Below, one piece after another: positions 1 to 64,000 of a stretch of 64,000 nucleotides of DNA. A model generated the notes under the pieces. It was not told the origin of the DNA. It saw nothing but the letters and a program-made list of their open reading frames with translations, and searched no databases. The stretch covers positions 1-64,000 of the forward strand of contig JAISLW010000268.1 of assembly GCA_031277105.1 (NCBI GenBank). The letters run 5' to 3'. This DNA comes from Planctomycetaceae bacterium. Lineage in GTDB: Bacteria > Planctomycetota > Planctomycetia > Pirellulales > Thermoguttaceae. Each line of letters begins with the position of its first letter. The first letter of the stretch is position 1. The position numbers and the translations under genes were made by a program.

Positions 1-209
1 ATTTTATTGAGTTTTTCGGCGTTGGCTGCTATTCCTTCAAATTCAGCAACAAGTTGTTTTACTTTTGAAACCACTTCAGGCGGGGCTTTACGCGGAGGTA
101 GGACATTATTCCAATTAAACACGCTCATTTGGCTCATACCAGTTTTAGCGTGTTGATCGGCTTGTAGCGATTCGAATACACTAATATCTGCGACATTTTG
201 ATTTTTCAT
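1..209 (-). CDS. NQN-ADIS N-terminal signature family protein (partial, runs off window start)
   Basis: Reverse strand translates to MKNQNVADISVFESLQADQHAKTGMSQMSVFNWNNVLPPRKAPPEVVSKVKQLVAEFEGIAANAEKLNK...; RBS aggaga upstream; N-terminus matches six other ORFs in the window. Confidence 0.85.
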   Translation of the reverse strand, partial: MKNQNVADISVFESLQADQHAKTGMSQMSVFNWNNVLPPRKAPPEVVSKVKQLVAEFEGIAANAEKLNK

Positions 210-246
210 AAAATTTCTCCTAGTTTTTTATTTGTTTACTATTTAT

Positions 247-305
247 CCTTTGTCCAAAGGAACGAATTGACATAATACAAAAAAAAAATGGAGTTGTGTC
301 GATTG
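247..305 (-). promoter_or_regulatory. Promoter plus leader hairpin of the NQN-family gene at 1..209
   Basis: Reverse strand TCGACA-N19-TATTAT followed by palindrome CCTTTGtcCAAAGG (247-260); leader nearly identical to that at 48007-48061. Confidence 0.55.
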
Positions 306-314
306 TGAAAAATT

Positions 315-2174
315 TTACCATCCGCTTGCTACACGTCGTCGCATAGTTGCAATTAAGTTGAAAGCGCCAGCCGATGCGTCAACTTGGTCTTTGTACCTCG
401 ACGACGGGAAGTATTGTAACTCGGCTATGTAATCCGTATTCCATTCGCCTGGCACTAACGTAACATTGTACCCGTTGACTTGAGCGCTGAACGGTTCCGC
501 TCGCGTTTCCTTGTGCGTATCCGCTTTGTCTATTTTAGTTACAAACCCCGCAAGATTACGAACAGTTGAAATCGCCGATTCAAAACCGCCACTGCCAGGC
601 TCTTGCTCAATCCCAATTACAACTGATTTGCCGTCCCTTTCGGCAGTTTGTCTGATCAACCGTTCTCTTGCATCCGAATCCCACCTGCCCCTAATAACAT
701 CAAGCACATAAAACTTACCCGATCTAGTTACGCCCAATTTAGCGCCTACCGTAAAACAAGCCGTCTTTTTGACCGAAATCGCTTTGTCCCAATACCGGAT
801 CGCATACGTAACAGGATCACTCGGATCAACATGACCTACCCGCAAACGGTCAATCAAAAACATACCGCCACTACGCGGTATCGGTTGCTGGTCATATTGA
901 CACGCATAACCGTATTCGCCCATCCACTTTCGACGCTGTTCCAATAAATCCCGCGATAACCGCAACGGATCAAGCAACCCGTCAACATAATTCAATTTGA
1001 CCTCTTCCGGCAAAACCTTTTGACCTTCACTACAATCCGCAGGCAAACAAATATGCTTAAACGAACCCTCTTTTGAATTGTCAATCCAATCACCCGTCGG
1101 ATCATTTTGATGCAACCGCTGCATAATCATAATTATCGGCGTAACAGTCGCATCGACAGTTCTAGTCGTAATCGTTTCATGCAACCACAAACTAGCATTA
1201 CGCAAACCCGCTTCCGAAGCCGCTTCCATCGGGTTAATCGGATCATCTATGACTATACAATTATGAACCAAAAAACCATTAGCAAAAAAATTATGAGCGC
1301 CCTCTACCTCAATGTCATATACAAACTCCGTTTCATTGCTAACTCTTGTAATCGATTCGATCCTTGCTCTTTGTTTTTCCGTGAACGATACGAGGTCGTC
1401 CCCGATTTGTAAATCCTTCGCCTCTTTGTAACCGAATCCATAAACGAAAAATTTATGGTCTGAAGTTGCTCTAACTTTACGTCCGCCAGCTTTAATTTCA
1501 TATAAATTTTTACACTCCCTTTTAATTATTGCTACAACTTTTTTATAAACTAGAACGCCATCTATATCTTGTGATAAAACATTATCGCCTACTTGTATTT
1601 GTTCTATCGGTTTTACGTCTTGAAATACAGTTACTAAAGTTCCAGCGGGCATACAGTGGGCGTGTTTGCCCGTAATCGCTCCCCCTATACCTGCACAATA
1701 TCGCTCGCCCGATTTCGTATTGGTGAAATGCGTAGATTGCCGCAAACCTAAAACGATTTCAGGAAAACAACGCTGAAATAATTCAGATTGAATTACGTTG
1801 AGATTCTTGCGACTAAAATCTTCCGCCAAACCGCCGCTGTACGAACACGCTATTATCCGAGCGCTAGGCATCCGAACCCATGTATAAGCAGGCAAAAAAA
1901 TTGAGAAAATCGTACTTTTGGTCGTACTCGGCGGAATGTTAATTACGAGGTCGTATAATTTTGGCAAACCCTTAAATACGCGTTCAAGCATTATCTGCAC
2001 TTCGTCGCATAAATATTTTATATGCCAATTCCAAATAGGCTTGTCAACAATAATCGTTCCCCAAAACTCTTGAACGAAACGAAAAAAAGAATGCTTCGTT
2101 ATATCCCTGATTAATTCTATCTCCGCATCCTGCGGAATACACACAGATAATTCTTCACCCATACGTCTAAACAA
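315..2174 (-). CDS. terL: Phage terminase large subunit interrupted by an in-frame mini-intein
   Basis: Terminase ATPase region PPSTTKSTIFSIFLPAYTW, Walker B-like IVIDDP, C-terminal nuclease-like region YWDKAISVKK...GIEQEPGSGG; intein inserted before CIVIDDP. Confidence 0.92.
   Translation of the reverse strand: MFRRMGEELSVCIPQDAEIELIRDITKHSFFRFVQEFWGTIIVDKPIWNWHIKYLCDEVQIMLERVFKGLPKLYDLVINIPPSTTKSTIFSIFLPAYTWVRMPSARIIACSYSGGLAEDFSRKNLNVIQSELFQRCFPEIVLGLRQSTHFTNTKSGERYCAGIGGAITGKHAHCMPAGTLVTVFQDVKPIEQIQVGDNVLSQDIDGVLVYKKVVAIIKRECKNLYEIKAGGRKVRATSDHKFFVYGFGYKEAKDLQIGDDLVSFTEKQRARIESITRVSNETEFVYDIEVEGAHNFFANGFLVHNCIVIDDPINPMEAASEAGLRNASLWLHETITTRTVDATVTPIIMIMQRLHQNDPTGDWIDNSKEGSFKHICLPADCSEGQKVLPEEVKLNYVDGLLDPLRLSRDLLEQRRKWMGEYGYACQYDQQPIPRSGGMFLIDRLRVGHVDPSDPVTYAIRYWDKAISVKKTACFTVGAKLGVTRSGKFYVLDVIRGRWDSDARERLIRQTAERDGKSVVIGIEQEPGSGGFESAISTVRNLAGFVTKIDKADTHKETRAEPFSAQVNGYNVTLVPGEWNTDYIAELQYFPSSRYKDQVDASAGAFNLIATMRRRVASGW
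1260..1655 (-). other. Mini-intein (132 aa) in TerL
   Basis: Begins C-MPAGTLVTV, contains TSDH block B-like motif, ends FFANGFLVHN followed by Cys (+1); no homing endonuclease domain. Confidence 0.92.
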
Positions 2175-2196
2175 ATTTCTTTAATTTTTAACGCTA

Positions 2197-2955
2197 TTAT
2201 TTCGCTAACGCTGATTCGCAGATTTCACACATTTTTAGTAACGCAGTTGACCTGTTTTTTATTTTGAATTGTTTTTGTACTTTCGACATGATATTTATGA
2301 ACCAATCAGGATCGCCGATAACAATGCTTGTCGATTCAACGTCTAAACCGACTTTTTGTTCTAGCGAGTCCAATAAATGTTCTACCCGTTCCTTATTCGC
2401 TTCGCAAAACATAAACGTCAACGAATATAACTCCAAATCATTTTCTGCTATCGTCGATAAATCTAACGCCTTGCACTCAAACAATAATTTCTCGTCAATT
2501 CCACTATATTGCTTCAAAAATAAATCATTCAAATCAGCGTATAAACTTTTCAAAATAGTCAAATCATCTTGACCTGTAATTGCGTTGTGACTTAACTGAA
2601 TTGCCAATTGGCGTTTTTCATCAAAATCTTTTTCATCGCCGTACAAGATCAATATTTTATCCAAATTGGCTTTTATTGCCGCTTTCACTCTGTGATTACC
2701 GCTGATAATTTTATACTTCCCGTCCTGTCGCTTAATTCCAAACGGTAATTGACTCAAAAAACCGTCATGTTCAATATTATTTGTAAGTTTATCTTGTTGT
2801 TCTTTTGTCATGTACCGTGCGTTTCTGTCAAGCAATACGCAATCGTTTTTAGGCGAAACGTAAGCCAATTGATACGGCGTTATCAATTGATTTATTTCAA
2901 CTAATCTAGCGTTGACATCCAAATTTATTGATCCAAATTTTTCCTGTTCTTCCAT
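2197..2955 (-). CDS. ParB-like nuclease domain protein
   Basis: ISGNHRVKAAIKANLDKILILYGDEKD; QLSHNAITGQDDLTIL as in phage ParB-like proteins next to terminase. Confidence 0.75.
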   Translation of the reverse strand: MEEQEKFGSINLDVNARLVEINQLITPYQLAYVSPKNDCVLLDRNARYMTKEQQDKLTNNIEHDGFLSQLPFGIKRQDGKYKIISGNHRVKAAIKANLDKILILYGDEKDFDEKRQLAIQLSHNAITGQDDLTILKSLYADLNDLFLKQYSGIDEKLLFECKALDLSTIAENDLELYSLTFMFCEANKERVEHLLDSLEQKVGLDVESTSIVIGDPDWFINIMSKVQKQFKIKNRSTALLKMCEICESALAK

Positions 2956-4268
2956 TTTTTATAACATTCCTTAATTGATAAATTCGTAAATTTGGCGGTA
3001 TAAACCAGTTTATTGTTTTCATTACTGCCTTGTTTTTGGAAAATGCCGCGATACTTCATTGAAACAGGTTTATCTGTATAAACTGACGTTTGCAGCCCCT
3101 TGTAATCGAATGCGTAATGCCGTCGCAATAATTTAGATACATCCGCCGATCTCAATAAATACAATAACAATTTCGATAACCTGTCCACCGACGACGGCAC
3201 AACAAAATCACTCAACAAACACATCAATTCAAAAACATCCTGCGTTCCTAAACTCTTTGAAAACGTAGCAAACCCAAATAATTTTTTATCCGCCAAAAAA
3301 CCAATCGCAAAATCACCGCCACAATTGTAATCCACTCTAACAGACATAAATAAATGTTTGTAATGATTGACTAATTTAGTTGGGATTTGTACTACTCTTA
3401 TATCAGTTTCATCTGTAATAATATCGTTAATCGACAATATTTCGGGCGTTTTGTCTAACGTTTTTATTTGCGGTCGTAAATAAAAAGTATCATCAGTAAT
3501 ATTCGTATAAAAATAAACGGAACGTTTACCCGCTTCCTTATCAACTCTGCCCGTAATAAACGGTTTGGTTTCGGGATACAACATATCGCTAAAAACGCAC
3601 GCTCGCTTTGACTCCAATAATTCCCTGTAATATGACCCTGCGTTACCTGAATCGAATAATTCATACGAAGGTCGCTCGTACTCAAAAGAGCGCTCTACAT
3701 AATTGTACAACTTCTCATATCCGCCCTTATAAGTCGGTGCGTACAAAAATACCGTACTATTTTCATTAGCGTTGTTAAGATGCGCCTTAAAATCGCCAAA
3801 AAAGAAATCCGCAATATTAAAATCAAAACACTTACTTTTCTGAAACGAATCAATTGTTTTATCAAAAAATTGTTTCGATTCCTTTTTGTACGTATCGCAC
3901 ATAACCGCTTGATACTCATTTTTTCTGCGGGCAAATTGTCCATATTGCATCGTAAACATCACTTTGACTAACATCGTGTACGGCGTTTCTGACCATGTAT
4001 CAAACACGGCAAGCAATTCGTCATTAACACATTTAACAGAAAACGATTCCTTTTGCACTATCGCCGCAACTAAACGACTGTACAACGAAACGTCATTAGA
4101 ATACACGTTAAAACCATAAAAAGACGCTATTCGGTCAAACGTAAAATTACCAGAACAACCTACATAAATATTCGGGTACTTCACTTTGTTTACCGTACTC
4201 AATATACGTTCAACTGCAATACAACTGTCCTTGTCCAACGAACCCACAAACATATCATCCCTCGTCAA
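2925..4268 (-). CDS. Phage protein resembling putative antirestriction adenine methyltransferase
   Basis: N-terminal YPNIYVGCSGNFTFDRIASFYGFNVYSNDVSLYSRLV resembles a Rossmann/MTase-like start; assignment by memory only. Confidence 0.4.
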   Translation of the reverse strand: MTRDDMFVGSLDKDSCIAVERILSTVNKVKYPNIYVGCSGNFTFDRIASFYGFNVYSNDVSLYSRLVAAIVQKESFSVKCVNDELLAVFDTWSETPYTMLVKVMFTMQYGQFARRKNEYQAVMCDTYKKESKQFFDKTIDSFQKSKCFDFNIADFFFGDFKAHLNNANENSTVFLYAPTYKGGYEKLYNYVERSFEYERPSYELFDSGNAGSYYRELLESKRACVFSDMLYPETKPFITGRVDKEAGKRSVYFYTNITDDTFYLRPQIKTLDKTPEILSINDIITDETDIRVVQIPTKLVNHYKHLFMSVRVDYNCGGDFAIGFLADKKLFGFATFSKSLGTQDVFELMCLLSDFVVPSSVDRLSKLLLYLLRSADVSKLLRRHYAFDYKGLQTSVYTDKPVSMKYRGIFQKQGSNENNKLVYTAKFTNLSIKECYKKWKNRKNLDQ

Positions 4269-4764
4269 ATAAAGATTTTATTTCCGCTTTCGGTTTGTCT
4301 GATAATTCTTCGATGATTTCGCCTGTTTTATTTTCCCACCATTCGGCAAACATACGACGATGACACCATTGACCTACTTTACTCACATCCTCGTAGCACA
4401 ACAAAACTACAGGTTTTAAACAGTTCGTACTTAAAGTTGCATTTACATTCGCCTGCTTATCTATCGGGCGGCAGGTTTTTACGCTTTTGCATTGCTGATT
4501 TTCAAGTACGATTTGTTTATTAGTTTCAAACGCTTCAAACGCCGCCCGTATTTTATTTACGCCTACCGATTCTAATATCTTAAAATACGCCTCACGATAA
4601 ACAGATTGATCCGTCAACTCTTTGACCATCTCCCACGTCGGAGCAATAATAGTCAAATAAGTATCAACCTTGAGAAATCGATACTTACCAACCGAAATCC
4701 CAACCAAATAATAATCGCCGCCACGCAACAAACGATTACCATAATAACTCGTAAATATACGCAT
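4255..4764 (-). CDS. DUF488-like protein with an in-frame palindromic-repeat insertion
   Basis: MRIFTSYYGN...; C-terminal KPVVLLCYEDVSKVGQWCHRRMFAEWW matches the DUF488 LLCYE..CHR pattern; middle about 33 aa encoded by repeat element. Confidence 0.65.
   Translation of the reverse strand: MRIFTSYYGNRLLRGGDYYLVGISVGKYRFLKVDTYLTIIAPTWEMVKELTDQSVYREAYFKILESVGVNKIRAAFEAFETNKQIVLENQQCKSVKTCRPIDKQANVNATLSTNCLKPVVLLCYEDVSKVGQWCHRRMFAEWWENKTGEIIEELSDKPKAEIKSLFDEG
4418..4511 (-). repeat. Palindromic repeat element copy C, inside coding sequence
   Basis: Reverse strand ATCGTACTTGAAAATCAGCAATGCAAAAGCGTAAAAACCTGCCGCCCGATAGATAAGCAGGCGAATG...ACGAACTGTTTAAAA aligns with copies at 13961 and 29044. Confidence 0.85.
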
Positions 4765-4771
4765 AATTAAA

Positions 4772-5119
4772 TTACCTGTGATCGATTATAAAATTTCGTC
4801 TTACTTCTCTTTCAGTAAAAGTACCTTTATATACGTCCTTGTCGTTATCTGTTCTTTCAACTACATTGATTTTAAAGTCGGAAAAAAGCAAAATATCTTG
4901 TAAACTTGAATCTAACGCATTCAAAACAGTTTCTATCGCCTTATCTTTAGTACGAAAATAGTCGTCCCTCTTGACCAAGTTGTAACAATCTAAATACCAA
5001 CCTTTTTTACCGCCCAAAAAAACCAACTTGCCAAGTAAACACCGATTGCAAAAAAGATATTTCCAAGCGGGTTTATCCGTATAATCTAAAACAATTAAAT
5101 CAAATTCGATTACGCTCAT
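4772..5119 (-). CDS. Hypothetical protein
   Basis: Open reading frame directly upstream of the DUF488-like gene on the same strand. Confidence 0.6.
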   Translation of the reverse strand: MSVIEFDLIVLDYTDKPAWKYLFCNRCLLGKLVFLGGKKGWYLDCYNLVKRDDYFRTKDKAIETVLNALDSSLQDILLFSDFKINVVERTDNDKDVYKGTFTEREVRRNFIIDHR

Positions 5120-5229
5120 TTGCTAATTTCCTTTTAATTTATTCTTACTTTAATTTGCGTTTATTGTTTGCTTGTCTAGTGGATAATAACGGCTTGCCTC
5201 GTCAACGTACAAGTAGCCAACTTGAACGG

Positions 5230-5265
5230 ACGCGGCGGAATATGAGAGATAAAACCCCGCCGCGT
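5230..5265. other. GC-rich stem-loop
   Basis: ACGCGGCGG ... CCGCCGCGT 9-bp perfect stem in an AT-rich intergenic region. Confidence 0.6.
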
Positions 5266-5298
5266 TTCGGCATCCTACCAACAAACAGTAACCATTAT

Positions 5299-5326
5299 AT
5301 TATGCCAAATAATAACTCAAAATTAG
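5299..5326 (-). promoter_or_regulatory. YTAATT-N12-NNGGCATA motif
   Basis: Reverse strand CTAATTTTGAGTTATTATTTGGCATAAT. Confidence 0.55.
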
Positions 5327-5400
5327 AAAAATTTTATCAAAAATCCAAAGATATATTTTTGAACCGTCTGTCAAATTGAGAATTACCAAAAGGCTAATAG

Positions 5401-5428
5401 AATATGCCAATTGACAAATAAAAATTAA
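5401..5428 (-). promoter_or_regulatory. YTAATT-N12-NNGGCATA motif
   Basis: Reverse strand TTAATTTTTATTTGTCAATTGGCATATT. Confidence 0.6.
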
Positions 5429-5577
5429 AAAGAATCCAAAAGAATTATTTGACCAACAGATCAAAAAAAACCACAACACCAAAACATTGCGAAAGCACGG
5501 AGGCTTTCAATTACACTTTATTATAACATTATCAAAATATACAACAATGTAAAATAAATAAAAATAATAAAGAAAAA

Positions 5578-6210
5578 TTACAATTCTTCATTGTCAATAA
5601 GATTTTTGATTGTGGCAAAAAAGTCTTCATTAATAGAATAACTCTGACGGAATACAGTGGAGGTCATTATTTTATTACGTCTTAATAACTCTACATTCTT
5701 GAAAACAATCTGATAGTCTTGCCCACTATCACAATCCCTCAAATTACGATAATTCCAAACATTATAACGAACCGAGCCATAATAAATCCAAAGATCACGC
5801 CAATCCCATTCTATTTTATTACACGAAACAGCATTGCGTAAAAAATTCTTATGATTTTGAGGTAATTCGTTATATAACTGTTTATGTCGCTCAATTTCTT
5901 TTTTCCGTTCATCCTCTTGGCGTTCTATCTCCTTTTTTCGCTCAATTTCTTGTTGCTTGCTTTTGATTCGTTTTGCAATTAGATGAACAATAATTTGGGA
6001 TGACAAAAAGCAAAAGATCCATAGAGCAATCAAAGGGTATATTTTGCCAAAATCAGATTGAATTATCTGATACCAACGCAATTCCCTAAATATCAAGTAA
6101 AGACAAAAAGTAAAAATTAGAGTAAAAAACAACGCAAAAAGTTGCGTCAAAGGTATTCGTACACGTCCGCACACTATATCTATGATACACTGTAACAATC
6201 TTTCTAGCAC
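5578..6210 (-). CDS. Two-TM membrane protein, possibly superinfection-exclusion-like
   Basis: Hydrophobic segments LTQLFALFFTLIFTFCLYLIF and IYPLIALWIFCFLSSQIIVHLI then charged coiled coil EIERKKEIERQEDERKKEIERH. Confidence 0.5.
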   Translation of the reverse strand: MLERLLQCIIDIVCGRVRIPLTQLFALFFTLIFTFCLYLIFRELRWYQIIQSDFGKIYPLIALWIFCFLSSQIIVHLIAKRIKSKQQEIERKKEIERQEDERKKEIERHKQLYNELPQNHKNFLRNAVSCNKIEWDWRDLWIYYGSVRYNVWNYRNLRDCDSGQDYQIVFKNVELLRRNKIMTSTVFRQSYSINEDFFATIKNLIDNEEL

Positions 6211-6381
6211 AGATTAATCCTCCATAAAAACCAACGAGACAAAATTAGTTAAATTTCCGTCATAGAATTAACGAGTATTCATCCTAAATACTTTTTCAGA
6301 TTTTATCCGATGCAATAAGACTTGTCAATGTTTAGTTTCAACAATAAAAAATTATAAAATAAACAAACCGTAAACTTAAGT

Positions 6382-6420
6382 CCTCCGGTGAAGAGCGCTC
6401 TTCACCGGAGGCTTTTTTTT
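6382..6420 (+). terminator. Strong intrinsic terminator / perfect 30-bp palindrome
   Basis: CCTCCGGTGAAGAGCGCTCTTCACCGGAGG followed by C and a T-run on + strand; A-run on the other side. Confidence 0.85.
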
Positions 6421-6890
6421 TAATTTAATTTAACGCCGTGTGGGTTATCTACTGTTGGTATTATTCTCGGTTCTAATTTTTTTGGTTCGGGCGTTGGGAT
6501 ATTTTCGGGCTGTTGTTGAGGCGGGGGCGGGGGGGGTTGCATTGGTCTGGGCGGTTGTGGTCTGCCGTTAAGTTGGAAGTTTATCGCCTGCGCGTTAAAG
6601 AAGGTGTAATCCATGAAGTGGGCTAGCCAGAGGCTGGTAAAACTTGCGATACAACCGCAGCCGAAAAATCTAAAACCCGTCAAGTACAAATCTGGATTGT
6701 ACCATTCGCCGTAAAGGGCGGGTGTGAAAATTACGCCTGCCCAAAAGCCGACGCATTGCGGGCATTGGATAAAGTACCCGTGTAATTTAGACGGGTCGAA
6801 CAGGCTTCGCGGGAATGCGAATAGTCTGCTTTTTGTGATAATCAAAGTCATTCCGGCGCTCGCCAGAATAAAAATAATCAAATCTAACAT
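6420..6890 (-). CDS. DUF1360-like membrane protein with proline-rich tail
   Basis: CPQCVGFWAGVIF motif, TM segments, tail RPMQPPPPPPQQQPENIP. Confidence 0.5.
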   Translation of the reverse strand: MLDLIIFILASAGMTLIITKSRLFAFPRSLFDPSKLHGYFIQCPQCVGFWAGVIFTPALYGEWYNPDLYLTGFRFFGCGCIASFTSLWLAHFMDYTFFNAQAINFQLNGRPQPPRPMQPPPPPPQQQPENIPTPEPKKLEPRIIPTVDNPHGVKLN

Positions 6891-7222
6891 TAATAAGTAG
6901 CTCCTGTGCCTATGGAGGTATAGGCGTTAAGGTTATTAGCGGAGTGACCTCCCCCTCCGCAACCGCAGCCGCCGGAAGCGCTCGCGGACGGTTGCCCGTG
7001 CGGACGCGTTCTGATTGCAGGGTTAAGTTGATTTTGTCGCGGTTGAACCGTTTGCGGAATATTATTTGGCGAAAGTTTATTGAGATACGGGCAGGCGCTC
7101 GTGCAATCTTTTAAACACTTCGTAACTGAATATTCGCAAGTTATCTCTCGCGACAGTACTGTTCCGGCGCATGATTTACCGGTTTGTATTTGATTGGTGC
7201 AATGGATCATGATTCGGGGCAA
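6890..7222 (-). CDS. Small Cys-rich hypothetical protein
   Basis: Cys-rich, ASASGGCGCGGGGHS; abuts 7207..11754. Confidence 0.55.
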   Translation of the reverse strand: MPRIMIHCTNQIQTGKSCAGTVLSREITCEYSVTKCLKDCTSACPYLNKLSPNNIPQTVQPRQNQLNPAIRTRPHGQPSASASGGCGCGGGGHSANNLNAYTSIGTGATY

Positions 7223-10200
7223 AATGTTAATGCGTTAAATTTTGACAAACCCGCTTTCTTATCGAAAATCCAGTAAATATTATTAGCGCAAAAGACGAGG
7301 TTTCCGCCGCCGCAGGCGGGGCTGCCGAGTACGAGTTCGGCGGGTAAATCGGTCGGCACCGCAGCGTCGTAACTGTAAGCGGACGACGTATCGTCATAAT
7401 AAACGTAATGCGACTTGAAATCGGCGTCCTTGTCGTTTTCGTTGCAACCGTTGACGGTGAGACATTCGCCCGCGTAAAAAATCATTATCGCCTTTGGTTG
7501 GTTTTCGGCGTCCCATCTGTTAGTCATCCAGCGTCCGACGACGTTATCTTGATGCGGGTTTGGTCTGTATTGTAATTCCTCATAGCCCCATCTTTCGGGG
7601 ATGCAGATATTGTTGTCGGCTTTGTTGCCGACCATGAATTTATCGGAAAATTCCACTACAAAGAAATCCTCAAAAGTGGGTTCGGCATCAGCTTCGGATT
7701 CGAGGTATTCGTTGCCTTCCTCTTCGCAGCACCAAACGTTGATTGGCATCGGGCCGCCGTAACGTCCGAGTTTAGAGGGGTCGCCTACTTCGACTTGTAC
7801 TTTTTCGCCGTCGATTTCTTGCTCTACCCATTTAGTGAAACCGAGTTGTTTAGCGATGTCGGCTTTATCGGGCGTAACAACGTCGCCCATTTTTGTTGTT
7901 GAGAAAATCTCTTCTCCGGCGTAATAAATTTTGGTTGTCGTGTAGTTCTGGTTTGATTGTTTGAATTGGATGAGCATATATTTTTGGCAGCATCGCATTA
8001 GCGGGACAGAGAGCGTAACTTCGTCGTCGTGATTCTGCGTCCATTCAGTAATTTTACCGCCGCCGTAAAATAAAATAGAACGCGTCGATAATGTATAAGG
8101 GCCGCTAGCGGGATCGTTTGAATCATAAGACGGGTTCTTTTGCGATAATTGAATAATAGCGTAATTAACCGCGTTGTTCTTACGTGAAGCGGAACAACAT
8201 TGAGCGCCTGCGCTAGTAGTTCGAGTATCAAATGTGAGTTCCTTATTATCGATTTTAATCGCTCGTCCTTTGTATTTTAGTACGGCTGTATATTGGCTAT
8301 CAATATCATTAGTCTTGCCGTAAATTGTGTAAAAATACATATCGCAAAGTTTAGTTGACCGGACGAAGCGACCGCAATATTTTTCGTGAAACGGGATCCA
8401 AGCGGTACGCATGAATTGCGATGTTTGTACTTCTTTCGGGCAGATTTCTTGTTCGCAATTAGTGTAGGTGTAACATTCGTAATCGCATCCCGACGCTTTA
8501 CCAGGCGCGAATTGCGGTCTATACTGTTGAACCGCGCACCATTCGTCGGGCATAAGCCGCTCGCAATCGCCCTCAAACTCGTCGATTAGTTCGTACTTGC
8601 TAGTTGAATGTTGATAAGTCCCGTTATCTACATGCTTGTCAAAACTTATTTCGTAAACTCTTATCGAATGCGTGCAGAAACTATCGGGCGGATAAATGTA
8701 ATAACCGTCGTCGCTACTTCCGCAAAGAGCGCAATACTCATCTGTATTTTCGTCCGGCTCAATTACGCCGCAAACTGGATGATCTTGTAATTTAGGCGTA
8801 GTGTCGATTACGGCGACTAATTGTTTGTAGCCGTCGCCGTCGTCTGGAATTTCATAATAACCCCAAAGGAACTGCGCAGAGTGAGTTGGAATAGTCGCTG
8901 TTTCGTCAAATATTTTAGCGCCGTCCGAGTCGTAATCTAAAAACCGGACTTTTGACACGTTGCCTGTAATTACTTCGTCAATACTGCTCGTACTAATTGA
9001 TTCGATAAAATGATGCCCGCGTTCATTTCTACAAATAGTGTTACAAATAAAAGCGCCTTCGTAATAAAAGCCGCCCATTTCGTCATTGCCGCATGAATGA
9101 CAATAGGGGCCGTAATTGCCGTGTATTTGGACTAATTCAGTGGTTACGCCGCCTAATTTGGGCATTATTTCAGTTAAGAATTGCGTACAATTGCAACCGT
9201 CCCATTGATCTTTACCGCAACCTTCAGGACGGTTGCCTACGCGCCAGCCGCTATAGCAGGTATAAGATGTAACATAATTCTGGTAATAAACCGGCTTGTA
9301 ATACGGAATTTGTTGAGAAAAATTCATTACGATGTCTTCAATAGAATAATCCTCTGGATAGCAAGTACTTTCACCAATGCCTCCGCCTGGTAAGGATAAA
9401 TCGTAAATATATCCGCGTTCCTCTATTGCCGCTCTGTTTTCTTCGCTACAAGCGCAACCGCTGCAACCGCCGCCGGTCGGAATTACGCCCATTTCTTCAT
9501 AACCGCGCCCGCCTGGATTTTCGTGCCAAATAATAGTCTCGATACCGGACGGCGTTTTAATTTTATATTGTAACTGTTCGCGAACCACTTGACCGGCGAC
9601 AACAAAAAACGCTTTAGAATCTTCAAATGAAATTAAAACTTTATCCGCTATTACTTCCTTACCGACCGATGAGATATAGTGATCTGGATACGCCGGATGC
9701 TGATAAAAAACCCACTTCATATTTTCCCCGTGTCCGCTGTTAGTCTGCATTCCGAAATTACTAGGAGATAGTAAGACCTTCTCATTTAAGCCTGAAATCC
9801 CTAATACGAGTCCGTATTTCAAAACGTCTAAACTGTATCCGTATGACGCGCCTTGATATGACCATTGCACTTCCTGCGAAACAACATAAGAGTCTCGCCA
9901 AAACTGCTCGCCAAAACCCATCTCGACCGTATCGGTAACAACGGCGCAAAGATGGTAGGCGGTATTGGCAGATGGCAAGTATAAAACTTCGGCGCCCGCT
10001 TTGTAGAGTTCGCCGTTTTCATAAACGTCGCCGTATCGTTTACTGTCGCCGGATAGACTGTAACTGACGACGAAGTAATCGGCTGTGTTTGAGTAGCAAT
10101 GAGAATGACAATCGCCGTAGGTTGTGCCGTTACCGGTTCTGACGCGTGCAATTTCACCTTTGGTCTGGTAAATTACAACCATCTGATAAGTGTCGCCGGA

Positions 10201-11754
10201 GCCGGATTTGAGTACCATGTACCCGTTTCCGCTTCCTGCTTGGCAATCGCAAACTTGTAGGATGTCGGGGTCGTCGTTTGGTTTAGTTTCGGAGAAGACT
10301 TCGACGCAACCGCCGCCGCCGGTATAGAAAACTTTGACAATTGTATTGTTATCGTAACCGTAACGAATATAGATATAGTTAAGCGAGTATTTTGCGGAGC
10401 TGCCTACGCCGACCGTTCCCCAGCAGAAGTGGCAATCGCCTCCGGCGGTATTAGGGTTATACGGGCGCTCTTCGGACATTAAGATTTGGTCTTTTTGGAT
10501 AATTGTAATTGGATACCCGCTAGCCGCTCCGCCGCTTACATTTGTATTCATTACCAGAATATCGCGCCCCCCGCAAAACGAATAAGCGTTGCCTCTCCAG
10601 AGTGATTCGTGGCAATTGATACCGTCTGCGGTTAGCGGTTTGACGTTTTTATTTTCGTAAAAAATGCGAAAGGTATCGTAACGTCCAACCATTGCCTGTT
10701 CGGTACAATCGCGTTTACGGCGGGCGGCTTTAAGACAATCTTTGCGTTCCGCTTCCGGTTTGCTATTACATTTTTCGTAATCTTCTGACGGGCAGAATCC
10801 GGCTAACGAGGTCTCCTCTTCCGATTCCATGCAAGCGTTATATTTAATTTGATTGAGTTCCTTATCGTCGGGGTAACCTGTTTTGCCTCTTTTTACGGGT
10901 ACGATTAAATGTATATCGTTGTAATGCCAGGCTCTGAAGCCGCAAGGCATGGGCTTATAATCGCAGACAACGGTGTGTGTAGCGGTCGGGCTTTCAACGC
11001 CGTTACAGATACCTTGATTGTACGATCTCTCATCCCAATACGTAACCATACTTACGCCGCTGCCGTCAATCTCCCAACAAGAAACATCAGTCGCTGAACA
11101 ACTATTAACTTCCTCATGCCTGCAAATCTGCGCCCGTTCTCTCCATCTTGACGGATACATATTACCGTCGTACTCGCCTTCCCAAATCTTGACGTAACTT
11201 GCAAACGAGTTGCCGCAATTACTCGATTTACTTTTCCAATAAATAACGCAACGGTCAACCGCTGTTTGAAAGCCGATGTAATTATTCCAGAACGGATCGA
11301 AGTTATTCCAATCGGGCGATTTTGGATTGCGGGAACGGTTCAAAAATGTATTTGTATCGCAACCGCAGGGGCCCCAGCAAGTCGGATCGTCGGACGGGCA
11401 GCATTCGGCGCTGCACCATTGATACGTGCTGTATTTTGGATTAGAGTGGGCGCGTCGCCAATTGATAAGTTTTTTTATCGTGCCGACGGTTTCGATTCTA
11501 TCGGCGCCGTCCGGCTTGCAACCGAGTACGCCTTGTGCGGTAACGAACCAGATGTCGCCGTTATCGCACATGTAGTATTGCGGAACGATTACGGGGCGGA
11601 TGCCTTTGTAACGCGGGTCGAAACGGCGAGTAGGGGACAATTGGGCTTGACCCGCCGCCTCTTCGCCCGCGTCGTTAAACACTTTCCATTTAGGTATCCA
11701 ATACGATACCGTTTCAGTACAATTTAATTCCCGACCGCATTTTTGGTCTGCCAT
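7207..11754 (-). CDS. Very large (1515 aa) cysteine-rich protein, probable virion/tail component
   Basis: Single long ORF in the structural gene run, with many Cys throughout (e.g. CSAECCPSDDPTCWGPCGCD). Confidence 0.6.
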   Translation of the reverse strand: MADQKCGRELNCTETVSYWIPKWKVFNDAGEEAAGQAQLSPTRRFDPRYKGIRPVIVPQYYMCDNGDIWFVTAQGVLGCKPDGADRIETVGTIKKLINWRRAHSNPKYSTYQWCSAECCPSDDPTCWGPCGCDTNTFLNRSRNPKSPDWNNFDPFWNNYIGFQTAVDRCVIYWKSKSSNCGNSFASYVKIWEGEYDGNMYPSRWRERAQICRHEEVNSCSATDVSCWEIDGSGVSMVTYWDERSYNQGICNGVESPTATHTVVCDYKPMPCGFRAWHYNDIHLIVPVKRGKTGYPDDKELNQIKYNACMESEEETSLAGFCPSEDYEKCNSKPEAERKDCLKAARRKRDCTEQAMVGRYDTFRIFYENKNVKPLTADGINCHESLWRGNAYSFCGGRDILVMNTNVSGGAASGYPITIIQKDQILMSEERPYNPNTAGGDCHFCWGTVGVGSSAKYSLNYIYIRYGYDNNTIVKVFYTGGGGCVEVFSETKPNDDPDILQVCDCQAGSGNGYMVLKSGSGDTYQMVVIYQTKGEIARVRTGNGTTYGDCHSHCYSNTADYFVVSYSLSGDSKRYGDVYENGELYKAGAEVLYLPSANTAYHLCAVVTDTVEMGFGEQFWRDSYVVSQEVQWSYQGASYGYSLDVLKYGLVLGISGLNEKVLLSPSNFGMQTNSGHGENMKWVFYQHPAYPDHYISSVGKEVIADKVLISFEDSKAFFVVAGQVVREQLQYKIKTPSGIETIIWHENPGGRGYEEMGVIPTGGGCSGCACSEENRAAIEERGYIYDLSLPGGGIGESTCYPEDYSIEDIVMNFSQQIPYYKPVYYQNYVTSYTCYSGWRVGNRPEGCGKDQWDGCNCTQFLTEIMPKLGGVTTELVQIHGNYGPYCHSCGNDEMGGFYYEGAFICNTICRNERGHHFIESISTSSIDEVITGNVSKVRFLDYDSDGAKIFDETATIPTHSAQFLWGYYEIPDDGDGYKQLVAVIDTTPKLQDHPVCGVIEPDENTDEYCALCGSSDDGYYIYPPDSFCTHSIRVYEISFDKHVDNGTYQHSTSKYELIDEFEGDCERLMPDEWCAVQQYRPQFAPGKASGCDYECYTYTNCEQEICPKEVQTSQFMRTAWIPFHEKYCGRFVRSTKLCDMYFYTIYGKTNDIDSQYTAVLKYKGRAIKIDNKELTFDTRTTSAGAQCCSASRKNNAVNYAIIQLSQKNPSYDSNDPASGPYTLSTRSILFYGGGKITEWTQNHDDEVTLSVPLMRCCQKYMLIQFKQSNQNYTTTKIYYAGEEIFSTTKMGDVVTPDKADIAKQLGFTKWVEQEIDGEKVQVEVGDPSKLGRYGGPMPINVWCCEEEGNEYLESEADAEPTFEDFFVVEFSDKFMVGNKADNNICIPERWGYEELQYRPNPHQDNVVGRWMTNRWDAENQPKAIMIFYAGECLTVNGCNENDKDADFKSHYVYYDDTSSAYSYDAAVPTDLPAELVLGSPACGGGNLVFCANNIYWIFDKKAGLSKFNALTFCPES

Positions 11755-11758
11755 TTAA

Positions 11759-12331
11759 TTAAACCTCGTAATGAGTAAAATAAGTATCAATAAAATCGTT
11801 CACGTCTAAATAATCTATTCCGTAATTGGCGGCGCAATCTTTGTCGCAACGTATAATTTGCCCTTCAAGTCCGCTAGCGTCGCCTATCATTATCATTTCG
11901 TCTTTGCCGATATTATTCGGATGAGTTCCGGTAGCGAAAAAAACTTCTAACATTCCCGTATGCGGTTTTCGCATTGGGTCGTCTGGATTATTTGTCGGGG
12001 CGAATACGCCGTCGCATTGGATTTTCTTTTGGATAACGTCGCCGTAACGTTCTTTGATCCGCTCGTCATGTTCGCAATAATCCTCGACGGCGGCGCAGAC
12101 AAATTCTAATTTCTTACGAAAATGGATCGCGTCGACAAATCCTTTTTCGATACCGCCTTGATTGGATGTTATCCAAATATAGTAAACGCCTGTTTCGACG
12201 ACGAAATTAGTCAGCGCCGGAAGGAAGCCGTCTTTGAATTTCAGGTCGCCGATCCATCGGGGAAATGTATCGCCTGAAATCGTCTCGATAATTGTATTGT
12301 CGAGATCGAGGTAGAGTAATTTTTTATTCAT
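11759..12331 (-). CDS. HAD-superfamily phosphatase (PNKP 3'-phosphatase / HisB-like)
   Basis: LYLDLDNTIIE, WITSNQGGIEKGF, RKPHTGML, MIMIGDASG HAD motifs I-III. Confidence 0.8.
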   Translation of the reverse strand: MNKKLLYLDLDNTIIETISGDTFPRWIGDLKFKDGFLPALTNFVVETGVYYIWITSNQGGIEKGFVDAIHFRKKLEFVCAAVEDYCEHDERIKERYGDVIQKKIQCDGVFAPTNNPDDPMRKPHTGMLEVFFATGTHPNNIGKDEMIMIGDASGLEGQIIRCDKDCAANYGIDYLDVNDFIDTYFTHYEV

Positions 12332-12347
12332 AATTTATCTCCTAATT

Positions 12348-13820
12348 TTAGTCTTTGAGGGCGGCGCATTCGTAAGCGTCGCTGCCTCCGATAATGAGTA
12401 ATCTGTATCTGTTGTTTGTTATTCGTCTTTCGATTTCGTAGCTAATCGGGGTTGAATATCGGCTGCAAACGTAGCTTGATTTATAGCCGAGAAAACAATC
12501 GTTGTCGTCGTATTCAGGAATTTTGTCGCCGTTGTCGTCGAGTTCGTATTGAATTTGCATATAATTCATAGACGCGTTTCGGGTCGCGATTGAGTAGTTA
12601 AGCGGCAGCAAGTCAACGCCTCCGAGCATTGGAAATTTTATGTTGTTAATATCGGTAACGTAAAAGAGGGCGTAAATATCTTGTTCGATTATAGCGCCGT
12701 CTTCGTCGTAAAGCGGGGCTTTGCAAACGCCGTCTGTTTGCCAGTAAGTTGGGGTGTCGTCGGAGTCGATGGCGGGTTCTTGCCCGCGATCGTCGGCGCC
12801 GTCTTTGAGTTTCGGTCTGCCTTCCATCGGGGCGGTATATAGCGCCGGAGGATCGGATATAACGTAGTAGGTCAATGTTTTTGTTTCTAGTATTTGTTCG
12901 TCGTCGTCGTCGAGGGCGGGCGTGCCGTCCGAGTTTTTTTTGGGCGCGGTGTAGGACGCTGTTACTTGTTGTAGGTCGTCAAATTCGAGTCCGGCGACTA
13001 ATACTTCGGCGGGGTCGAGTGTAAGGCAGGCGACGTAATCGTAGTCGTAATCATCGTCGGTTGAGTCTTCGGTTTCGTAGCCGGTTCGATCCGATTTAAG
13101 AACAGCCCATCCTTCGGTTGACGCTTTAATTTTTTTTGCTTTTTTGTAAACTGGTTTCCCGTCCGAGTCAACTTTTGGCGTGCCGTCTGAATTTTTCTCT
13201 TGAGTTTTGTTGTAAGTTTTGCCGGTCAATTTAATTCGTCCCATGCAATTAAAGAAGTCGCGTCTTTTAGAGCGGTTTGAATCTGTAGCGTCGCTGGAGG
13301 AGGAGTCGTCCCAATCGTCTGGTTTAGTGCCGTCTGGTTGAGCGGTAGTATCCAAAGGGCAACGAACCGGCGCGACCAAAACGCCCGACGAAGGCGGCGG
13401 CGCCGCAGCCCCTCCCCCACCAAGAATAACTACCCAGTGTCCCCAGAGGTCTTGGGATAAGATGTATTTTTGATCGGTTGTTAATTCTGTCGTTGAGATG
13501 TTGAAGGCTCTTATTTTTATCTGCTCGCCATCAGTGAATTCCACTTCTTGCAACTCATACTCTATCATCTCCGGCGTTTTAATCGCAAAATCATCTTCCG
13601 TATAAAATCGATGCAAATTAAATTCATACGATTTAATTTGACCGCCACTATACGCAGGAACAGACTCAACCGGAGTCGCTACATAAACCCCATGCGATAA
13701 ATTGACCGATACAGACGATTTCGTCCTCGCATCAATTACCCGATTCCGATCCCGCTCTAATACGCCCTTTATCTTCGATATACTCTCAACCGATAACGTT
13801 TGCAAACGCTGCAACGACAT
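12348..13820 (-). CDS. Hypothetical structural protein with Asp-rich repeats
   Basis: DSDGTP / SDGKP / DDDDEQ repeats; located in tail gene run. Confidence 0.5.
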   Translation of the reverse strand: MSLQRLQTLSVESISKIKGVLERDRNRVIDARTKSSVSVNLSHGVYVATPVESVPAYSGGQIKSYEFNLHRFYTEDDFAIKTPEMIEYELQEVEFTDGEQIKIRAFNISTTELTTDQKYILSQDLWGHWVVILGGGGAAAPPPSSGVLVAPVRCPLDTTAQPDGTKPDDWDDSSSSDATDSNRSKRRDFFNCMGRIKLTGKTYNKTQEKNSDGTPKVDSDGKPVYKKAKKIKASTEGWAVLKSDRTGYETEDSTDDDYDYDYVACLTLDPAEVLVAGLEFDDLQQVTASYTAPKKNSDGTPALDDDDEQILETKTLTYYVISDPPALYTAPMEGRPKLKDGADDRGQEPAIDSDDTPTYWQTDGVCKAPLYDEDGAIIEQDIYALFYVTDINNIKFPMLGGVDLLPLNYSIATRNASMNYMQIQYELDDNGDKIPEYDDNDCFLGYKSSYVCSRYSTPISYEIERRITNNRYRLLIIGGSDAYECAALKD

Positions 13821-13960
13821 TTAATCCCCACACAATACGATTTTTTCTTTGACTAAAACTACAAATTTTTTTGACTACGATTTTTTTTTTGCAGGTTAAG
13901 TGGAACAGGAGGGACAAGTGAGACAATTTTTGTACAAAAAATCCGTTCTCTAACTTTCTA

Positions 13961-14060
13961 AACTGTTCGCAATTGAGTTTTCGTTTACCTTCGCCTGCCT
14001 AGCTTTCGGACGGCAGGCTTTGACGCTTTTAAATCGCTGAATTTCAAGTACGAGCAGTAT
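13961..14060. repeat. Palindromic repeat element copy A
   Basis: aactgttcgcaattgag...GCCTGCCTAGCTTTCGGACGGCAGGC...tttcaagtacgagcagtat with imperfect terminal inverted repeats. Confidence 0.85.
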
Positions 14061-14099
14061 AAAAATCTACACCCTACACCCTACGCCCTATTCCTAATT

Positions 14100-14543
14100 T
14101 TATCTGATTGGAAAATACGTTATTCTGATGTTCGCAATTGCTTTCGGGGCGTATAAATATAATTGTTCGCTGCCCGCAGGCTCAAACGCCGCTATACAAC
14201 CCGACCTTACACGCAATACCTCATTACACAACTCCGAACCTATCACTACATCAGCCGCTAACTCCGCCGCCTGTTCCTGATTAGTCAGATAAACAGGTCG
14301 CATCTTGCCCGTGTTGTTTGCAATTACTACCCAAACAGCGCCGCCATTCCAACCTTGCGGCAACAACGGATACTCCTTACTAAAACTTGAAACAGGCAAC
14401 GTAACCGTCCGCGCCGACGACATCACATCACCCTTAAACTCAAACATCCGGTCAACCGCTACCCGCAACGGCGCTTGATTGCCATCGCCATAATTACCCA
14501 CAACAGATAAAACCGTCGTCAACATATTACCAAAACGAACCAT
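14100..14543 (-). CDS. Hypothetical protein in tail module
   Basis: Open reading frame in the minus-strand structural run. Confidence 0.5.
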   Translation of the reverse strand: MVRFGNMLTTVLSVVGNYGDGNQAPLRVAVDRMFEFKGDVMSSARTVTLPVSSFSKEYPLLPQGWNGGAVWVVIANNTGKMRPVYLTNQEQAAELAADVVIGSELCNEVLRVRSGCIAAFEPAGSEQLYLYAPKAIANIRITYFPIR

Positions 14544-14570
14544 AATTAATCTCCAATTTATTAAAGGTTA

Positions 14571-14602
14571 GGGGATAGGGGATAGGGGGTAGGGGGTAGG
14601 GG
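14571..14602 (+). repeat. Telomere-like G-rich repeat, G-quadruplex candidate
   Basis: GGGGATAGGGGATAGGGGGTAGGGGGTAGGGG. Confidence 0.75.
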
Positions 14603-14614
14603 ATAGTTTTTTTT

Positions 14615-15187
14615 TTAATTTGTAGTGATCCACAAAATTGTGTTTTCGCTTTGGTCGCCTGTTTTTACTTTCAGATAATAACCGTCATACGGCAACGGCG
14701 AATATTCATCGGCAGGATGATAAAACTGACGATTGTCGTCAGCGTCAATTAACGGTATCTGATTCAATTGCAAATCATACAATTCAAACGAATACGTCAT
14801 TTGCGGATCATAAAAACCAAACTCGAAATTGTCCCTGTTGTCAGCAGACAATCTAAACTTCAAATAATATTCGCCGTTTGGATACGTTGTCAAAAATTTA
14901 TTTTCAAACGAGCCGTCGTTAATATCAGGCAACAACTCCGCAGTCGCAAAAGTTTCACCTAATCCTGCTGGCGTCGGCGGTTGCGGCTCTGGCTCTGGCT
15001 CTGGCTCTGGTTCCGGTTCTGGATCTGGTTCTGGCGTTGCTTGTAACCATCCTGTATCAATTAACGCTTGTACCGTATCCGCCTCCGTCATTACGTAATT
15101 ATCAGCACGGTCAATATAACGCTTGACCTCGCGTAATATCGCATCCGCATTTTCCCTATCTATATTTTTTTTTGTAGTTACACTCAT
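14615..15187 (-). CDS. Tail-fibre-like modular protein (anchor module + PE-repeat hinge + domain)
   Basis: N-terminal MSVTTKKNIDRENADAILREVKRYIDRADNYVM shared with 29291..30319; PEPDPEPEPEPEPEPEP linker. Confidence 0.6.
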   Translation of the reverse strand: MSVTTKKNIDRENADAILREVKRYIDRADNYVMTEADTVQALIDTGWLQATPEPDPEPEPEPEPEPEPQPPTPAGLGETFATAELLPDINDGSFENKFLTTYPNGEYYLKFRLSADNRDNFEFGFYDPQMTYSFELYDLQLNQIPLIDADDNRQFYHPADEYSPLPYDGYYLKVKTGDQSENTILWITTN

Positions 15188-15317
15188 TTCTGACTATGAT
15201 TTTTAACTGCGATTAGAGACAAATGGGACAAAGAATAATTTTTGTAACAAAAAATCTACACCCTATTCTCTACACTCTACACCCTATTCCTTACGCCCTA
15301 CTATCTTAAATCTTAAA

Positions 15318-16499
15318 TTACAAAATTGCGGGAACGCCTAAAACCCACAAATTAGCCATCGGATACGGTTGTATATTGTGAAAATGCAAATCCGCTGGGT
15401 CAAGAAAATTATTCGTTGCCGTATCCCATTGACTCAATTGTCCCGCTAACGCATGACCTTGACCGTCCAAACAAATATCAATTTCACCCGAACCGTCCGC
15501 AGTCCTTGCTACAAGCAGGTTTTTAATTGACGGCGTTTGACCCTCCGGCAAATACCGCGTTCCGTGATCCAATATCCGCTTGAAAAAACCATAAACAGGT
15601 ACGCCATTACGGTCATAACCCATAATCAATTGCACGTCAAACGTCAACGAAACCTTGAAATACGACATACATACGCCCCAATATTCCCGCGACCACGAAA
15701 AACCCGAATACTTAACACAACCCGCAGGAAATCCCCACATCGGCGAAACATTCAAATGATTCAATAATTGATAAAAACCAGATAAATCAACATCGCCAGG
15801 CAAATTAAACGAAATCGAAATCTGCAATTTACTAGAATCTTTGTCAACTTCCGTCATTTCTATCCCGTTTGACATCCGCAACGTCGTCGCATAATTGTAA
15901 AGCGTATAAACGTCAACCCACTGGTTCGCCGCATCATCCCAATAACCGCCCGTTAGCGAATTGTACGTAACATAATTGAACCTTGCCGTTTCTTGATACG
16001 ATTGCGAAGTTACGCTGATTACAGGCGGCTGCATTAACGGATTTTCAATTGAATTTTCAAAACATAACTTGACAGGTTTATTCGTAAATTCACAAGTTAC
16101 AACCCAATATTCGCCCTTTTCATTTTCAGAATGTTTGCGTTTTACGGCGCTCTTTACCGCCCTGCATTCAGGATCAAACGGACACGGCGACAACGGACGC
16201 GGCAACCCCGCAGCCTCCAATACCGATCTAGGCGTATCGCCATAAATCGGATCAACAGCCGCCGCCGAATTCGCCACATCATCATAATCATATTGACTAC
16301 GCACCTCAAAATCTATCGTGTAACTCTTGACCATCATCAACGTATTATTGACCTCTTCCAAGTTAGCCAACCCCGACCAACTCTGTATCCCAGACACGAC
16401 AGCGTTACCGTCCGATACATGAGAAAAACCAACAGAATACGGCGGAAATTGCTTCGCCGGTAAAACAGGATCAGGATTAGGTAAATCTAATTCACTCAT
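15318..16499 (-). CDS. Hypothetical virion/tail protein
   Basis: Located directly downstream of the tape measure gene on the same strand. Confidence 0.5.
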   Translation of the reverse strand: MSELDLPNPDPVLPAKQFPPYSVGFSHVSDGNAVVSGIQSWSGLANLEEVNNTLMMVKSYTIDFEVRSQYDYDDVANSAAAVDPIYGDTPRSVLEAAGLPRPLSPCPFDPECRAVKSAVKRKHSENEKGEYWVVTCEFTNKPVKLCFENSIENPLMQPPVISVTSQSYQETARFNYVTYNSLTGGYWDDAANQWVDVYTLYNYATTLRMSNGIEMTEVDKDSSKLQISISFNLPGDVDLSGFYQLLNHLNVSPMWGFPAGCVKYSGFSWSREYWGVCMSYFKVSLTFDVQLIMGYDRNGVPVYGFFKRILDHGTRYLPEGQTPSIKNLLVARTADGSGEIDICLDGQGHALAGQLSQWDTATNNFLDPADLHFHNIQPYPMANLWVLGVPAIL

Positions 16500-16617
16500 A
16501 CTTGACTATAATTTTTTTTTTTAACAAGCAGTTTTTTGACTGTAATTTTTGAGGGACAAATGGGACAGAATAGACTATTTTTCATTAAAAAAACTATTCC
16601 CTATCCTCTATTCTCTA

Positions 16618-19600
16618 TCATATTGTTACCGTATCTACTGTGAAATTATTTGCCGTGTTTTTGGCGATGATTTTTAATTGTTCTAAAAGTTGCGTATCAA
16701 TTTTATTATTTGATTCATCCCTGTTTGTCGCTAAATTTAATGTTGCAACATTTGACTGCGGCGCTGGGTACATTGGTTGCGGTACTGGCGTTACAGGTAA
16801 CATCGGAGCAATATTCACAGGATTAAAATCAGGCAATAAAGGATACGAATAAACATTCGGCGCTGAAACATTCGTATCCAAAAAATCACGAGGCGCTGAA
16901 ATATTCGTCGAAGGAATATTTGTAACCGGAATATTTGTCGTTAAAAAATCACGTGTCGCAGGAACATTTACCGCTGGAATATTCGGCGTTAAAAAATCAC
17001 GTGTCGCAGGAACGTTTACCGCTGGAGTATTTGTCGTTAAAAAATCACGTGTCGCAGGAACATTTACCGCTGGAATATTCGGCGTTACGGGTAAAGTAAC
17101 ATTTGGAATTGTATTAGCAGGAACGGCAACGTTTGCAGGAATATTCGCGGGAACGGGAATGTTTGCGGGAATTGCGGCGTTTGACGTTGTAGCGCCTGTT
17201 GGTATTTTAATTGACGGGGGCTGAATTGTTGCCGGCGAATATCCTGTAAAAACATCAGGCACGGCTGCAACAGCATTTGACCGTGCGGCAGTCGCTGAAG
17301 CGATTGTACTTTCCGCTGAAGTCGCCCGATTAAGTATATCAATTGGTACGGCTGATTTAGCGGTTTCGGCTGCTTTTTTGGCTTCTTCCGCTTTGGCGAT
17401 AGCAGCGTCGCGTATTTTTTTCGCTTCCGCCGCTTTCGCTTCCGCTTCGTCTAACGTTTTCTTTGCCGCTATCGCTTCCGGCGTAACAGCCGCGCCCGAT
17501 TTTAACGCTTCTTTGGCTTGTATCGCTTTATCCAAACCTGCTTGTTTTTCAAATACGTTCACGGCATTTGTACCGTTTGCGAATAATTTACGGTCAAACA
17601 TATTATTGAATCGGGCTTTATTGCCTGCGCCGCCGATACGGTCTTGAAAAAAAGCGTTCCAAGCGTAAGCCTCATCTAAACTAGCGGCTTCGCGACCGTT
17701 ATCTTTTTTGAATTGCGTCATCCGCAATTTATCTTCATCAGCGACAATTTGCTCGTCAGTTCTAGTATCAAACATGCCGCGATTCTTTATTGCGGCTTGT
17801 CTCATTTTTTGTTTATGCTGTTCCGCTTGTGCAAAAACGTCGGCGTTTTCGGCTTGCCGTTTTTCGTGCGCCGCTTTCATACTTGCCAATTCTTTTTCAT
17901 CTTTTGCCGTGAAAGCGCCGCGTGATTTGTCAACTTGCGCCTTCGCTTCGTCAACTCTTTTTTGGGCTTCGTCAAGTTTGTTTTGCGTTTCTTTTACAAT
18001 ATTTTCCGCTTTTTTCTGTTCCGATTCAGCAATTTTGAATTGATTGTATTGCGGCGAATTTAACATGATATAAGATAATTCCCGCGTAGCCGCTTCTAAT
18101 TCTTCTTGCGATTTGACTACTGCCGTAATATTGTCCGCATACGCGTCAAGCGTTTTAATTAACGGTTTCATTGCAGCGTCGTCAAAACGTTTAATATATT
18201 CGTCTTCCCGCAACGGCGCCGCTTGCATCGACAACGCAGTTGCGTTACCTGTATTAGCCCAAGTATTCAACGATGAATCCATCGTCGTTTTCGCCGCCGC
18301 TTCACGCCGCTTTTGATCCGCTAACAATTTTTCCTGTTCCGCTATCTTGACTTTCAATTCGGTCAATTCGGACTCCGGCGTACCCGCAACTTGCATTTTC
18401 GCATCGTACTCCGCTTTCAAATTTTGTACGTTAGCTGCATACGTAGCGCCTTCGTCTCTGACAGTCGTATAATTCGCAACCGATTCCTGATACTTCTTTT
18501 GCGCCGCATAACCGGGTATAGTTTGCATCCGTATCGATTCTTCTTGCTTGAGTCGGTCTTCCGGCGACAACAGAATTGACGTAGATTTGGCGGCGTTTGC
18601 TGAATTAACAGCGGCAGTCCTTGACCGTAGCGCTGCCGCCGTAGCGCTGTCAACACGCTTAATTTCATCCGCCGTTTTAGGAACCGCTATCTTAATATTG
18701 CCCCTCGCCGACATTTCAGAAATCCGCTTCATAAATTTCATCGAAGTCGCATCAAAATCGTCCAAACCTTCCAACGTAACCTTGACATGCAATTCTTCCT
18801 GTATTTTTCCGTAAGCGTCCGCCGTCGCCCTCGCATACGTTTGAGCGTCAATCATTCCCGCCGCCAACATATCTTCATATTTTTTCAATTGTTGTCCGTA
18901 TTTTTGGACTTTGCGGTCGTCGTTTAATTGGTCAATTAAATCGTTTGCTTCTTTGGCGTATTCGTCTAAAGCGTTAAAATGTAAATTCAACGCTTGCAAT
19001 TTATGAACTTGTTCAACAGTCGCCGCCGAAGCGCCTTGCATTTCTAACTTGAACCGTTTCGCCATTTCAGCGCCCATTTCTATCGCGACAATTTGATCCC
19101 GCAACCCTTTGACCTCTTCACGTCCTGATTTTTCGCCTTCCATCGATTTCGCCAAATCTAACGCTTGCAACCTCGCAAGTCTAGTCGCTTCGTTCACGCC
19201 TTGCATCCGCATTTGTAAATCTAGCGCCGCCCGATCCGAAACAGTCAACGCATACGCTTGCTTTTGAGTTTCTAAAACCGCTTCTTTCATTTCTTGCGCC
19301 GCCGTCGCCGCTTGCAACATTACCCACGAAACCCGCAACTTGTCTATCGCCAATCTGTTTTCTTGCGTCCGCTCCGTCAAAGCGCTAATCGTATTTTCCG
19401 TTATCTTGATCGCCTCGTTCAAATTAGCCAACGTTTTACGTTCCGCTTCCGTCGCTTTCGACATATCGCGTCCTGCAAATTTATCTTTCGCTTTTTGCAA
19501 ATCTTGCAACCGCTGGTTGTAACCTTTCAACCGCATTTCCGTATCGCCGATCAATTTATACTCTAATTCCCAAATAGAAGCCTGTTCACTCGCCATCCCT

Positions 19601-22506
19601 AACGTTCTGCGTTGTATCAGATACGCTTCCGTTTTTTCGTAAACTTTGGCAGCCGCTTCCGCTTGCAAAGTTACTTCGTCGTCAACCGCTTTTTTTACGC
19701 CGTCTAATAACGATTTCGATTGTTCCAAAGCTTGATTTTGCAATTTAGCCGCATCAGCGCCCGCAATTAAACGATTACCCAACTCATTAGCGCCGCCGAT
19801 TAACGCCGTCAACGTTTTCGATACTTTGCCAAACTCCGGCGCTAAACCGCCCGAAACCTGATACGCCAACCAATCAAAACCATAAACTACAGCGTCAATA
19901 AACTTGAACAACGCCGAATAATAAACCTTCAAAAACGACGTAAAACTTTCACCCAACGAAATAAACGTATCTTGAATATACTCGATAAATTCGCCTATCT
20001 TGCCATGCGAAACTTCGTCAAGATACGAATAAATAATTTTCATCGAACCGCTAAAATTAGAAGCGATTGCTTTAGTTACCGCTACAATTTTATCGAAGCC
20101 TGCCGCAAAATCTTTCAAATTGCCGTTCTTGCCTAGAAATTGCGCCATTTTCGCAACTCTTGCCAAACCCACAAAAACCAGACCTAGACCTGCAACAATT
20201 AACGCTATTGGCCACAAAGTAGCAGCCCAACTTGTCGCCGCCGCTACACGCAACGCCTTAAAACCCGAAACCAATAAACTTATCCCCTTCGTCAACGGCG
20301 CTACCGTCAACAACGATAATAAACGCAACGGCAATAAAACCGCACGCGTAGTCAAACCCAACAATCGCAACTCGCCTATCAACCATTTCGTACTCATTCG
20401 CATTGCCGTCAAACCGCCAACAGCCGCCGCCAAACCGCCAACCAATAAAGCAAAACCCGTCGCCGCATAACGAACTGGTTTAGGTAAATCCGTAAATACA
20501 GTTACAACTCCACGTACTATTTTCGCCGCAGCCGTAACATACGGCAATAAATCATTGCCCAACGCTACCGCACACGCTTGCAACGCCGACGTTATTTTAT
20601 TCAATTCGTTGTACAAACCGCCGCCAATCTCATCCGAAAAAGCGCCTATCGCATCCTTGCCAGACATCAATTGCAACCTGTACTCTTGCAACATTTCTAC
20701 GTTTTGTAACAACGGCGCTAAAGCCCGCGAAGTTGCAACCGATAAACCAACTTGAGCCAACGCCAATTTCAAAGCCTCGCCCCGCAAATGACCAAAACGA
20801 TTCGATAACGCGACAACTATCGACGCTAAATCCTTGTAAGAACCCGTCATGTCGTCAATCGGATTAAAACCAATTATATTCAACCACGATTCACGATGTT
20901 CGTTGATCGATTTTGTCAACTCTTTAATAGCGCCGTTAAACAATTCGCCCGCTTTTTGACCTTTGGCAAAACCTGTTTGCGAATATACCGCTAGCGCCGC
21001 CATCGTATCATTGACCGCGCTTTGTAAATTACCGGCAGCGCCAACCAATATCCTAGTCGCATCGCCTGCGCCTGCCGAAACCGCTTGCACGAAACTTTGG
21101 ACGCTGCCCGCCGCTAGTTTAGCCGCTACCGCATACTGATTCGCCATATACGCAAAATTCTCCGATAAACGCTCCGACGTATCCTCAAACGTCAACCCTA
21201 ACGAAGTATAAGCATTCGATAAAATTTCAGCGGCGCTTTCAGCAGAAATAGCGCCAACTACCGAAACTTGCATTACAGAATTTAACACAGATAAAGATTG
21301 AGCCGCCGACATACCAGATTCGCCCAACTTTTTAACGCCGTCGACAACATCGTCCATATCAGCGCCAAATTGAACCGCAAGCGTACTAGCAGCAGCCGTC
21401 AACGCCGAAAAACCCGTTACATCCGAACCCGCCGCCAAACTACCAGATAAATTATTAAACGTAGCATGAACCGATTTCAACGCCTTCTCAAAATCAGCAG
21501 CCGCATAAACATTGCCAATCAAAAAACCTAACAACGGCACAGAAACTAACGCCGAAATCTTGACCGTCGTTTCATCTATCGAACCGCTCGCCGCTTCAAC
21601 AGCGTCGTTAAATTCACGCTGCGAAATATTGCCCTGCCGTAACGCCTCTTCCAATTGAGCAACCATGTTACGATACGTCTCCGCTTCCGTCGTAACTAAA
21701 CCCAAACCGCGTCTAGCTTCAATTAAACGCGAATTATATTCAGATTGACTTATCGCGCCTGCGGTATATTGTTCATTTATTTCTTGTACTTTTACCGCAT
21801 AATCCGCAGCCGCAGAATACGAACCCGCGTAAGATTTACGAGCCGCTTCCAACATCGACGTATATTCATCAGCGCTCATATTGGCAACAGCTTCGTTGAT
21901 CGCCAACAACTTAACACGATACTCTTCACTAGCGCTTACAGATAAACCCAACGATTGATGCACGTTTGACAATTGTTCTTCGTACCTAGCCAACGATATA
22001 ATGCCGCTGTCATATTGACCGCGTAACGCAGTTAATTGTGCAACCGAAGCAGCCCACTTTTGCGCCAAAGTTGTTACAGGTTGAATAACCTTTTTAGTAG
22101 AATCCGCAACGTTGTCCAACGCCGACGTTACGCCTTCAATAGAATCGTCCAAATCATCCGAACCGTCATTCAAATCGCCAACTGAATCCCGCAATGCGTC
22201 AAAATCCTTGACTGTTTTTTTTGTTGTTTCGGAAGTCCGCCTGACGGTTTTTTCCGTATCAGATAAAATTTGTTGATGTTTTTCTATCGCTTTGGTACTT
22301 TCGCCGACAATAACGCCCCACGCTTCAACAGCCTTTGTCGTTTGAGATATTACGGAGTCTATCGCCTTAAAAGTTACTAGCAATTCATTCGCACGATCTA
22401 CTGCAACTTGTATCGCAGCCTCCGCCGATTTCAAACTCGACTCTAACACAGAAACATCAACGCTAATCGAAAAATTCAATTCAGATATATTACCGTCAAC
22501 AGCCAT
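16618..22506 (-). CDS. Tail tape measure protein
   Basis: About 1960 aa, Ala/Lys coiled coil, central hydrophobic segments (FALLVGGLAAAVGGLTAM; LWPIALIVAGLGLVFVGLARV), TP901-like core; start taken at MAVDGN. Confidence 0.88.
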   Translation of the reverse strand: MAVDGNISELNFSISVDVSVLESSLKSAEAAIQVAVDRANELLVTFKAIDSVISQTTKAVEAWGVIVGESTKAIEKHQQILSDTEKTVRRTSETTKKTVKDFDALRDSVGDLNDGSDDLDDSIEGVTSALDNVADSTKKVIQPVTTLAQKWAASVAQLTALRGQYDSGIISLARYEEQLSNVHQSLGLSVSASEEYRVKLLAINEAVANMSADEYTSMLEAARKSYAGSYSAAADYAVKVQEINEQYTAGAISQSEYNSRLIEARRGLGLVTTEAETYRNMVAQLEEALRQGNISQREFNDAVEAASGSIDETTVKISALVSVPLLGFLIGNVYAAADFEKALKSVHATFNNLSGSLAAGSDVTGFSALTAAASTLAVQFGADMDDVVDGVKKLGESGMSAAQSLSVLNSVMQVSVVGAISAESAAEILSNAYTSLGLTFEDTSERLSENFAYMANQYAVAAKLAAGSVQSFVQAVSAGAGDATRILVGAAGNLQSAVNDTMAALAVYSQTGFAKGQKAGELFNGAIKELTKSINEHRESWLNIIGFNPIDDMTGSYKDLASIVVALSNRFGHLRGEALKLALAQVGLSVATSRALAPLLQNVEMLQEYRLQLMSGKDAIGAFSDEIGGGLYNELNKITSALQACAVALGNDLLPYVTAAAKIVRGVVTVFTDLPKPVRYAATGFALLVGGLAAAVGGLTAMRMSTKWLIGELRLLGLTTRAVLLPLRLLSLLTVAPLTKGISLLVSGFKALRVAAATSWAATLWPIALIVAGLGLVFVGLARVAKMAQFLGKNGNLKDFAAGFDKIVAVTKAIASNFSGSMKIIYSYLDEVSHGKIGEFIEYIQDTFISLGESFTSFLKVYYSALFKFIDAVVYGFDWLAYQVSGGLAPEFGKVSKTLTALIGGANELGNRLIAGADAAKLQNQALEQSKSLLDGVKKAVDDEVTLQAEAAAKVYEKTEAYLIQRRTLGMASEQASIWELEYKLIGDTEMRLKGYNQRLQDLQKAKDKFAGRDMSKATEAERKTLANLNEAIKITENTISALTERTQENRLAIDKLRVSWVMLQAATAAQEMKEAVLETQKQAYALTVSDRAALDLQMRMQGVNEATRLARLQALDLAKSMEGEKSGREEVKGLRDQIVAIEMGAEMAKRFKLEMQGASAATVEQVHKLQALNLHFNALDEYAKEANDLIDQLNDDRKVQKYGQQLKKYEDMLAAGMIDAQTYARATADAYGKIQEELHVKVTLEGLDDFDATSMKFMKRISEMSARGNIKIAVPKTADEIKRVDSATAAALRSRTAAVNSANAAKSTSILLSPEDRLKQEESIRMQTIPGYAAQKKYQESVANYTTVRDEGATYAANVQNLKAEYDAKMQVAGTPESELTELKVKIAEQEKLLADQKRREAAAKTTMDSSLNTWANTGNATALSMQAAPLREDEYIKRFDDAAMKPLIKTLDAYADNITAVVKSQEELEAATRELSYIMLNSPQYNQFKIAESEQKKAENIVKETQNKLDEAQKRVDEAKAQVDKSRGAFTAKDEKELASMKAAHEKRQAENADVFAQAEQHKQKMRQAAIKNRGMFDTRTDEQIVADEDKLRMTQFKKDNGREAASLDEAYAWNAFFQDRIGGAGNKARFNNMFDRKLFANGTNAVNVFEKQAGLDKAIQAKEALKSGAAVTPEAIAAKKTLDEAEAKAAEAKKIRDAAIAKAEEAKKAAETAKSAVPIDILNRATSAESTIASATAARSNAVAAVPDVFTGYSPATIQPPSIKIPTGATTSNAAIPANIPVPANIPANVAVPANTIPNVTLPVTPNIPAVNVPATRDFLTTNTPAVNVPATRDFLTPNIPAVNVPATRDFLTTNIPVTNIPSTNISAPRDFLDTNVSAPNVYSYPLLPDFNPVNIAPMLPVTPVPQPMYPAPQSNVATLNLATNRDESNNKIDTQLLEQLKIIAKNTANNFTVDTVTI
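16880..17095 (-). repeat. Tandem repeats in tape measure C-terminus
   Basis: Repeated NVPATRDFLTxNxPAV units. Confidence 0.8.
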
Positions 22507-22816
22507 AATAAATTTAAGGGTTAAGGAATTAGGAAACAAGGAATAGGGTTTTTAATTCGGACAACGGAATGCGAAATTTGGAATTGTAGGATTTTTATTT
22601 CAAAATTATGAAATACTTTTGCTTACCCCACTTGCCCAAAAAAACCTACCAAAAAGAAAAAACACACCCAGAAAACAAAACAAAAAAACATAACAGAATT
22701 AAATAAACTTGTGCAAAACAAAAAACAAAAAGAACTATTGACTACAAACGCCAAACGGATATAACTAAAACCCTTCTAAACCTAACCGCAATCTTTTACA
22801 AAAATAAAATTATAAA

Positions 22817-22942
22817 ATGAAACTTTACGCTTTCATTACGCATGGCATCCCCGAAAATAACGGCTACCTAAAAATCGGCGAAACCCGCGGCGATGTTGAT
22901 AAACGAATTAAAAACAATTCAACAACAAACAATACTAATTAA
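22817..22942 (+). CDS. Short ORF, possible truncated GIY-YIG (T5orf172/MUG113-like) fragment
   Basis: MKLYAFITHGIPENNGYLKIGETRGDVDKRIKNNSTTNNTN; GYLKIGET.. DVDKRI resembles GIY-YIG cores. Confidence 0.45.
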   Translation: MKLYAFITHGIPENNGYLKIGETRGDVDKRIKNNSTTNNTN

Positions 22943-22944
22943 AA

Positions 22945-24066
22945 ATGTTTAATCACGAATTTATCAAGAATCAAGAGACTTTGACCGTTTGTCAATTACT
23001 CAACAGTAATACTTTTATAATCCCAATTTACAAACGACCCTACGTTTGGCATAAACCACAATGCGAAACGTTGTGGAACGATCTGTACAATTTATTTGAA
23101 ACCGAAAAACAAAACAACAATAAACCTAACAAATCACATTGTTTTCCTGCCTGTTCTGACGAAAGTATTGACGATCAAGTTTACTCGCTTGGTTCTGTAT
23201 TTTTATCGATTCCAAATTTACACACTGACGAAGCGTTTAAATTAACTTTACCTAACGCCAGCGACCGACCGTATTGTATAGTTGACGGTCAACAACGTTT
23301 AATCACGATTTCATTACTCTTGCGGGCGTTGTGGCATGACGACTTGCAACAATACGTCGAATTTATACGCTGCTTTCAACGCTGCAATAAATACAACTTC
23401 AATGAATCGTTAGGTTCGCGTTTCTTGTTTAGCAATTTGGACTTGCGTTACGATTTAGATGAAACTTTGCAAACAGTCAAAGAACCCGAACTAACCCATA
23501 CGCTATATTACAAGAATTACAGTTACTTCAAAAATAAAATTGACTCGCTTTTTGATAAATTGGAAAATCGCAAAAAATTTATCAATACTATTTTGCACAA
23601 AACGTACTTTTCTAAAAATATTTACCCAAACGAAATTAGAGCAATGACGTTTTTTGAAACGCCAAAACATAAAGGTCTTGTCCAAACCGACGGCGATAAA
23701 CTTAAAATAAAACTCGCTAAACTTGCGTTAGAAGGGTCAATGACTACTTTTGCTAGTTTCGATAATTTTAGTTCAGCGTGGTGGCTTTTAGAATCAAAAA
23801 TTGACGCGTTACGTAATGCGTCAAATAGAAAAATAACGCTTAATAAATTGTTTCAGCGTTATATGATCGCATTACGCAAAAAACACAACGATACAACGCC
23901 GCTAGTCAAAATCAAAGATTTCTTTGAAGGTAACGTAAAAGATACGCAAAATAATAAAAGAAAAACAAACAAATACACATTTGAAAAAATCGGATGGTCA
24001 AACGTAATCACATCACTAGAACAAATAATAAACGAAATGACCTCACAATCACAACAACAAAAATAA
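22945..24066 (+). CDS. DUF262 (GmrS/GmrSD-like) protein
   Basis: FIIPIYKRPYVWHKPQCETLWNDLYNLF and YCIVDGQQRLITISLLLRAL. Confidence 0.85.
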   Translation: MFNHEFIKNQETLTVCQLLNSNTFIIPIYKRPYVWHKPQCETLWNDLYNLFETEKQNNNKPNKSHCFPACSDESIDDQVYSLGSVFLSIPNLHTDEAFKLTLPNASDRPYCIVDGQQRLITISLLLRALWHDDLQQYVEFIRCFQRCNKYNFNESLGSRFLFSNLDLRYDLDETLQTVKEPELTHTLYYKNYSYFKNKIDSLFDKLENRKKFINTILHKTYFSKNIYPNEIRAMTFFETPKHKGLVQTDGDKLKIKLAKLALEGSMTTFASFDNFSSAWWLLESKIDALRNASNRKITLNKLFQRYMIALRKKHNDTTPLVKIKDFFEGNVKDTQNNKRKTNKYTFEKIGWSNVITSLEQIINEMTSQSQQQK

Positions 24067-24082
24067 ATACATATCTTACTAT

Positions 24083-24688
24083 TTACATTTTACGTAATAC
24101 TTCAAGTCGCTTTGAGAGTTGTTGTAATTGCGCCGATTCTGTAACTCTATCTGATAATTGAATTATTTCGTCTATTTCGGCAAAGTCTGCACTTTTATTG
24201 TTTTTTGACAACGCAGCATATTCAACTTTCATTGCTAATTCTAACGTTTTTAATTTTTTAGCAAGAACGCCTTTTTCAATCATTATATTTTCATCTATCG
24301 CTCTTACTTTTATATAATCGTCGTCTAACAAATTCAATTGTTTGTAATAGAACGCATCAACTTCATTATATTTTTTTGCTATTTCGTCTTTTTGTTTCGT
24401 TAACATATTTGCTTGTTTTTGCAATTCTAATAATTCTTTGGTTCTTTGGCTTTTAATGGTCAATATTTGTTTTTGTAGATTATCTTTATCGATTGGCAAT
24501 TTTCTACGTTGCTCTTGCAATTCATTAAGTTTTTGTTTGCTTATTTCGTAATCTGCCATCGCAACCCGAAACCTAGCCAACTCTGCTGTTCCGTTAAACA
24601 CGCCTATTTGACTTATCCCCATACGTTCATGTTGATTTGCTTGTAAGCTTTCAAACATAGATATATCCGCAATATTTTGATTTCCCAT
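24083..24688 (-). CDS. NQN-ADIS signature family protein with coiled-coil tail
   Basis: MGNQNIADISMFESLQANQHERMGISQIGVFNGT then coiled coil. Confidence 0.85.
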   Translation of the reverse strand: MGNQNIADISMFESLQANQHERMGISQIGVFNGTAELARFRVAMADYEISKQKLNELQEQRRKLPIDKDNLQKQILTIKSQRTKELLELQKQANMLTKQKDEIAKKYNEVDAFYYKQLNLLDDDYIKVRAIDENIMIEKGVLAKKLKTLELAMKVEYAALSKNNKSADFAEIDEIIQLSDRVTESAQLQQLSKRLEVLRKM

Positions 24689-24838
24689 ATAACCGTAATC
24701 TTTCATAAATTAAAAGTATTGAAAATAAAAGCAAAATTTAACAACAATCAATATATTAACAGATAAACGCCTAATCATGCGTATAGAAAAAACTGAAAAT
24801 AATCCAGATTAGATAATTTGACCAATAGAAAAAAACAG

Positions 24839-25828
24839 TCAACTAGATTTACACAACCTGTTTGTAAAACGTTCCTTGCTCTTACGTAATTCGTCCAAGT
24901 TATAGATAGAAACACGATCTACGCCAATATCCGCAATAACCATATCACAACAAACGCCAATAACAGACGATAAACCTTTAACACATTCTTTATTTGATTG
25001 CGTACAAAAAACTTCAGCGTCGATACTAACAAACGATCTAATTACTTCCGGTTCAGGATGATCATAACGATTGCCATAACCAACCGAAACAATCGCATAA
25101 TCCGTCTTGATATTATCAAAAAACCATTCGCGATCTCCTTTATTAGACCAAAAATTACCACCATGATGCGGAACAGTTAAAATCTGCACACGTTGCACGC
25201 CGTTATTATTGACAACTCTACGCCACGCTTTAACAGGAGCATCCCCAGAAAAAATAACCTTCTGCGTCTTAACCGTCAAAGCAATTACACCACACGTAGC
25301 ATTACTTACAGTCGTACTACTCGCAACATTTGTAGAATTACTCGTCAATTCAAGATTTCGTATAAAATACGGATGTAAGACAGAAACGCAAATATTTTTT
25401 TCATTATTTTTCCAAATATCGCCAGTATCGTGTACTTCTAAACGTTCAACTAATCTTTCCAAGTCAGAATTATCAGAAATAGCCTCTTTTATATCGGCAT
25501 ACACGGCAATATCTTCCAATTTACGATCTATCAATAAATAAATTTTATCAATACAACCACAAAAACAATCAAGAACATTTTTTACATCGCCTACATGATC
25601 AGCGTCATTATGAGACAAAATTAACGCTTCTATATGTTGTATATTGTGTTCTTTTAATAGAAGGATCAAAGGACTAACATCTTTAACTTCGCCTTTATCT
25701 TTTTCTTTAGGTCTATATCGTCCTGTGTCTATTACAATAGCACGAAAATCGCCCAAAAGAATAACTTGAGACGTACCCTGACCAACATTGACAAAACAAC
25801 ACGTAGCAACAATATCTGTATTACACAT
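24839..25828 (-). CDS. Metallo-beta-lactamase-fold hydrolase (ComEC-like MBL domain)
   Basis: VNVGQGTSQVILLG..VIDTG, LILSHNDADHVGD, SGDA, VPHHGG motifs. Confidence 0.85.
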   Translation of the reverse strand: MCNTDIVATCCFVNVGQGTSQVILLGDFRAIVIDTGRYRPKEKDKGEVKDVSPLILLLKEHNIQHIEALILSHNDADHVGDVKNVLDCFCGCIDKIYLLIDRKLEDIAVYADIKEAISDNSDLERLVERLEVHDTGDIWKNNEKNICVSVLHPYFIRNLELTSNSTNVASSTTVSNATCGVIALTVKTQKVIFSGDAPVKAWRRVVNNNGVQRVQILTVPHHGGNFWSNKGDREWFFDNIKTDYAIVSVGYGNRYDHPEPEVIRSFVSIDAEVFCTQSNKECVKGLSSVIGVCCDMVIADIGVDRVSIYNLDELRKSKERFTNRLCKSS

Positions 25829-25831
25829 AAT

Positions 25832-26545
25832 CTATTTCCAATATTCAGATTGCGTTATTTTAACAACGGGTATAGACTGAATGAACTTGTCAACATCCTC
25901 TTTCGAATACACTTTATGATTTGAACGTTTAACCTCAATTATTTTGACAAGTTTAGCCGTTTTACGCTTACACATTTTTTTTGCGCGAAAATACTCGCCA
26001 ATATCATAAGCAGATAATTCTTGCGGACAATTTGACAAATCAACTATATTTACATGACCATCCAACCACTCAATTTCAAATTTATCATCGTACTTCTTAA
26101 TCACTTTTCCTGTTTGCTCAAAGCACAAAAGAGTTTCAGGAATATCTACAAGTTTAACAAAAAATTCATACAACCTTTTTTCTCGCTCATCCCGTTCCCA
26201 ATGAAGTTTAGAATAAATTACCTGGAAATTGAGATGAAAAGATTCTTGCCATTTGTCTAACGCTTCTTTTCTAGTCTCGCCTACTCCTTGAATATCAGGT
26301 AGCACAAGAGGAGAACAAAAGCAAGAAAAATAATTTTCAGACTTCTGTTCTATAACAACACGTATTGCATTATAAAAGGAATAAGTATAATGATCGTGCT
26401 GAAACCCTTTTATCCATTTACTGTTAGTTTCTGGGATTAAAGGATATTCTTGTTTTGCATAACGAATATTTTCACATTCTATATTACAAAGATAGGGATT
26501 AGAATACAATTCGTATTCATTCTGATTTATTACTATTGTTGACAT
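25832..26545 (-). CDS. Hypothetical protein with HicB-like segment
   Basis: LPDIQGVGETRKEALDKWQESFHLNFQVI resembles HicB; 3-bp gap to MBL gene. Confidence 0.5.
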   Translation of the reverse strand: MSTIVINQNEYELYSNPYLCNIECENIRYAKQEYPLIPETNSKWIKGFQHDHYTYSFYNAIRVVIEQKSENYFSCFCSPLVLPDIQGVGETRKEALDKWQESFHLNFQVIYSKLHWERDEREKRLYEFFVKLVDIPETLLCFEQTGKVIKKYDDKFEIEWLDGHVNIVDLSNCPQELSAYDIGEYFRAKKMCKRKTAKLVKIIEVKRSNHKVYSKEDVDKFIQSIPVVKITQSEYWK

Positions 26546-26549
26546 CGTT

Positions 26550-27287
26550 TTAATTAAATAGTTTTTTACATTTATCTGTTAAATTATTTTCAAACATATC
26601 AAGTAAAAATGTATGAACATCATCCAACTCTACAATATAATTAGATGTATCACGTATGTTTTTCATACAAAACCAATTAAGTTGCAAAGTATTTGAAGTT
26701 TCATTAGCGCCTTTAGGCAATTGGCTAATTCGCAAATTAAGATCAATCCCATACTCTTCTTTAGAATTGAAATCTAAACCAATGTAAAAATTACTCAATC
26801 TTTCATGTACTCCTTTATCATAATAAAACCCGAACTGAAAATACTCATTAAACTTAAAATCTACGGTAGGTATAGAAATTACATCTAAATACAACAAACC
26901 AACACTCTTAATTATGTCTGCTTTCAGATATTTTTGATATTCAGCGACATATTGACAAACCATTTCTCGCACATCGGAATAACGCGGATAAATATGTCTG
27001 TCACGTGATCTATGACACCTTACATAATTTTTAGCGACTGTCAAAGAACGACTCATATCATCACTCCTACCCCATACTTCGCCTATTTGTTCTGCTGTAT
27101 AATCATCCCGTATTTGTCCCATTCTATTACCGTAATTACGTATTTTAAATTCTGGAAACTGCTCAATAAATTTATCGCCTAATTCTTTATTCCATTGTGG
27201 ACTCTCATTTGACAAATTAAAGCCGCAAATAGAGGCTACCTCCACAACAGGCGGATTCTTATATTTAACTTTATTTTGTTCACTCAT
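26550..27287 (-). CDS. TIGR04255-like protein
   Basis: N-terminal YKNPPVVEVASICGFNL; 4-bp gap to next gene. Confidence 0.5.
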   Translation of the reverse strand: MSEQNKVKYKNPPVVEVASICGFNLSNESPQWNKELGDKFIEQFPEFKIRNYGNRMGQIRDDYTAEQIGEVWGRSDDMSRSLTVAKNYVRCHRSRDRHIYPRYSDVREMVCQYVAEYQKYLKADIIKSVGLLYLDVISIPTVDFKFNEYFQFGFYYDKGVHERLSNFYIGLDFNSKEEYGIDLNLRISQLPKGANETSNTLQLNWFCMKNIRDTSNYIVELDDVHTFLLDMFENNLTDKCKKLFN

Positions 27288-27352
27288 TTCTATTTCCTAT
27301 CAAAAATAAATTCTTATTCGCAAAATACTCAAATAGTTAGTTTCTACTATGA

Positions 27353-27380
27353 ATTATATCAATTACACGAAACCAGTCAA
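27353..27380 (-). promoter_or_regulatory. Sigma70-like promoter of the TIGR04255/HicB-like/MBL operon
   Basis: Reverse strand TTGACT-N16-TATAAT; near-identical copy at 29204-29231. Confidence 0.65.
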
Positions 27381-27442
27381 CGGCAACTTTTTTTGAGGGA
27401 TAAATAGGACAATTTTTTGTAACAAAAAACTACGCCCTATTC

Positions 27443-27475
27443 TTATTTTAAGAATACGTTTCTTAATCTTTTTAT
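27443..27475 (-). pseudogene. Duplicated 3' end fragment of primase gene
   Basis: Reverse strand encodes IKRLRNVFLK*, matching primase C-terminus IKRLRNIFLK*. Confidence 0.75.
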
Positions 27476-27478
27476 AGT

Positions 27479-28453
27479 CTAATCTGCATCTGATTGGATT
27501 TCATTCATGCAATACCCTTTTATAATATTACGTTGTTGTTCAAATTCAATCGGTATGTATTGGAAATTTTCTGCTTTGTTGCCCGCTATAAACGGTTTAA
27601 TGAAATCAGATTTTGTACTACTTGCAATCTCATCGCAAAACTTTAGTATAGAATCACAATCACAAAACGTAGCATTTTCCCATTTACCTTCAATTGTATT
27701 ATCAGAAAACATACTAATCCAGAAAACAGGATACGGCTTTCCAGAAAAAACGCCTTTTAATTCAGAACGTCCAGCATATCTTATTTTTGATCTAATAAAA
27801 GCAAAGTGTGTAATTGACCGTTCACTTACTAGCGAATCAGCCAACATCCATAACAAATCCAAAGAGACAACAAGTTTGCCCGATGTAGCAAATTTTGTCA
27901 ATCTAAAACCGCAGTCTATCGATATACCCACAAAATCAACAGAATAATCGTCAGGTTTAATTGCATTTGACGCATAATTTGGAATTAAGATAATACGATT
28001 ATTTACTGGAAAACCTGCAACCCACACAGTACCTTTACAACGCGGTTTTATGTCCTGTTTGGAAAGGACGATGTTGTAATCTGCGATTGTTTGATAGAAC
28101 GCTCGTATATGTTCCAACGTTTGTCTTGAATCGGTCAACGGAGCATAAAACAATATCTCATCGCCTACAAATTTCCACAAAGCAGGATGTAACGGTTTGT
28201 AAGTAAACGGATGACCGTCCAATATGTCATATTGTTGCAAAAATTGTAACGGAAAATTGATATAAAACGACTTAAACGTACTACACCAATCATCATCGCC
28301 TTGCGTTTGCCTTGCTTCAACTTTATACGCTGTCGACCCCTCAAAATCTACCGAAAAGAAAATACACAAACACCAACTATTTTCTTTTTCCGCTTTTCTG
28401 ACAAAGTCTTCCGATTCTTTTGTGTAATCGTTAGTTATTATTTTACAATCCAT
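27479..28453 (-). CDS. Pycsar-like class III nucleotide cyclase
   Basis: FFSVDFEGSTAYK, ALWKFVGDEILFYAPL, KGTVWVAGFPVNN, DFVGISIDCGFRLTKFA. Confidence 0.75.
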   Translation of the reverse strand: MDCKIITNDYTKESEDFVRKAEKENSWCLCIFFSVDFEGSTAYKVEARQTQGDDDWCSTFKSFYINFPLQFLQQYDILDGHPFTYKPLHPALWKFVGDEILFYAPLTDSRQTLEHIRAFYQTIADYNIVLSKQDIKPRCKGTVWVAGFPVNNRIILIPNYASNAIKPDDYSVDFVGISIDCGFRLTKFATSGKLVVSLDLLWMLADSLVSERSITHFAFIRSKIRYAGRSELKGVFSGKPYPVFWISMFSDNTIEGKWENATFCDCDSILKFCDEIASSTKSDFIKPFIAGNKAENFQYIPIEFEQQRNIIKGYCMNEIQSDAD

Positions 28454-28994
28454 ATTTTTCTTGTAGCGTTATTCGGTCTTTTATAATTTCAGGCGGTACT
28501 AGAAAAGCAATTACCAACGAGTTGATATTATTGTTATATTTTTTTTGTTTCGCTTCAAATAATTTCGCAGGCATTAAAAAACCAAGAGCAAACGTATTCG
28601 CTTCCTTTTCTATATCGTTATTTCCACGATGACACGCATAACACATGCCCTTATCAGAATGCAAAACGTAATGGGCGTACTCGTGAATCATCTTATACCG
28701 CTGCGTAATAAAAATCGCATGCAACGGAATAATAACATCAAACGTTTTGTCTTGATGGACATAAATTGTAGTATCAAAAATATCTTGATGCTCTTTGTAT
28801 TGCTGCATATCTATATAATGAATTGTACCGTTTTGCCCGCCAATAAAATCATGTAAAGCGCCCACGCCTAAAACAGAACTTGCATCAATACGACTTTTTT
28901 CCTCGCCCAATTTATAAATATCCTTTAAGTCGCAACCGCATTCGACCATCGGTTTATAACCCGATTTAATTTCCAAAAGTTCCGTTAATTTCAT
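28443..28994 (-). CDS. ImmA/IrrE-type zinc metallopeptidase
   Basis: HEYAHYVLHS zinc motif, EKEANTFALGFLMPA; overlaps cyclase by 11 bp. Confidence 0.8.
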   Translation of the reverse strand: MKLTELLEIKSGYKPMVECGCDLKDIYKLGEEKSRIDASSVLGVGALHDFIGGQNGTIHYIDMQQYKEHQDIFDTTIYVHQDKTFDVIIPLHAIFITQRYKMIHEYAHYVLHSDKGMCYACHRGNNDIEKEANTFALGFLMPAKLFEAKQKKYNNNINSLVIAFLVPPEIIKDRITLQEKYGL

Positions 28995-29043
28995 TTTACA
29001 ACTCCTCTAACAAAATAAATAATACGCTTACATTACTAATTTT

Positions 29044-29142
29044 AAACTGTTCGCAATTGAGTTTTCGTTTATCTTCGCCTGCCTAGCTTTCGGACGGCAG
29101 GCTTTGACGCTTTTAAATCAATGAATTTCAAGGACGAGCTGT
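29044..29142. repeat. Palindromic repeat element copy B
   Basis: Near-identical to 13961-14060, including GCCTGCC..GGCAGGC hairpin. Confidence 0.85.
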
Positions 29143-29203
29143 TTACACACAATACACGCATTGATTTACAACAACCTTGAATATGTTTTTCCATTTCTGC
29201 ATA

Positions 29204-29231
29204 ATTCTACCAATTACACGAAACCAGTCAA
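29204..29231 (-). promoter_or_regulatory. Sigma70-like promoter upstream of metallopeptidase/cyclase pair
   Basis: Reverse strand TTGACT-N16-TAGAAT; duplicate of 27353-27380. Confidence 0.6.
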
Positions 29232-29290
29232 CGGCAATTTTTTTTTTTGAGGGACAAGTGAGACAATTTTTTGTAACGATATATTGTTTT

Positions 29291-30319
29291 TTAATCGCTT
29301 AAAATGGTGATTGAGTGATCGAGTCTTAAGTCTGACGTTCCTCCTTCTGGCGTTGCTAATTGTAACTGGTGCGTTGTTTTTGTTCCGCTTGCGTTAATTG
29401 ATTCTGTTGCAATTAGACATCTGAATTTATACCGTCCAGCGGGCATCGTCGAAACGCCTATAGCGTTAATTATAACATTTAATGTTGTTGGGTTTATTCC
29501 TACAGTTGCGATTCCGGCAATTGTATTATCTGAATCTTTCTTGAACGTAACCGTATTTGACGTTGTGATTGGCGTTGTTTCAGCGATGTCAAAATAATAT
29601 AGTTCTGAATTCGCAATAGTTGTCTCCGATTGTATAGTAACGTCTGCAAGTTTTATATAAACATTTGCTATCATCGGATAATACAAGTTGGCTGTTGCTG
29701 TTTTGTATTGTGGCGGTTCTGGCTCAGGTTCTGGCTCTGGATCTGGTTCAGGCTCTGGTTCTGGCTCTGGTTCAGGTTCTGGCGTTATCGCTGCATCGAT
29801 AGCGAGTTCAAAAGTAGCGCCGCCAACAATTTGTAAAACTATTTTATGGACTTCTTTATTTTCATCAGCGACCGATATTGTATTGACCGCCTCTTTGATC
29901 TGATACCTGTGTTTGCCTATCGCAAAATTCGTACATGCGAATAGTGATAAATCAGTCAAATGAATATTAGCCGTCCCCGCCAATTCATTCGTATCTTCAA
30001 CGAGCATACCTATAAATAAATTTTCCGCAATTGGAACGGGCGCGTCTTGTACTTCAAAATAATAAACTGAATTATTCGCAACCGCCGCTGATGAATTAAT
30101 CGTAACATCGCCAATATTATACCAAACGCTTTCCTTCCTATAGTATAACGCTGTAAGAGCGGTCGCCATTCCTGAAAGCCATCTTGTATCAATTAACGCT
30201 TGTACCGTATCCGCATCCGACATTACATAATTATCAGCACGGTCAATATAACGCTTGACCTCGCGCAATATCACATCCGCATTTTCCCTATCTATATTTT
30301 TTTTTGTAGTTACACTCAT
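29291..30319 (-). CDS. Tail-fibre-like modular protein (shared anchor + PE hinge)
   Basis: N-terminus shared with 14615..15187; PEPEPEPEPEPDPEPEPEPEPP linker. Confidence 0.6.
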   Translation of the reverse strand: MSVTTKKNIDRENADVILREVKRYIDRADNYVMSDADTVQALIDTRWLSGMATALTALYYRKESVWYNIGDVTINSSAAVANNSVYYFEVQDAPVPIAENLFIGMLVEDTNELAGTANIHLTDLSLFACTNFAIGKHRYQIKEAVNTISVADENKEVHKIVLQIVGGATFELAIDAAITPEPEPEPEPEPEPDPEPEPEPEPPQYKTATANLYYPMIANVYIKLADVTIQSETTIANSELYYFDIAETTPITTSNTVTFKKDSDNTIAGIATVGINPTTLNVIINAIGVSTMPAGRYKFRCLIATESINASGTKTTHQLQLATPEGGTSDLRLDHSITILSD

Positions 30320-30417
30320 TTTTGACTATGATTTTTAACTGCGATTAGAGACAAATGGGACAAAGAATAATTTTTGTAACGAAAAATCTACACCCTATCC
30401 CTTACCCTCTACACATT

Positions 30418-31296
30418 TTATTTTAAGAATATGTTTCTTAACCTTTTTATTTCGTTGTCTGTAGCGTCTGCTGGATCGGGCGCATCTAGGCATACGTTTA
30501 CAGTTGTACCAGGAAATAAACTCAACTCTTTACACAATTTTTTTGCTTGTTCTTGCGTATCAGGTTCGTTGTCAAAACAAATTATTCGTTTTGCGTAACG
30601 GGCTATTTTGCGTTTCTGTTCTACCGTAACTGATTTGCCAAAAGTCGCTAACGCTTGCGATCCTATACGCCAAGCGTCAAATACGCCTTCCACAATAAAC
30701 ACGACATCATAATAAGTGACCAAATGCTCGCCGTATAACATCGATTTGATCGAAACTAATTCTTGCTCTTTCGACGCAGATAAATACGCAGGTATCGATT
30801 TACCTACCGCCCGCGTCGTCCACGTTACAATATTACCCCGAACATCATAAACAGGAATAAATAAACGCCATTGCATATAAGGTCGAACCGGATCATGACC
30901 TATCCCGCCCACGCCATACCGTAACACAAATTCAATATCTATCGACCTGCTAGTCAAATAATCACAATGTGCCGGCAACAAACCGCCAACGCCTTCAGGT
31001 ATGACCAACCGCTTATCAATCGCCGCCGCACGCTGCAACCGAATTACACCCAACTGCGATAACAACAAACGAATATCATCACACGGAAATAATTCACGCA
31101 ATACATCATACGCCGAATGCCAACCACACGCATAACAATTAAAATAATTCAACGACTCATTATAACCCAAATGCCACTTACCCGTCCCACAAAAAGGACA
31201 TTGCAATTGCAACCAACCCGCACGAACATGCTTGTCCCTAGAAGACGTATCCAAAAACAAAACGCCACGACTACGCAATAACTCGCGAAATAACAT
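30418..31296 (-). CDS. DNA primase (CHC2 zinc finger + TOPRIM)
   Basis: LQCPFCGTGKWHLGYNESLNYFNCYACGWHSAYDVL; DVVFIVEGVFDAWRIG; IICFDNEPD. Confidence 0.85.
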   Translation of the reverse strand: MLFRELLRSRGVLFLDTSSRDKHVRAGWLQLQCPFCGTGKWHLGYNESLNYFNCYACGWHSAYDVLRELFPCDDIRLLLSQLGVIRLQRAAAIDKRLVIPEGVGGLLPAHCDYLTSRSIDIEFVLRYGVGGIGHDPVRPYMQWRLFIPVYDVRGNIVTWTTRAVGKSIPAYLSASKEQELVSIKSMLYGEHLVTYYDVVFIVEGVFDAWRIGSQALATFGKSVTVEQKRKIARYAKRIICFDNEPDTQEQAKKLCKELSLFPGTTVNVCLDAPDPADATDNEIKRLRNIFLK

Positions 31297-31323
31297 TTAA
31301 GGATTAAGGAATAGTTTTTTAAT

Positions 31324-32103
31324 TCAGTCAATTGCGTTATCCGCTTCTACATTCGCTTTCACTTTTGCCCGCAATTCTTCAGGTAAATTGAAAACATACG
31401 GAATTAACATTGATTTCAATTCCGGTTGTTGCATTGCATTGTTCAATTGCAACGCCGCCATCGTCGCATAATATAACCGCTCAACATCCAACTCAACCTT
31501 AAACGATAACTCCGCATCCAACTCGCTAACACCATCATCATAATATTGTCCAGACGCAATACGCCGCGACTCTACTTGACCGTCAACAGCATCACGTTTG
31601 ACTAGCACAAACGAATACAATCTGTCTTGCATACCGTCAATAAAATCTTGACGATCCCGTAAATAACCCGACCGCAATTCAATAAAATTACTACGCAACT
31701 CATAATCGCCGCCGTCTATCATACGCACAAATTCATCGCAAACGTTAAACACATTCACGTCAACCGTCATCAAATGCGACGCTTGCAGCGACGTCTTTAA
31801 TTTAATATCCAACGTTTTTTCAGGGTCAGTCGCAAATTGCAATTCAGTTATTCCCCGCTTCAACAAACCCGCACGCTTGAACGCCGCATAACCATACTGA
31901 TTACGCAAACGCACACTCAAATCCGAATCCGCCAACCGCTCAACTTCACTCAACGAAACAAACGGAACTTTGTCCGAATAATACATCACACGCATTACGT
32001 CGTTATAACCATAACGCACTACGCAACGCCCGCCGCCAACATCATCCCACGACAACCACGAACCAAACAAATCCGACTTAATAAGCAAATCATAATTCAA
32101 CAT
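31324..32103 (-). CDS. Hypothetical protein in replication module
   Basis: Located between helicase and primase on the same strand. Confidence 0.5.
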   Translation of the reverse strand: MLNYDLLIKSDLFGSWLSWDDVGGGRCVVRYGYNDVMRVMYYSDKVPFVSLSEVERLADSDLSVRLRNQYGYAAFKRAGLLKRGITELQFATDPEKTLDIKLKTSLQASHLMTVDVNVFNVCDEFVRMIDGGDYELRSNFIELRSGYLRDRQDFIDGMQDRLYSFVLVKRDAVDGQVESRRIASGQYYDDGVSELDAELSFKVELDVERLYYATMAALQLNNAMQQPELKSMLIPYVFNLPEELRAKVKANVEADNAID

Positions 32104-32257
32104 TTTTTTATATCCCCTTAATTTTCGACTGTAATTTTTTTAGATGACAATTCACCTTGAAGATCAAATAGAACAATTTTTGTTTAAAAACTACTCCTAC
32201 ATTATTGCATCCCAATTTTGTGAACGGTCATTTCAAAGAAACGTAATCTTTGATACT

Positions 32258-32285
32258 AATATGCCAACTTTTCGGTCAAAATTAA
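32258..32285 (-). promoter_or_regulatory. YTAATT-N12-NNGGCATA motif
   Basis: Reverse strand TTAATTTTGACCGAAAAGTTGGCATATT. Confidence 0.6.
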
Positions 32286-32348
32286 AATAAAACGTCAAAA
32301 GTACGCAATTAAATTGACATAAGTAGTCAAATTACATGGATATAAAAT

Positions 32349-32552
32349 TTATTGTTTTTTGTTGTTTTGTTGCGGTTCAAATAACGGACAAACCAACGGC
32401 GAACAATCCATAACACTCCGTCGCAACAATTGACCGCTCTTGCCCGTAACCGTCGGCTCACTGCACAAAACCGCTTCCCGCTTGCACGGTCGCAATTCGT
32501 GATACAACTCACTCGGCTCTACCGCTACCCTAAACTTACAAACGTCCTTCAT
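32349..32552 (-). CDS. Small hypothetical protein
   Basis: 67-aa ORF in a gap between replication genes. Confidence 0.4.
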   Translation of the reverse strand: MKDVCKFRVAVEPSELYHELRPCKREAVLCSEPTVTGKSGQLLRRSVMDCSPLVCPLFEPQQNNKKQ

Positions 32553-32567
32553 TGAATTGATAATTTT

Positions 32568-32635
32568 TTAACTGCTTTCACTTGAATTTTCATACAGACA
32601 CAATACATTGCGTCTCTACTTTATAAGATTCTTGT
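32568..32635. repeat. Degenerate/partial palindromic repeat copy E
   Basis: aactgctttcacttgaattttc...acaatacattgcgtctctacttta; second half matches copy D. Confidence 0.5.
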
Positions 32636-32636
32636 A

Positions 32637-34460
32637 TTATCCTAACTTGCTAAATTGCATCGGACACGCTACCGCCAAACTGCCCGCAATATACAACATG
32701 TCCAACTCATTATACGAACCTTCCCTACGCACTATCCAATTCAACCTGCGTACAGATTGATCCCGCTCTTGCGGCGTAGCGTTAATACCAATAATACCCG
32801 TAGCATGAGCCAACTTCGTCTTCGATTCAGAAAAATTAGATTTGTCCAAAACTTTCGTCTTGTAACTAGCGGCGTCCGCTTGCGTCGCCGTAATAATTAA
32901 ACAATGTCTGACTTGCGATAATCCCCGCAAACGCCGCCACGTTTCGTCAACTTGATGCCGCTTTTCCAACCGACTGTCAACCGGAATCAATAAATCCGCA
33001 TAATCAATCACAATCACATCCGGCGTCCAACCCACACGCTCCCACGAATCCAATACCGACTCCAACGTCAACACCGATACCGTACTATTCGCATGAACCG
33101 ATAAACGCAACAAACCACGATCTATCGCCAACTCATTACAAGCCGACAACGCATCTTCCACATCCAAACCAAACTCAAAATATTCCTGAACCGGATCCGT
33201 TATAACATTACGCTTCCGGTCAACTTCCAAACAAGTCGGAAAACTATAATAACCCCGACGACGAGGACGCTTCGTTACACGCTGCATTAAACGCAACATA
33301 ATCTGATTCTGCGACATATCCCCTATCTCAAAAAACGCAACACGACGACGCTGCAAAACCGCACGCCACGCTACATCCAATAACATAAAAGTATTATGCA
33401 CCACAACGCCATCAGCAACAAAATTATGATGCGTTTTAATAGTCAAATCATACGTATCAAATACGCCAACCGACTCAATCAAAACAACCTCATCCCACAA
33501 AATATTGGAAGCGCCAAAGAAGTCTAATTTTTTTGGTACTGCAATAAAATCGCCTACCTCCAAAGAATCCAATTGTTTCCAACCGTCAGGCGTTAAATAC
33601 TTGTGATTCGCCGTTGTTGTAACTTTACGCCCCGATTTAGTCGTAACTTGAATACACTGTTTATCCCCATTATCCCAATACTCGTCAATATCAGCCTCAA
33701 CAAAATTTTGCGTAATCTCATTGTACGAAATCACCTTTTTATTGATGCGTTGACGAACTACTTCACGTACCGGATACATTGAACCGTCGGCAAAATATAC
33801 CAACGCGTCGCCTTTTACGCATTTTCCCATTTTTTCAGGCGCTAGAAACGCTACCAAGTTATCACGGCTAAATATATCGCCAAAAAATAACGACGCATCT
33901 TCCATGTTGACATTTTTCGATCCAAATTTTATCAATTGTTCGCTTGTTGCCGAAAACGCCAACCGAATCGCAGACTCGTCCTTTAACGGATCAATTCCGT
34001 AATTCACGCCTAACTCAATTTGACGGAATTTGTGCAAGTCCAATATCGCCGAACTCACGTCGCCGCCGCTCAATTTCGTTACTACACGGTCAACAGATCG
34101 CCGTAATTGCTGCGAATTAAAAAAATCATTCGCTACCTTAAACAAATAAACGTCGTCACCCCGAATACGTTGAGACTCCAATTCCAACGAAACTAATAAC
34201 GATTGCAATAAATCAATTTGACCTTGATTCAATTGCCGCCGTTCTACTTCCGCCGACAACGCCACTTGTATATCATCGCCAACAGGACGCTTGTACAAAA
34301 CATAAAAATTTATACAAACATCCGCTATAATATTCGCCTCAACCGTATCAAATAAACCAGACAAACCCGAAGCGGCAACAGACGAAACAAACGATAAATC
34401 CACCATCAAACCCGCCAATATACGACGCACCACTCCCGAATCAAAATCTTGTATCTCCAT
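32637..34460 (-). CDS. DnaB-like replicative helicase interrupted by mini-intein
   Basis: N-terminal DnaB-like helical domain, Walker A split APEKMGK/T, VIVIDYADLLIP Walker B, GIIGINATPQERDQ. Confidence 0.85.
   Translation of the reverse strand: MEIQDFDSGVVRRILAGLMVDLSFVSSVAASGLSGLFDTVEANIIADVCINFYVLYKRPVGDDIQVALSAEVERRQLNQGQIDLLQSLLVSLELESQRIRGDDVYLFKVANDFFNSQQLRRSVDRVVTKLSGGDVSSAILDLHKFRQIELGVNYGIDPLKDESAIRLAFSATSEQLIKFGSKNVNMEDASLFFGDIFSRDNLVAFLAPEKMGKCVKGDALVYFADGSMYPVREVVRQRINKKVISYNEITQNFVEADIDEYWDNGDKQCIQVTTKSGRKVTTTANHKYLTPDGWKQLDSLEVGDFIAVPKKLDFFGASNILWDEVVLIESVGVFDTYDLTIKTHHNFVADGVVVHNTFMLLDVAWRAVLQRRRVAFFEIGDMSQNQIMLRLMQRVTKRPRRRGYYSFPTCLEVDRKRNVITDPVQEYFEFGLDVEDALSACNELAIDRGLLRLSVHANSTVSVLTLESVLDSWERVGWTPDVIVIDYADLLIPVDSRLEKRHQVDETWRRLRGLSQVRHCLIITATQADAASYKTKVLDKSNFSESKTKLAHATGIIGINATPQERDQSVRRLNWIVRREGSYNELDMLYIAGSLAVACPMQFSKLG
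33393..33821 (-). other. Mini-intein (143 aa) in the helicase P-loop
   Basis: Begins C-VKGDALVYF, TANHKYLTPDGW block B, ends HHNFVADGVVVHN followed by Thr. Confidence 0.92.
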
Positions 34461-34467
34461 AATAAAA

Positions 34468-34495
34468 CTTATGCCAACAAAAAAACAAAAATTAA
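34468..34495 (-). promoter_or_regulatory. YTAATT-N12-NNGGCATA motif abutting helicase start
   Basis: Reverse strand TTAATTTTTGTTTTTTTGTTGGCATAAG, then ttttattATG. Confidence 0.65.
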
Positions 34496-34720
34496 AAGAA
34501 AAAACAATAAAACAATTAAGACCATAATTACAACAAATAATATATCAGAATAAATATAAACAATTTTCATAATAATAAAGAAAATTAAATAAGATTTGAC
34601 CAACACTCACAATCAGTCAATACCATCTTACAGACAAAAACAAAAAACAACCAGACCGCTTTTGTCAGAAAATTACACAAATTAAAAAGATTTTTAAGAG
34701 AAACGGGACATCATATATTA

Positions 34721-35689
34721 TCATTCCTCTACAGTACACATCGCATAATCAGCAGTAAATTGTTTTGTTGTAGTTGTTTGTTTTACTTGATTTAGATATA
34801 TTAGTTCTTGCTCAGCTGCTTTAAGAATAGGAATAACTTTTTTAGGCGACAATATTACCGGTTCAAATAAGGAATATGTACTATTTAATCTGCTTATAGG
34901 CGACCACTTAAAAGAATATTCCACTTCTAAATTATTAAATTCTGAATCTGTATCTGATTTGGCTATTTCCATTATAGATTCCATTATAGAAATCAATGAT
35001 CTGCACAAATCGGCATTAAATCCATTTCGATAATTTTTAACAATTATCGACCGTTCGCCATGTAACGTAGCATCAACGACGTCTTTTATACCAATAGCAA
35101 TACGTTCTGTTACTCTTCTTACCTGATTAGGTATATCTACTGATATACCAAAACTCCCTCTAAACGTATGCCCAAAAAGACAATTTTCAGCAATTTTTTT
35201 ACTGTACTTTACTGCATGATCCGATGGCATAAGAACATAATTTGTATTATTTGGTTCAACTTGATCTTTTACCATAAAATCCATTTGAACCGTTTTTTGT
35301 ATCATATCATACGTACTATTTAAAAAAGAGGTCATAAAATTCAAAGGAATACCATACATTCGACTTTTTTTATTAGTCGTAATAAATCGTTGTTGTAAAA
35401 TATCATAATCGTACAAAAACACTTCATTAAGAATATCAGTCTCGTCTACGCTTCTGACATTCGCTATACGTTGAATCGCACGTAACACAGCAAAATTTGA
35501 ATCAGAAAAAGAATCATCGACAGGCACATCAATAAGTAAACCTTTCTTATTGTATTGTAATGTCCCATAAGTAACAATATTCGGATTATCCTGTTCTATC
35601 TTTTTCCAGCCTGTGTTGGAAAGATATTTAGTAAACAGAGAAACGTCAGGCAATGATTCTGGCAAAATTTTAGTATTAAATTCAAACAT
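34721..35689 (-). CDS. Hypothetical protein paired with DUF4365 gene
   Basis: 322-aa ORF, 14-bp gap from DUF4365 gene. Confidence 0.5.
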   Translation of the reverse strand: MFEFNTKILPESLPDVSLFTKYLSNTGWKKIEQDNPNIVTYGTLQYNKKGLLIDVPVDDSFSDSNFAVLRAIQRIANVRSVDETDILNEVFLYDYDILQQRFITTNKKSRMYGIPLNFMTSFLNSTYDMIQKTVQMDFMVKDQVEPNNTNYVLMPSDHAVKYSKKIAENCLFGHTFRGSFGISVDIPNQVRRVTERIAIGIKDVVDATLHGERSIIVKNYRNGFNADLCRSLISIMESIMEIAKSDTDSEFNNLEVEYSFKWSPISRLNSTYSLFEPVILSPKKVIPILKAAEQELIYLNQVKQTTTTKQFTADYAMCTVEE

Positions 35690-35703
35690 AAATTATCAAC
35701 TCC

Positions 35704-36267
35704 CTATAAATTTTCCGTTTTTTCTCTTTCAACTTGTCTCAATTTTTCAATCTCTTCAATTATTACTTCAGGGGTAAGAATCTTTTCAAAATATACTGTA
35801 ACATTTGACTTGTTACTCGTTTTTGGCGTTTTATATGAAAAATATTTCCAATAACAACATTTACGTAAAATTAAACTTCCAGTAGAAATTGTTACCCATT
35901 CCGATTCATTACGAGGCAGTACAAGCAAAATTAACATAATTGGTTTATAACGCATACATAATTTATTATAGACATCAGCGTCAATAGTACAAGAAGCGCC
36001 TCCTTCACATTCTTTAGCATTTTTTGATGCTTTTAGTTGAAAGGGAATTTCTATGCCATCATCATAGAGTTTACCAGTATCATTATCCTTTGACACACTG
36101 AAAAAACGTCCGTCTGTACCATAATCAAATTCAGATTCATTAATAGTAATATTAACGCTCGCTTTTGCAGCTAAAGCCGACATGTAGGAACGATGAATCA
36201 ATTCTTCACGATGTTGTAATAGCAACATGATAAGATTATTACAGTTTATATCAAAATACGAAATCAC
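35704..36267 (-). CDS. DUF4365-domain protein
   Basis: AALAAKASVNITINESEFDYGTDGRFF..EIPFQLKASKNA; KPIMLILLVLPRNESEWV; CCYWKYFS pattern. Confidence 0.7.
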   Translation of the reverse strand: MISYFDINCNNLIMLLLQHREELIHRSYMSALAAKASVNITINESEFDYGTDGRFFSVSKDNDTGKLYDDGIEIPFQLKASKNAKECEGGASCTIDADVYNKLCMRYKPIMLILLVLPRNESEWVTISTGSLILRKCCYWKYFSYKTPKTSNKSNVTVYFEKILTPEVIIEEIEKLRQVEREKTENL

Positions 36268-36389
36268 AAATTAAATATTAGTGAAAACAAAGAGCATTTA
36301 TTGACTATCGACTTAACAAAACAAAAACTTGAATAAAGATAGAAATATTTTGTACATGACCGTTTTACGTCTAAACGTCCCTAATACAT

Positions 36390-37448
36390 TTATGCATAAA
36401 ATTTAATTTTACTCCAACTGCCTGGTAACGAAACAGTAGACCAATTAACCGCATTAGACGAATATGCAATTTTATCAGTTGCAACCGCAACAAATGTACC
36501 AGAACCATAAGCCACACTACGCCAATCGCCAGGCAAATCAATAATCACCCAATCCAGAGACGAATAGTCTGAAAAAGACGCGTATGCAATCACGTTAGAC
36601 CCAACGCCAACAAATTTATTAGAATCACAAGTCACACCCTGAAGAGACGACATACCGCTTGGATACGACTTTATTACTCCATTGGACAAAAATGAAAAAT
36701 CTGATGGACTAGAACTAAAATACACATAACCATGCGAACCGACAATTACACCCCGTCCCTCCTTGTATATTATATCCGTCCACTTATAACTACGAGCAGA
36801 TGTACCCCCAATAGTACCAAATTGCCACCACGTGCCGTAAGATGACCAATTTGACGTGAAGCAAAAATTACACACATCATCCATTTTCGTACTAGAATCC
36901 GCATCAGGTCTTTGACCAACTACAACACACACGGCATCCGTGATTGCCATTGCATTCCAATAACCAGCCACAGCCATTACAGCACCATCTATTTCAGGAA
37001 TAATTGATTCGAGTATATACTCAGGTCTTGTCCAACTCCAGTCGAAAACGCCTAATGACATTATTCCACTCACAAGATAAACGCCTGCCGTTGCCCTATA
37101 TAAACTGCCTTTGCACTCGATATTAGTTAATTCTCTTGTCAACCCCTTCCAAGTTACTTTATCTTTTGCATATACAGAGGATGCCCCAGCGCCTGCAATA
37201 ACAACATTATCGTTATGGTTAAATGCCACACCGCGTAATTGACCGGACTTAATCGCTTCTGTAATAGTCCAATTCAATACATCTGAACCAATTGTATATG
37301 CCACATTTTTACCGCCTGTCATTATAAAACCGTCTGCAAAGAACGGTATCATATTTCCCCATACTTTTTTCCCGTTGTAGATAGCGTTGACGTGGTGTCC
37401 GTTCCAGATTGGTTTTGCAATGTGTATTCCGTTGTAAATAGCGCCCAT
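36390..37448 (-). CDS. Tail-associated beta-propeller-like protein
   Basis: MGAIYNGIHIAKPIWNGHHVNAIYNGKKVWG; repeated SSxxxDWxxxxLPGxWxxVAYGxGxFVAV units. Confidence 0.6.
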   Translation of the reverse strand: MGAIYNGIHIAKPIWNGHHVNAIYNGKKVWGNMIPFFADGFIMTGGKNVAYTIGSDVLNWTITEAIKSGQLRGVAFNHNDNVVIAGAGASSVYAKDKVTWKGLTRELTNIECKGSLYRATAGVYLVSGIMSLGVFDWSWTRPEYILESIIPEIDGAVMAVAGYWNAMAITDAVCVVVGQRPDADSSTKMDDVCNFCFTSNWSSYGTWWQFGTIGGTSARSYKWTDIIYKEGRGVIVGSHGYVYFSSSPSDFSFLSNGVIKSYPSGMSSLQGVTCDSNKFVGVGSNVIAYASFSDYSSLDWVIIDLPGDWRSVAYGSGTFVAVATDKIAYSSNAVNWSTVSLPGSWSKIKFYA

Positions 37449-37531
37449 GATCTTTAAAAGTTAGGTGGTTAATTGTTTGGACTATGATTTTTTTGGTTTT
37501 TATGAGGTTTTTGAGAGACAATAATTGTTTT

Positions 37532-38221
37532 TTAATCCTCCAAGTAATAGCAAAGAATATTGTTGTTTCCTGCCGCTGTTGTTGCTGCGGATTCGGACGC
37601 GAACATTGTTTCGTGCGTTTTCATGCCTCTGTGTACATGGTCTTCTTTTGCGTACTTTACACTTGTACCAACAGCAGCAGTCCCCAACGGTTGCGGCGCT
37701 GCCGTCGCTGGTTGAATTGCAGCCGGTATTGTCGGTTTATTTAATATTTGCGCAACGCCACTCGTTGCAGCCCAATCCGCATTCACTTGAGCAGATGCAA
37801 CATCAGGCTTGTCAGTCAAATCGTTGTAACTGATTTTTTTAGAATTTACGCCGTTATGATCGTGTCCACTTGTTGCGTTAAATCTATCAGTCAAATCTGG
37901 AGGAATCGTCGGCGTGTTGAGAATGTTTTCATATTCAATTTTTTTAGAATTTTCACCATCGTGATCGTGTCCACTTGTTGCGTTAAATTGACCAGTTAAA
38001 TCCGGAGGAATCGTCGGCGTGTTGAGAATGTTTTCATATTCAATTTTTTTAGAATTTTCACCATCGTGATCATGCCCAACATCGGGATCGGTTGTTTGAC
38101 CTACAGTTGTATCAATTGCGTCTAACCTCGCAATAAGATCGTCAAACTCGTCTCTTATCACTTCCAACGCTTGCCGTAAATTTGACTCCGTTACCTTCTT
38201 GACCACTTTGCTATCCCACAA
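37532..38221 (-). CDS. Tail fibre protein with HDHDG 35-aa tandem repeats
   Basis: ATSGHDHDGENSKKIEYENILNTPTIPPDLT repeats. Confidence 0.65.
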   Translation of the reverse strand: MWDSKVVKKVTESNLRQALEVIRDEFDDLIARLDAIDTTVGQTTDPDVGHDHDGENSKKIEYENILNTPTIPPDLTGQFNATSGHDHDGENSKKIEYENILNTPTIPPDLTDRFNATSGHDHNGVNSKKISYNDLTDKPDVASAQVNADWAATSGVAQILNKPTIPAAIQPATAAPQPLGTAAVGTSVKYAKEDHVHRGMKTHETMFASESAATTAAGNNNILCYYLED

Positions 38222-38468
38222 TTAAAAAAATTTTAAACTGTCCTTACTTGAAATTGAATTTACATTCTCACGCCGTAACCGTTCACTGAAAATTTGTTTA
38301 GTAATTACGTTTTGGCTGTTTTTTGAGGGACAAGTGGGACAGGAGGAACAAATGGGACAATTTTTGTTGCAAAAAACCTTTCTCATAATTCCGAATTCCG
38401 AATTTCCTCCCCTACACTCTATTCTCTAAAACTTGTCGCTTAAATTTCCGTGAACGTTTACACAATAT

Positions 38469-39209
38469 TTATCGCAAAATATTCAACGTAAAATTAGCCG
38501 CAACATATTTACCTTGACTGTCAACAGCAAAAATCGCCGCGTAATAATCGCCACTCGATAGCGAACCCGATGTAACGCCCGTTTCACCCGCCGCAACTAC
38601 TACATCACGAACATACACAAAATTAACATCATATATTCTAGCCGTAACTACAGGCAAAACATCAACGTTGACCATGTTAAAATGAGCAGCATTGTCAGAA
38701 TAAAATTTGTACAACGCAAACGTTACGCCTTGAACATTGGGATACTCGCCGTCCTCCGGTATAAGCGTCGTCGCAACACCGTCAACATACGCCGCCGTCC
38801 CCACGCCTACGTTGATCAACAACATTTGCAATACCTCTTCTTCCGACAAGCCTTCGCCAAATTTCTCCTTAACAGAATTAGCCAATTCAGACAAATCAAT
38901 CGGATTAGTTGTAAAATTACGCGGCAAACCCTCTATCTTCGTCGTGTAACTCCACGCAAAAACACCTTCCGATACTTCCGCATAATCATACCTTGAAATA
39001 TCGCCCTCATGCGGCGCCGCATCCGATTGGACATACGCATAATCGCCTACACGCGGATTAGATATTGCCGATAACGCCGTTACATTCGCCACACTGTTGC
39101 GAAACCTACTGCCTGCCGCCAAAACCGCAACCTTGCCGTCAACATAACTCTTCACTCCCGACAACGATTGCTCCAAATTTTCCGGATAAACTACTTTTTG
39201 AACCGCCAT
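38469..39209 (-). CDS. Tail-fibre-like paralogous protein 1
   Basis: Shares RDFTTNPI/RNFTTNPI and N-terminal layout with 39320..40054. Confidence 0.55.
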   Translation of the reverse strand: MAVQKVVYPENLEQSLSGVKSYVDGKVAVLAAGSRFRNSVANVTALSAISNPRVGDYAYVQSDAAPHEGDISRYDYAEVSEGVFAWSYTTKIEGLPRNFTTNPIDLSELANSVKEKFGEGLSEEEVLQMLLINVGVGTAAYVDGVATTLIPEDGEYPNVQGVTFALYKFYSDNAAHFNMVNVDVLPVVTARIYDVNFVYVRDVVVAAGETGVTSGSLSSGDYYAAIFAVDSQGKYVAANFTLNILR

Positions 39210-39218
39210 AATATTTTA

Positions 39219-39242
39219 GGGGTTAGGGTTTAGGGGGTAGGG
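39219..39242 (+). repeat. Telomere-like G-rich repeat
   Basis: GGGGTTAGGGTTTAGGGGGTAGGG. Confidence 0.7.
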
Positions 39243-39319
39243 AATAGTTTTTTACATTCCCTACACCCCGACCACTAACGTCAATGAATTATTGTCAAAA
39301 ATTAAATTTTGATTATGAA

Positions 39320-40054
39320 TTAAATTCCGCTTACAAACTTGAACGTTGCCGCCGAAATCTCGCCCGTCGCAGTCAACACCGATGATACTTTAACATAATA
39401 AATCCCGTCATACGCAGTCGTATCAAGATAAGTAGTCGTATCTGTTCCCGCAAACGAAATCGACGTTACTTCCGCAAACGCCGCATCATAAACCGTAACC
39501 GTATAAGTATGAACCGCCGCCTTGTCCGATAACGACCAACGAATATCGCCAGGCGTAGATTCAACCTTGAAAAATTGCGTAGTCGTATAAATCTCCGACG
39601 TAAACAAACTGCTACTAAACGTACCCAAATCGACAGCGCCCTCAAACGGATTAAGAAAACCAGTATCAATCAATAATTCCATAACCTCATTAGAATTTAA
39701 CGCCGCCGTCGCCAACGAATCTAACAACGTTTGCAACGCCGTATCCAATTCATCTATCGTAATCGGATTAGTTGTAAAATCACGATTGTCAATTTCTATC
39801 GCCGTAATATATTCCCAACCTTCGCCGTCATACTTGTAAATCGATGATTGACCGTCGTTGCTCTCATCATTCAATACTATCGCCAAATCACGAACCAACG
39901 GATCAACAATCGAACTTAAACCCGCAACAGATTCAACAAAATCCCGCACTCGAAAACTATTCGCTGCATTCGGCGTTGACCGCTCATCAATATAAATTTT
40001 AATCGACGTTAAAAACGCTTCCTGATTAGCAGCGTCTATAAATTTTTTCGCCAT
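39320..40054 (-). CDS. Tail-fibre-like paralogous protein 2
   Basis: Paralogous layout to 38469..39209. Confidence 0.55.
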   Translation of the reverse strand: MAKKFIDAANQEAFLTSIKIYIDERSTPNAANSFRVRDFVESVAGLSSIVDPLVRDLAIVLNDESNDGQSSIYKYDGEGWEYITAIEIDNRDFTTNPITIDELDTALQTLLDSLATAALNSNEVMELLIDTGFLNPFEGAVDLGTFSSSLFTSEIYTTTQFFKVESTPGDIRWSLSDKAAVHTYTVTVYDAAFAEVTSISFAGTDTTTYLDTTAYDGIYYVKVSSVLTATGEISAATFKFVSGI

Positions 40055-40115
40055 AAATTACTCCATGTTATAATTAAAGCGACATCCCGTTTAAGGATGT
40101 CGCTCCCCCTGTTTT

Positions 40116-40772
40116 TTACTCACCGCCAAAAATACTTGCTATCAACGCGTCAACTTCCGCATTCGTCATCGCAACGACAGTATCACCGTCAATCACACTG
40201 ATACTTTCCACTTTCAAATCCGTGTAAGCGTGCGAAGCCATAACAGACGATTCAATTATGCCGCCTAACAATTCATAAACATGAATTAAATCAAGTACGC
40301 CGTGATTTGTTATCGCTATATTTGTCGCTTTGGCAAAACCAGTCAATACAGGCGCGTCAAACGTTTCAGTCCAAGCGCCGTCAAAACCATACTTCGTAAC
40401 ATACGTAGCGCTAATCCAACCGTTAGTCGAATTGTATATGTCTTGAACGGAAACATATTCGCTGTCGTCGGCGCTCGATCTGAATAATCCCAAATGCGTA
40501 GTTTCGCCGCCGTCATTAGTCCAAAAACCAAAAAATAAATCAGGTTGACCATTGACCAACGCATAATCAGCAGCAACATCACCCGAAAACGGAGTCAACA
40601 CAGGCTCCGTTGAAGTTTCAAACGCCAACGTTACGCCGCGCGGAACTGCCAAACTCGGAGTCCACGTATAATTCGACGCTTCTATTTTATTCGCCTTGCG
40701 TGCGTCTATAATACCCCACGCATTACTTAAAGCCCGCTGCAAATTAGCAGGATTGACAATTGTTACAGCCAT
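40116..40772 (-). CDS. Tail-fibre-like protein 3
   Basis: MAVTIVNPANLQRALSNAWGIIDARKANKIEAS; similar N-terminal module. Confidence 0.5.
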   Translation of the reverse strand: MAVTIVNPANLQRALSNAWGIIDARKANKIEASNYTWTPSLAVPRGVTLAFETSTEPVLTPFSGDVAADYALVNGQPDLFFGFWTNDGGETTHLGLFRSSADDSEYVSVQDIYNSTNGWISATYVTKYGFDGAWTETFDAPVLTGFAKATNIAITNHGVLDLIHVYELLGGIIESSVMASHAYTDLKVESISVIDGDTVVAMTNAEVDALIASIFGGE

Positions 40773-40783
40773 AATAATTCCTT

Positions 40784-41035
40784 TTAAACTGAATTAAAAA
40801 TTAAATTAGTTATTAAATCAACTTCATCATTCGTCAACGCAACAACATCGATTTCGCCGTTGCCGCCGCCGTCGCCTTGAGTTACCCAATATTCTGTATC
40901 CGTTACAAGAATATTAGGCGGCACATCCCTAATCGCCTGATACAAATATTTGCCAGACGTTACTTTAGCGCCAGCGCCATACGGTATTGCCGGATTATGT
41001 TCAATAAACAATGAAACTGTCATAAATAACAACAA
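40784..41035 (-). CDS. Small tail-associated hypothetical protein
   Basis: Ends DVVALTNDEVDLITNLIF, similar to VVAMTNAEVDALIASIF of the neighbour. Confidence 0.5.
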   Translation of the reverse strand: MLLFMTVSLFIEHNPAIPYGAGAKVTSGKYLYQAIRDVPPNILVTDTEYWVTQGDGGGNGEIDVVALTNDEVDLITNLIFNSV

Positions 41036-41079
41036 AACAAAAAAACACTATAACAAATTACCACTTTCCTGTGTCAAAT

Positions 41080-42336
41080 TTACCAATACGCTTTTATGCC
41101 TAATTGTTTGAATTGTTTTATTGCTAAACGCCACGTAAATAAACTGTCTAAACCGTTGTACAACAATAATTGCTCGATTGGGATTTCATGCAACTTGTTC
41201 AATTTGTCCACACTGGAAATATACGGTTTGACCGGATCGTCATAACCACTTACGCCAAAATTAACCAACGTCTGAAACTTCAAACCACATACCCCCCGCC
41301 TGCAATCCAATATATGCGAATTCAAAAACGTATCCGCGTACCAATTATTGACCGAAACGCCAAACCAAACATTACTCCATCTATCCTCAAACTTCAAATT
41401 ATGCGCTATCTTGGGAATCCCCGATTGCAAAAAAGTACGCCAAACCGGAATAATATCCGGCGTCATCGGAAACGCTACCGTCTCAAAAACCTTCTTATAA
41501 CCGCCTAAACAAACCGAAGCCGATAACACTCGCGAATTAGATACTTCAGGCTTCAAACAATTCGTCTCATAATCGAAAGCCGCATAACCCTTGTCAAAAT
41601 TGCCGATATATTGCAATATTTCAGATATTTCATTTTTAGCGTATAACAATTTGACTTGATTTTGCGGCTCGATTTCACACGTTCCAAACGGGCGCTTGTC
41701 AATTACCCGCTTAATATTTTCGATATGTTTGTTAAACCACAAAGCGGCAACTACACCCGAACCCCGCATCGCCGATATATCGCCGCCGCCATATTCCACT
41801 ACCGAATCATAATCATACGTCGGACATATCCACGCATTCCAACGTTTCGACGGAATTTGACAACCGTAATAACGAACCGCATCGCCAACTTCCAAACCAC
41901 TAAAAGCGCCAGATAATACAGATTGAACCGCAACAATACCAAGCGGAATTATTACAACAGGATTTAACTCCTTGACCGTTTTGTGTAAATTGTACAAACA
42001 AGACGTTGCCGCTACGTCAATATTAGACGCACCGTAACAAGCAACAGCGCCAGTCAACCAACAATCATTACGCAAATCAAAATCAATATTATTAAACGCC
42101 TCCCGCAACAATACATCCGTATCGCCAAACCACGAACCCGACGCATTGTTCATAGACGTAGGCGATCCCATTACAATCAGAATTTTTGATTTACCGTTAC
42201 CGCTCGGTTGTAACGGATTGATACATTTTTTTGACGATTGCGAATTATTTTGCGATTTACGCCCGCAAGTCCCGCAACGCGCCGCTACCGGTTGTTGCAA
42301 TAACTTCGATTTAATTTCACGACTAAATAACGCCAT
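41080..42336 (-). CDS. UDG-superfamily-like domain fused to DnaQ-like 3'-5' exonuclease domain
   Basis: ILIVMGSP...GSWFGDTDVLLREAF...LTGAVAC (UDG family 4/5-like) and GYAAFDYETNCLKPE...AHNLKFE...YNGLDSLFTWRL (exonuclease). Confidence 0.65.
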   Translation of the reverse strand: MALFSREIKSKLLQQPVAARCGTCGRKSQNNSQSSKKCINPLQPSGNGKSKILIVMGSPTSMNNASGSWFGDTDVLLREAFNNIDFDLRNDCWLTGAVACYGASNIDVAATSCLYNLHKTVKELNPVVIIPLGIVAVQSVLSGAFSGLEVGDAVRYYGCQIPSKRWNAWICPTYDYDSVVEYGGGDISAMRGSGVVAALWFNKHIENIKRVIDKRPFGTCEIEPQNQVKLLYAKNEISEILQYIGNFDKGYAAFDYETNCLKPEVSNSRVLSASVCLGGYKKVFETVAFPMTPDIIPVWRTFLQSGIPKIAHNLKFEDRWSNVWFGVSVNNWYADTFLNSHILDCRRGVCGLKFQTLVNFGVSGYDDPVKPYISSVDKLNKLHEIPIEQLLLYNGLDSLFTWRLAIKQFKQLGIKAYW

Positions 42337-42523
42337 AATAAATTTAGAAAATAATAAAGAAAAATTCGGAATGCAGAATTAGAGACGTTAGTCTTTGTAA
42401 ATTGGTTTTGTCCAATTGTTTTTATATCCTGATCTACGATAGTAGAAATTAAGTAATACTTCTAAAAAAAACAAATGACCCAAGAATACAAACATAATTC
42501 CGCATCCCAAATTCCAAAAATTT

Positions 42524-43555
42524 TTACGCTTTTTTCACTTCCGTAATATACGTCATTACGCCGTCGTCGATCAAAATACAATCTTCACAAACTGTACAAA
42601 TATCGAACTTACCCAATAAATCTAATAACAATTTCGGATGTACTTTGAAAGTTACGCTGGCGCCGGAATATGCTACTGGATATTTTGATTTGAACCAACC
42701 GTACAAGCCTTCGCCTTTCATTTCAATTTGACTGCGTTCAGGGTTAAACGTAACAGTTATTTCATCCGAACCTCGCATATTTTCTTTGCTAAAAACAAAA
42801 GCGGTTTCAATTGAATCCCGCAACCCGTCTGGAAAAGTAACATCAACGCCGCTGCGTTTCTTGTTAATTATCGGGTCAACAGGAACGTCATACGAAACAT
42901 TATGCCGCCTGCAATCTATATGCAAACCGTGAATATTTCTGAAATGTAACCAATTGCTTGTTACCGAATATTCAGTTACGCCCATTTTTAGTATTGAACG
43001 TAAATGACCATGCCGTACCAGACACGAACCGTCTATACCAAAATCCCAACGCACTCTACACAATTGGTGCAGCGTCGCCGACTCAATATAATTGTCCGTA
43101 ATATGAATTGACGATAATTGGAAGTCGTCGTTGCTTTGCGAAACGCAATCCTCGACTATTACGACGGCAGTTGCGAATTTATCCGGCAACGGTCGCCAAA
43201 CGGCGCTCGCAGAACGTTCTAATATGTCTATCGGCAACATCAAATTCGGATCGCACTTTATACCCGCTTCAACTTTATCGCCCCTTATAATCAATTCCGA
43301 TTCACGCTGTTCTAACGTAACCGTCGCATCTGTTAATTTTGATAAAACTTTGAAAAACGGCTCGGCGACAACAGCGCCCGTTATACCCAAATCCAACGGC
43401 ACAAAACAAGCGATATTTTCGTTAAACGTATAAGCCCATTTGCTAGCGCCGTCAAACGCTATACAATCCGATTGTTCTATTACTTCCTTGTCAGTCAGAC
43501 CCGGCTTCAACAATTCCAAATCCGCCAACAATTGACTACGATCAACATTTTCCAT
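42524..43555 (-). CDS. Sliding clamp (DNA polymerase III beta)-like protein
   Basis: Three-domain clamp-like layout: EPFFKVLSKLTDATVTLEQRESELIIRGDKVEAGI; SSIHITDNYIESATLHQLCRVRW. Confidence 0.5.
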   Translation of the reverse strand: MENVDRSQLLADLELLKPGLTDKEVIEQSDCIAFDGASKWAYTFNENIACFVPLDLGITGAVVAEPFFKVLSKLTDATVTLEQRESELIIRGDKVEAGIKCDPNLMLPIDILERSASAVWRPLPDKFATAVVIVEDCVSQSNDDFQLSSIHITDNYIESATLHQLCRVRWDFGIDGSCLVRHGHLRSILKMGVTEYSVTSNWLHFRNIHGLHIDCRRHNVSYDVPVDPIINKKRSGVDVTFPDGLRDSIETAFVFSKENMRGSDEITVTFNPERSQIEMKGEGLYGWFKSKYPVAYSGASVTFKVHPKLLLDLLGKFDICTVCEDCILIDDGVMTYITEVKKA

Positions 43556-44267
43556 AAATAAACCTCAATAATTTTTCAGGCGAAACGCCATACTGATTTG
43601 ACCACTTCACTAAATATTTACGCATTTCCAATTGCGTTATTTCAAGACGTTTAACAGACAAACCAAAACCAGACTCAAAATGAAATTGTACAAACGATTC
43701 ACTAGCGCCTATTTGACCTAGTACGTACTTCGTCAATCCTGTATCCAATTCAACGCCGCAACCCAACAATTTCGATTGCACGTCGTTGACTACGTACAAA
43801 CTGCGACCTACCGCTAATTCCAATTCAGCAAAATCACAATCCCAAATAAAACGTTGCAAATAATTCATAACCGGTCGCAACCGCTCGCTAGAATACGGAT
43901 TGACCGATAATTTATACTCATGCAAAATAACGCGAAACCATTCAATAAATTGCTGCGGCGAATTGTGTACGCGTTTGTTATTCAATTTGTACCAATCTAT
44001 AACTTGCCGCACAACTGTTTCGCCGTACTTGTCCGATAACGCTTGCAATTGTTTACGCCAACGCTTAACTTGCTGCGAAGTACGCCACGTGCATTCCGTA
44101 ACCGTTAATAATTCATTTAACATACGATTAACATTAGAACGCACGCCCGCAACAGGATTACCGCAAGAAATACCGCCAGCCAATCTATTACCACGCGAAA
44201 CCAAAACCATAAACAATTCAGCAAAAAAGATAATTGAAAACAAAAAGGAAAAACTTAAACAAGTCAA
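43542..44267 (-). CDS. Hypothetical protein
   Basis: ORF overlapping the clamp-like gene start; likely co-transcribed. Confidence 0.5.
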   Translation of the reverse strand: MTCLSFSFLFSIIFFAELFMVLVSRGNRLAGGISCGNPVAGVRSNVNRMLNELLTVTECTWRTSQQVKRWRKQLQALSDKYGETVVRQVIDWYKLNNKRVHNSPQQFIEWFRVILHEYKLSVNPYSSERLRPVMNYLQRFIWDCDFAELELAVGRSLYVVNDVQSKLLGCGVELDTGLTKYVLGQIGASESFVQFHFESGFGLSVKRLEITQLEMRKYLVKWSNQYGVSPEKLLRFIYGKC

Positions 44268-44314
44268 ATACGACCAATTAAATATATCCCCAACGTATAA
44301 ACAACCGCTAATAT

Positions 44315-44342
44315 ATTATGCCAATTGAAACAGAATAATTAT
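44315..44342 (-). promoter_or_regulatory. YTAATT-N12-NNGGCATA motif (one mismatch)
   Basis: Reverse strand ATAATTATTCTGTTTCAATTGGCATAAT. Confidence 0.5.
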
Positions 44343-44437
44343 TAAAATTAAATTTGACCGCGCAAGAAAAAACGGCACACTCAATTTTACTCGAATGTAC
44401 CGCATCTACGATAGTAAAAATTTTAACGTTCAAGAAA

Positions 44438-44740
44438 TTATCGCCGTCTGTTTTTCACGGGAATTTTCTTTTCCTCTTCCTCATCGTTTTCGACTTTGTC
44501 TTTATCTTTGGAATTTTTGACTTTGTCGTCTTCTTCGTCTTCATCTTCGTTTTCAACGTCCTCGTCTTCATCTTCGTTTTTTACGTCTTCGTCTTCGTCG
44601 TCATTTTCAACATCTTTGTCTTTATCTTTGGAATTTTTGACTTTTTTGTTGAAAACGGACATTGAGCTGAATCCGAGCGAAGTATTAGCATCGCCTTGCA
44701 ACGCCTCAAAAGCGCTAATATCGGCTAATTCTATAGACAT
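44438..44740 (-). CDS. NQN-ADIS family variant with extremely acidic tail
   Basis: MSIELADISAFEALQGDANTSLGFSSMSVFNKK then DVENDDEDEDVKNEDEDEDVENEDEDEEDD. Confidence 0.75.
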   Translation of the reverse strand: MSIELADISAFEALQGDANTSLGFSSMSVFNKKVKNSKDKDKDVENDDEDEDVKNEDEDEDVENEDEDEEDDKVKNSKDKDKVENDEEEEKKIPVKNRRR

Positions 44741-44778
44741 ATCTTACTTCTCCATTACTTTGTTAAATTAACAACCAC

Positions 44779-44829
44779 GCCATAAATGGCACTGCTATCA
44801 ATATAACCCAAAACAAAAATCATGTGTCA
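44779..44829 (-). promoter_or_regulatory. Promoter plus leader hairpin of NQN-family gene 44438
   Basis: Reverse strand TTGACA-N18-TATATT then GCCATTTATGGC. Confidence 0.6.
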
Positions 44830-44896
44830 ACAAAAAAACAAAACAATAAACATTTAAAATAAGATTACACAAAGTCTGACTACGCCAAACAATAAT

Positions 44897-45268
44897 TTAT
44901 CCTAAATCGGTTATTTCGGTTGCTTGTGCATTGTTAGGCGGTTCATCTAACATTTCAAAACAACACATCAAACCGCTAATAAACGCACAATCCCAAATAT
45001 GAACAACCATCGACACTACATCAGGCGTAAATACTTCTATACGCTCAATCTGCTTGCGAACCTCTGGATACTCCGCTAAAAAATTTTCATATTCAACCTT
45101 GCCCAAATCATGCAACGATTCAAACATCTTCGCCAATTTACCCTCTACATCTTTTTCGTTTTCTGACATACCAAAAATAAATAAATTTGTTAAACCAAAA
45201 TCGACCGCTAAAAAATACTCACAATTTGACCAACACTTTATATCAAGGATTATCCGCTGTTGATTCAA
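44897..45268 (-). CDS. Hypothetical protein
   Basis: 123-aa ORF MNQQRIILDIKCWSNCEYFLAVDFG... Confidence 0.5.
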   Translation of the reverse strand: MNQQRIILDIKCWSNCEYFLAVDFGLTNLFIFGMSENEKDVEGKLAKMFESLHDLGKVEYENFLAEYPEVRKQIERIEVFTPDVVSMVVHIWDCAFISGLMCCFEMLDEPPNNAQATEITDLG

Positions 45269-45290
45269 TTTTTCTTGTCAATTGACTAGC

Positions 45291-45626
45291 CTAATAAACG
45301 CCATCCCAAAGCAACGCAGACGCCGTCGTATCTGTAATTCCGTGCGTATTACCATCAGGATCGATTCCTTACAATTCCCCCGCAGCGCCAATTTGTCTAG
45401 CTATTGCCCGTCTGATTACACATTTATAATCAGCATCCCACCGAGCATAAACTTGATACGTTTTTAACATTTCGTTTATAACATTTGCAACTTCAACACA
45501 CTCGTCAACCGTTACTTCACCCTATCAATAATCTTGCATTACGTAATTAGTCGCATATTTCTCATGATCTGCTGTAGTGTCCGTTATGGAATCCGTATCA
45601 AGTACAAAAATCGGTTTAACTGACAT
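45291..45626 (-). pseudogene. Reading frame interrupted by three in-frame stops
   Basis: MSVKPIFVLDTDSITDTTADHEKYATNYVMQDY**GEVTVDECVEVANVINEMLKTYQVYARWDADYKCVIRRAIARQIGAAGEL*GIDPDGNTHGITDTTASALLWDGVY*; RBS ggag upstream. Confidence 0.65.
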
Positions 45627-45641
45627 ACTTATTTCTCCAAT

Positions 45642-45800
45642 TTAATTTTTAATTTTACAATTTTTAGCCTTTGCCTCTTCTTTAACCCTTTTAGCTATCA
45701 ATTTGTCAACTGCTCTATCCACAGCCTTATCGATAGCGGCAAACAACTTTTTAGTACCGGGTTCTAACTCCGGTTTCTTTATAAATTTTTCGTTTTTCAT
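45642..45800 (-). CDS. Small Lys-rich protein
   Basis: MKNEKFIKKPELEPGTKKLFAAIDKAVDRAVDKLIAKRVKEEAKAKNCKIKN with upstream purine-rich RBS. Confidence 0.55.
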   Translation of the reverse strand: MKNEKFIKKPELEPGTKKLFAAIDKAVDRAVDKLIAKRVKEEAKAKNCKIKN

Positions 45801-45802
45801 TT

Positions 45803-46243
45803 TTACTTTTCCTTTCTAACTCTTAATGTCCAATATCCTCCAGAGCGTCCTACGCCGATCCGGTTGATATTTCTTTTCATCATCACGTTCCAATGCGGCG
45901 GCGAATTACGCCATTGGTTGAATGCGTTGCGGCTAATGTTGTTGTTAAACGCAACGCATTCGGCGCAACCTTTCCGCTCGCTTGCGGAGGCGTGCCAAAT
46001 ACGCGTTACGCTATAAACAAAAAAGCCCCGCACTACGCGAGGCTTGCTACTCCGCAAAGTATCCGACCACCGGCGGCAGTCTTGCACCAATTCGTCGTCA
46101 ACCTCCAACTTGCACAACCCCGCTTTAACACGGGTAGCGTTCAACTTAACAATCACCTCCCGCTCGCCCGTTTCCAATTCAACGCCAAAACAAATTACGC
46201 CAAACATCGCAAAAATCACAAACGCCAAAAAAATCCTTTTCAT
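45803..46243 (-). CDS. Secreted CAP/SCP-like domain protein
   Basis: Signal peptide MKRIFLAFVIFAMFGVICFG; LNATRVKAGLCKLEVDDEL; FNQWRNSPPHWNVMMKRNINRIGVG. Confidence 0.7.
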   Translation of the reverse strand: MKRIFLAFVIFAMFGVICFGVELETGEREVIVKLNATRVKAGLCKLEVDDELVQDCRRWSDTLRSSKPRVVRGFFVYSVTRIWHASASERKGCAECVAFNNNISRNAFNQWRNSPPHWNVMMKRNINRIGVGRSGGYWTLRVRKEK

Positions 46244-46304
46244 AAAATCTCCTTTGTCAAAAAAAACCAATACGTTAAACTTGCTCTTAAAATTTGTGTA
46301 ATAC

Positions 46305-46332
46305 TGTATGCCAATTTATCTATCAGAATTAG
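46305..46332 (-). promoter_or_regulatory. YTAATT-N12-NNGGCATA motif
   Basis: Reverse strand CTAATTCTGATAGATAAATTGGCATACA. Confidence 0.55.
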
Positions 46333-46487
46333 AATAAAAAAATGAAAAACAAGCCTAAAGAAAATAATTGACTGTTTTTTTCAGTTACGAGGCTTTTCTG
46401 TTCGATATTAAATTGTAGAATAATAACAATAATAACACTTGACTACACAAACCAAACAAAACCAAAAATAAATAGGATGTAAACCAA

Positions 46488-46613
46488 ATGATCAATAGCG
46501 TAGAATTTGCAAAATTCATTTTGCTACGTGCAAAAGAATTAGACATCGAAACGGAAGAAACAAATAAAGTCATGAACAACAAGCATTGTCTGTATCAATT
46601 TCGTTTTGTTTAA
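46488..46613 (+). CDS. Small ORF (41 aa)
   Basis: MINSVEFAKFILLRAKELDIETEETNKVMNNKHCLYQFRFV with upstream aggatg. Confidence 0.45.
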   Translation: MINSVEFAKFILLRAKELDIETEETNKVMNNKHCLYQFRFV

Positions 46614-46806
46614 CGCAACCGCAAAATGCATTCGGCTTGTCCAACACTTCCCACAATTTTTAAGGACTTTATTAAAATTCTCTTATAATAGATTACGCCT
46701 ATAACTTGATCAAAATATCAGCAGGTATTTTTACCTTCACACCGTTCAACTCCACATCGACAAATACGTTCAATCCGCATCTATTACGTTAAAATTCAAC
46801 ATTATC

Positions 46807-47355
46807 CTATTCTTCGTCCGGTTCGTATTCTGACCGTTTTGATTTCTTTTTTTGGTCTTGGTCAACTTCCGGCAGACCGTTTTCAATCACGTCCAACCAA
46901 TCTAGGTCACGATGATCAATCCACCAATGAGCATATTGCACAGATTGCAATTGCTTAAATATTTTCTTACACAACGATCTGTTTTGTACCGCTTGCATAT
47001 TGTCAGACTCGTTACAATATTTGACCGCTACGTCGTCAAACGCTTTCAACATTTTTTCTCGCAACGTTGCAGCCCAAGCAACTTGCTTTTCCGTTCCACG
47101 CAATTCAGGCAAACTAGATAAAAATTCCAAATCCGCAACCAACCCCTCAACCGTAAAACCACGACGCTCAATAAACCAACTAGCCGAACTAATACGCCAC
47201 AATTGAGCAATACACGCTTCCTTACTGTCGCCGTCTATACCCGAATTATAAATACAGTTATGAAACTTGTCCCGAATACTTTCCGCCCACTCAACCTGCT
47301 TGTCCGTACCTATCAAAGCAACTTCAACAACCTCTATCTCATTTTCGCAAGACAT
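46807..47355 (-). CDS. Protein with duplicated GT[DE]KQVxWA motif
   Basis: IGTDKQVEWAESIRDK and RGTEKQVAWAATLREK. Confidence 0.6.
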   Translation of the reverse strand: MSCENEIEVVEVALIGTDKQVEWAESIRDKFHNCIYNSGIDGDSKEACIAQLWRISSASWFIERRGFTVEGLVADLEFLSSLPELRGTEKQVAWAATLREKMLKAFDDVAVKYCNESDNMQAVQNRSLCKKIFKQLQSVQYAHWWIDHRDLDWLDVIENGLPEVDQDQKKKSKRSEYEPDEE

Positions 47356-47449
47356 AAAAATCTCCTTTCACCCACTTCATCACACATATCTACAATTCAC
47401 CAAAAAATAAGTCAAATTAGACCAAACAAAAATTTATACTGACAATCAG

Positions 47450-47477
47450 AGTATGCCAACAAAAAAAGAAAAATTAA
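47450..47477 (-). promoter_or_regulatory. YTAATT-N12-NNGGCATA motif
   Basis: Reverse strand TTAATTTTTCTTTTTTTGTTGGCATACT. Confidence 0.65.
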
Positions 47478-47548
47478 TGGCAAAAAATAGCCGTCTGACA
47501 AGTAGAACCAAACGGCTAATCTACGATAAAACCAAAAATTTAATTTAC

Positions 47549-47962
47549 CTAAAATGATTGTTCTTCAGTCTCCTTTGAAAGCGGAAGGTAATATGATTTA
47601 TACGAACCTGTAACGCCTAGTTTATTTAACCTGTCAAAAGTAGGTTTAAGTTTGCTTATAACGCTAGTTTTTTCATCCGTGTATTGATCGTTAAGTTTAT
47701 TTTCGTTTTCATCCATTAAGTGTCTATAATGCGTAGCCATACGGTAAATATCATTTTCTAGTTTTTTTACTTCGTCAATGAGTTTAGATATTTCTTTCAC
47801 ATCCTTGCGAGATATTGTACTTTGTTGTCTCTGTACTTTCCAAGTAACATTATTGACCGCTCGACCATTCTGAAAAGCGCCCATTTGACTACAAAACGAA
47901 TCATTAGCCTGATTCTGTAACGATTCAAATATCGCTATATCCGCAACATTTTGATTACTCAT
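47549..47962 (-). CDS. NQN-ADIS signature family protein
   Basis: MSNQNVADIAIFESLQNQANDSFCSQMGAFQNG; start at 47962 supported by taggaga RBS. Confidence 0.85.
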   Translation of the reverse strand: MSNQNVADIAIFESLQNQANDSFCSQMGAFQNGRAVNNVTWKVQRQQSTISRKDVKEISKLIDEVKKLENDIYRMATHYRHLMDENENKLNDQYTDEKTSVISKLKPTFDRLNKLGVTGSYKSYYLPLSKETEEQSF

Positions 47963-48006
47963 AAAATTTCTCCTACATTTTTTGTTTATTTGTTTACTAT
48001 TTATCC

Positions 48007-48061
48007 TTTGTTCAAAGGAACGAATTGACATAGTACAAAAAAAAATAAAATTGTGTCACAC
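48007..48061 (-). promoter_or_regulatory. Promoter plus leader hairpin of NQN-family gene 47549
   Basis: Reverse strand GTGACA-N18-TACTAT then CCTTTGaaCAAAGG. Confidence 0.55.
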
Positions 48062-48142
48062 ACAAAATAATCCCCAAAATAATCCCCAAAGTGATCATTT
48101 TATTATGTCTACACAAATTATCAAAATAAGTCAAACTATGTT

Positions 48143-48200
48143 TTGACACAAACCTAGTTTTTTTTTGTATTATGCCAATTCGTTTCTCTTACAGTAAGAG
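48143..48200 (+). promoter_or_regulatory. Promoter plus leader hairpin of NQN-family gene 48231
   Basis: TTGACA-N19-TATTAT then CTCTTAcagTAAGAG. Confidence 0.6.
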
Positions 48201-48230
48201 GTAAATGTTAAACAAAATTGGAGAATAATT

Positions 48231-48677
48231 ATGAAAAACCAAAACATCGCAGATATTAGCGTATTCGAATCAATACAAACAGATCAACATACTAAAACTG
48301 GTATGAGTCAAATGAACGTATTTAACAACAATTGTTCGATTAAAAATAGCGCTCTTTTGGATAAAGCCGCTATGGACGTTAAAAAATATCGTGCAAAAGT
48401 AGATGCGTTTATCAAATTAGGCAATGAAGTAGCAAAACGACGTGAAAAATTCGTGTCAAAAGAACGCGACGCTATTTTTAAGTATGAAACGTCTGACGAA
48501 TACATTAAAGAACGCATACGAGTTTTTGGCGTGCTTGGCGCAAACCCTAACGATCCTGAAGCATTAGCCGACGAAAAACAAAGTAACGAAATAGCAACAG
48601 CCAGATACGAAGCAGAACAGAAACTTGCCGCTTTGGTAAAAAGCGATCACGCATTATTTTGGAGATATTCTTATTAA
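48231..48677 (+). CDS. NQN-ADIS signature family protein
   Basis: MKNQNIADISVFESIQTDQHTKTGMSQMNVFNNN; RBS gga. Confidence 0.88.
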   Translation: MKNQNIADISVFESIQTDQHTKTGMSQMNVFNNNCSIKNSALLDKAAMDVKKYRAKVDAFIKLGNEVAKRREKFVSKERDAIFKYETSDEYIKERIRVFGVLGANPNDPEALADEKQSNEIATARYEAEQKLAALVKSDHALFWRYSY

Positions 48678-48742
48678 AAACACCACCTATAATTTAATCT
48701 ATTTTAACAAAAAACAACTCAAATAAAAAAGGAAACAAATAT

Positions 48743-49201
48743 ATGAAAAATCAAAACGTTGCCGATATTTCGGTATTTGAAAATTTACAAAACAACACTA
48801 ACAATTCTTTTGCCAGTCAAATGAACGTATTTAACGGCAATTGTTCAATTGAAAATAGCGCTATCTTTGACAAAGCCGAATCGTTAGTTAAAAAATTTGT
48901 CGCAGACATTGACTTACTTGTAAAAGAAGGTACAGAATTGGTAAAACTCCGAAATTCAGTCATAAGAATGCGACCTAAACGCAAAGATCAACGAGCAATC
49001 GGAGACATATTAGATAAGGAACAAAAACGAATTACACAAGCGTTAAAAGAAAACCCTAACGACCCTGAAGCGTTAGCCGACCAAAAACAAGCCCTATCTA
49101 TACAAAAGGAATTTAACGCCAGCGACAGGGATATGTTTAATTTTATAACAACTAAACCTAATAAAGAAGTATTTCTGGACTCCATTTATCAATATTTTTA
49201 A
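48743..49201 (+). CDS. NQN-ADIS signature family protein (tandem neighbour)
   Basis: MKNQNVADISVFENLQNNTNNSFASQMNVFNGN; shares NPNDPEALAD(E/Q)KQ with neighbour. Confidence 0.88.
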   Translation: MKNQNVADISVFENLQNNTNNSFASQMNVFNGNCSIENSAIFDKAESLVKKFVADIDLLVKEGTELVKLRNSVIRMRPKRKDQRAIGDILDKEQKRITQALKENPNDPEALADQKQALSIQKEFNASDRDMFNFITTKPNKEVFLDSIYQYF

Positions 49202-49240
49202 TTAGTACATTAGGTCGTTAGTAAAAGATATTAAAACAAG

Positions 49241-49282
49241 AACAACGAAAATAAACCATAACATGATTTTATTTTCGTTGTT
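49241..49282. terminator. Bidirectional terminator between convergent genes
   Basis: AACAACGAAAATAA ... TTATTTTCGTTGTT 14-bp stem. Confidence 0.8.
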
Positions 49283-49939
49283 TTATTTATCTTTTTTGAC
49301 TTTTGCTCTTGATGTTCCTTTTGGCACAGCCCACGCTCTGCCGTATTCCGCATCTTTATACAATTTAGAGTAACCTGTAATATGTTTCAACTTTATTAAT
49401 TCTTCCGGCTGCATTCCTAATTCGTTACAAATATCAGCGTCTGATTTGCCGTTTTTCAACATTTCAAAAACCATATTCGACATACCTTTGACCGAATGCG
49501 TTCCTCTCGCTCTGTTATGTCTTACAGTTGCAGCCATCCGCTCGTTTATATTCTTGTCCAACACGACTACAGGCAATAATCCAGCAGAAATATCCTTAAT
49601 ATCTTCCCGCGTTTTCATTGTAAAATAACGATGGAAACCATCTATTATTACAAATTTATTCGTTTTATCATCGTAAACTGACACCGTTGGTTGCGTATAA
49701 CCGTCGGCTTTAATCGACGTGTACAACAAACCCATCTCAATCGGCGCTACCGCATTCGGATTGTAATCATTCGCTTGAACCCGATCCACAGGCACATATT
49801 GAACACAACCTACCGGATGCGGAATCCCACTTACTTCATGGACTACTTTACGCACGTCATTTAATTTCAAATTCCGTTCAACCGTATCCAAACCCTCGAC
49901 AAATTTTTCAATAACCGATTTGACATCATCAATAGTCAT
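49283..49939 (-). CDS. ParB-like nuclease, IbrB-like
   Basis: VQYVPVDRVQANDYNPN, IIDGFHRYFTM, RHNRARGTHSV. Confidence 0.75.
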   Translation of the reverse strand: MTIDDVKSVIEKFVEGLDTVERNLKLNDVRKVVHEVSGIPHPVGCVQYVPVDRVQANDYNPNAVAPIEMGLLYTSIKADGYTQPTVSVYDDKTNKFVIIDGFHRYFTMKTREDIKDISAGLLPVVVLDKNINERMAATVRHNRARGTHSVKGMSNMVFEMLKNGKSDADICNELGMQPEELIKLKHITGYSKLYKDAEYGRAWAVPKGTSRAKVKKDK

Positions 49940-49961
49940 ACGTTAATCTCCTCAAAAATAA

Positions 49962-50648
49962 TTATTTTTTTGCTTTATTACGCGTAGATTTACAAATAAC
50001 ATCCCACCCTTTAGCGTACAATAAATCATGTTCGCCTATGGCGTTAAAGAACGCTCGCTTGCAACCTTTACGAATCCTGTCATGCAACTCGACAATAAAA
50101 TAATTGACCGAATTAACCCAACTCGCTGAATTTTCAAACACCTCTATTTCCGATCCTTCTATATCACATTTCAGAATATCAACACGTTGCATGTTAAATT
50201 GTTCCTTAACAGCATCAATCGTAATGCCAACAACATCAAAATCATCGTCAATCGCTTCTGTTACTTGAAAGGCGTACTTGTTCTTATTGTCATCCAAAGG
50301 CGCTATTTTTAATTTAACATCAGATTTCCACAAGCCGCATTGAATACAACATATATTTGGATACATTGCCGTATTTATTTTTAGCACGTTGTAATTCGAC
50401 GTTTCAGGTTCAATTGCTACTATTTTTGCATTAGGAAATCGATTAGCAAACCAGAGCGTCCTTATCCCGATATTAGCGCCAGCGTCGATTATCGTTTCAA
50501 CGCTATCAAATTGAACCGACCCCATTTTATTTTGTGTTACATCTGCGTTAACATAAACGTCAGACGTATTCGGTCGGACGTAATAAGGGTATCGAAACAA
50601 AGCGTGCGTCTTGCGTTTCAAGACTGTACCGATTGATTTTTCCATCAC
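49962..50648 (-). CDS. FkbM-family methyltransferase
   Basis: IIDAGANIGIRTLWFANRFPNAKIVAIEPE; VDILKCDIEGSEIEVFE. Confidence 0.8.
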   Translation of the reverse strand: MMEKSIGTVLKRKTHALFRYPYYVRPNTSDVYVNADVTQNKMGSVQFDSVETIIDAGANIGIRTLWFANRFPNAKIVAIEPETSNYNVLKINTAMYPNICCIQCGLWKSDVKLKIAPLDDNKNKYAFQVTEAIDDDFDVVGITIDAVKEQFNMQRVDILKCDIEGSEIEVFENSASWVNSVNYFIVELHDRIRKGCKRAFFNAIGEHDLLYAKGWDVICKSTRNKAKK

Positions 50649-50649
50649 G

Positions 50650-51762
50650 TTACGTTTTTGTTTGTTGCTCCTTCTTTTTTAAGATCATACTATGCGTTGC
50701 GTGAAACATGTCAACTTTTACACCCCAAACGTCAACTAAAATAACAGATTTAATCTGCGTCTTAATTGCGTCTAATTCTGCTTCCGTTCCATAATATCTA
50801 TCCAATTTAGCACACGTTTTACGCATTGCTTCTCTATCTTGCGGCTCTACCAAATTATCAATTAAATAATCTTTGTATTCTACCCAACTGCTGAACATAT
50901 ACGGCAATTTATCAGGACAACACATAGAATCTTCTTTTAGTACGCGACATGTATTAGCGCCAGATAACCTGCTAGTCAACCTTGCCCACGTATCAGGCTC
51001 AATTTCGGCTACTTTCAATAACGTAGATAACGCACAATCATGACACACCGATGAAACGCGCATAGCACGCGTACTAAAACCAACAGAATAAAAATAATCA
51101 TATAACGGATTGTACTCAATATTATTGTCGTAAATATATTTCCATACGTCGGTCGTTTTCCAATCATATATTGGGTAAAATCTATAAACTTCTTTGTCTT
51201 TTTTATCGACTAGTATAGTTCCGTTTTTGCCTTTATACGCTACGCTGTTGCAAACCATTTTGTACCTTGTAGGCGATTCGTCCGCTCGCACGCCTGCAAA
51301 CACTACGCCCCGTTGTCCCATACACCGCAAAATACACGTATCCATCGCCGCATAAAAATTATCAAGTTCAATCGAACCTATATCCTTGATACTAATCGGG
51401 TCTTTCGGATGAACCCATTCGTTTTCTATCGCTGGATCCCAACAATAAATATAACGGTCAAACGTCGATGAATTATTTGACAAATGAAACGGTACTTGAT
51501 GCCAACACGGTTTAACGTCGGGATGATACATAACTTTGCGTATATGGTTAATCGTACTATCCCATTCGGCTTCTTGATCTAGAAAAAATGTTTTTAACGG
51601 TAATCTATTTCGCCGCTTCGCTTCTTGCATGACCAAGTGATGAACTACCGATGAATCCTTGCCCCCCGAAACGTTCACCATTACATCGTCAAAATCATCG
51701 AAAGCGTCCGAAATCCGCTTTTGCGCCGCTTCCAACACATTTTGTTTCAAATATAATTTCAT
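50650..51762 (-). CDS. PAPS-reductase-family protein, IbrA-like
   Basis: VNVSGGKDSSVVHHL PP-loop; FLDQEAEW; RADESPTRYKMV. Confidence 0.85.
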   Translation of the reverse strand: MKLYLKQNVLEAAQKRISDAFDDFDDVMVNVSGGKDSSVVHHLVMQEAKRRNRLPLKTFFLDQEAEWDSTINHIRKVMYHPDVKPCWHQVPFHLSNNSSTFDRYIYCWDPAIENEWVHPKDPISIKDIGSIELDNFYAAMDTCILRCMGQRGVVFAGVRADESPTRYKMVCNSVAYKGKNGTILVDKKDKEVYRFYPIYDWKTTDVWKYIYDNNIEYNPLYDYFYSVGFSTRAMRVSSVCHDCALSTLLKVAEIEPDTWARLTSRLSGANTCRVLKEDSMCCPDKLPYMFSSWVEYKDYLIDNLVEPQDREAMRKTCAKLDRYYGTEAELDAIKTQIKSVILVDVWGVKVDMFHATHSMILKKKEQQTKT

Positions 51763-52538
51763 AGCGCTTTTTGACCCCGTTCAACTGAATAATTCCCAAA
51801 TTTAATATATGAATCTTTTCTGCACACAACTAATTCAGGACTAATCGTTCCCAAATGAACCGCTGGAAAATAACCATGCGTGTAATACATCAAAAAATAT
51901 TTACCACCAGGCTTCAATAAATCCATCAATTTTGAATTCGACATTTCCAAATAACCAGGCGTAATATACGACGGCGTACCGTAATCTGCAAAAATAAAAT
52001 CAAATTGCTTGTCCGTATAAAACGATTCAAACGACGCAACACAAAATTCCTTGTCAGGATATAAACGTTTTGCCTCTTTTACCATCGCAGCCGACGGATC
52101 AATTCCGATATAATTGTTGAATAATTGCGAAAACCTGCCTGTCGCACATCCAACTTCCAACACAAAACCATCACCCGAGTACATCTCTTTCATAACAGTC
52201 CCGACTAACTCGTCTTCCTGTAAATATTGCGGGTAACAATAAACGCCGTCATAACAATTTGTAATCTCGTCATAAGCCGACACGTCATTCAACGATCTGC
52301 ACAACCCGTCTATATCGTCAAACCAATACCGATACTCGTTGACATCAAAACAACGCGAAATATCCCCGTTAGGATAACCGTGTTTTTCCAAAAGCGATTT
52401 TAAGTTTTCTTCTACATGCGATTGTACCCGTCGCGTACAATCTACACGTTCTACGTTATTAACTGAATCGCCCCATTTAAGCGACAATAACGATGTTGCC
52501 AAATACTTAAAAGTTGACCAACCCGTATAACGATTCAT
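51759..52538 (-). CDS. Class I SAM-dependent methyltransferase
   Basis: VLEVGCATGRFSQLFNNYIGIDPSAAMVKEAKRLYP. Confidence 0.8.
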   Translation of the reverse strand: MNRYTGWSTFKYLATSLLSLKWGDSVNNVERVDCTRRVQSHVEENLKSLLEKHGYPNGDISRCFDVNEYRYWFDDIDGLCRSLNDVSAYDEITNCYDGVYCYPQYLQEDELVGTVMKEMYSGDGFVLEVGCATGRFSQLFNNYIGIDPSAAMVKEAKRLYPDKEFCVASFESFYTDKQFDFIFADYGTPSYITPGYLEMSNSKLMDLLKPGGKYFLMYYTHGYFPAVHLGTISPELVVCRKDSYIKFGNYSVERGQKAL

Positions 52539-52547
52539 TTTTAACTC

Positions 52548-53543
52548 CTATCTGTAAATTTTATTTTCATCGCCTATCAAAGAACGATTTATAAGATTTA
52601 ACGAGTAATACGTCCAATACCTGTGATCGCCCGCTCTGCAATACACAAACGGCGCCGTATAATACAACTCAATATAACCGTTAAGCAACGTCCACTTCGC
52701 AGCCCGAAATAAATCAGTCTTGTATTGACTCTCTTCCGCATCTTCTTTTACTACCGCGTACTCATGCGGCGCTGTTTTCGCATACGTCCTAGCAAAACGC
52801 CACTTCGCATTTTCAACAAATTCCAAAAACTCTGCCTGCGTCATCATCGGTTGCAACGGTTGCGGCAACTCAAACGGATCGTCAAATATACCAAACCAAC
52901 CTTTACTAGCATACTCGCGACGTATCGCTTCAAATCCAATCTTATTACTTATAATCAACCGCTTCTCATCTACAAAATCAGGACAAATTAAATCACTGTC
53001 CCTGTAATCCGCTACGCCGCGTCTGCCGGCAGTTTTGGCAATTGATCCCGTATCAACACAATTTTTCCAACCGTACTTCAACACTTCCGCAGCAAACGCT
53101 ACATCGTCTAATTTATATCGCGGCTCATACGGCATCCTGCCAATCATCCGCTGAACTAACGGATTCAATACAAAACCGCCGCCAATTCGCATTACGCCTG
53201 ACTTGACTATTCCGTCCTTGTCCGTTAAATTGTCTGCCTTGTCCGCTACTGCAACTATGCCAACGCCAGGTTCAGCGCTACGCAACAACGCAGAATCAAA
53301 ATCAAAATCATCCGTAAATTGCAAGTTATCAGGAACAAGTACAATAGTCCGCTTGTCGTCATAATATTGACGAATAGACTCCAGCCGCTGTACATAATGC
53401 GGCTCCTGACTATGCACAATCGCAAGTTTATACTTGTCCTTATGCTTCCAATGATAAAACGTATACAAAAAACGACGTATCACCGAACACCGCGAAGCAG
53501 ACCAATTCGTATGCAAAACCAATAATTGTTTCTCATTACTCAT
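52548..53543 (-). CDS. Glycosyltransferase-like protein
   Basis: Glycosyltransferase-A-like layout; GIVAVADKADNL...MRIGGGFVLNPLVQRMIGRMPYEPRYKLDDVAFA. Confidence 0.5.
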   Translation of the reverse strand: MSNEKQLLVLHTNWSASRCSVIRRFLYTFYHWKHKDKYKLAIVHSQEPHYVQRLESIRQYYDDKRTIVLVPDNLQFTDDFDFDSALLRSAEPGVGIVAVADKADNLTDKDGIVKSGVMRIGGGFVLNPLVQRMIGRMPYEPRYKLDDVAFAAEVLKYGWKNCVDTGSIAKTAGRRGVADYRDSDLICPDFVDEKRLIISNKIGFEAIRREYASKGWFGIFDDPFELPQPLQPMMTQAEFLEFVENAKWRFARTYAKTAPHEYAVVKEDAEESQYKTDLFRAAKWTLLNGYIELYYTAPFVYCRAGDHRYWTYYSLNLINRSLIGDENKIYR

Positions 53544-53624
53544 ATACTATTTTTCTACCTAAATATGTTAAATTGTTTTAGACCTAGCCACAAAACACAT
53601 ATTTTGTAACTTTTCAATAATAAT

Positions 53625-53652
53625 AGTATGCCTTCTAAAAAACGAAAATTAA
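53625..53652 (-). promoter_or_regulatory. NNGGCATA motif (AAGG variant)
   Basis: Reverse strand TTAATTTTCGTTTTTTAGAAGGCATACT. Confidence 0.55.
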
Positions 53653-53661
53653 AGACAATTT

Positions 53662-54453
53662 CTATTTTTTTTGCTCTAAATACAATTTCATCAACATTTG
53701 ACTGCGCGCTTTACGATGCATTTCTTTGGCAAGCGGTTTAACATCTGCATCAAGCGGAATATGCGTTTCACCTTTAACCGTTTTACGATAATTCAAATAA
53801 TCAGCGTACAATAACCCCAATGAATTTATATTGACCGATTTATACCAATCGTGCATCCCGCCTTTGGATAACGTATGATGCACCGATAAACTGCCGCTGT
53901 AACGATAATTCGTATAACCTTGCAAATAAGAAGTCAAACTCCAACCTTCGTCAAAAACAGTTTCGACCAACGGCAACTTCCGCATCAATTCGGCTACCGT
54001 ATCGTTATACAACATACCGCCGCCTTGATACAACAAAATCTGCGGATCAAATCTATGAACCATATTCGCCGATTTTTGAACTACTTGCTCATACGTCCGC
54101 GCCCAATTAGTCAATACAAAACCAACCCCATAATTCTGGACAATCATTGCAACAACAGGATCAAACCGCGTCCATTGCGTCAACTCTATATCATCGTCCA
54201 AATTACAATACACGTCATAAGACTTGACCTTTTGCAATAGCATTATCCGCGCCTTATTGCAACCCAACCGAATCGGCTCAACAAAAAATTCATCAACTAA
54301 ATCTTTACGAACTTGATCAACATTATTCAAATAATCTTGATACAACAACGCTATCGACCAATCTTTGTATTGCGATTCCCGTATCTGATTAAGTAACGCG
54401 TTAAGATACTCAAACCTATCACTTACCGAAATAATAATAAAACATTTACGCAT
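53662..54453 (-). CDS. Family 2-like glycosyltransferase
   Basis: FIIISVSDRFEYLNALLNQI...YDVYCNLDDDIELT. Confidence 0.7.
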   Translation of the reverse strand: MRKCFIIISVSDRFEYLNALLNQIRESQYKDWSIALLYQDYLNNVDQVRKDLVDEFFVEPIRLGCNKARIMLLQKVKSYDVYCNLDDDIELTQWTRFDPVVAMIVQNYGVGFVLTNWARTYEQVVQKSANMVHRFDPQILLYQGGGMLYNDTVAELMRKLPLVETVFDEGWSLTSYLQGYTNYRYSGSLSVHHTLSKGGMHDWYKSVNINSLGLLYADYLNYRKTVKGETHIPLDADVKPLAKEMHRKARSQMLMKLYLEQKK

Positions 54454-54527
54454 TATTCAACTATTTTCGTTTGATTTTACTTTTATAGATTTACAACAAA
54501 ACGTCACAACAAAATCCTACGATTCAG

Positions 54528-55637
54528 TCAAACGTCCTTAACTGCAATACTGAATTCGCACGTACATTTTGGGCAAATGAAATCTCGGTATTGTTCGGAA
54601 TTATTTCTGTTTTTTGTCATTGTAGCGATGTCGTCTTGTATGCCTTGCGACGCTTTATTTACATCGTCGTCTGTTACTTGTTGCACGTCAAACGTAGGAT
54701 CGTATTTCACTTTAAACATACTTTCAATATCGCTTAAATCTATGCCAGGCAACGCCAATTCGCCATAATCTATATCCAAGTCCTTGATAAAATCCAATAA
54801 ACCCTGTTTAGAAAATGTACCATTCACACTGTTTATTTCGATCAATTTTTTACGGGCTTCCTTTTCATTGTCAGCCTCGACTATAACTACAGGTAAATCT
54901 GGAATAACATATCCCCGCCGCTCCAACTCTTTCAACGCCAATATACGACCATGACCATCCAAACAATTATTCACCCCGCCGTTTTTCCACACAAATAACG
55001 GAAACGAAAAACCATTCAACAATATACTAGATACCAAGTGATCAACTTGTTTCTGATTACGCTTTTTCAAACCGCGTTGAAACGACTCTATATCAGCCAA
55101 CGCCAAAACCGTATCAGTTTGACAAGTAATTGTTACACGTTGCCGCTGCTTGCCAAACGTTACACTGTTGCCATGCAAATCAACTAGATTAGGACAAACG
55201 TTAAAATATTTGATGTTAGATTTCGCCAAAAATTTGCCTGCCCATTGCGAAGCCGTACCTGAACCTTTAACAGCGCTACTGTTGCCCCTAATATATTGGA
55301 TCAATTTCGCAATGACCAAATTAGGCATATAAAAACAAACGCCATTCCAATCTATACCACTACGCACCCATTGCGAACCTAACCGTAAATCAGAATCATT
55401 CTCACTGTAAAATTGGATTACAGACTCTTTGTTGCGTTCTATAATCCATTCAATTTCTTGACAAAATTGATCGCATAACGAAACGTCCGACCACAAAAAA
55501 ACGCAATCATCACGCCCCGCCAAAATCAAACAATCCAATAAAACCTCAACGTCCGTTACACACTCTATACCGCCAAATTCAACAGACGGTATCGATTTAC
55601 GCAAATATTCCGACTCGCCCTGAACTATATATCGCAT
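54528..55637 (-). CDS. ParB-like domain protein with C-terminal CxxC
   Basis: NCLDGHGRILALKELERRG; C-terminal FICPKCTCEF. Confidence 0.75.
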   Translation of the reverse strand: MRYIVQGESEYLRKSIPSVEFGGIECVTDVEVLLDCLILAGRDDCVFLWSDVSLCDQFCQEIEWIIERNKESVIQFYSENDSDLRLGSQWVRSGIDWNGVCFYMPNLVIAKLIQYIRGNSSAVKGSGTASQWAGKFLAKSNIKYFNVCPNLVDLHGNSVTFGKQRQRVTITCQTDTVLALADIESFQRGLKKRNQKQVDHLVSSILLNGFSFPLFVWKNGGVNNCLDGHGRILALKELERRGYVIPDLPVVIVEADNEKEARKKLIEINSVNGTFSKQGLLDFIKDLDIDYGELALPGIDLSDIESMFKVKYDPTFDVQQVTDDDVNKASQGIQDDIATMTKNRNNSEQYRDFICPKCTCEFSIAVKDV

Positions 55638-56177
55638 CTAAACCTCCACTTCAAATGAATATTGACACTCTGGACAAACAACCGTTACTTTATTATCGCT
55701 TTGTTCCTCGTTTTTTTCCGGCTCTTCCAACCCGATTTGACCGCGTAATTTAGCGTCAATCTTTTCCAAATCTAAACCAGGTATGTTGAAATCCAATAAA
55801 TTCAAATCTAGATCAACTACAAATTGCGAAAAAATCTCTTCGACAAAATCGCCGTTGAGATTATTTACTTCAATTAGTTTCCTTCGCGCGTCCTGTTCAG
55901 TTTCAGCGTCAATATAAACTACAGGAATTTTGGGTATCGTATAACCCCGCCGCTCCATCAATTGCAAAGCTTGCAACCGACCATGACCGTCAAGACAATT
56001 ATTTTCGCCTTTATGTTTCCATATAAAAATCGGAAACGAAAAACCATGCTGATTTATACTCGTAATAATATGTTCAATATTACGCTCGTCATGCGATTTA
56101 ACATCACCCTGAAAATCAACAATTTTCCGATAATCTAATACGTCTTTCACCGCACACGTTATTTTTATTGTTTCCAT
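55638..56177 (-). CDS. ParB-like domain protein (paralogue) with C-terminal CxxC
   Basis: NCLDGHGRLQALQLMERRG; C-terminal VVCPECQYSF. Confidence 0.8.
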   Translation of the reverse strand: METIKITCAVKDVLDYRKIVDFQGDVKSHDERNIEHIITSINQHGFSFPIFIWKHKGENNCLDGHGRLQALQLMERRGYTIPKIPVVYIDAETEQDARRKLIEVNNLNGDFVEEIFSQFVVDLDLNLLDFNIPGLDLEKIDAKLRGQIGLEEPEKNEEQSDNKVTVVCPECQYSFEVEV

Positions 56178-56198
56178 TTATTCCCTCTATTTGTAACA

Positions 56199-57005
56199 TT
56201 AAACATCTATTACATTATTATCTGACCCTTTACTTTTTGATTTGCGTAACAATTGAAGCAATTGGTCTTTTTCTTCTATCGATAACCCAGTCATATCAAA
56301 ATCAGATTGATTTCCGACGTTGATGTTGACCATCGGCTGCTTTTCATCAAAACCTAACGATCTGCCTAACGTCTTGCAAATAAAAATCTGGGCGCTCGTA
56401 TCGCCTTCGTGCATCGCTTTGGCAATTAACGCTAACCCTACGCGTTCAGCCGTATGCGATTGGACTTCTCGTACCCTTTCGGCGAATTCAGGATCGGAAG
56501 CCATCCAACGTTTTACTCTGCGCTCGTTCAAACCCAAATGTTGCGCCGTTATACCGATAAACGCCGATTTTTCCAACGTCGCCAAAAACTTTTCTTTCAA
56601 TTCCGCTATGTCTTCCAACGTAACATCCGACATTACCCACCTCTTATCCTTGTGCATATTCGCATCATATTCCCGATATACTTTGCCCAACCGTTCAATA
56701 CGCCGCCTGTTACGCACACGCTTTTTTGCCAAATAAGCTTTATAACGTACAGGATCATTTTGTTTCATTTTGGCTTTGTTTTGGCGATCCCATTCCAATT
56801 TCGCTTTATGATACTCTTGGTATTTTTTGGGATTCGCTTTAAGATTGGCGTATTCTTTTTTGCGTTGTTTTTTTCGCAATTCTTGATACGCAGCCCATCG
56901 AACCGGATCATTCCGCAACCGTTCCCGATACAACCGCATCTTGTTCCGGCTCGCTTCCCGCTTCAATTGCTGATCTGTCAATTTCAATTCGCCCGACTTT
57001 TCCAT
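56199..57005 (-). CDS. Terminase small subunit-like protein
   Basis: Basic N-terminus; helix-turn-helix FLATLEKSAFIGITAQHLGLNERRVKRWMASDPEFAERVREV. Confidence 0.6.
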   Translation of the reverse strand: MEKSGELKLTDQQLKREASRNKMRLYRERLRNDPVRWAAYQELRKKQRKKEYANLKANPKKYQEYHKAKLEWDRQNKAKMKQNDPVRYKAYLAKKRVRNRRRIERLGKVYREYDANMHKDKRWVMSDVTLEDIAELKEKFLATLEKSAFIGITAQHLGLNERRVKRWMASDPEFAERVREVQSHTAERVGLALIAKAMHEGDTSAQIFICKTLGRSLGFDEKQPMVNINVGNQSDFDMTGLSIEEKDQLLQLLRKSKSKGSDNNVIDV

Positions 57006-57150
57006 TCAATATATCTAACGATTGTGCAGTGTACTGTTCAATTATCGCCATTGACTGCTCAACAGAAGGTAACGCAGACAGATCAAATTGATTCGCTATA
57101 CGCAATAAACGCTGCTTACCCCGACTCAACCGACCTTCAAACTTGACCAT
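56908..57150 (-). CDS. Hypothetical small protein overlapping TerS-like N-terminus
   Basis: MVKFEGRLSRGKQRLLRIANQFDLSALPSVEQ...; start trimmed to MVKF. Confidence 0.45.
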   Translation of the reverse strand: MVKFEGRLSRGKQRLLRIANQFDLSALPSVEQSMAIIEQYTAQSLDILNGKVGRIEIDRSAIEAGSEPEQDAVVSGTVAE

Positions 57151-57178
57151 ACCACAAAGAATATAAAAAGAATTATTT

Positions 57179-57280
57179 AAACTGTTCGTAATTGAATTTA
57201 CGTTTACATTCGCTTGCCCGTAGAGATACAATGCATTGCGTCTCTACTTTAAATCAATGAATTTCAAATACGAGTCGTAT
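57179..57280. repeat. Palindromic repeat copy D with alternative core
   Basis: aaactgttcgtaattgaattt... core GTAGAGAtacaatgcattgcgTCTCTAC ...tttcaaatacgagtcgtat. Confidence 0.7.
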
Positions 57281-57365
57281 AGCGCTTTACCTCCCATTTC
57301 GCCAACCAATAACAGCCAACGAAACCAAAAACACAATTTACCACAATAAAAAAATCACGTGTCAA

Positions 57366-57427
57366 TTTACACTAATTAAAAGTTATATGGTAATATGCCG
57401 ACTTGTCGCAAATAATTATTTTTGCGA
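57366..57427 (+). promoter_or_regulatory. Promoter plus leader hairpin of NQN-family gene 57474
   Basis: TTTACA-N19-TAATAT then TCGCAAAtaattattTTTGCGA. Confidence 0.6.
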
Positions 57428-57473
57428 GTAATTAACCAAAAACATTTATTTAATTTTGTACGGAAGGATAAAA

Positions 57474-57830
57474 ATGAAAAATCAAAACATAGCGGATATT
57501 TCCGCATTCGAATCAATCCAAACAAACGGTCAAACCCAAAATACTACAAATTCAATGGCGATTTTCAACGATATTGCAGACGCTAAAAAAGCAGCAGAAC
57601 GCGTTACAAAAATCGCACAACAAGAAATTAACATACAAACAGAAGCCGACAACGCAATACAAGCGCTAACAGACGTATTACGCAAAGAACACAAAAGAAT
57701 TTACGAAATCCAAGATAACGCAGAACGCGAAAAAGAAAAACAACAACTCAAATCCATCATCGCCACAATGAAAACGCCAAAAATCTACGATAAATCACTG
57801 TTCATAAAAGGAATCGAAACGATACGATAA
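57474..57830 (+). CDS. NQN-ADIS signature family protein
   Basis: MKNQNIADISAFESIQTNGQTQNTTNSMAIFND; RBS ggaagga. Confidence 0.85.
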   Translation: MKNQNIADISAFESIQTNGQTQNTTNSMAIFNDIADAKKAAERVTKIAQQEINIQTEADNAIQALTDVLRKEHKRIYEIQDNAEREKEKQQLKSIIATMKTPKIYDKSLFIKGIETIR

Positions 57831-57849
57831 AATATTTGAATAAACGCTA

Positions 57850-57890
57850 AAAAATAGTTGTCAGATCATAGCGTTTTGACAACTATTTTT
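57850..57890. terminator. Bidirectional terminator between convergent genes
   Basis: AAAAATAGTTGTCA ... TGACAACTATTTTT 14-bp stem. Confidence 0.85.
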
Positions 57891-57923
57891 TAGACACAAG
57901 TACAACTCTACAAATTGATTACG

Positions 57924-58961
57924 TTAAAGCAACGACAAAAACTCCTTGATGTCTAAAAAGTAACTCGGATACGCCTCGCATATATACTGTACGTCTTTGA
58001 CCGAGACCAGAACAATATCAACATCACCACTGACATAATCTGGATTCTGTTCACGTGATTTATAAAACGCCAACGCCAAATCTAACGTGTCAGAATTAAC
58101 GCCAAAAATATGAATTGTATGACGCTTAAAATCAACTTCCAAAATACAATAATCATAATTTGTACCAGACGATTCACGAACCGTTATAGGCAACGAAGAC
58201 AACTTTGCAATAAATGAATCTTTATTTAAGGCTGTCAATTTATTGTTTATTGTAGTTTCATCGTCGTTTGCGTAAATTTCTACAACAGGCATATTTTCCT
58301 TGACAGCAAACAGAGCGCTAACACACTTGAAAAAATCTGACCAGCCGTCAGCGTCATCCGTTTTACTTACCTTTAATCTCTTGCCGTAAACCTTATCAAC
58401 CGTTTCGATAGCCATCGCCCATAAATGTTGATAACGAGTCCGAATCTGTAACTCAAACCGCAAACCGTCAAATTCGGGTCGTTCCGAATTAACATTTTTC
58501 AAAACAAAATGAACAGAACGATAACCCGTTTTACACGGATGCATAACTAAATCACGAACCCGCTCAATGACAAAACAATCTGATAAAAATTCTTTTTGAC
58601 GCTCAATAAAATCAGTAAACAACCGATTATTGTCTGATTGCGAATTCGTAGGCGTAAGAACATAACGCATTCCGACTATATCTTGTATTTGCGATAATTT
58701 TAAGCGGGGAATTCGTTTTAATTTATCAATAATGGCTATTGCACGTTTTGCTCTGGAAGACACGGTTATATCAAAACCGCAACCGTTAGAATTAACTATA
58801 TCAGCAGGATTACACGACGTTTGGGGAATAAAATCAAACAAAAAATGAGTATGCAATTCCCGCCAAGAGTTCAATACGGTCAAAGCGTCCTCATTTTTTG
58901 GATCACTAATAAGCGTATCGCCCGCATCATCTATTTCTTTTAGATTGTATTCATTAATCAT
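57924..58961 (-). CDS. RelA/SpoT-domain alarmone synthetase-like protein
   Basis: SRAKRAIAIIDKLKRIPRLKLSQIQDIVGMRYVL; KTGYRSVHFVLKN; ELQIRTRYQHLWAMAIE. Confidence 0.85.
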   Translation of the reverse strand: MINEYNLKEIDDAGDTLISDPKNEDALTVLNSWRELHTHFLFDFIPQTSCNPADIVNSNGCGFDITVSSRAKRAIAIIDKLKRIPRLKLSQIQDIVGMRYVLTPTNSQSDNNRLFTDFIERQKEFLSDCFVIERVRDLVMHPCKTGYRSVHFVLKNVNSERPEFDGLRFELQIRTRYQHLWAMAIETVDKVYGKRLKVSKTDDADGWSDFFKCVSALFAVKENMPVVEIYANDDETTINNKLTALNKDSFIAKLSSLPITVRESSGTNYDYCILEVDFKRHTIHIFGVNSDTLDLALAFYKSREQNPDYVSGDVDIVLVSVKDVQYICEAYPSYFLDIKEFLSLL

Positions 58962-58977
58962 TAAATATATCTCCTAA

Positions 58978-59781
58978 CTAATCCCGTATCTTTAATTTAT
59001 TTATAATTTTTTTGTATGATTTGTTTTTTATTTTATTTTTTGCACTCATTTTGTCCAATTCATCTTTAATGAAAGGCAACAGTTGTTCTGCTAATCGAAA
59101 CATATTGGTAGAAAATAGCTTTGGTATGCCGTTGTTGTCTTCTTCGTAGTTAGATTTAGAATTGACGATTGCGGTTTCAATATCGAAAATGGCGTATCGC
59201 GGATCAATACCGCCTTTGACTTTACGGTTAAGATAGGTCTTAAACTCTTGGCTTATTTTAAGAGCATTTTCAGGAATGCTAAAGTCTTTGGGCTTCTGAT
59301 TGAATTTTCCGTAATAAAGCCAAATTTCCAAACAAGAATTACTAACTATCAAAGAGATATTTAACTCTTCGCATTTCGGTTTAATTCTCAACAAATCATT
59401 CATAAAATGATCTACGTCAGACACGATGAAAATATTATCCGGTTCGTCGTCTTGACTTGATTGGTATCGTCTTTGTTCGTCTTCGGCTTTTTGTAACAAG
59501 CCGTCTGGATGCAATTGATTGGGATCAGCGACAAAACTAATTTTTATTCTGCGGAATTCGTCCTGTCTTTCAATAATTTTGAAATACTTCTTTTCGCGTA
59601 CTTCACCGCCGGAAATAATTACAAAAAAAGTTTTAGGCGATTTCACGCCAGATACTTTTTTGTGATTTACGTCCACAACATTAACGGGCATAACCGAAAG
59701 TTCTGAAACGACAACATCCGTTTTTTGTGCTTCCTGCCCTAATACAAGTTTTTCAGAAATTGGTTTTGTGTAACTTCTCAT
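58978..59781 (-). CDS. rloB: RloB-like protein
   Basis: FVIISGGEVREKKYFKII; IFIVSDVDHF; LIVSNSCLEIWLYY. Confidence 0.75.
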   Translation of the reverse strand: MRSYTKPISEKLVLGQEAQKTDVVVSELSVMPVNVVDVNHKKVSGVKSPKTFFVIISGGEVREKKYFKIIERQDEFRRIKISFVADPNQLHPDGLLQKAEDEQRRYQSSQDDEPDNIFIVSDVDHFMNDLLRIKPKCEELNISLIVSNSCLEIWLYYGKFNQKPKDFSIPENALKISQEFKTYLNRKVKGGIDPRYAIFDIETAIVNSKSNYEEDNNGIPKLFSTNMFRLAEQLLPFIKDELDKMSAKNKIKNKSYKKIINKLKIRD

Positions 59782-61094
59782 TCTTTAATACAGTCTATAC
59801 TGATTTCGTCAATTACAGGCGTAGCGCCATAACGACCTTCTAAATAACCATTTTCGATATTCGACGTATTATGCAACTTAAAATCGTTCAACGAGTACAA
59901 CTTCGTGTTTCCTTCAAATTTTTCTGTAAACCAAATTTCATCCGGTCGAACTAATTCATGACGATTTAACAAATGCGTTACATGCGTAGTGAAAATAAGT
60001 TGTCCCCTAGCATTGTTGTTAGCGTAAAAACGCAAGAGTTCAAACATTAAACGAGGATGTAGACTACTTTCAATTTCGTCAATAAAAATAACTTTCCCTT
60101 CCTGTATTACACTCCATAACGCAGGAATTAGAGTTAAAAGTCGCACAGTTCCATCCGATTGAGCGGATATTTTCATTGCTTTATGATAACCACATTGTCC
60201 TACTTGGTCGAACAATAATTCCTGTACCGTTTTTTTACCTTCATGAATTGTAACATTCAATACGTTACGATTATTTTGAAGTTGTGCAATATCACTATTT
60301 TCCGACAATGGATTACTATTGATGATTTGATTTAACTCTGTTGCATTTGTAGATTCCGTAATTAATTTTTCAAAAGGAATATCGTGGATTTTAATCTCAT
60401 CAATACCAATTCCGATATTTCTAAAAAAATTATTTGCGAAACTTAAAATTTGCGGTTTTTGCGACAACAATTTTATAAGCATTGGAATAGTACTGTTTGC
60501 TAATATGACTTCAATTTTTTTGGAAAACCAATCGTAAACATGTTTGACTTTTTCACTCGCAAGAACAGGAAATTGTAAATTCAAGGGGATCAATGAAGAT
60601 CGGGAATTCATGGAAAGTAATTTTTTAACAAGAGGTTCATTTTGAATTGACGGAGCAACAATACTTGTTCCTTTTCTTTCAAATATTAGTTCATCATCTG
60701 TTTTTCCTACGCCTGATTTTGATAATTTTTCAAAAACTTCTTTTTTGCTGATTTCAACGTTATAAATGTAATATTCTTCTCGATGAAAAAATTCTATCTC
60801 AAAAGATATTGTCTGCGATTTTTCTTTTGTAAGTTGGAAAATATAATCATTCCAAGTAATTGATTTCAAGAAATTTTTGCGTGTTACAAATTCACGCAAA
60901 AAGATAACAGCTTTGATAAAATTTGATTTGCCTGATCCATTAGCGCCGTAAATTGCGGTTTGTTTCAATACAGGTATTTCCATATTGTCATGTATATGGA
61001 GTTGAAAACTTTTGTGTTCAATATTCGGAAACATATCAAACACAGTTTCTCCGTTAAACGATAGGAAGTTTTTTATCTTTAACCTTAGTAACAT
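59778..61094 (-). CDS. AAA-family ATPase, RloA/OLD-like
   Basis: LKIKNFLSFNGETVFD, IYGANGSGKSNFIKAV, VIFIDEIESSLHPRL, IFTTHVTHLLN. Confidence 0.85.
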   Translation of the reverse strand: MLLRLKIKNFLSFNGETVFDMFPNIEHKSFQLHIHDNMEIPVLKQTAIYGANGSGKSNFIKAVIFLREFVTRKNFLKSITWNDYIFQLTKEKSQTISFEIEFFHREEYYIYNVEISKKEVFEKLSKSGVGKTDDELIFERKGTSIVAPSIQNEPLVKKLLSMNSRSSLIPLNLQFPVLASEKVKHVYDWFSKKIEVILANSTIPMLIKLLSQKPQILSFANNFFRNIGIGIDEIKIHDIPFEKLITESTNATELNQIINSNPLSENSDIAQLQNNRNVLNVTIHEGKKTVQELLFDQVGQCGYHKAMKISAQSDGTVRLLTLIPALWSVIQEGKVIFIDEIESSLHPRLMFELLRFYANNNARGQLIFTTHVTHLLNRHELVRPDEIWFTEKFEGNTKLYSLNDFKLHNTSNIENGYLEGRYGATPVIDEISIDCIKE

Positions 61095-61149
61095 AATTTT
61101 TTAATCTACAATAGTAGAAGTATATGTGGTCTTATCACAATATGTCTGT

Positions 61150-61228
61150 TATACTTCGCACACTTTAAATTTCGGTTTTTGCTTTTTGATTTAATTACAA
61201 TACACTGAAAATTCAAGTACAAAAAGTA
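61150..61228. repeat. MITE-like repeat copy H
   Basis: ttatacttcgcacactttaaatttcgg ... gaaaattcaagtacaaaaagtataaa terminal inverted repeats. Confidence 0.6.
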
Positions 61229-61332
61229 TAAAGTAGTAACATGCCAATAATACGTTTACTTACATATCGCAATTGCTAGATTGCGGTCAAATGGACAATA
61301 GGGAATGGCGTCAAAGGTGGCGCTAATTATTT

Positions 61333-61590
61333 TTATCTTACTACTTCAGCCGTTGACCCGCAAGTAGCGTAAAGGTCAAGGAATTTTTTATAACCGTTTA
61401 TTTTTGCGTTTCGCCATTCGGAACTATGCGGTTGACGGCGGGGCGCTATTGCAGACGGAGCGCTGTACTTTTGATCAATAATCACCCCCTGAAAGGCATC
61501 AAACAAGTCTTCACTATCCCGCTCCTGTTCCATTAACAATTGACCATAATCAACTCCCCACAAAAATATTTCCCATAAATCTATTTTCAT
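61333..61590 (-). CDS. Hypothetical protein
   Basis: MKIDLWEIFLWGVDYGQLLMEQERDSEDLFDAF...; start trimmed to internal Met. Confidence 0.5.
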   Translation of the reverse strand: MKIDLWEIFLWGVDYGQLLMEQERDSEDLFDAFQGVIIDQKYSAPSAIAPRRQPHSSEWRNAKINGYKKFLDLYATCGSTAEVVR

Positions 61591-61786
61591 CGCAGCGCTC
61601 TTTGACCTTTTCGTGTTTAATCGTTTTTTAACGGTTATTTGTTTAACAAAATACACATTGACAATTTTTTGAGAGACAAGTGGGACATGAGGGACAAATG
61701 GGACAAATTTTGTAACAATAAACCTATTCTCTATCCCATACACTCTAACCACTAAAATCTATCGCTTAAATTTCCGTGAACGGTTA

Positions 61787-61910
61787 TATACTCATCACAC
61801 TTGAAAATGCGTTTTTTGTTTTCGGTGCAATTATAAAATATGCTTATTTTTTAAGGACAAACACGTTTCTCATATTTTCAAAAAACGCAAATTCAAGTGT
61901 AAAAAGTATA
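61787..61910. repeat. MITE-like element copy I with about 32-bp terminal inverted repeats
   Basis: Left TATACTCATCACACTTGAAAATGCGTTTTTTG versus reverse complement of right end TATACTTTTTACACTTGAATTTGCGTTTTTTG. Confidence 0.75.
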
Positions 61911-61935
61911 AAACTAAATTGTTATAACGTCGCCT

Positions 61936-62529
61936 TTATTTTCTCAATTTTTGTAAATGATTTCGTTTGATTTTTATTATTTTTCGATATGTTGCAGGTT
62001 TGCCGATATAAACGCCGTTGCGGGTACAAACTTTGGAAACCCAACTGAAACTAACGCCGTATTTTTTTGCTAGACAGCGAATTGTTTTTCCCGCTCTGCG
62101 TTCTTCGATCATAAGTTGTCGCTGTTCATCAGTCAAAACGCGTTTACGTCCAAAATTACCTGTTCGTTTTTCTTGCGTTAAATCGAAAGGCGGATACAAC
62201 GCTTCGTACTGTCTGATAAAATTACCCCACAACGTACGTTCACGTTCAAATTCGGCGTACTCATCGGACGCTTGCGATATGTTGTTTTTTAGTTCTTTAA
62301 TTGTATTTATTGCATTATCCTGTTCCGTTTTTATGTCTTTAATAGAATTTAGAAGTCGTCCCAATTCGCGTTTGACTGCTACAAGCAATGCATCTTTTTC
62401 TTTAACTCTCTTGATGTACGTTTCAACGTCGTTTTGGCATTTTTCCATTCGTGATTGCAGCGATTGCATATTGATTGTCAACGTGTCGCGTTTTTCTTTG
62501 GCGTAATCATAAGTTCCATTTAAGTCCAT
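61936..62529 (-). CDS. Coiled-coil protein with C-terminal HTH
   Basis: Long coiled coil then GRKRVLTDEQRQLMIEERRAGKTIRCLAKKYGVSFSWVSKVC. Confidence 0.65.
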   Translation of the reverse strand: MDLNGTYDYAKEKRDTLTINMQSLQSRMEKCQNDVETYIKRVKEKDALLVAVKRELGRLLNSIKDIKTEQDNAINTIKELKNNISQASDEYAEFERERTLWGNFIRQYEALYPPFDLTQEKRTGNFGRKRVLTDEQRQLMIEERRAGKTIRCLAKKYGVSFSWVSKVCTRNGVYIGKPATYRKIIKIKRNHLQKLRK

Positions 62530-62551
62530 AAATTTACCCTCTCCATTTTAA

Positions 62552-63127
62552 CTAAATTGTTATAACGTCGCCGATTTCTAATTCTCGTATGTGTGTAACG
62601 ATAATGAATTGGAAATCTAATTCTTTTGCTAACGTTTCTAATAATAACCGTATTTTTGGGCGATACTCTACGCTCAAAAATCTAAACGGTTCGTCTAATA
62701 ATAAAACTCTGCGGGATTGACTTGATTGTCGTAGCAGCAGCGCCGATAACCTTGCGCCAAACGCTGCGACATCCAAAACGCCGCCGCCTACTTGCGTCAT
62801 CGGATCGTATATTTGACCGTTACGAATAAATTGCATTTCTGCTTCTATCTTATTCCGTTTCTGTTCAAAAGCGATCCGAAATTCATACGCTTCCTCGCCG
62901 AATACCGCTTGCAAACAACGGCTGACTAAATCAGAAACCGTATTGTGTATCGTACGTTGAACGTGTTGACTTACATCCCGTATTACAATATTAGCTTTAT
63001 CTTGTATGCCTAATTTCGTTTTAATATTAATGTAATTTTCTAATTCGCTTTGTAACGCTAATTTGTAAGCGGAATATTCAGTTTTTTTTCGGTTCAACTT
63101 GTCCCTTAATTCAATAAGTTTGACCAT
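62552..63127 (-). CDS. SbcC/Rad50-like C-terminal half ATPase
   Basis: GGGVLDVAAFGARLSALLLRQ signature-like, RVLLLDEPFRFLS Walker B, IIVTHIREL; no Walker A. Confidence 0.7.
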   Translation of the reverse strand: MVKLIELRDKLNRKKTEYSAYKLALQSELENYINIKTKLGIQDKANIVIRDVSQHVQRTIHNTVSDLVSRCLQAVFGEEAYEFRIAFEQKRNKIEAEMQFIRNGQIYDPMTQVGGGVLDVAAFGARLSALLLRQSSQSRRVLLLDEPFRFLSVEYRPKIRLLLETLAKELDFQFIIVTHIRELEIGDVITI

Positions 63128-63360
63128 TTTTCGGTGAACGAATCGTAATTCGTTTTAAATTTTGTTTCGGCTTGTTCGTATTGTTTTTGCAATTGCGTTT
63201 GTAACTCTTTGGCTTCTTCTAACGTATCAACGTCGAATTCCTCTTTTAGGCGGCATTTGATTTCGTTCAATTGACCTTGCAACGTAGCCGATTTAGCCGA
63301 CCACGTATCTACCTTTTTACGCAACGCAATAAACTCTTCACTTGATAATTTCGTTTCCAT
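63106..63360 (-). CDS. Small coiled-coil protein
   Basis: METKLSSEEFIALRKKVDTWSAKSATLQGQLNEIK...; overlaps 62552..63127. Confidence 0.55.
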   Translation of the reverse strand: METKLSSEEFIALRKKVDTWSAKSATLQGQLNEIKCRLKEEFDVDTLEEAKELQTQLQKQYEQAETKFKTNYDSFTEKWSNLLN

Positions 63361-63670
63361 AACTTTTAACCTTTACGTTTGATTTATGTTTTTTGTAAAA
63401 AAATTTGTAAACGCGTCTCCGTATTTCGGCGGCGCTGTAACCCGACGCTAACCAATACTGCACTACCGCAACATGCAAATAATCGTACATTACAACATAC
63501 GTCAACCAATGACCAATATGTTTAAGCGACAACCATCTGATTTTGTCAACCCGCTGCTGATAAACTTGATCCGTCGTAATAGCCCACAAATCAAACGATT
63601 CGCCCGACTCTTGTTGCGATAAAAACGGAAATAAACTGTTATCCTTGTTCTCCATAACTATGATCTCCAA
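63338..63670 (-). CDS. Hypothetical protein
   Basis: 110-aa ORF overlapping the coiled-coil gene. Confidence 0.45.
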   Translation of the reverse strand: MEIIVMENKDNSLFPFLSQQESGESFDLWAITTDQVYQQRVDKIRWLSLKHIGHWLTYVVMYDYLHVAVVQYWLASGYSAAEIRRRVYKFFYKKHKSNVKVKSYGNEIIK

Positions 63671-63673
63671 ACG

Positions 63674-64000
63674 TTAAATAGACGTTACGTTTAGCAATCG
63701 ATTAACTTCCGTTTTGATTGTTTCTTCTGTTTTGTTGCGTTCCATATATTCCGCAAAAATATTCGGTATATCCATTCCGTTAATCGTTGCCGCCGATAAA
63801 TATGTTACGAAATCAGAAACGCTTGCGTCTTCCAATACTTGCTCTTTGACTGTTACTTTATCCGAAATAATATCGTCCGAAACAGGTACAAATTCTTGAA
63901 TAACTTGACCCGACGCTGTAATTAAACCTACAAACGGGTTATACAACCGTTCCGAAATAGAACGTCTGTAAAAAGTACCGCAATTGATTATTGTTTGTTT
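63674..64000 (-). CDS. Hypothetical protein (partial, frame open to window end)
   Basis: Frame stays open through position 64000 (KQTIINCGTFYRRSISERLYNPFVG...). Confidence 0.5.
   Translation of the reverse strand, partial: KQTIINCGTFYRRSISERLYNPFVGLITASGQVIQEFVPVSDDIISDKVTVKEQVLEDASVSDFVTYLSAATINGMDIPNIFAEYMERNKTEETIKTEVNRLLNVTSI

Follow-up and report, generated by a model that had tools for sequence, protein, structure and literature searches.

A predicted class III cyclase and a CapP-like peptidase form a conserved gene pair that is probably an antivirus signaling module related to but distinct from Pycsar

Introduction

A 64,000-bp stretch of DNA from a member of the Planctomycetota, referred to here as the window, carries a cyclase-like gene that overlaps a gene for a zinc peptidase, which raises the question of what such a pair does. 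A reading of the sequence alone (the sequence-only reading) took the cyclase to be Pycsar-like and suggested that the pair is a variant cyclic-nucleotide defense module. The window is part of a 171,649-bp contig that contains terminase, tape-measure and replication genes (gene names from translations) and that, judged from this gene content, is a phage or prophage genome. No published account of the pair was found in the open-license literature searched.

The gene pair and its surroundings

The pair and its associated elements are located in the window as follows.

28443-28994, minus strand: M78 peptidase gene, first of the pair, 183 aa (Pfam PF06114, E = 2.2e-11)
27479-28453, minus strand: cyclase gene, second of the pair, 324 aa (AlphaFold pLDDT 92.5; Foldseek match 1wc4)
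28443-28453, minus strand: 11 bp common to the end of the peptidase gene and the start of the cyclase gene (from the sequence, stop codon counted)
29204-29231, minus strand: promoter-like element TTGACT-N16-TAGAAT upstream of the pair (consensus likeness)

Both minus-strand open reading frames and their overlap of exactly 11 bp agreed with the sequence-only reading. The overlap indicates that translation of the two genes is likely to be coupled, and an RBS-like GAGGAG is located just 5' of the peptidase start. From consensus likeness, the sole basis here, we infer a promoter role for the element at 29204-29231. Its 28-mer occurred only there and at 27353-27380 (expectation from shuffled sequences, 0), and its 24-mer core had only these two sites in the whole assembly. 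The second, nearly identical element precedes the next operon (24839-27287, minus strand), which encodes a TIGR04255 protein, an unmatched 237-aa protein and a ComEC-like protein of the MBL fold that weakly matches the 6A-MBL, LmuA and PDC-M48B models. Since the pair and this operon start with the same kind of promoter-like element, the operon may be a second, coregulated defense operon.

Two other features of the phage genome were observed. In the translations, intein-like insertions were apparent in the terminase-like (315-2174) and replicative helicase-like (32637-34460) proteins, both on the minus strand. At least 10 otherwise unlike small phage proteins have a common N-terminal leader, approximately NQN(V/I)ADISxFESLQ...SxMxVFN, which might target them to the capsid or mark them for processing. 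The leader-bearing genes are listed below.

24083-24688, 44438-44740 and 47549-47962, window, minus strand
48231-48677, 48743-49201 and 57474-57830, window, plus strand
8591-8809, 13424-13705, 13739-14227 and 14657-14968, locus L147, minus strand

Conservation and spread of the pair

Relatives of the cyclase were collected from genomes (the best 80 of 157 matches) and from viral contigs and were reduced to 93 representatives with <80% identity; their gene calls were mechanical and the start codons are approximate. The peptidase gene was located directly upstream on the same strand in 63 of the 93 representatives (the genome part being the best 80 of 157 matches), in the same order as in the window. 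The 30 representatives without the peptidase belonged mostly to two clades, chiefly of Alphaproteobacteria, and at least one further representative without it was cut by a contig end. Presence of the peptidase required 6 changes on the tree, compared with 25.7 when the labels were shuffled. The genes flanking the pair showed no preferred orientation (33 plus and 26 minus upstream; 27 plus and 34 minus downstream), and the divergence of one protein tracked that of the other (pairwise identities correlated at 0.72; Mantel test, 0/1000). Since the gene order recurs, the flanks are unoriented and the proteins codiverge, the cyclase and peptidase are a conserved two-gene unit beyond chance.

Paired members were found in about seven phyla (Pseudomonadota, Spirochaetota, Verrucomicrobiota, Planctomycetota, Actinomycetota and Fibrobacterota, together with Clostridioides phages). 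The family occurs on phages, including Leptospira phage LE1 and Clostridioides difficile phages phiC2 and phiCD27, as well as on plasmids and chromosomes. In an independent sample of 300 genomes from the phylum of the window, the cyclase was found in only two further genomes, each of which had the pair.

The cyclase

Three motifs contain the predicted catalytic and base-reading residues of the cyclase.

28331-28348, minus strand: DFEGST, residues 36-41, with the first metal-binding Asp, D36 (in 93 of 93 representatives)
28157-28177, minus strand: WKFVGDE, residues 93-99, with the base-reading K94 and the second metal-binding Asp, D98 (conservation)
27899-27937, minus strand: DFVGISIDCGFRL, residues 173-185, with the base-reading D173 and the transition-state R184 (conservation)

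D98 and R184 were each present in all 93 representatives, position 94 was Lys in 90 and Arg in 3, and position 173 was Asp in 88 and Glu in 5; the scan patterns included part of GxxxDxGF(R) and W(K/R)xxGDE, so that the selection itself accounts for some of the invariance there. D36, K44 and W56 were outside every scan pattern, and D98, K94 and R184 were outside the genome-scan pattern. The positions of D36, D98 and R184 aligned with those of a known-type cyclase (hhalign).

No meaningful match to the cyclase was found among the Pfam, NCBIfam and PADLOC models, and searches with the cyclase as a single sequence against the PDB, the three model collections and viral contigs yielded nothing useful. 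In the 92 members of the family alignment, the cyclase was likewise unmatched by Pfam. The family is uncatalogued, lying outside the models of all three collections. An extra C-terminal domain was observed in some cyclases: two alignment members carry a NUDIX domain, and PDC-S07 matches were obtained for the cyclases of L118 (7908-9290) and L122 (1971-3371), both on the plus strand and both with this extra domain and a PycTM gene at the locus.

The profile search of the PDB gave only a weak match to Rv1900c (E = 0.025), with D173 aligned to an Asp of that enzyme, and the predicted fold was therefore used for structure comparison. The AlphaFold model, built from the 92-member alignment, had a pLDDT of 92.5. 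Its best Foldseek match in the PDB was CyaC (1wc4; E = 4e-9), Pseudomonas aeruginosa CyaB (3r5g) was also matched, and TM-scores to the targets reached approximately 0.75. By its residues and its modeled fold, the protein is a class III nucleotide cyclase whose active site is intact and which is predicted to be active. K94 and D173 correspond to the base-reading pair of adenylate cyclases, and judged from these two residues the most likely product is a cyclic purine, for example cAMP.

The peptidase

The sequence-only reading had recognized the partner as an ImmA/IrrE-type zinc peptidase from its HEYAH motif, and this was borne out by a match to Pfam M78 (PF06114) above the gathering score.

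28671-28685, minus strand: HEYAH zinc-binding motif, peptidase residues 104-108 (conserved in the paired peptidases)

The domain contains HExxH (H104, E105 and H108) and the downstream Glu E129; H104 and E105 were present in 62 of the 63 paired peptidases and H108 and E129 in all 63. PADLOC capP (8e-11 for the window peptidase) was the best model for the peptidases tested. The AlphaFold model had a pLDDT of 91.4, and the nearest solved folds were CapP (7t5t; E = 6.5e-4) and then PprI. Structure prediction, named in the sequence-only reading as a check for both proteins, thus gave a class III fold for the one and a nearest likeness to CapP for the other. The peptidase is 183 aa long with a helical end, and the PprI and CapP chains are 248 to 278 aa long. 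The GAF-like C-terminal domain, which PprI needs for activation by single-stranded DNA (PMC10904395), was not found in the model or by fold comparison, as the peptidase is too short to hold it. No recognized nucleotide-binding domain was found in the peptidase either, which counts against its being an effector.

Relation to Pycsar

The proposal that the cyclase motifs are typical of Pycsar was not upheld. The PADLOC PycC models gave no match with E < 1 for the window cyclase or three relatives, although they matched a putative PycC encoded next to the Pycsar effector PycTM on a plasmid (4.6e-7); PycTM loci of the window's own phylum, taken for control PycC sequences, had no adjacent cyclase. 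The uridylate cyclase AnPycC (8jsz) was only 29th in the Foldseek ranking (E = 1.8e-7). The base-reading residues have been shown for BcPycC, EaPycC and AnPycC (PMC11224242), and K94 and D173 of the family differ from them; the pyrimidine-reading residues of these enzymes were absent from the window cyclase. Because these residues differ and the PycC models are unmatched, it seems best to place the family on a branch of its own within the class III cyclases, outside Pycsar by the tests made.

A PycTM gene was the immediate neighbor in 6 of the 63 paired representatives, all six above the Pfam cutoff.

L018, L021 and L108: PycTM upstream, same strand as the pair
L120: PycTM downstream, same strand as the pair
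L118 and L122 (phiC2/phiCD27 type): PycTM downstream, convergent to the pair

The motif scan detected no second cyclase in these six loci. For scale, of 151 whole genomes from the phylum of the window, only 7 had any PycTM match, and a clear PycTM was encoded elsewhere in only 2 of 42 searched pair-bearing genomes. The only paired peptidase with a broken HExxH, in L075, comes from a genome with an unlinked PycTM, a single case that hints at PycTM replacing the broken peptidase. At the window locus there was neither PycTM nor PycTIR, and no PycTM was found in the assembly (86% complete). The view that the peptidase stands in the place of a transmembrane effector does not extend to the whole family, since six relatives have both; the peptidase is kept intact in PycTM loci and so is more than a mere substitute for that effector. 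A small transmembrane protein as a general third component was considered and found unconvincing: by a hydropathy rule, such proteins were encoded by 9 of 120 adjacent genes and by 25 of 583 distant genes, and six of the nine were PycTM.

Defense setting

Several genes of the phage matched defense models.

22945-24066, window, plus strand: GmrSD N-terminal-domain protein (Pfam E = 5.5e-20; HEC-06 and Orf5 matches)
34721-36267, window, minus strand: PDC-M02A/PDC-M02B candidate defense pair (E = 2e-37 and 3.9e-28)
57924-61094, window, minus strand: matches to AbiLi (E = 1.5e-77) and AbiLii (8e-16), then a PDC-S33 protein
17904-19329 of L146 (C529:101904-103329), minus strand: complete Kiwa, KwaA and KwaB (directly downstream of the second copy of the pair)

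The PDC-S33 match (1.3e-71) that follows AbiLii reads like a RelA/SpoT-type synthetase. The same contig carries a second intact copy of the pair (C529:103451-104963) with its reading frame open, and Kiwa is located downstream of this copy on the same strand (KwaA, E = 1.7e-38; KwaB, E = 1.9e-65). Neighbors of the relatives, as a plain listing of matches, hit restriction, Druantia, ShosTA, MADS and similar models. The phage appears from these matches to carry a battery of defenses, and the cyclase-peptidase pair would most simply be one of them. Of the cyclic-nucleotide defense module first suggested, the intact cyclase, the coupled zinc peptidase, the conserved pairing and the defense-rich setting have been retained, but the motifs are not specifically those of Pycsar.

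Proposed mechanism and alternatives

The pair is probably an antivirus signaling module, related to but distinct from Pycsar. The working scheme is Pycsar-like, with a cyclase and a nucleotide-gated effector. Infection by a competing phage would activate the cyclase, which would make a cyclic mononucleotide, in all likelihood a purine one, for example cAMP. This nucleotide would act on the coencoded peptidase and, where present, on the PycTM membrane effector, and the peptidase would then cleave a cell or phage protein so that phage growth stops. The search of the window's assembly (86% complete; the host of the contig is uncertain) revealed neither PycTM nor a cNMP_binding protein, so that among linked genes in the window the peptidase alone is a candidate effector. 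A defense module with a core of cyclase and CapP-like protease, the peptidase downstream of the signal and PycTM as an optional effector, is our tentative preference, held at somewhat less than even confidence. It is favored by the pairing, the codivergence, the intact catalytic residues, the class III fold, the PycTM and Kiwa neighbors, the defense-model matches next to relatives and the L075 case; the intact peptidase kept beside PycTM, the 30 representatives without a peptidase and the relatives that adjoin phage repressors argue against it. The narrower proposal that the M78 peptidase is itself an effector gated by its partner's cyclic mononucleotide, which would make the pair a new cyclase-protease immune class, possibly using a cyclic purine, is possible but unlikely.

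The peptidase might instead work upstream of the cyclase, as a CapP-like sensor or regulator. Activated by single-stranded DNA or by some other sign of damage, it would cleave either a repressor or a cyclase inhibitor, and the cyclic nucleotide would then act on an effector that is PycTM in some loci and otherwise an unlinked or unrecognized protein. CapH and CapP have been reported to control immune operons, Pycsar among them (PMC13373217), and the likeness to CapP in fold and PADLOC model, followed by PprI, the promoter-proximal position of the peptidase gene and its retention beside PycTM are all consistent with such a role. Against it, a CapH-like repressor is not consistently adjacent (HTH matches in about 6 upstream and 2 downstream neighbors), the GAF-like domain is missing, and the overlapping genes suggest coproduction rather than transcriptional control. 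A regulatory peptidase is thus possible but unlikely. We regard as improbable a lysogeny or induction switch like ImmA/ImmR of ICEBs1, in which the cyclase would report the cell state and the peptidase would cleave the phage repressor. Such a switch would account for the CI/S24-type repressor genes just upstream in the Treponema loci L048, L059 and L098, the CI-type HTH gene just upstream in L102, the CI-type repressor near the pair in LE1 and the location of the phiC2 pair in the integrase region, but a repressor is lacking next to most pairs, no regulator adjoins the window pair, pairs are also found on chromosomes, and the PycTM and Kiwa neighbors would be left unexplained. The same neighbors argue against ordinary cAMP signaling, in which the cyclase would feed CRP-type receptors of the host and the peptidase would be incidental, as do a peptidase that is conserved, catalytically intact and codiverging with the cyclase and the lack of a cNMP_binding protein in the window's assembly. 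This last explanation is improbable as well, even though the K/D base-reading residues, the two alphaproteobacterial clades without the peptidase and the cNMP_binding proteins encoded by 41 of the 42 pair-bearing genomes that were searched agree with it.

If the preferred defense module is real, a widespread cyclase family that is invisible to Pfam, NCBIfam and PADLOC joins nucleotide-signal immunity, and unexplained genes of the well-known phages LE1, phiC2 and phiCD27 gain a candidate function. Whether a class III cyclase controls, or answers to, a CapP-like protease becomes a testable question. If the product is cAMP, the boundary between housekeeping second messenger and immune signal would need to be redrawn.

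Comparison with known systems

Among known systems, CapH plus CapP provides the nearest solved fold and the best PADLOC model for the peptidase, which has the CapP-like core. The arrangement differs in that the peptidase gene overlaps that of a cyclase and does not stand ahead of an operon under repressor control; no HTH gene, such as an adjacent CapH repressor, is located beside the window pair, and HTH neighbors are few in the relatives. With the class III adenylyl cyclases CyaC, CyaB and Rv1900c, the family has in common the fold, the two metal-binding Asp residues, the transition-state Arg and the K/D pair, at approximately 15% identity. The family is set apart from them by K44, W56, W93, the LKG and YP residues and a helical C terminus, and D180 stands where class III cyclases usually have the ribose-orienting Asn.

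ORF1/ORF2 of Leptospira phage LE1 and p41/p42 of C. difficile phage phiC2, whose records assign no function, are members of the same pair, and the annotators of phiC2 had remarked on the likeness to LE1. The phiC2 type, unlike the window pair, has a C-terminal NUDIX domain and an adjoining PycTM gene. With Pycsar, the family has in common a class III cyclase as the likely signal maker and, at the loci described above, PycTM as a neighbor; the constant partner of the window's family is the peptidase instead of PycTM or PycTIR.
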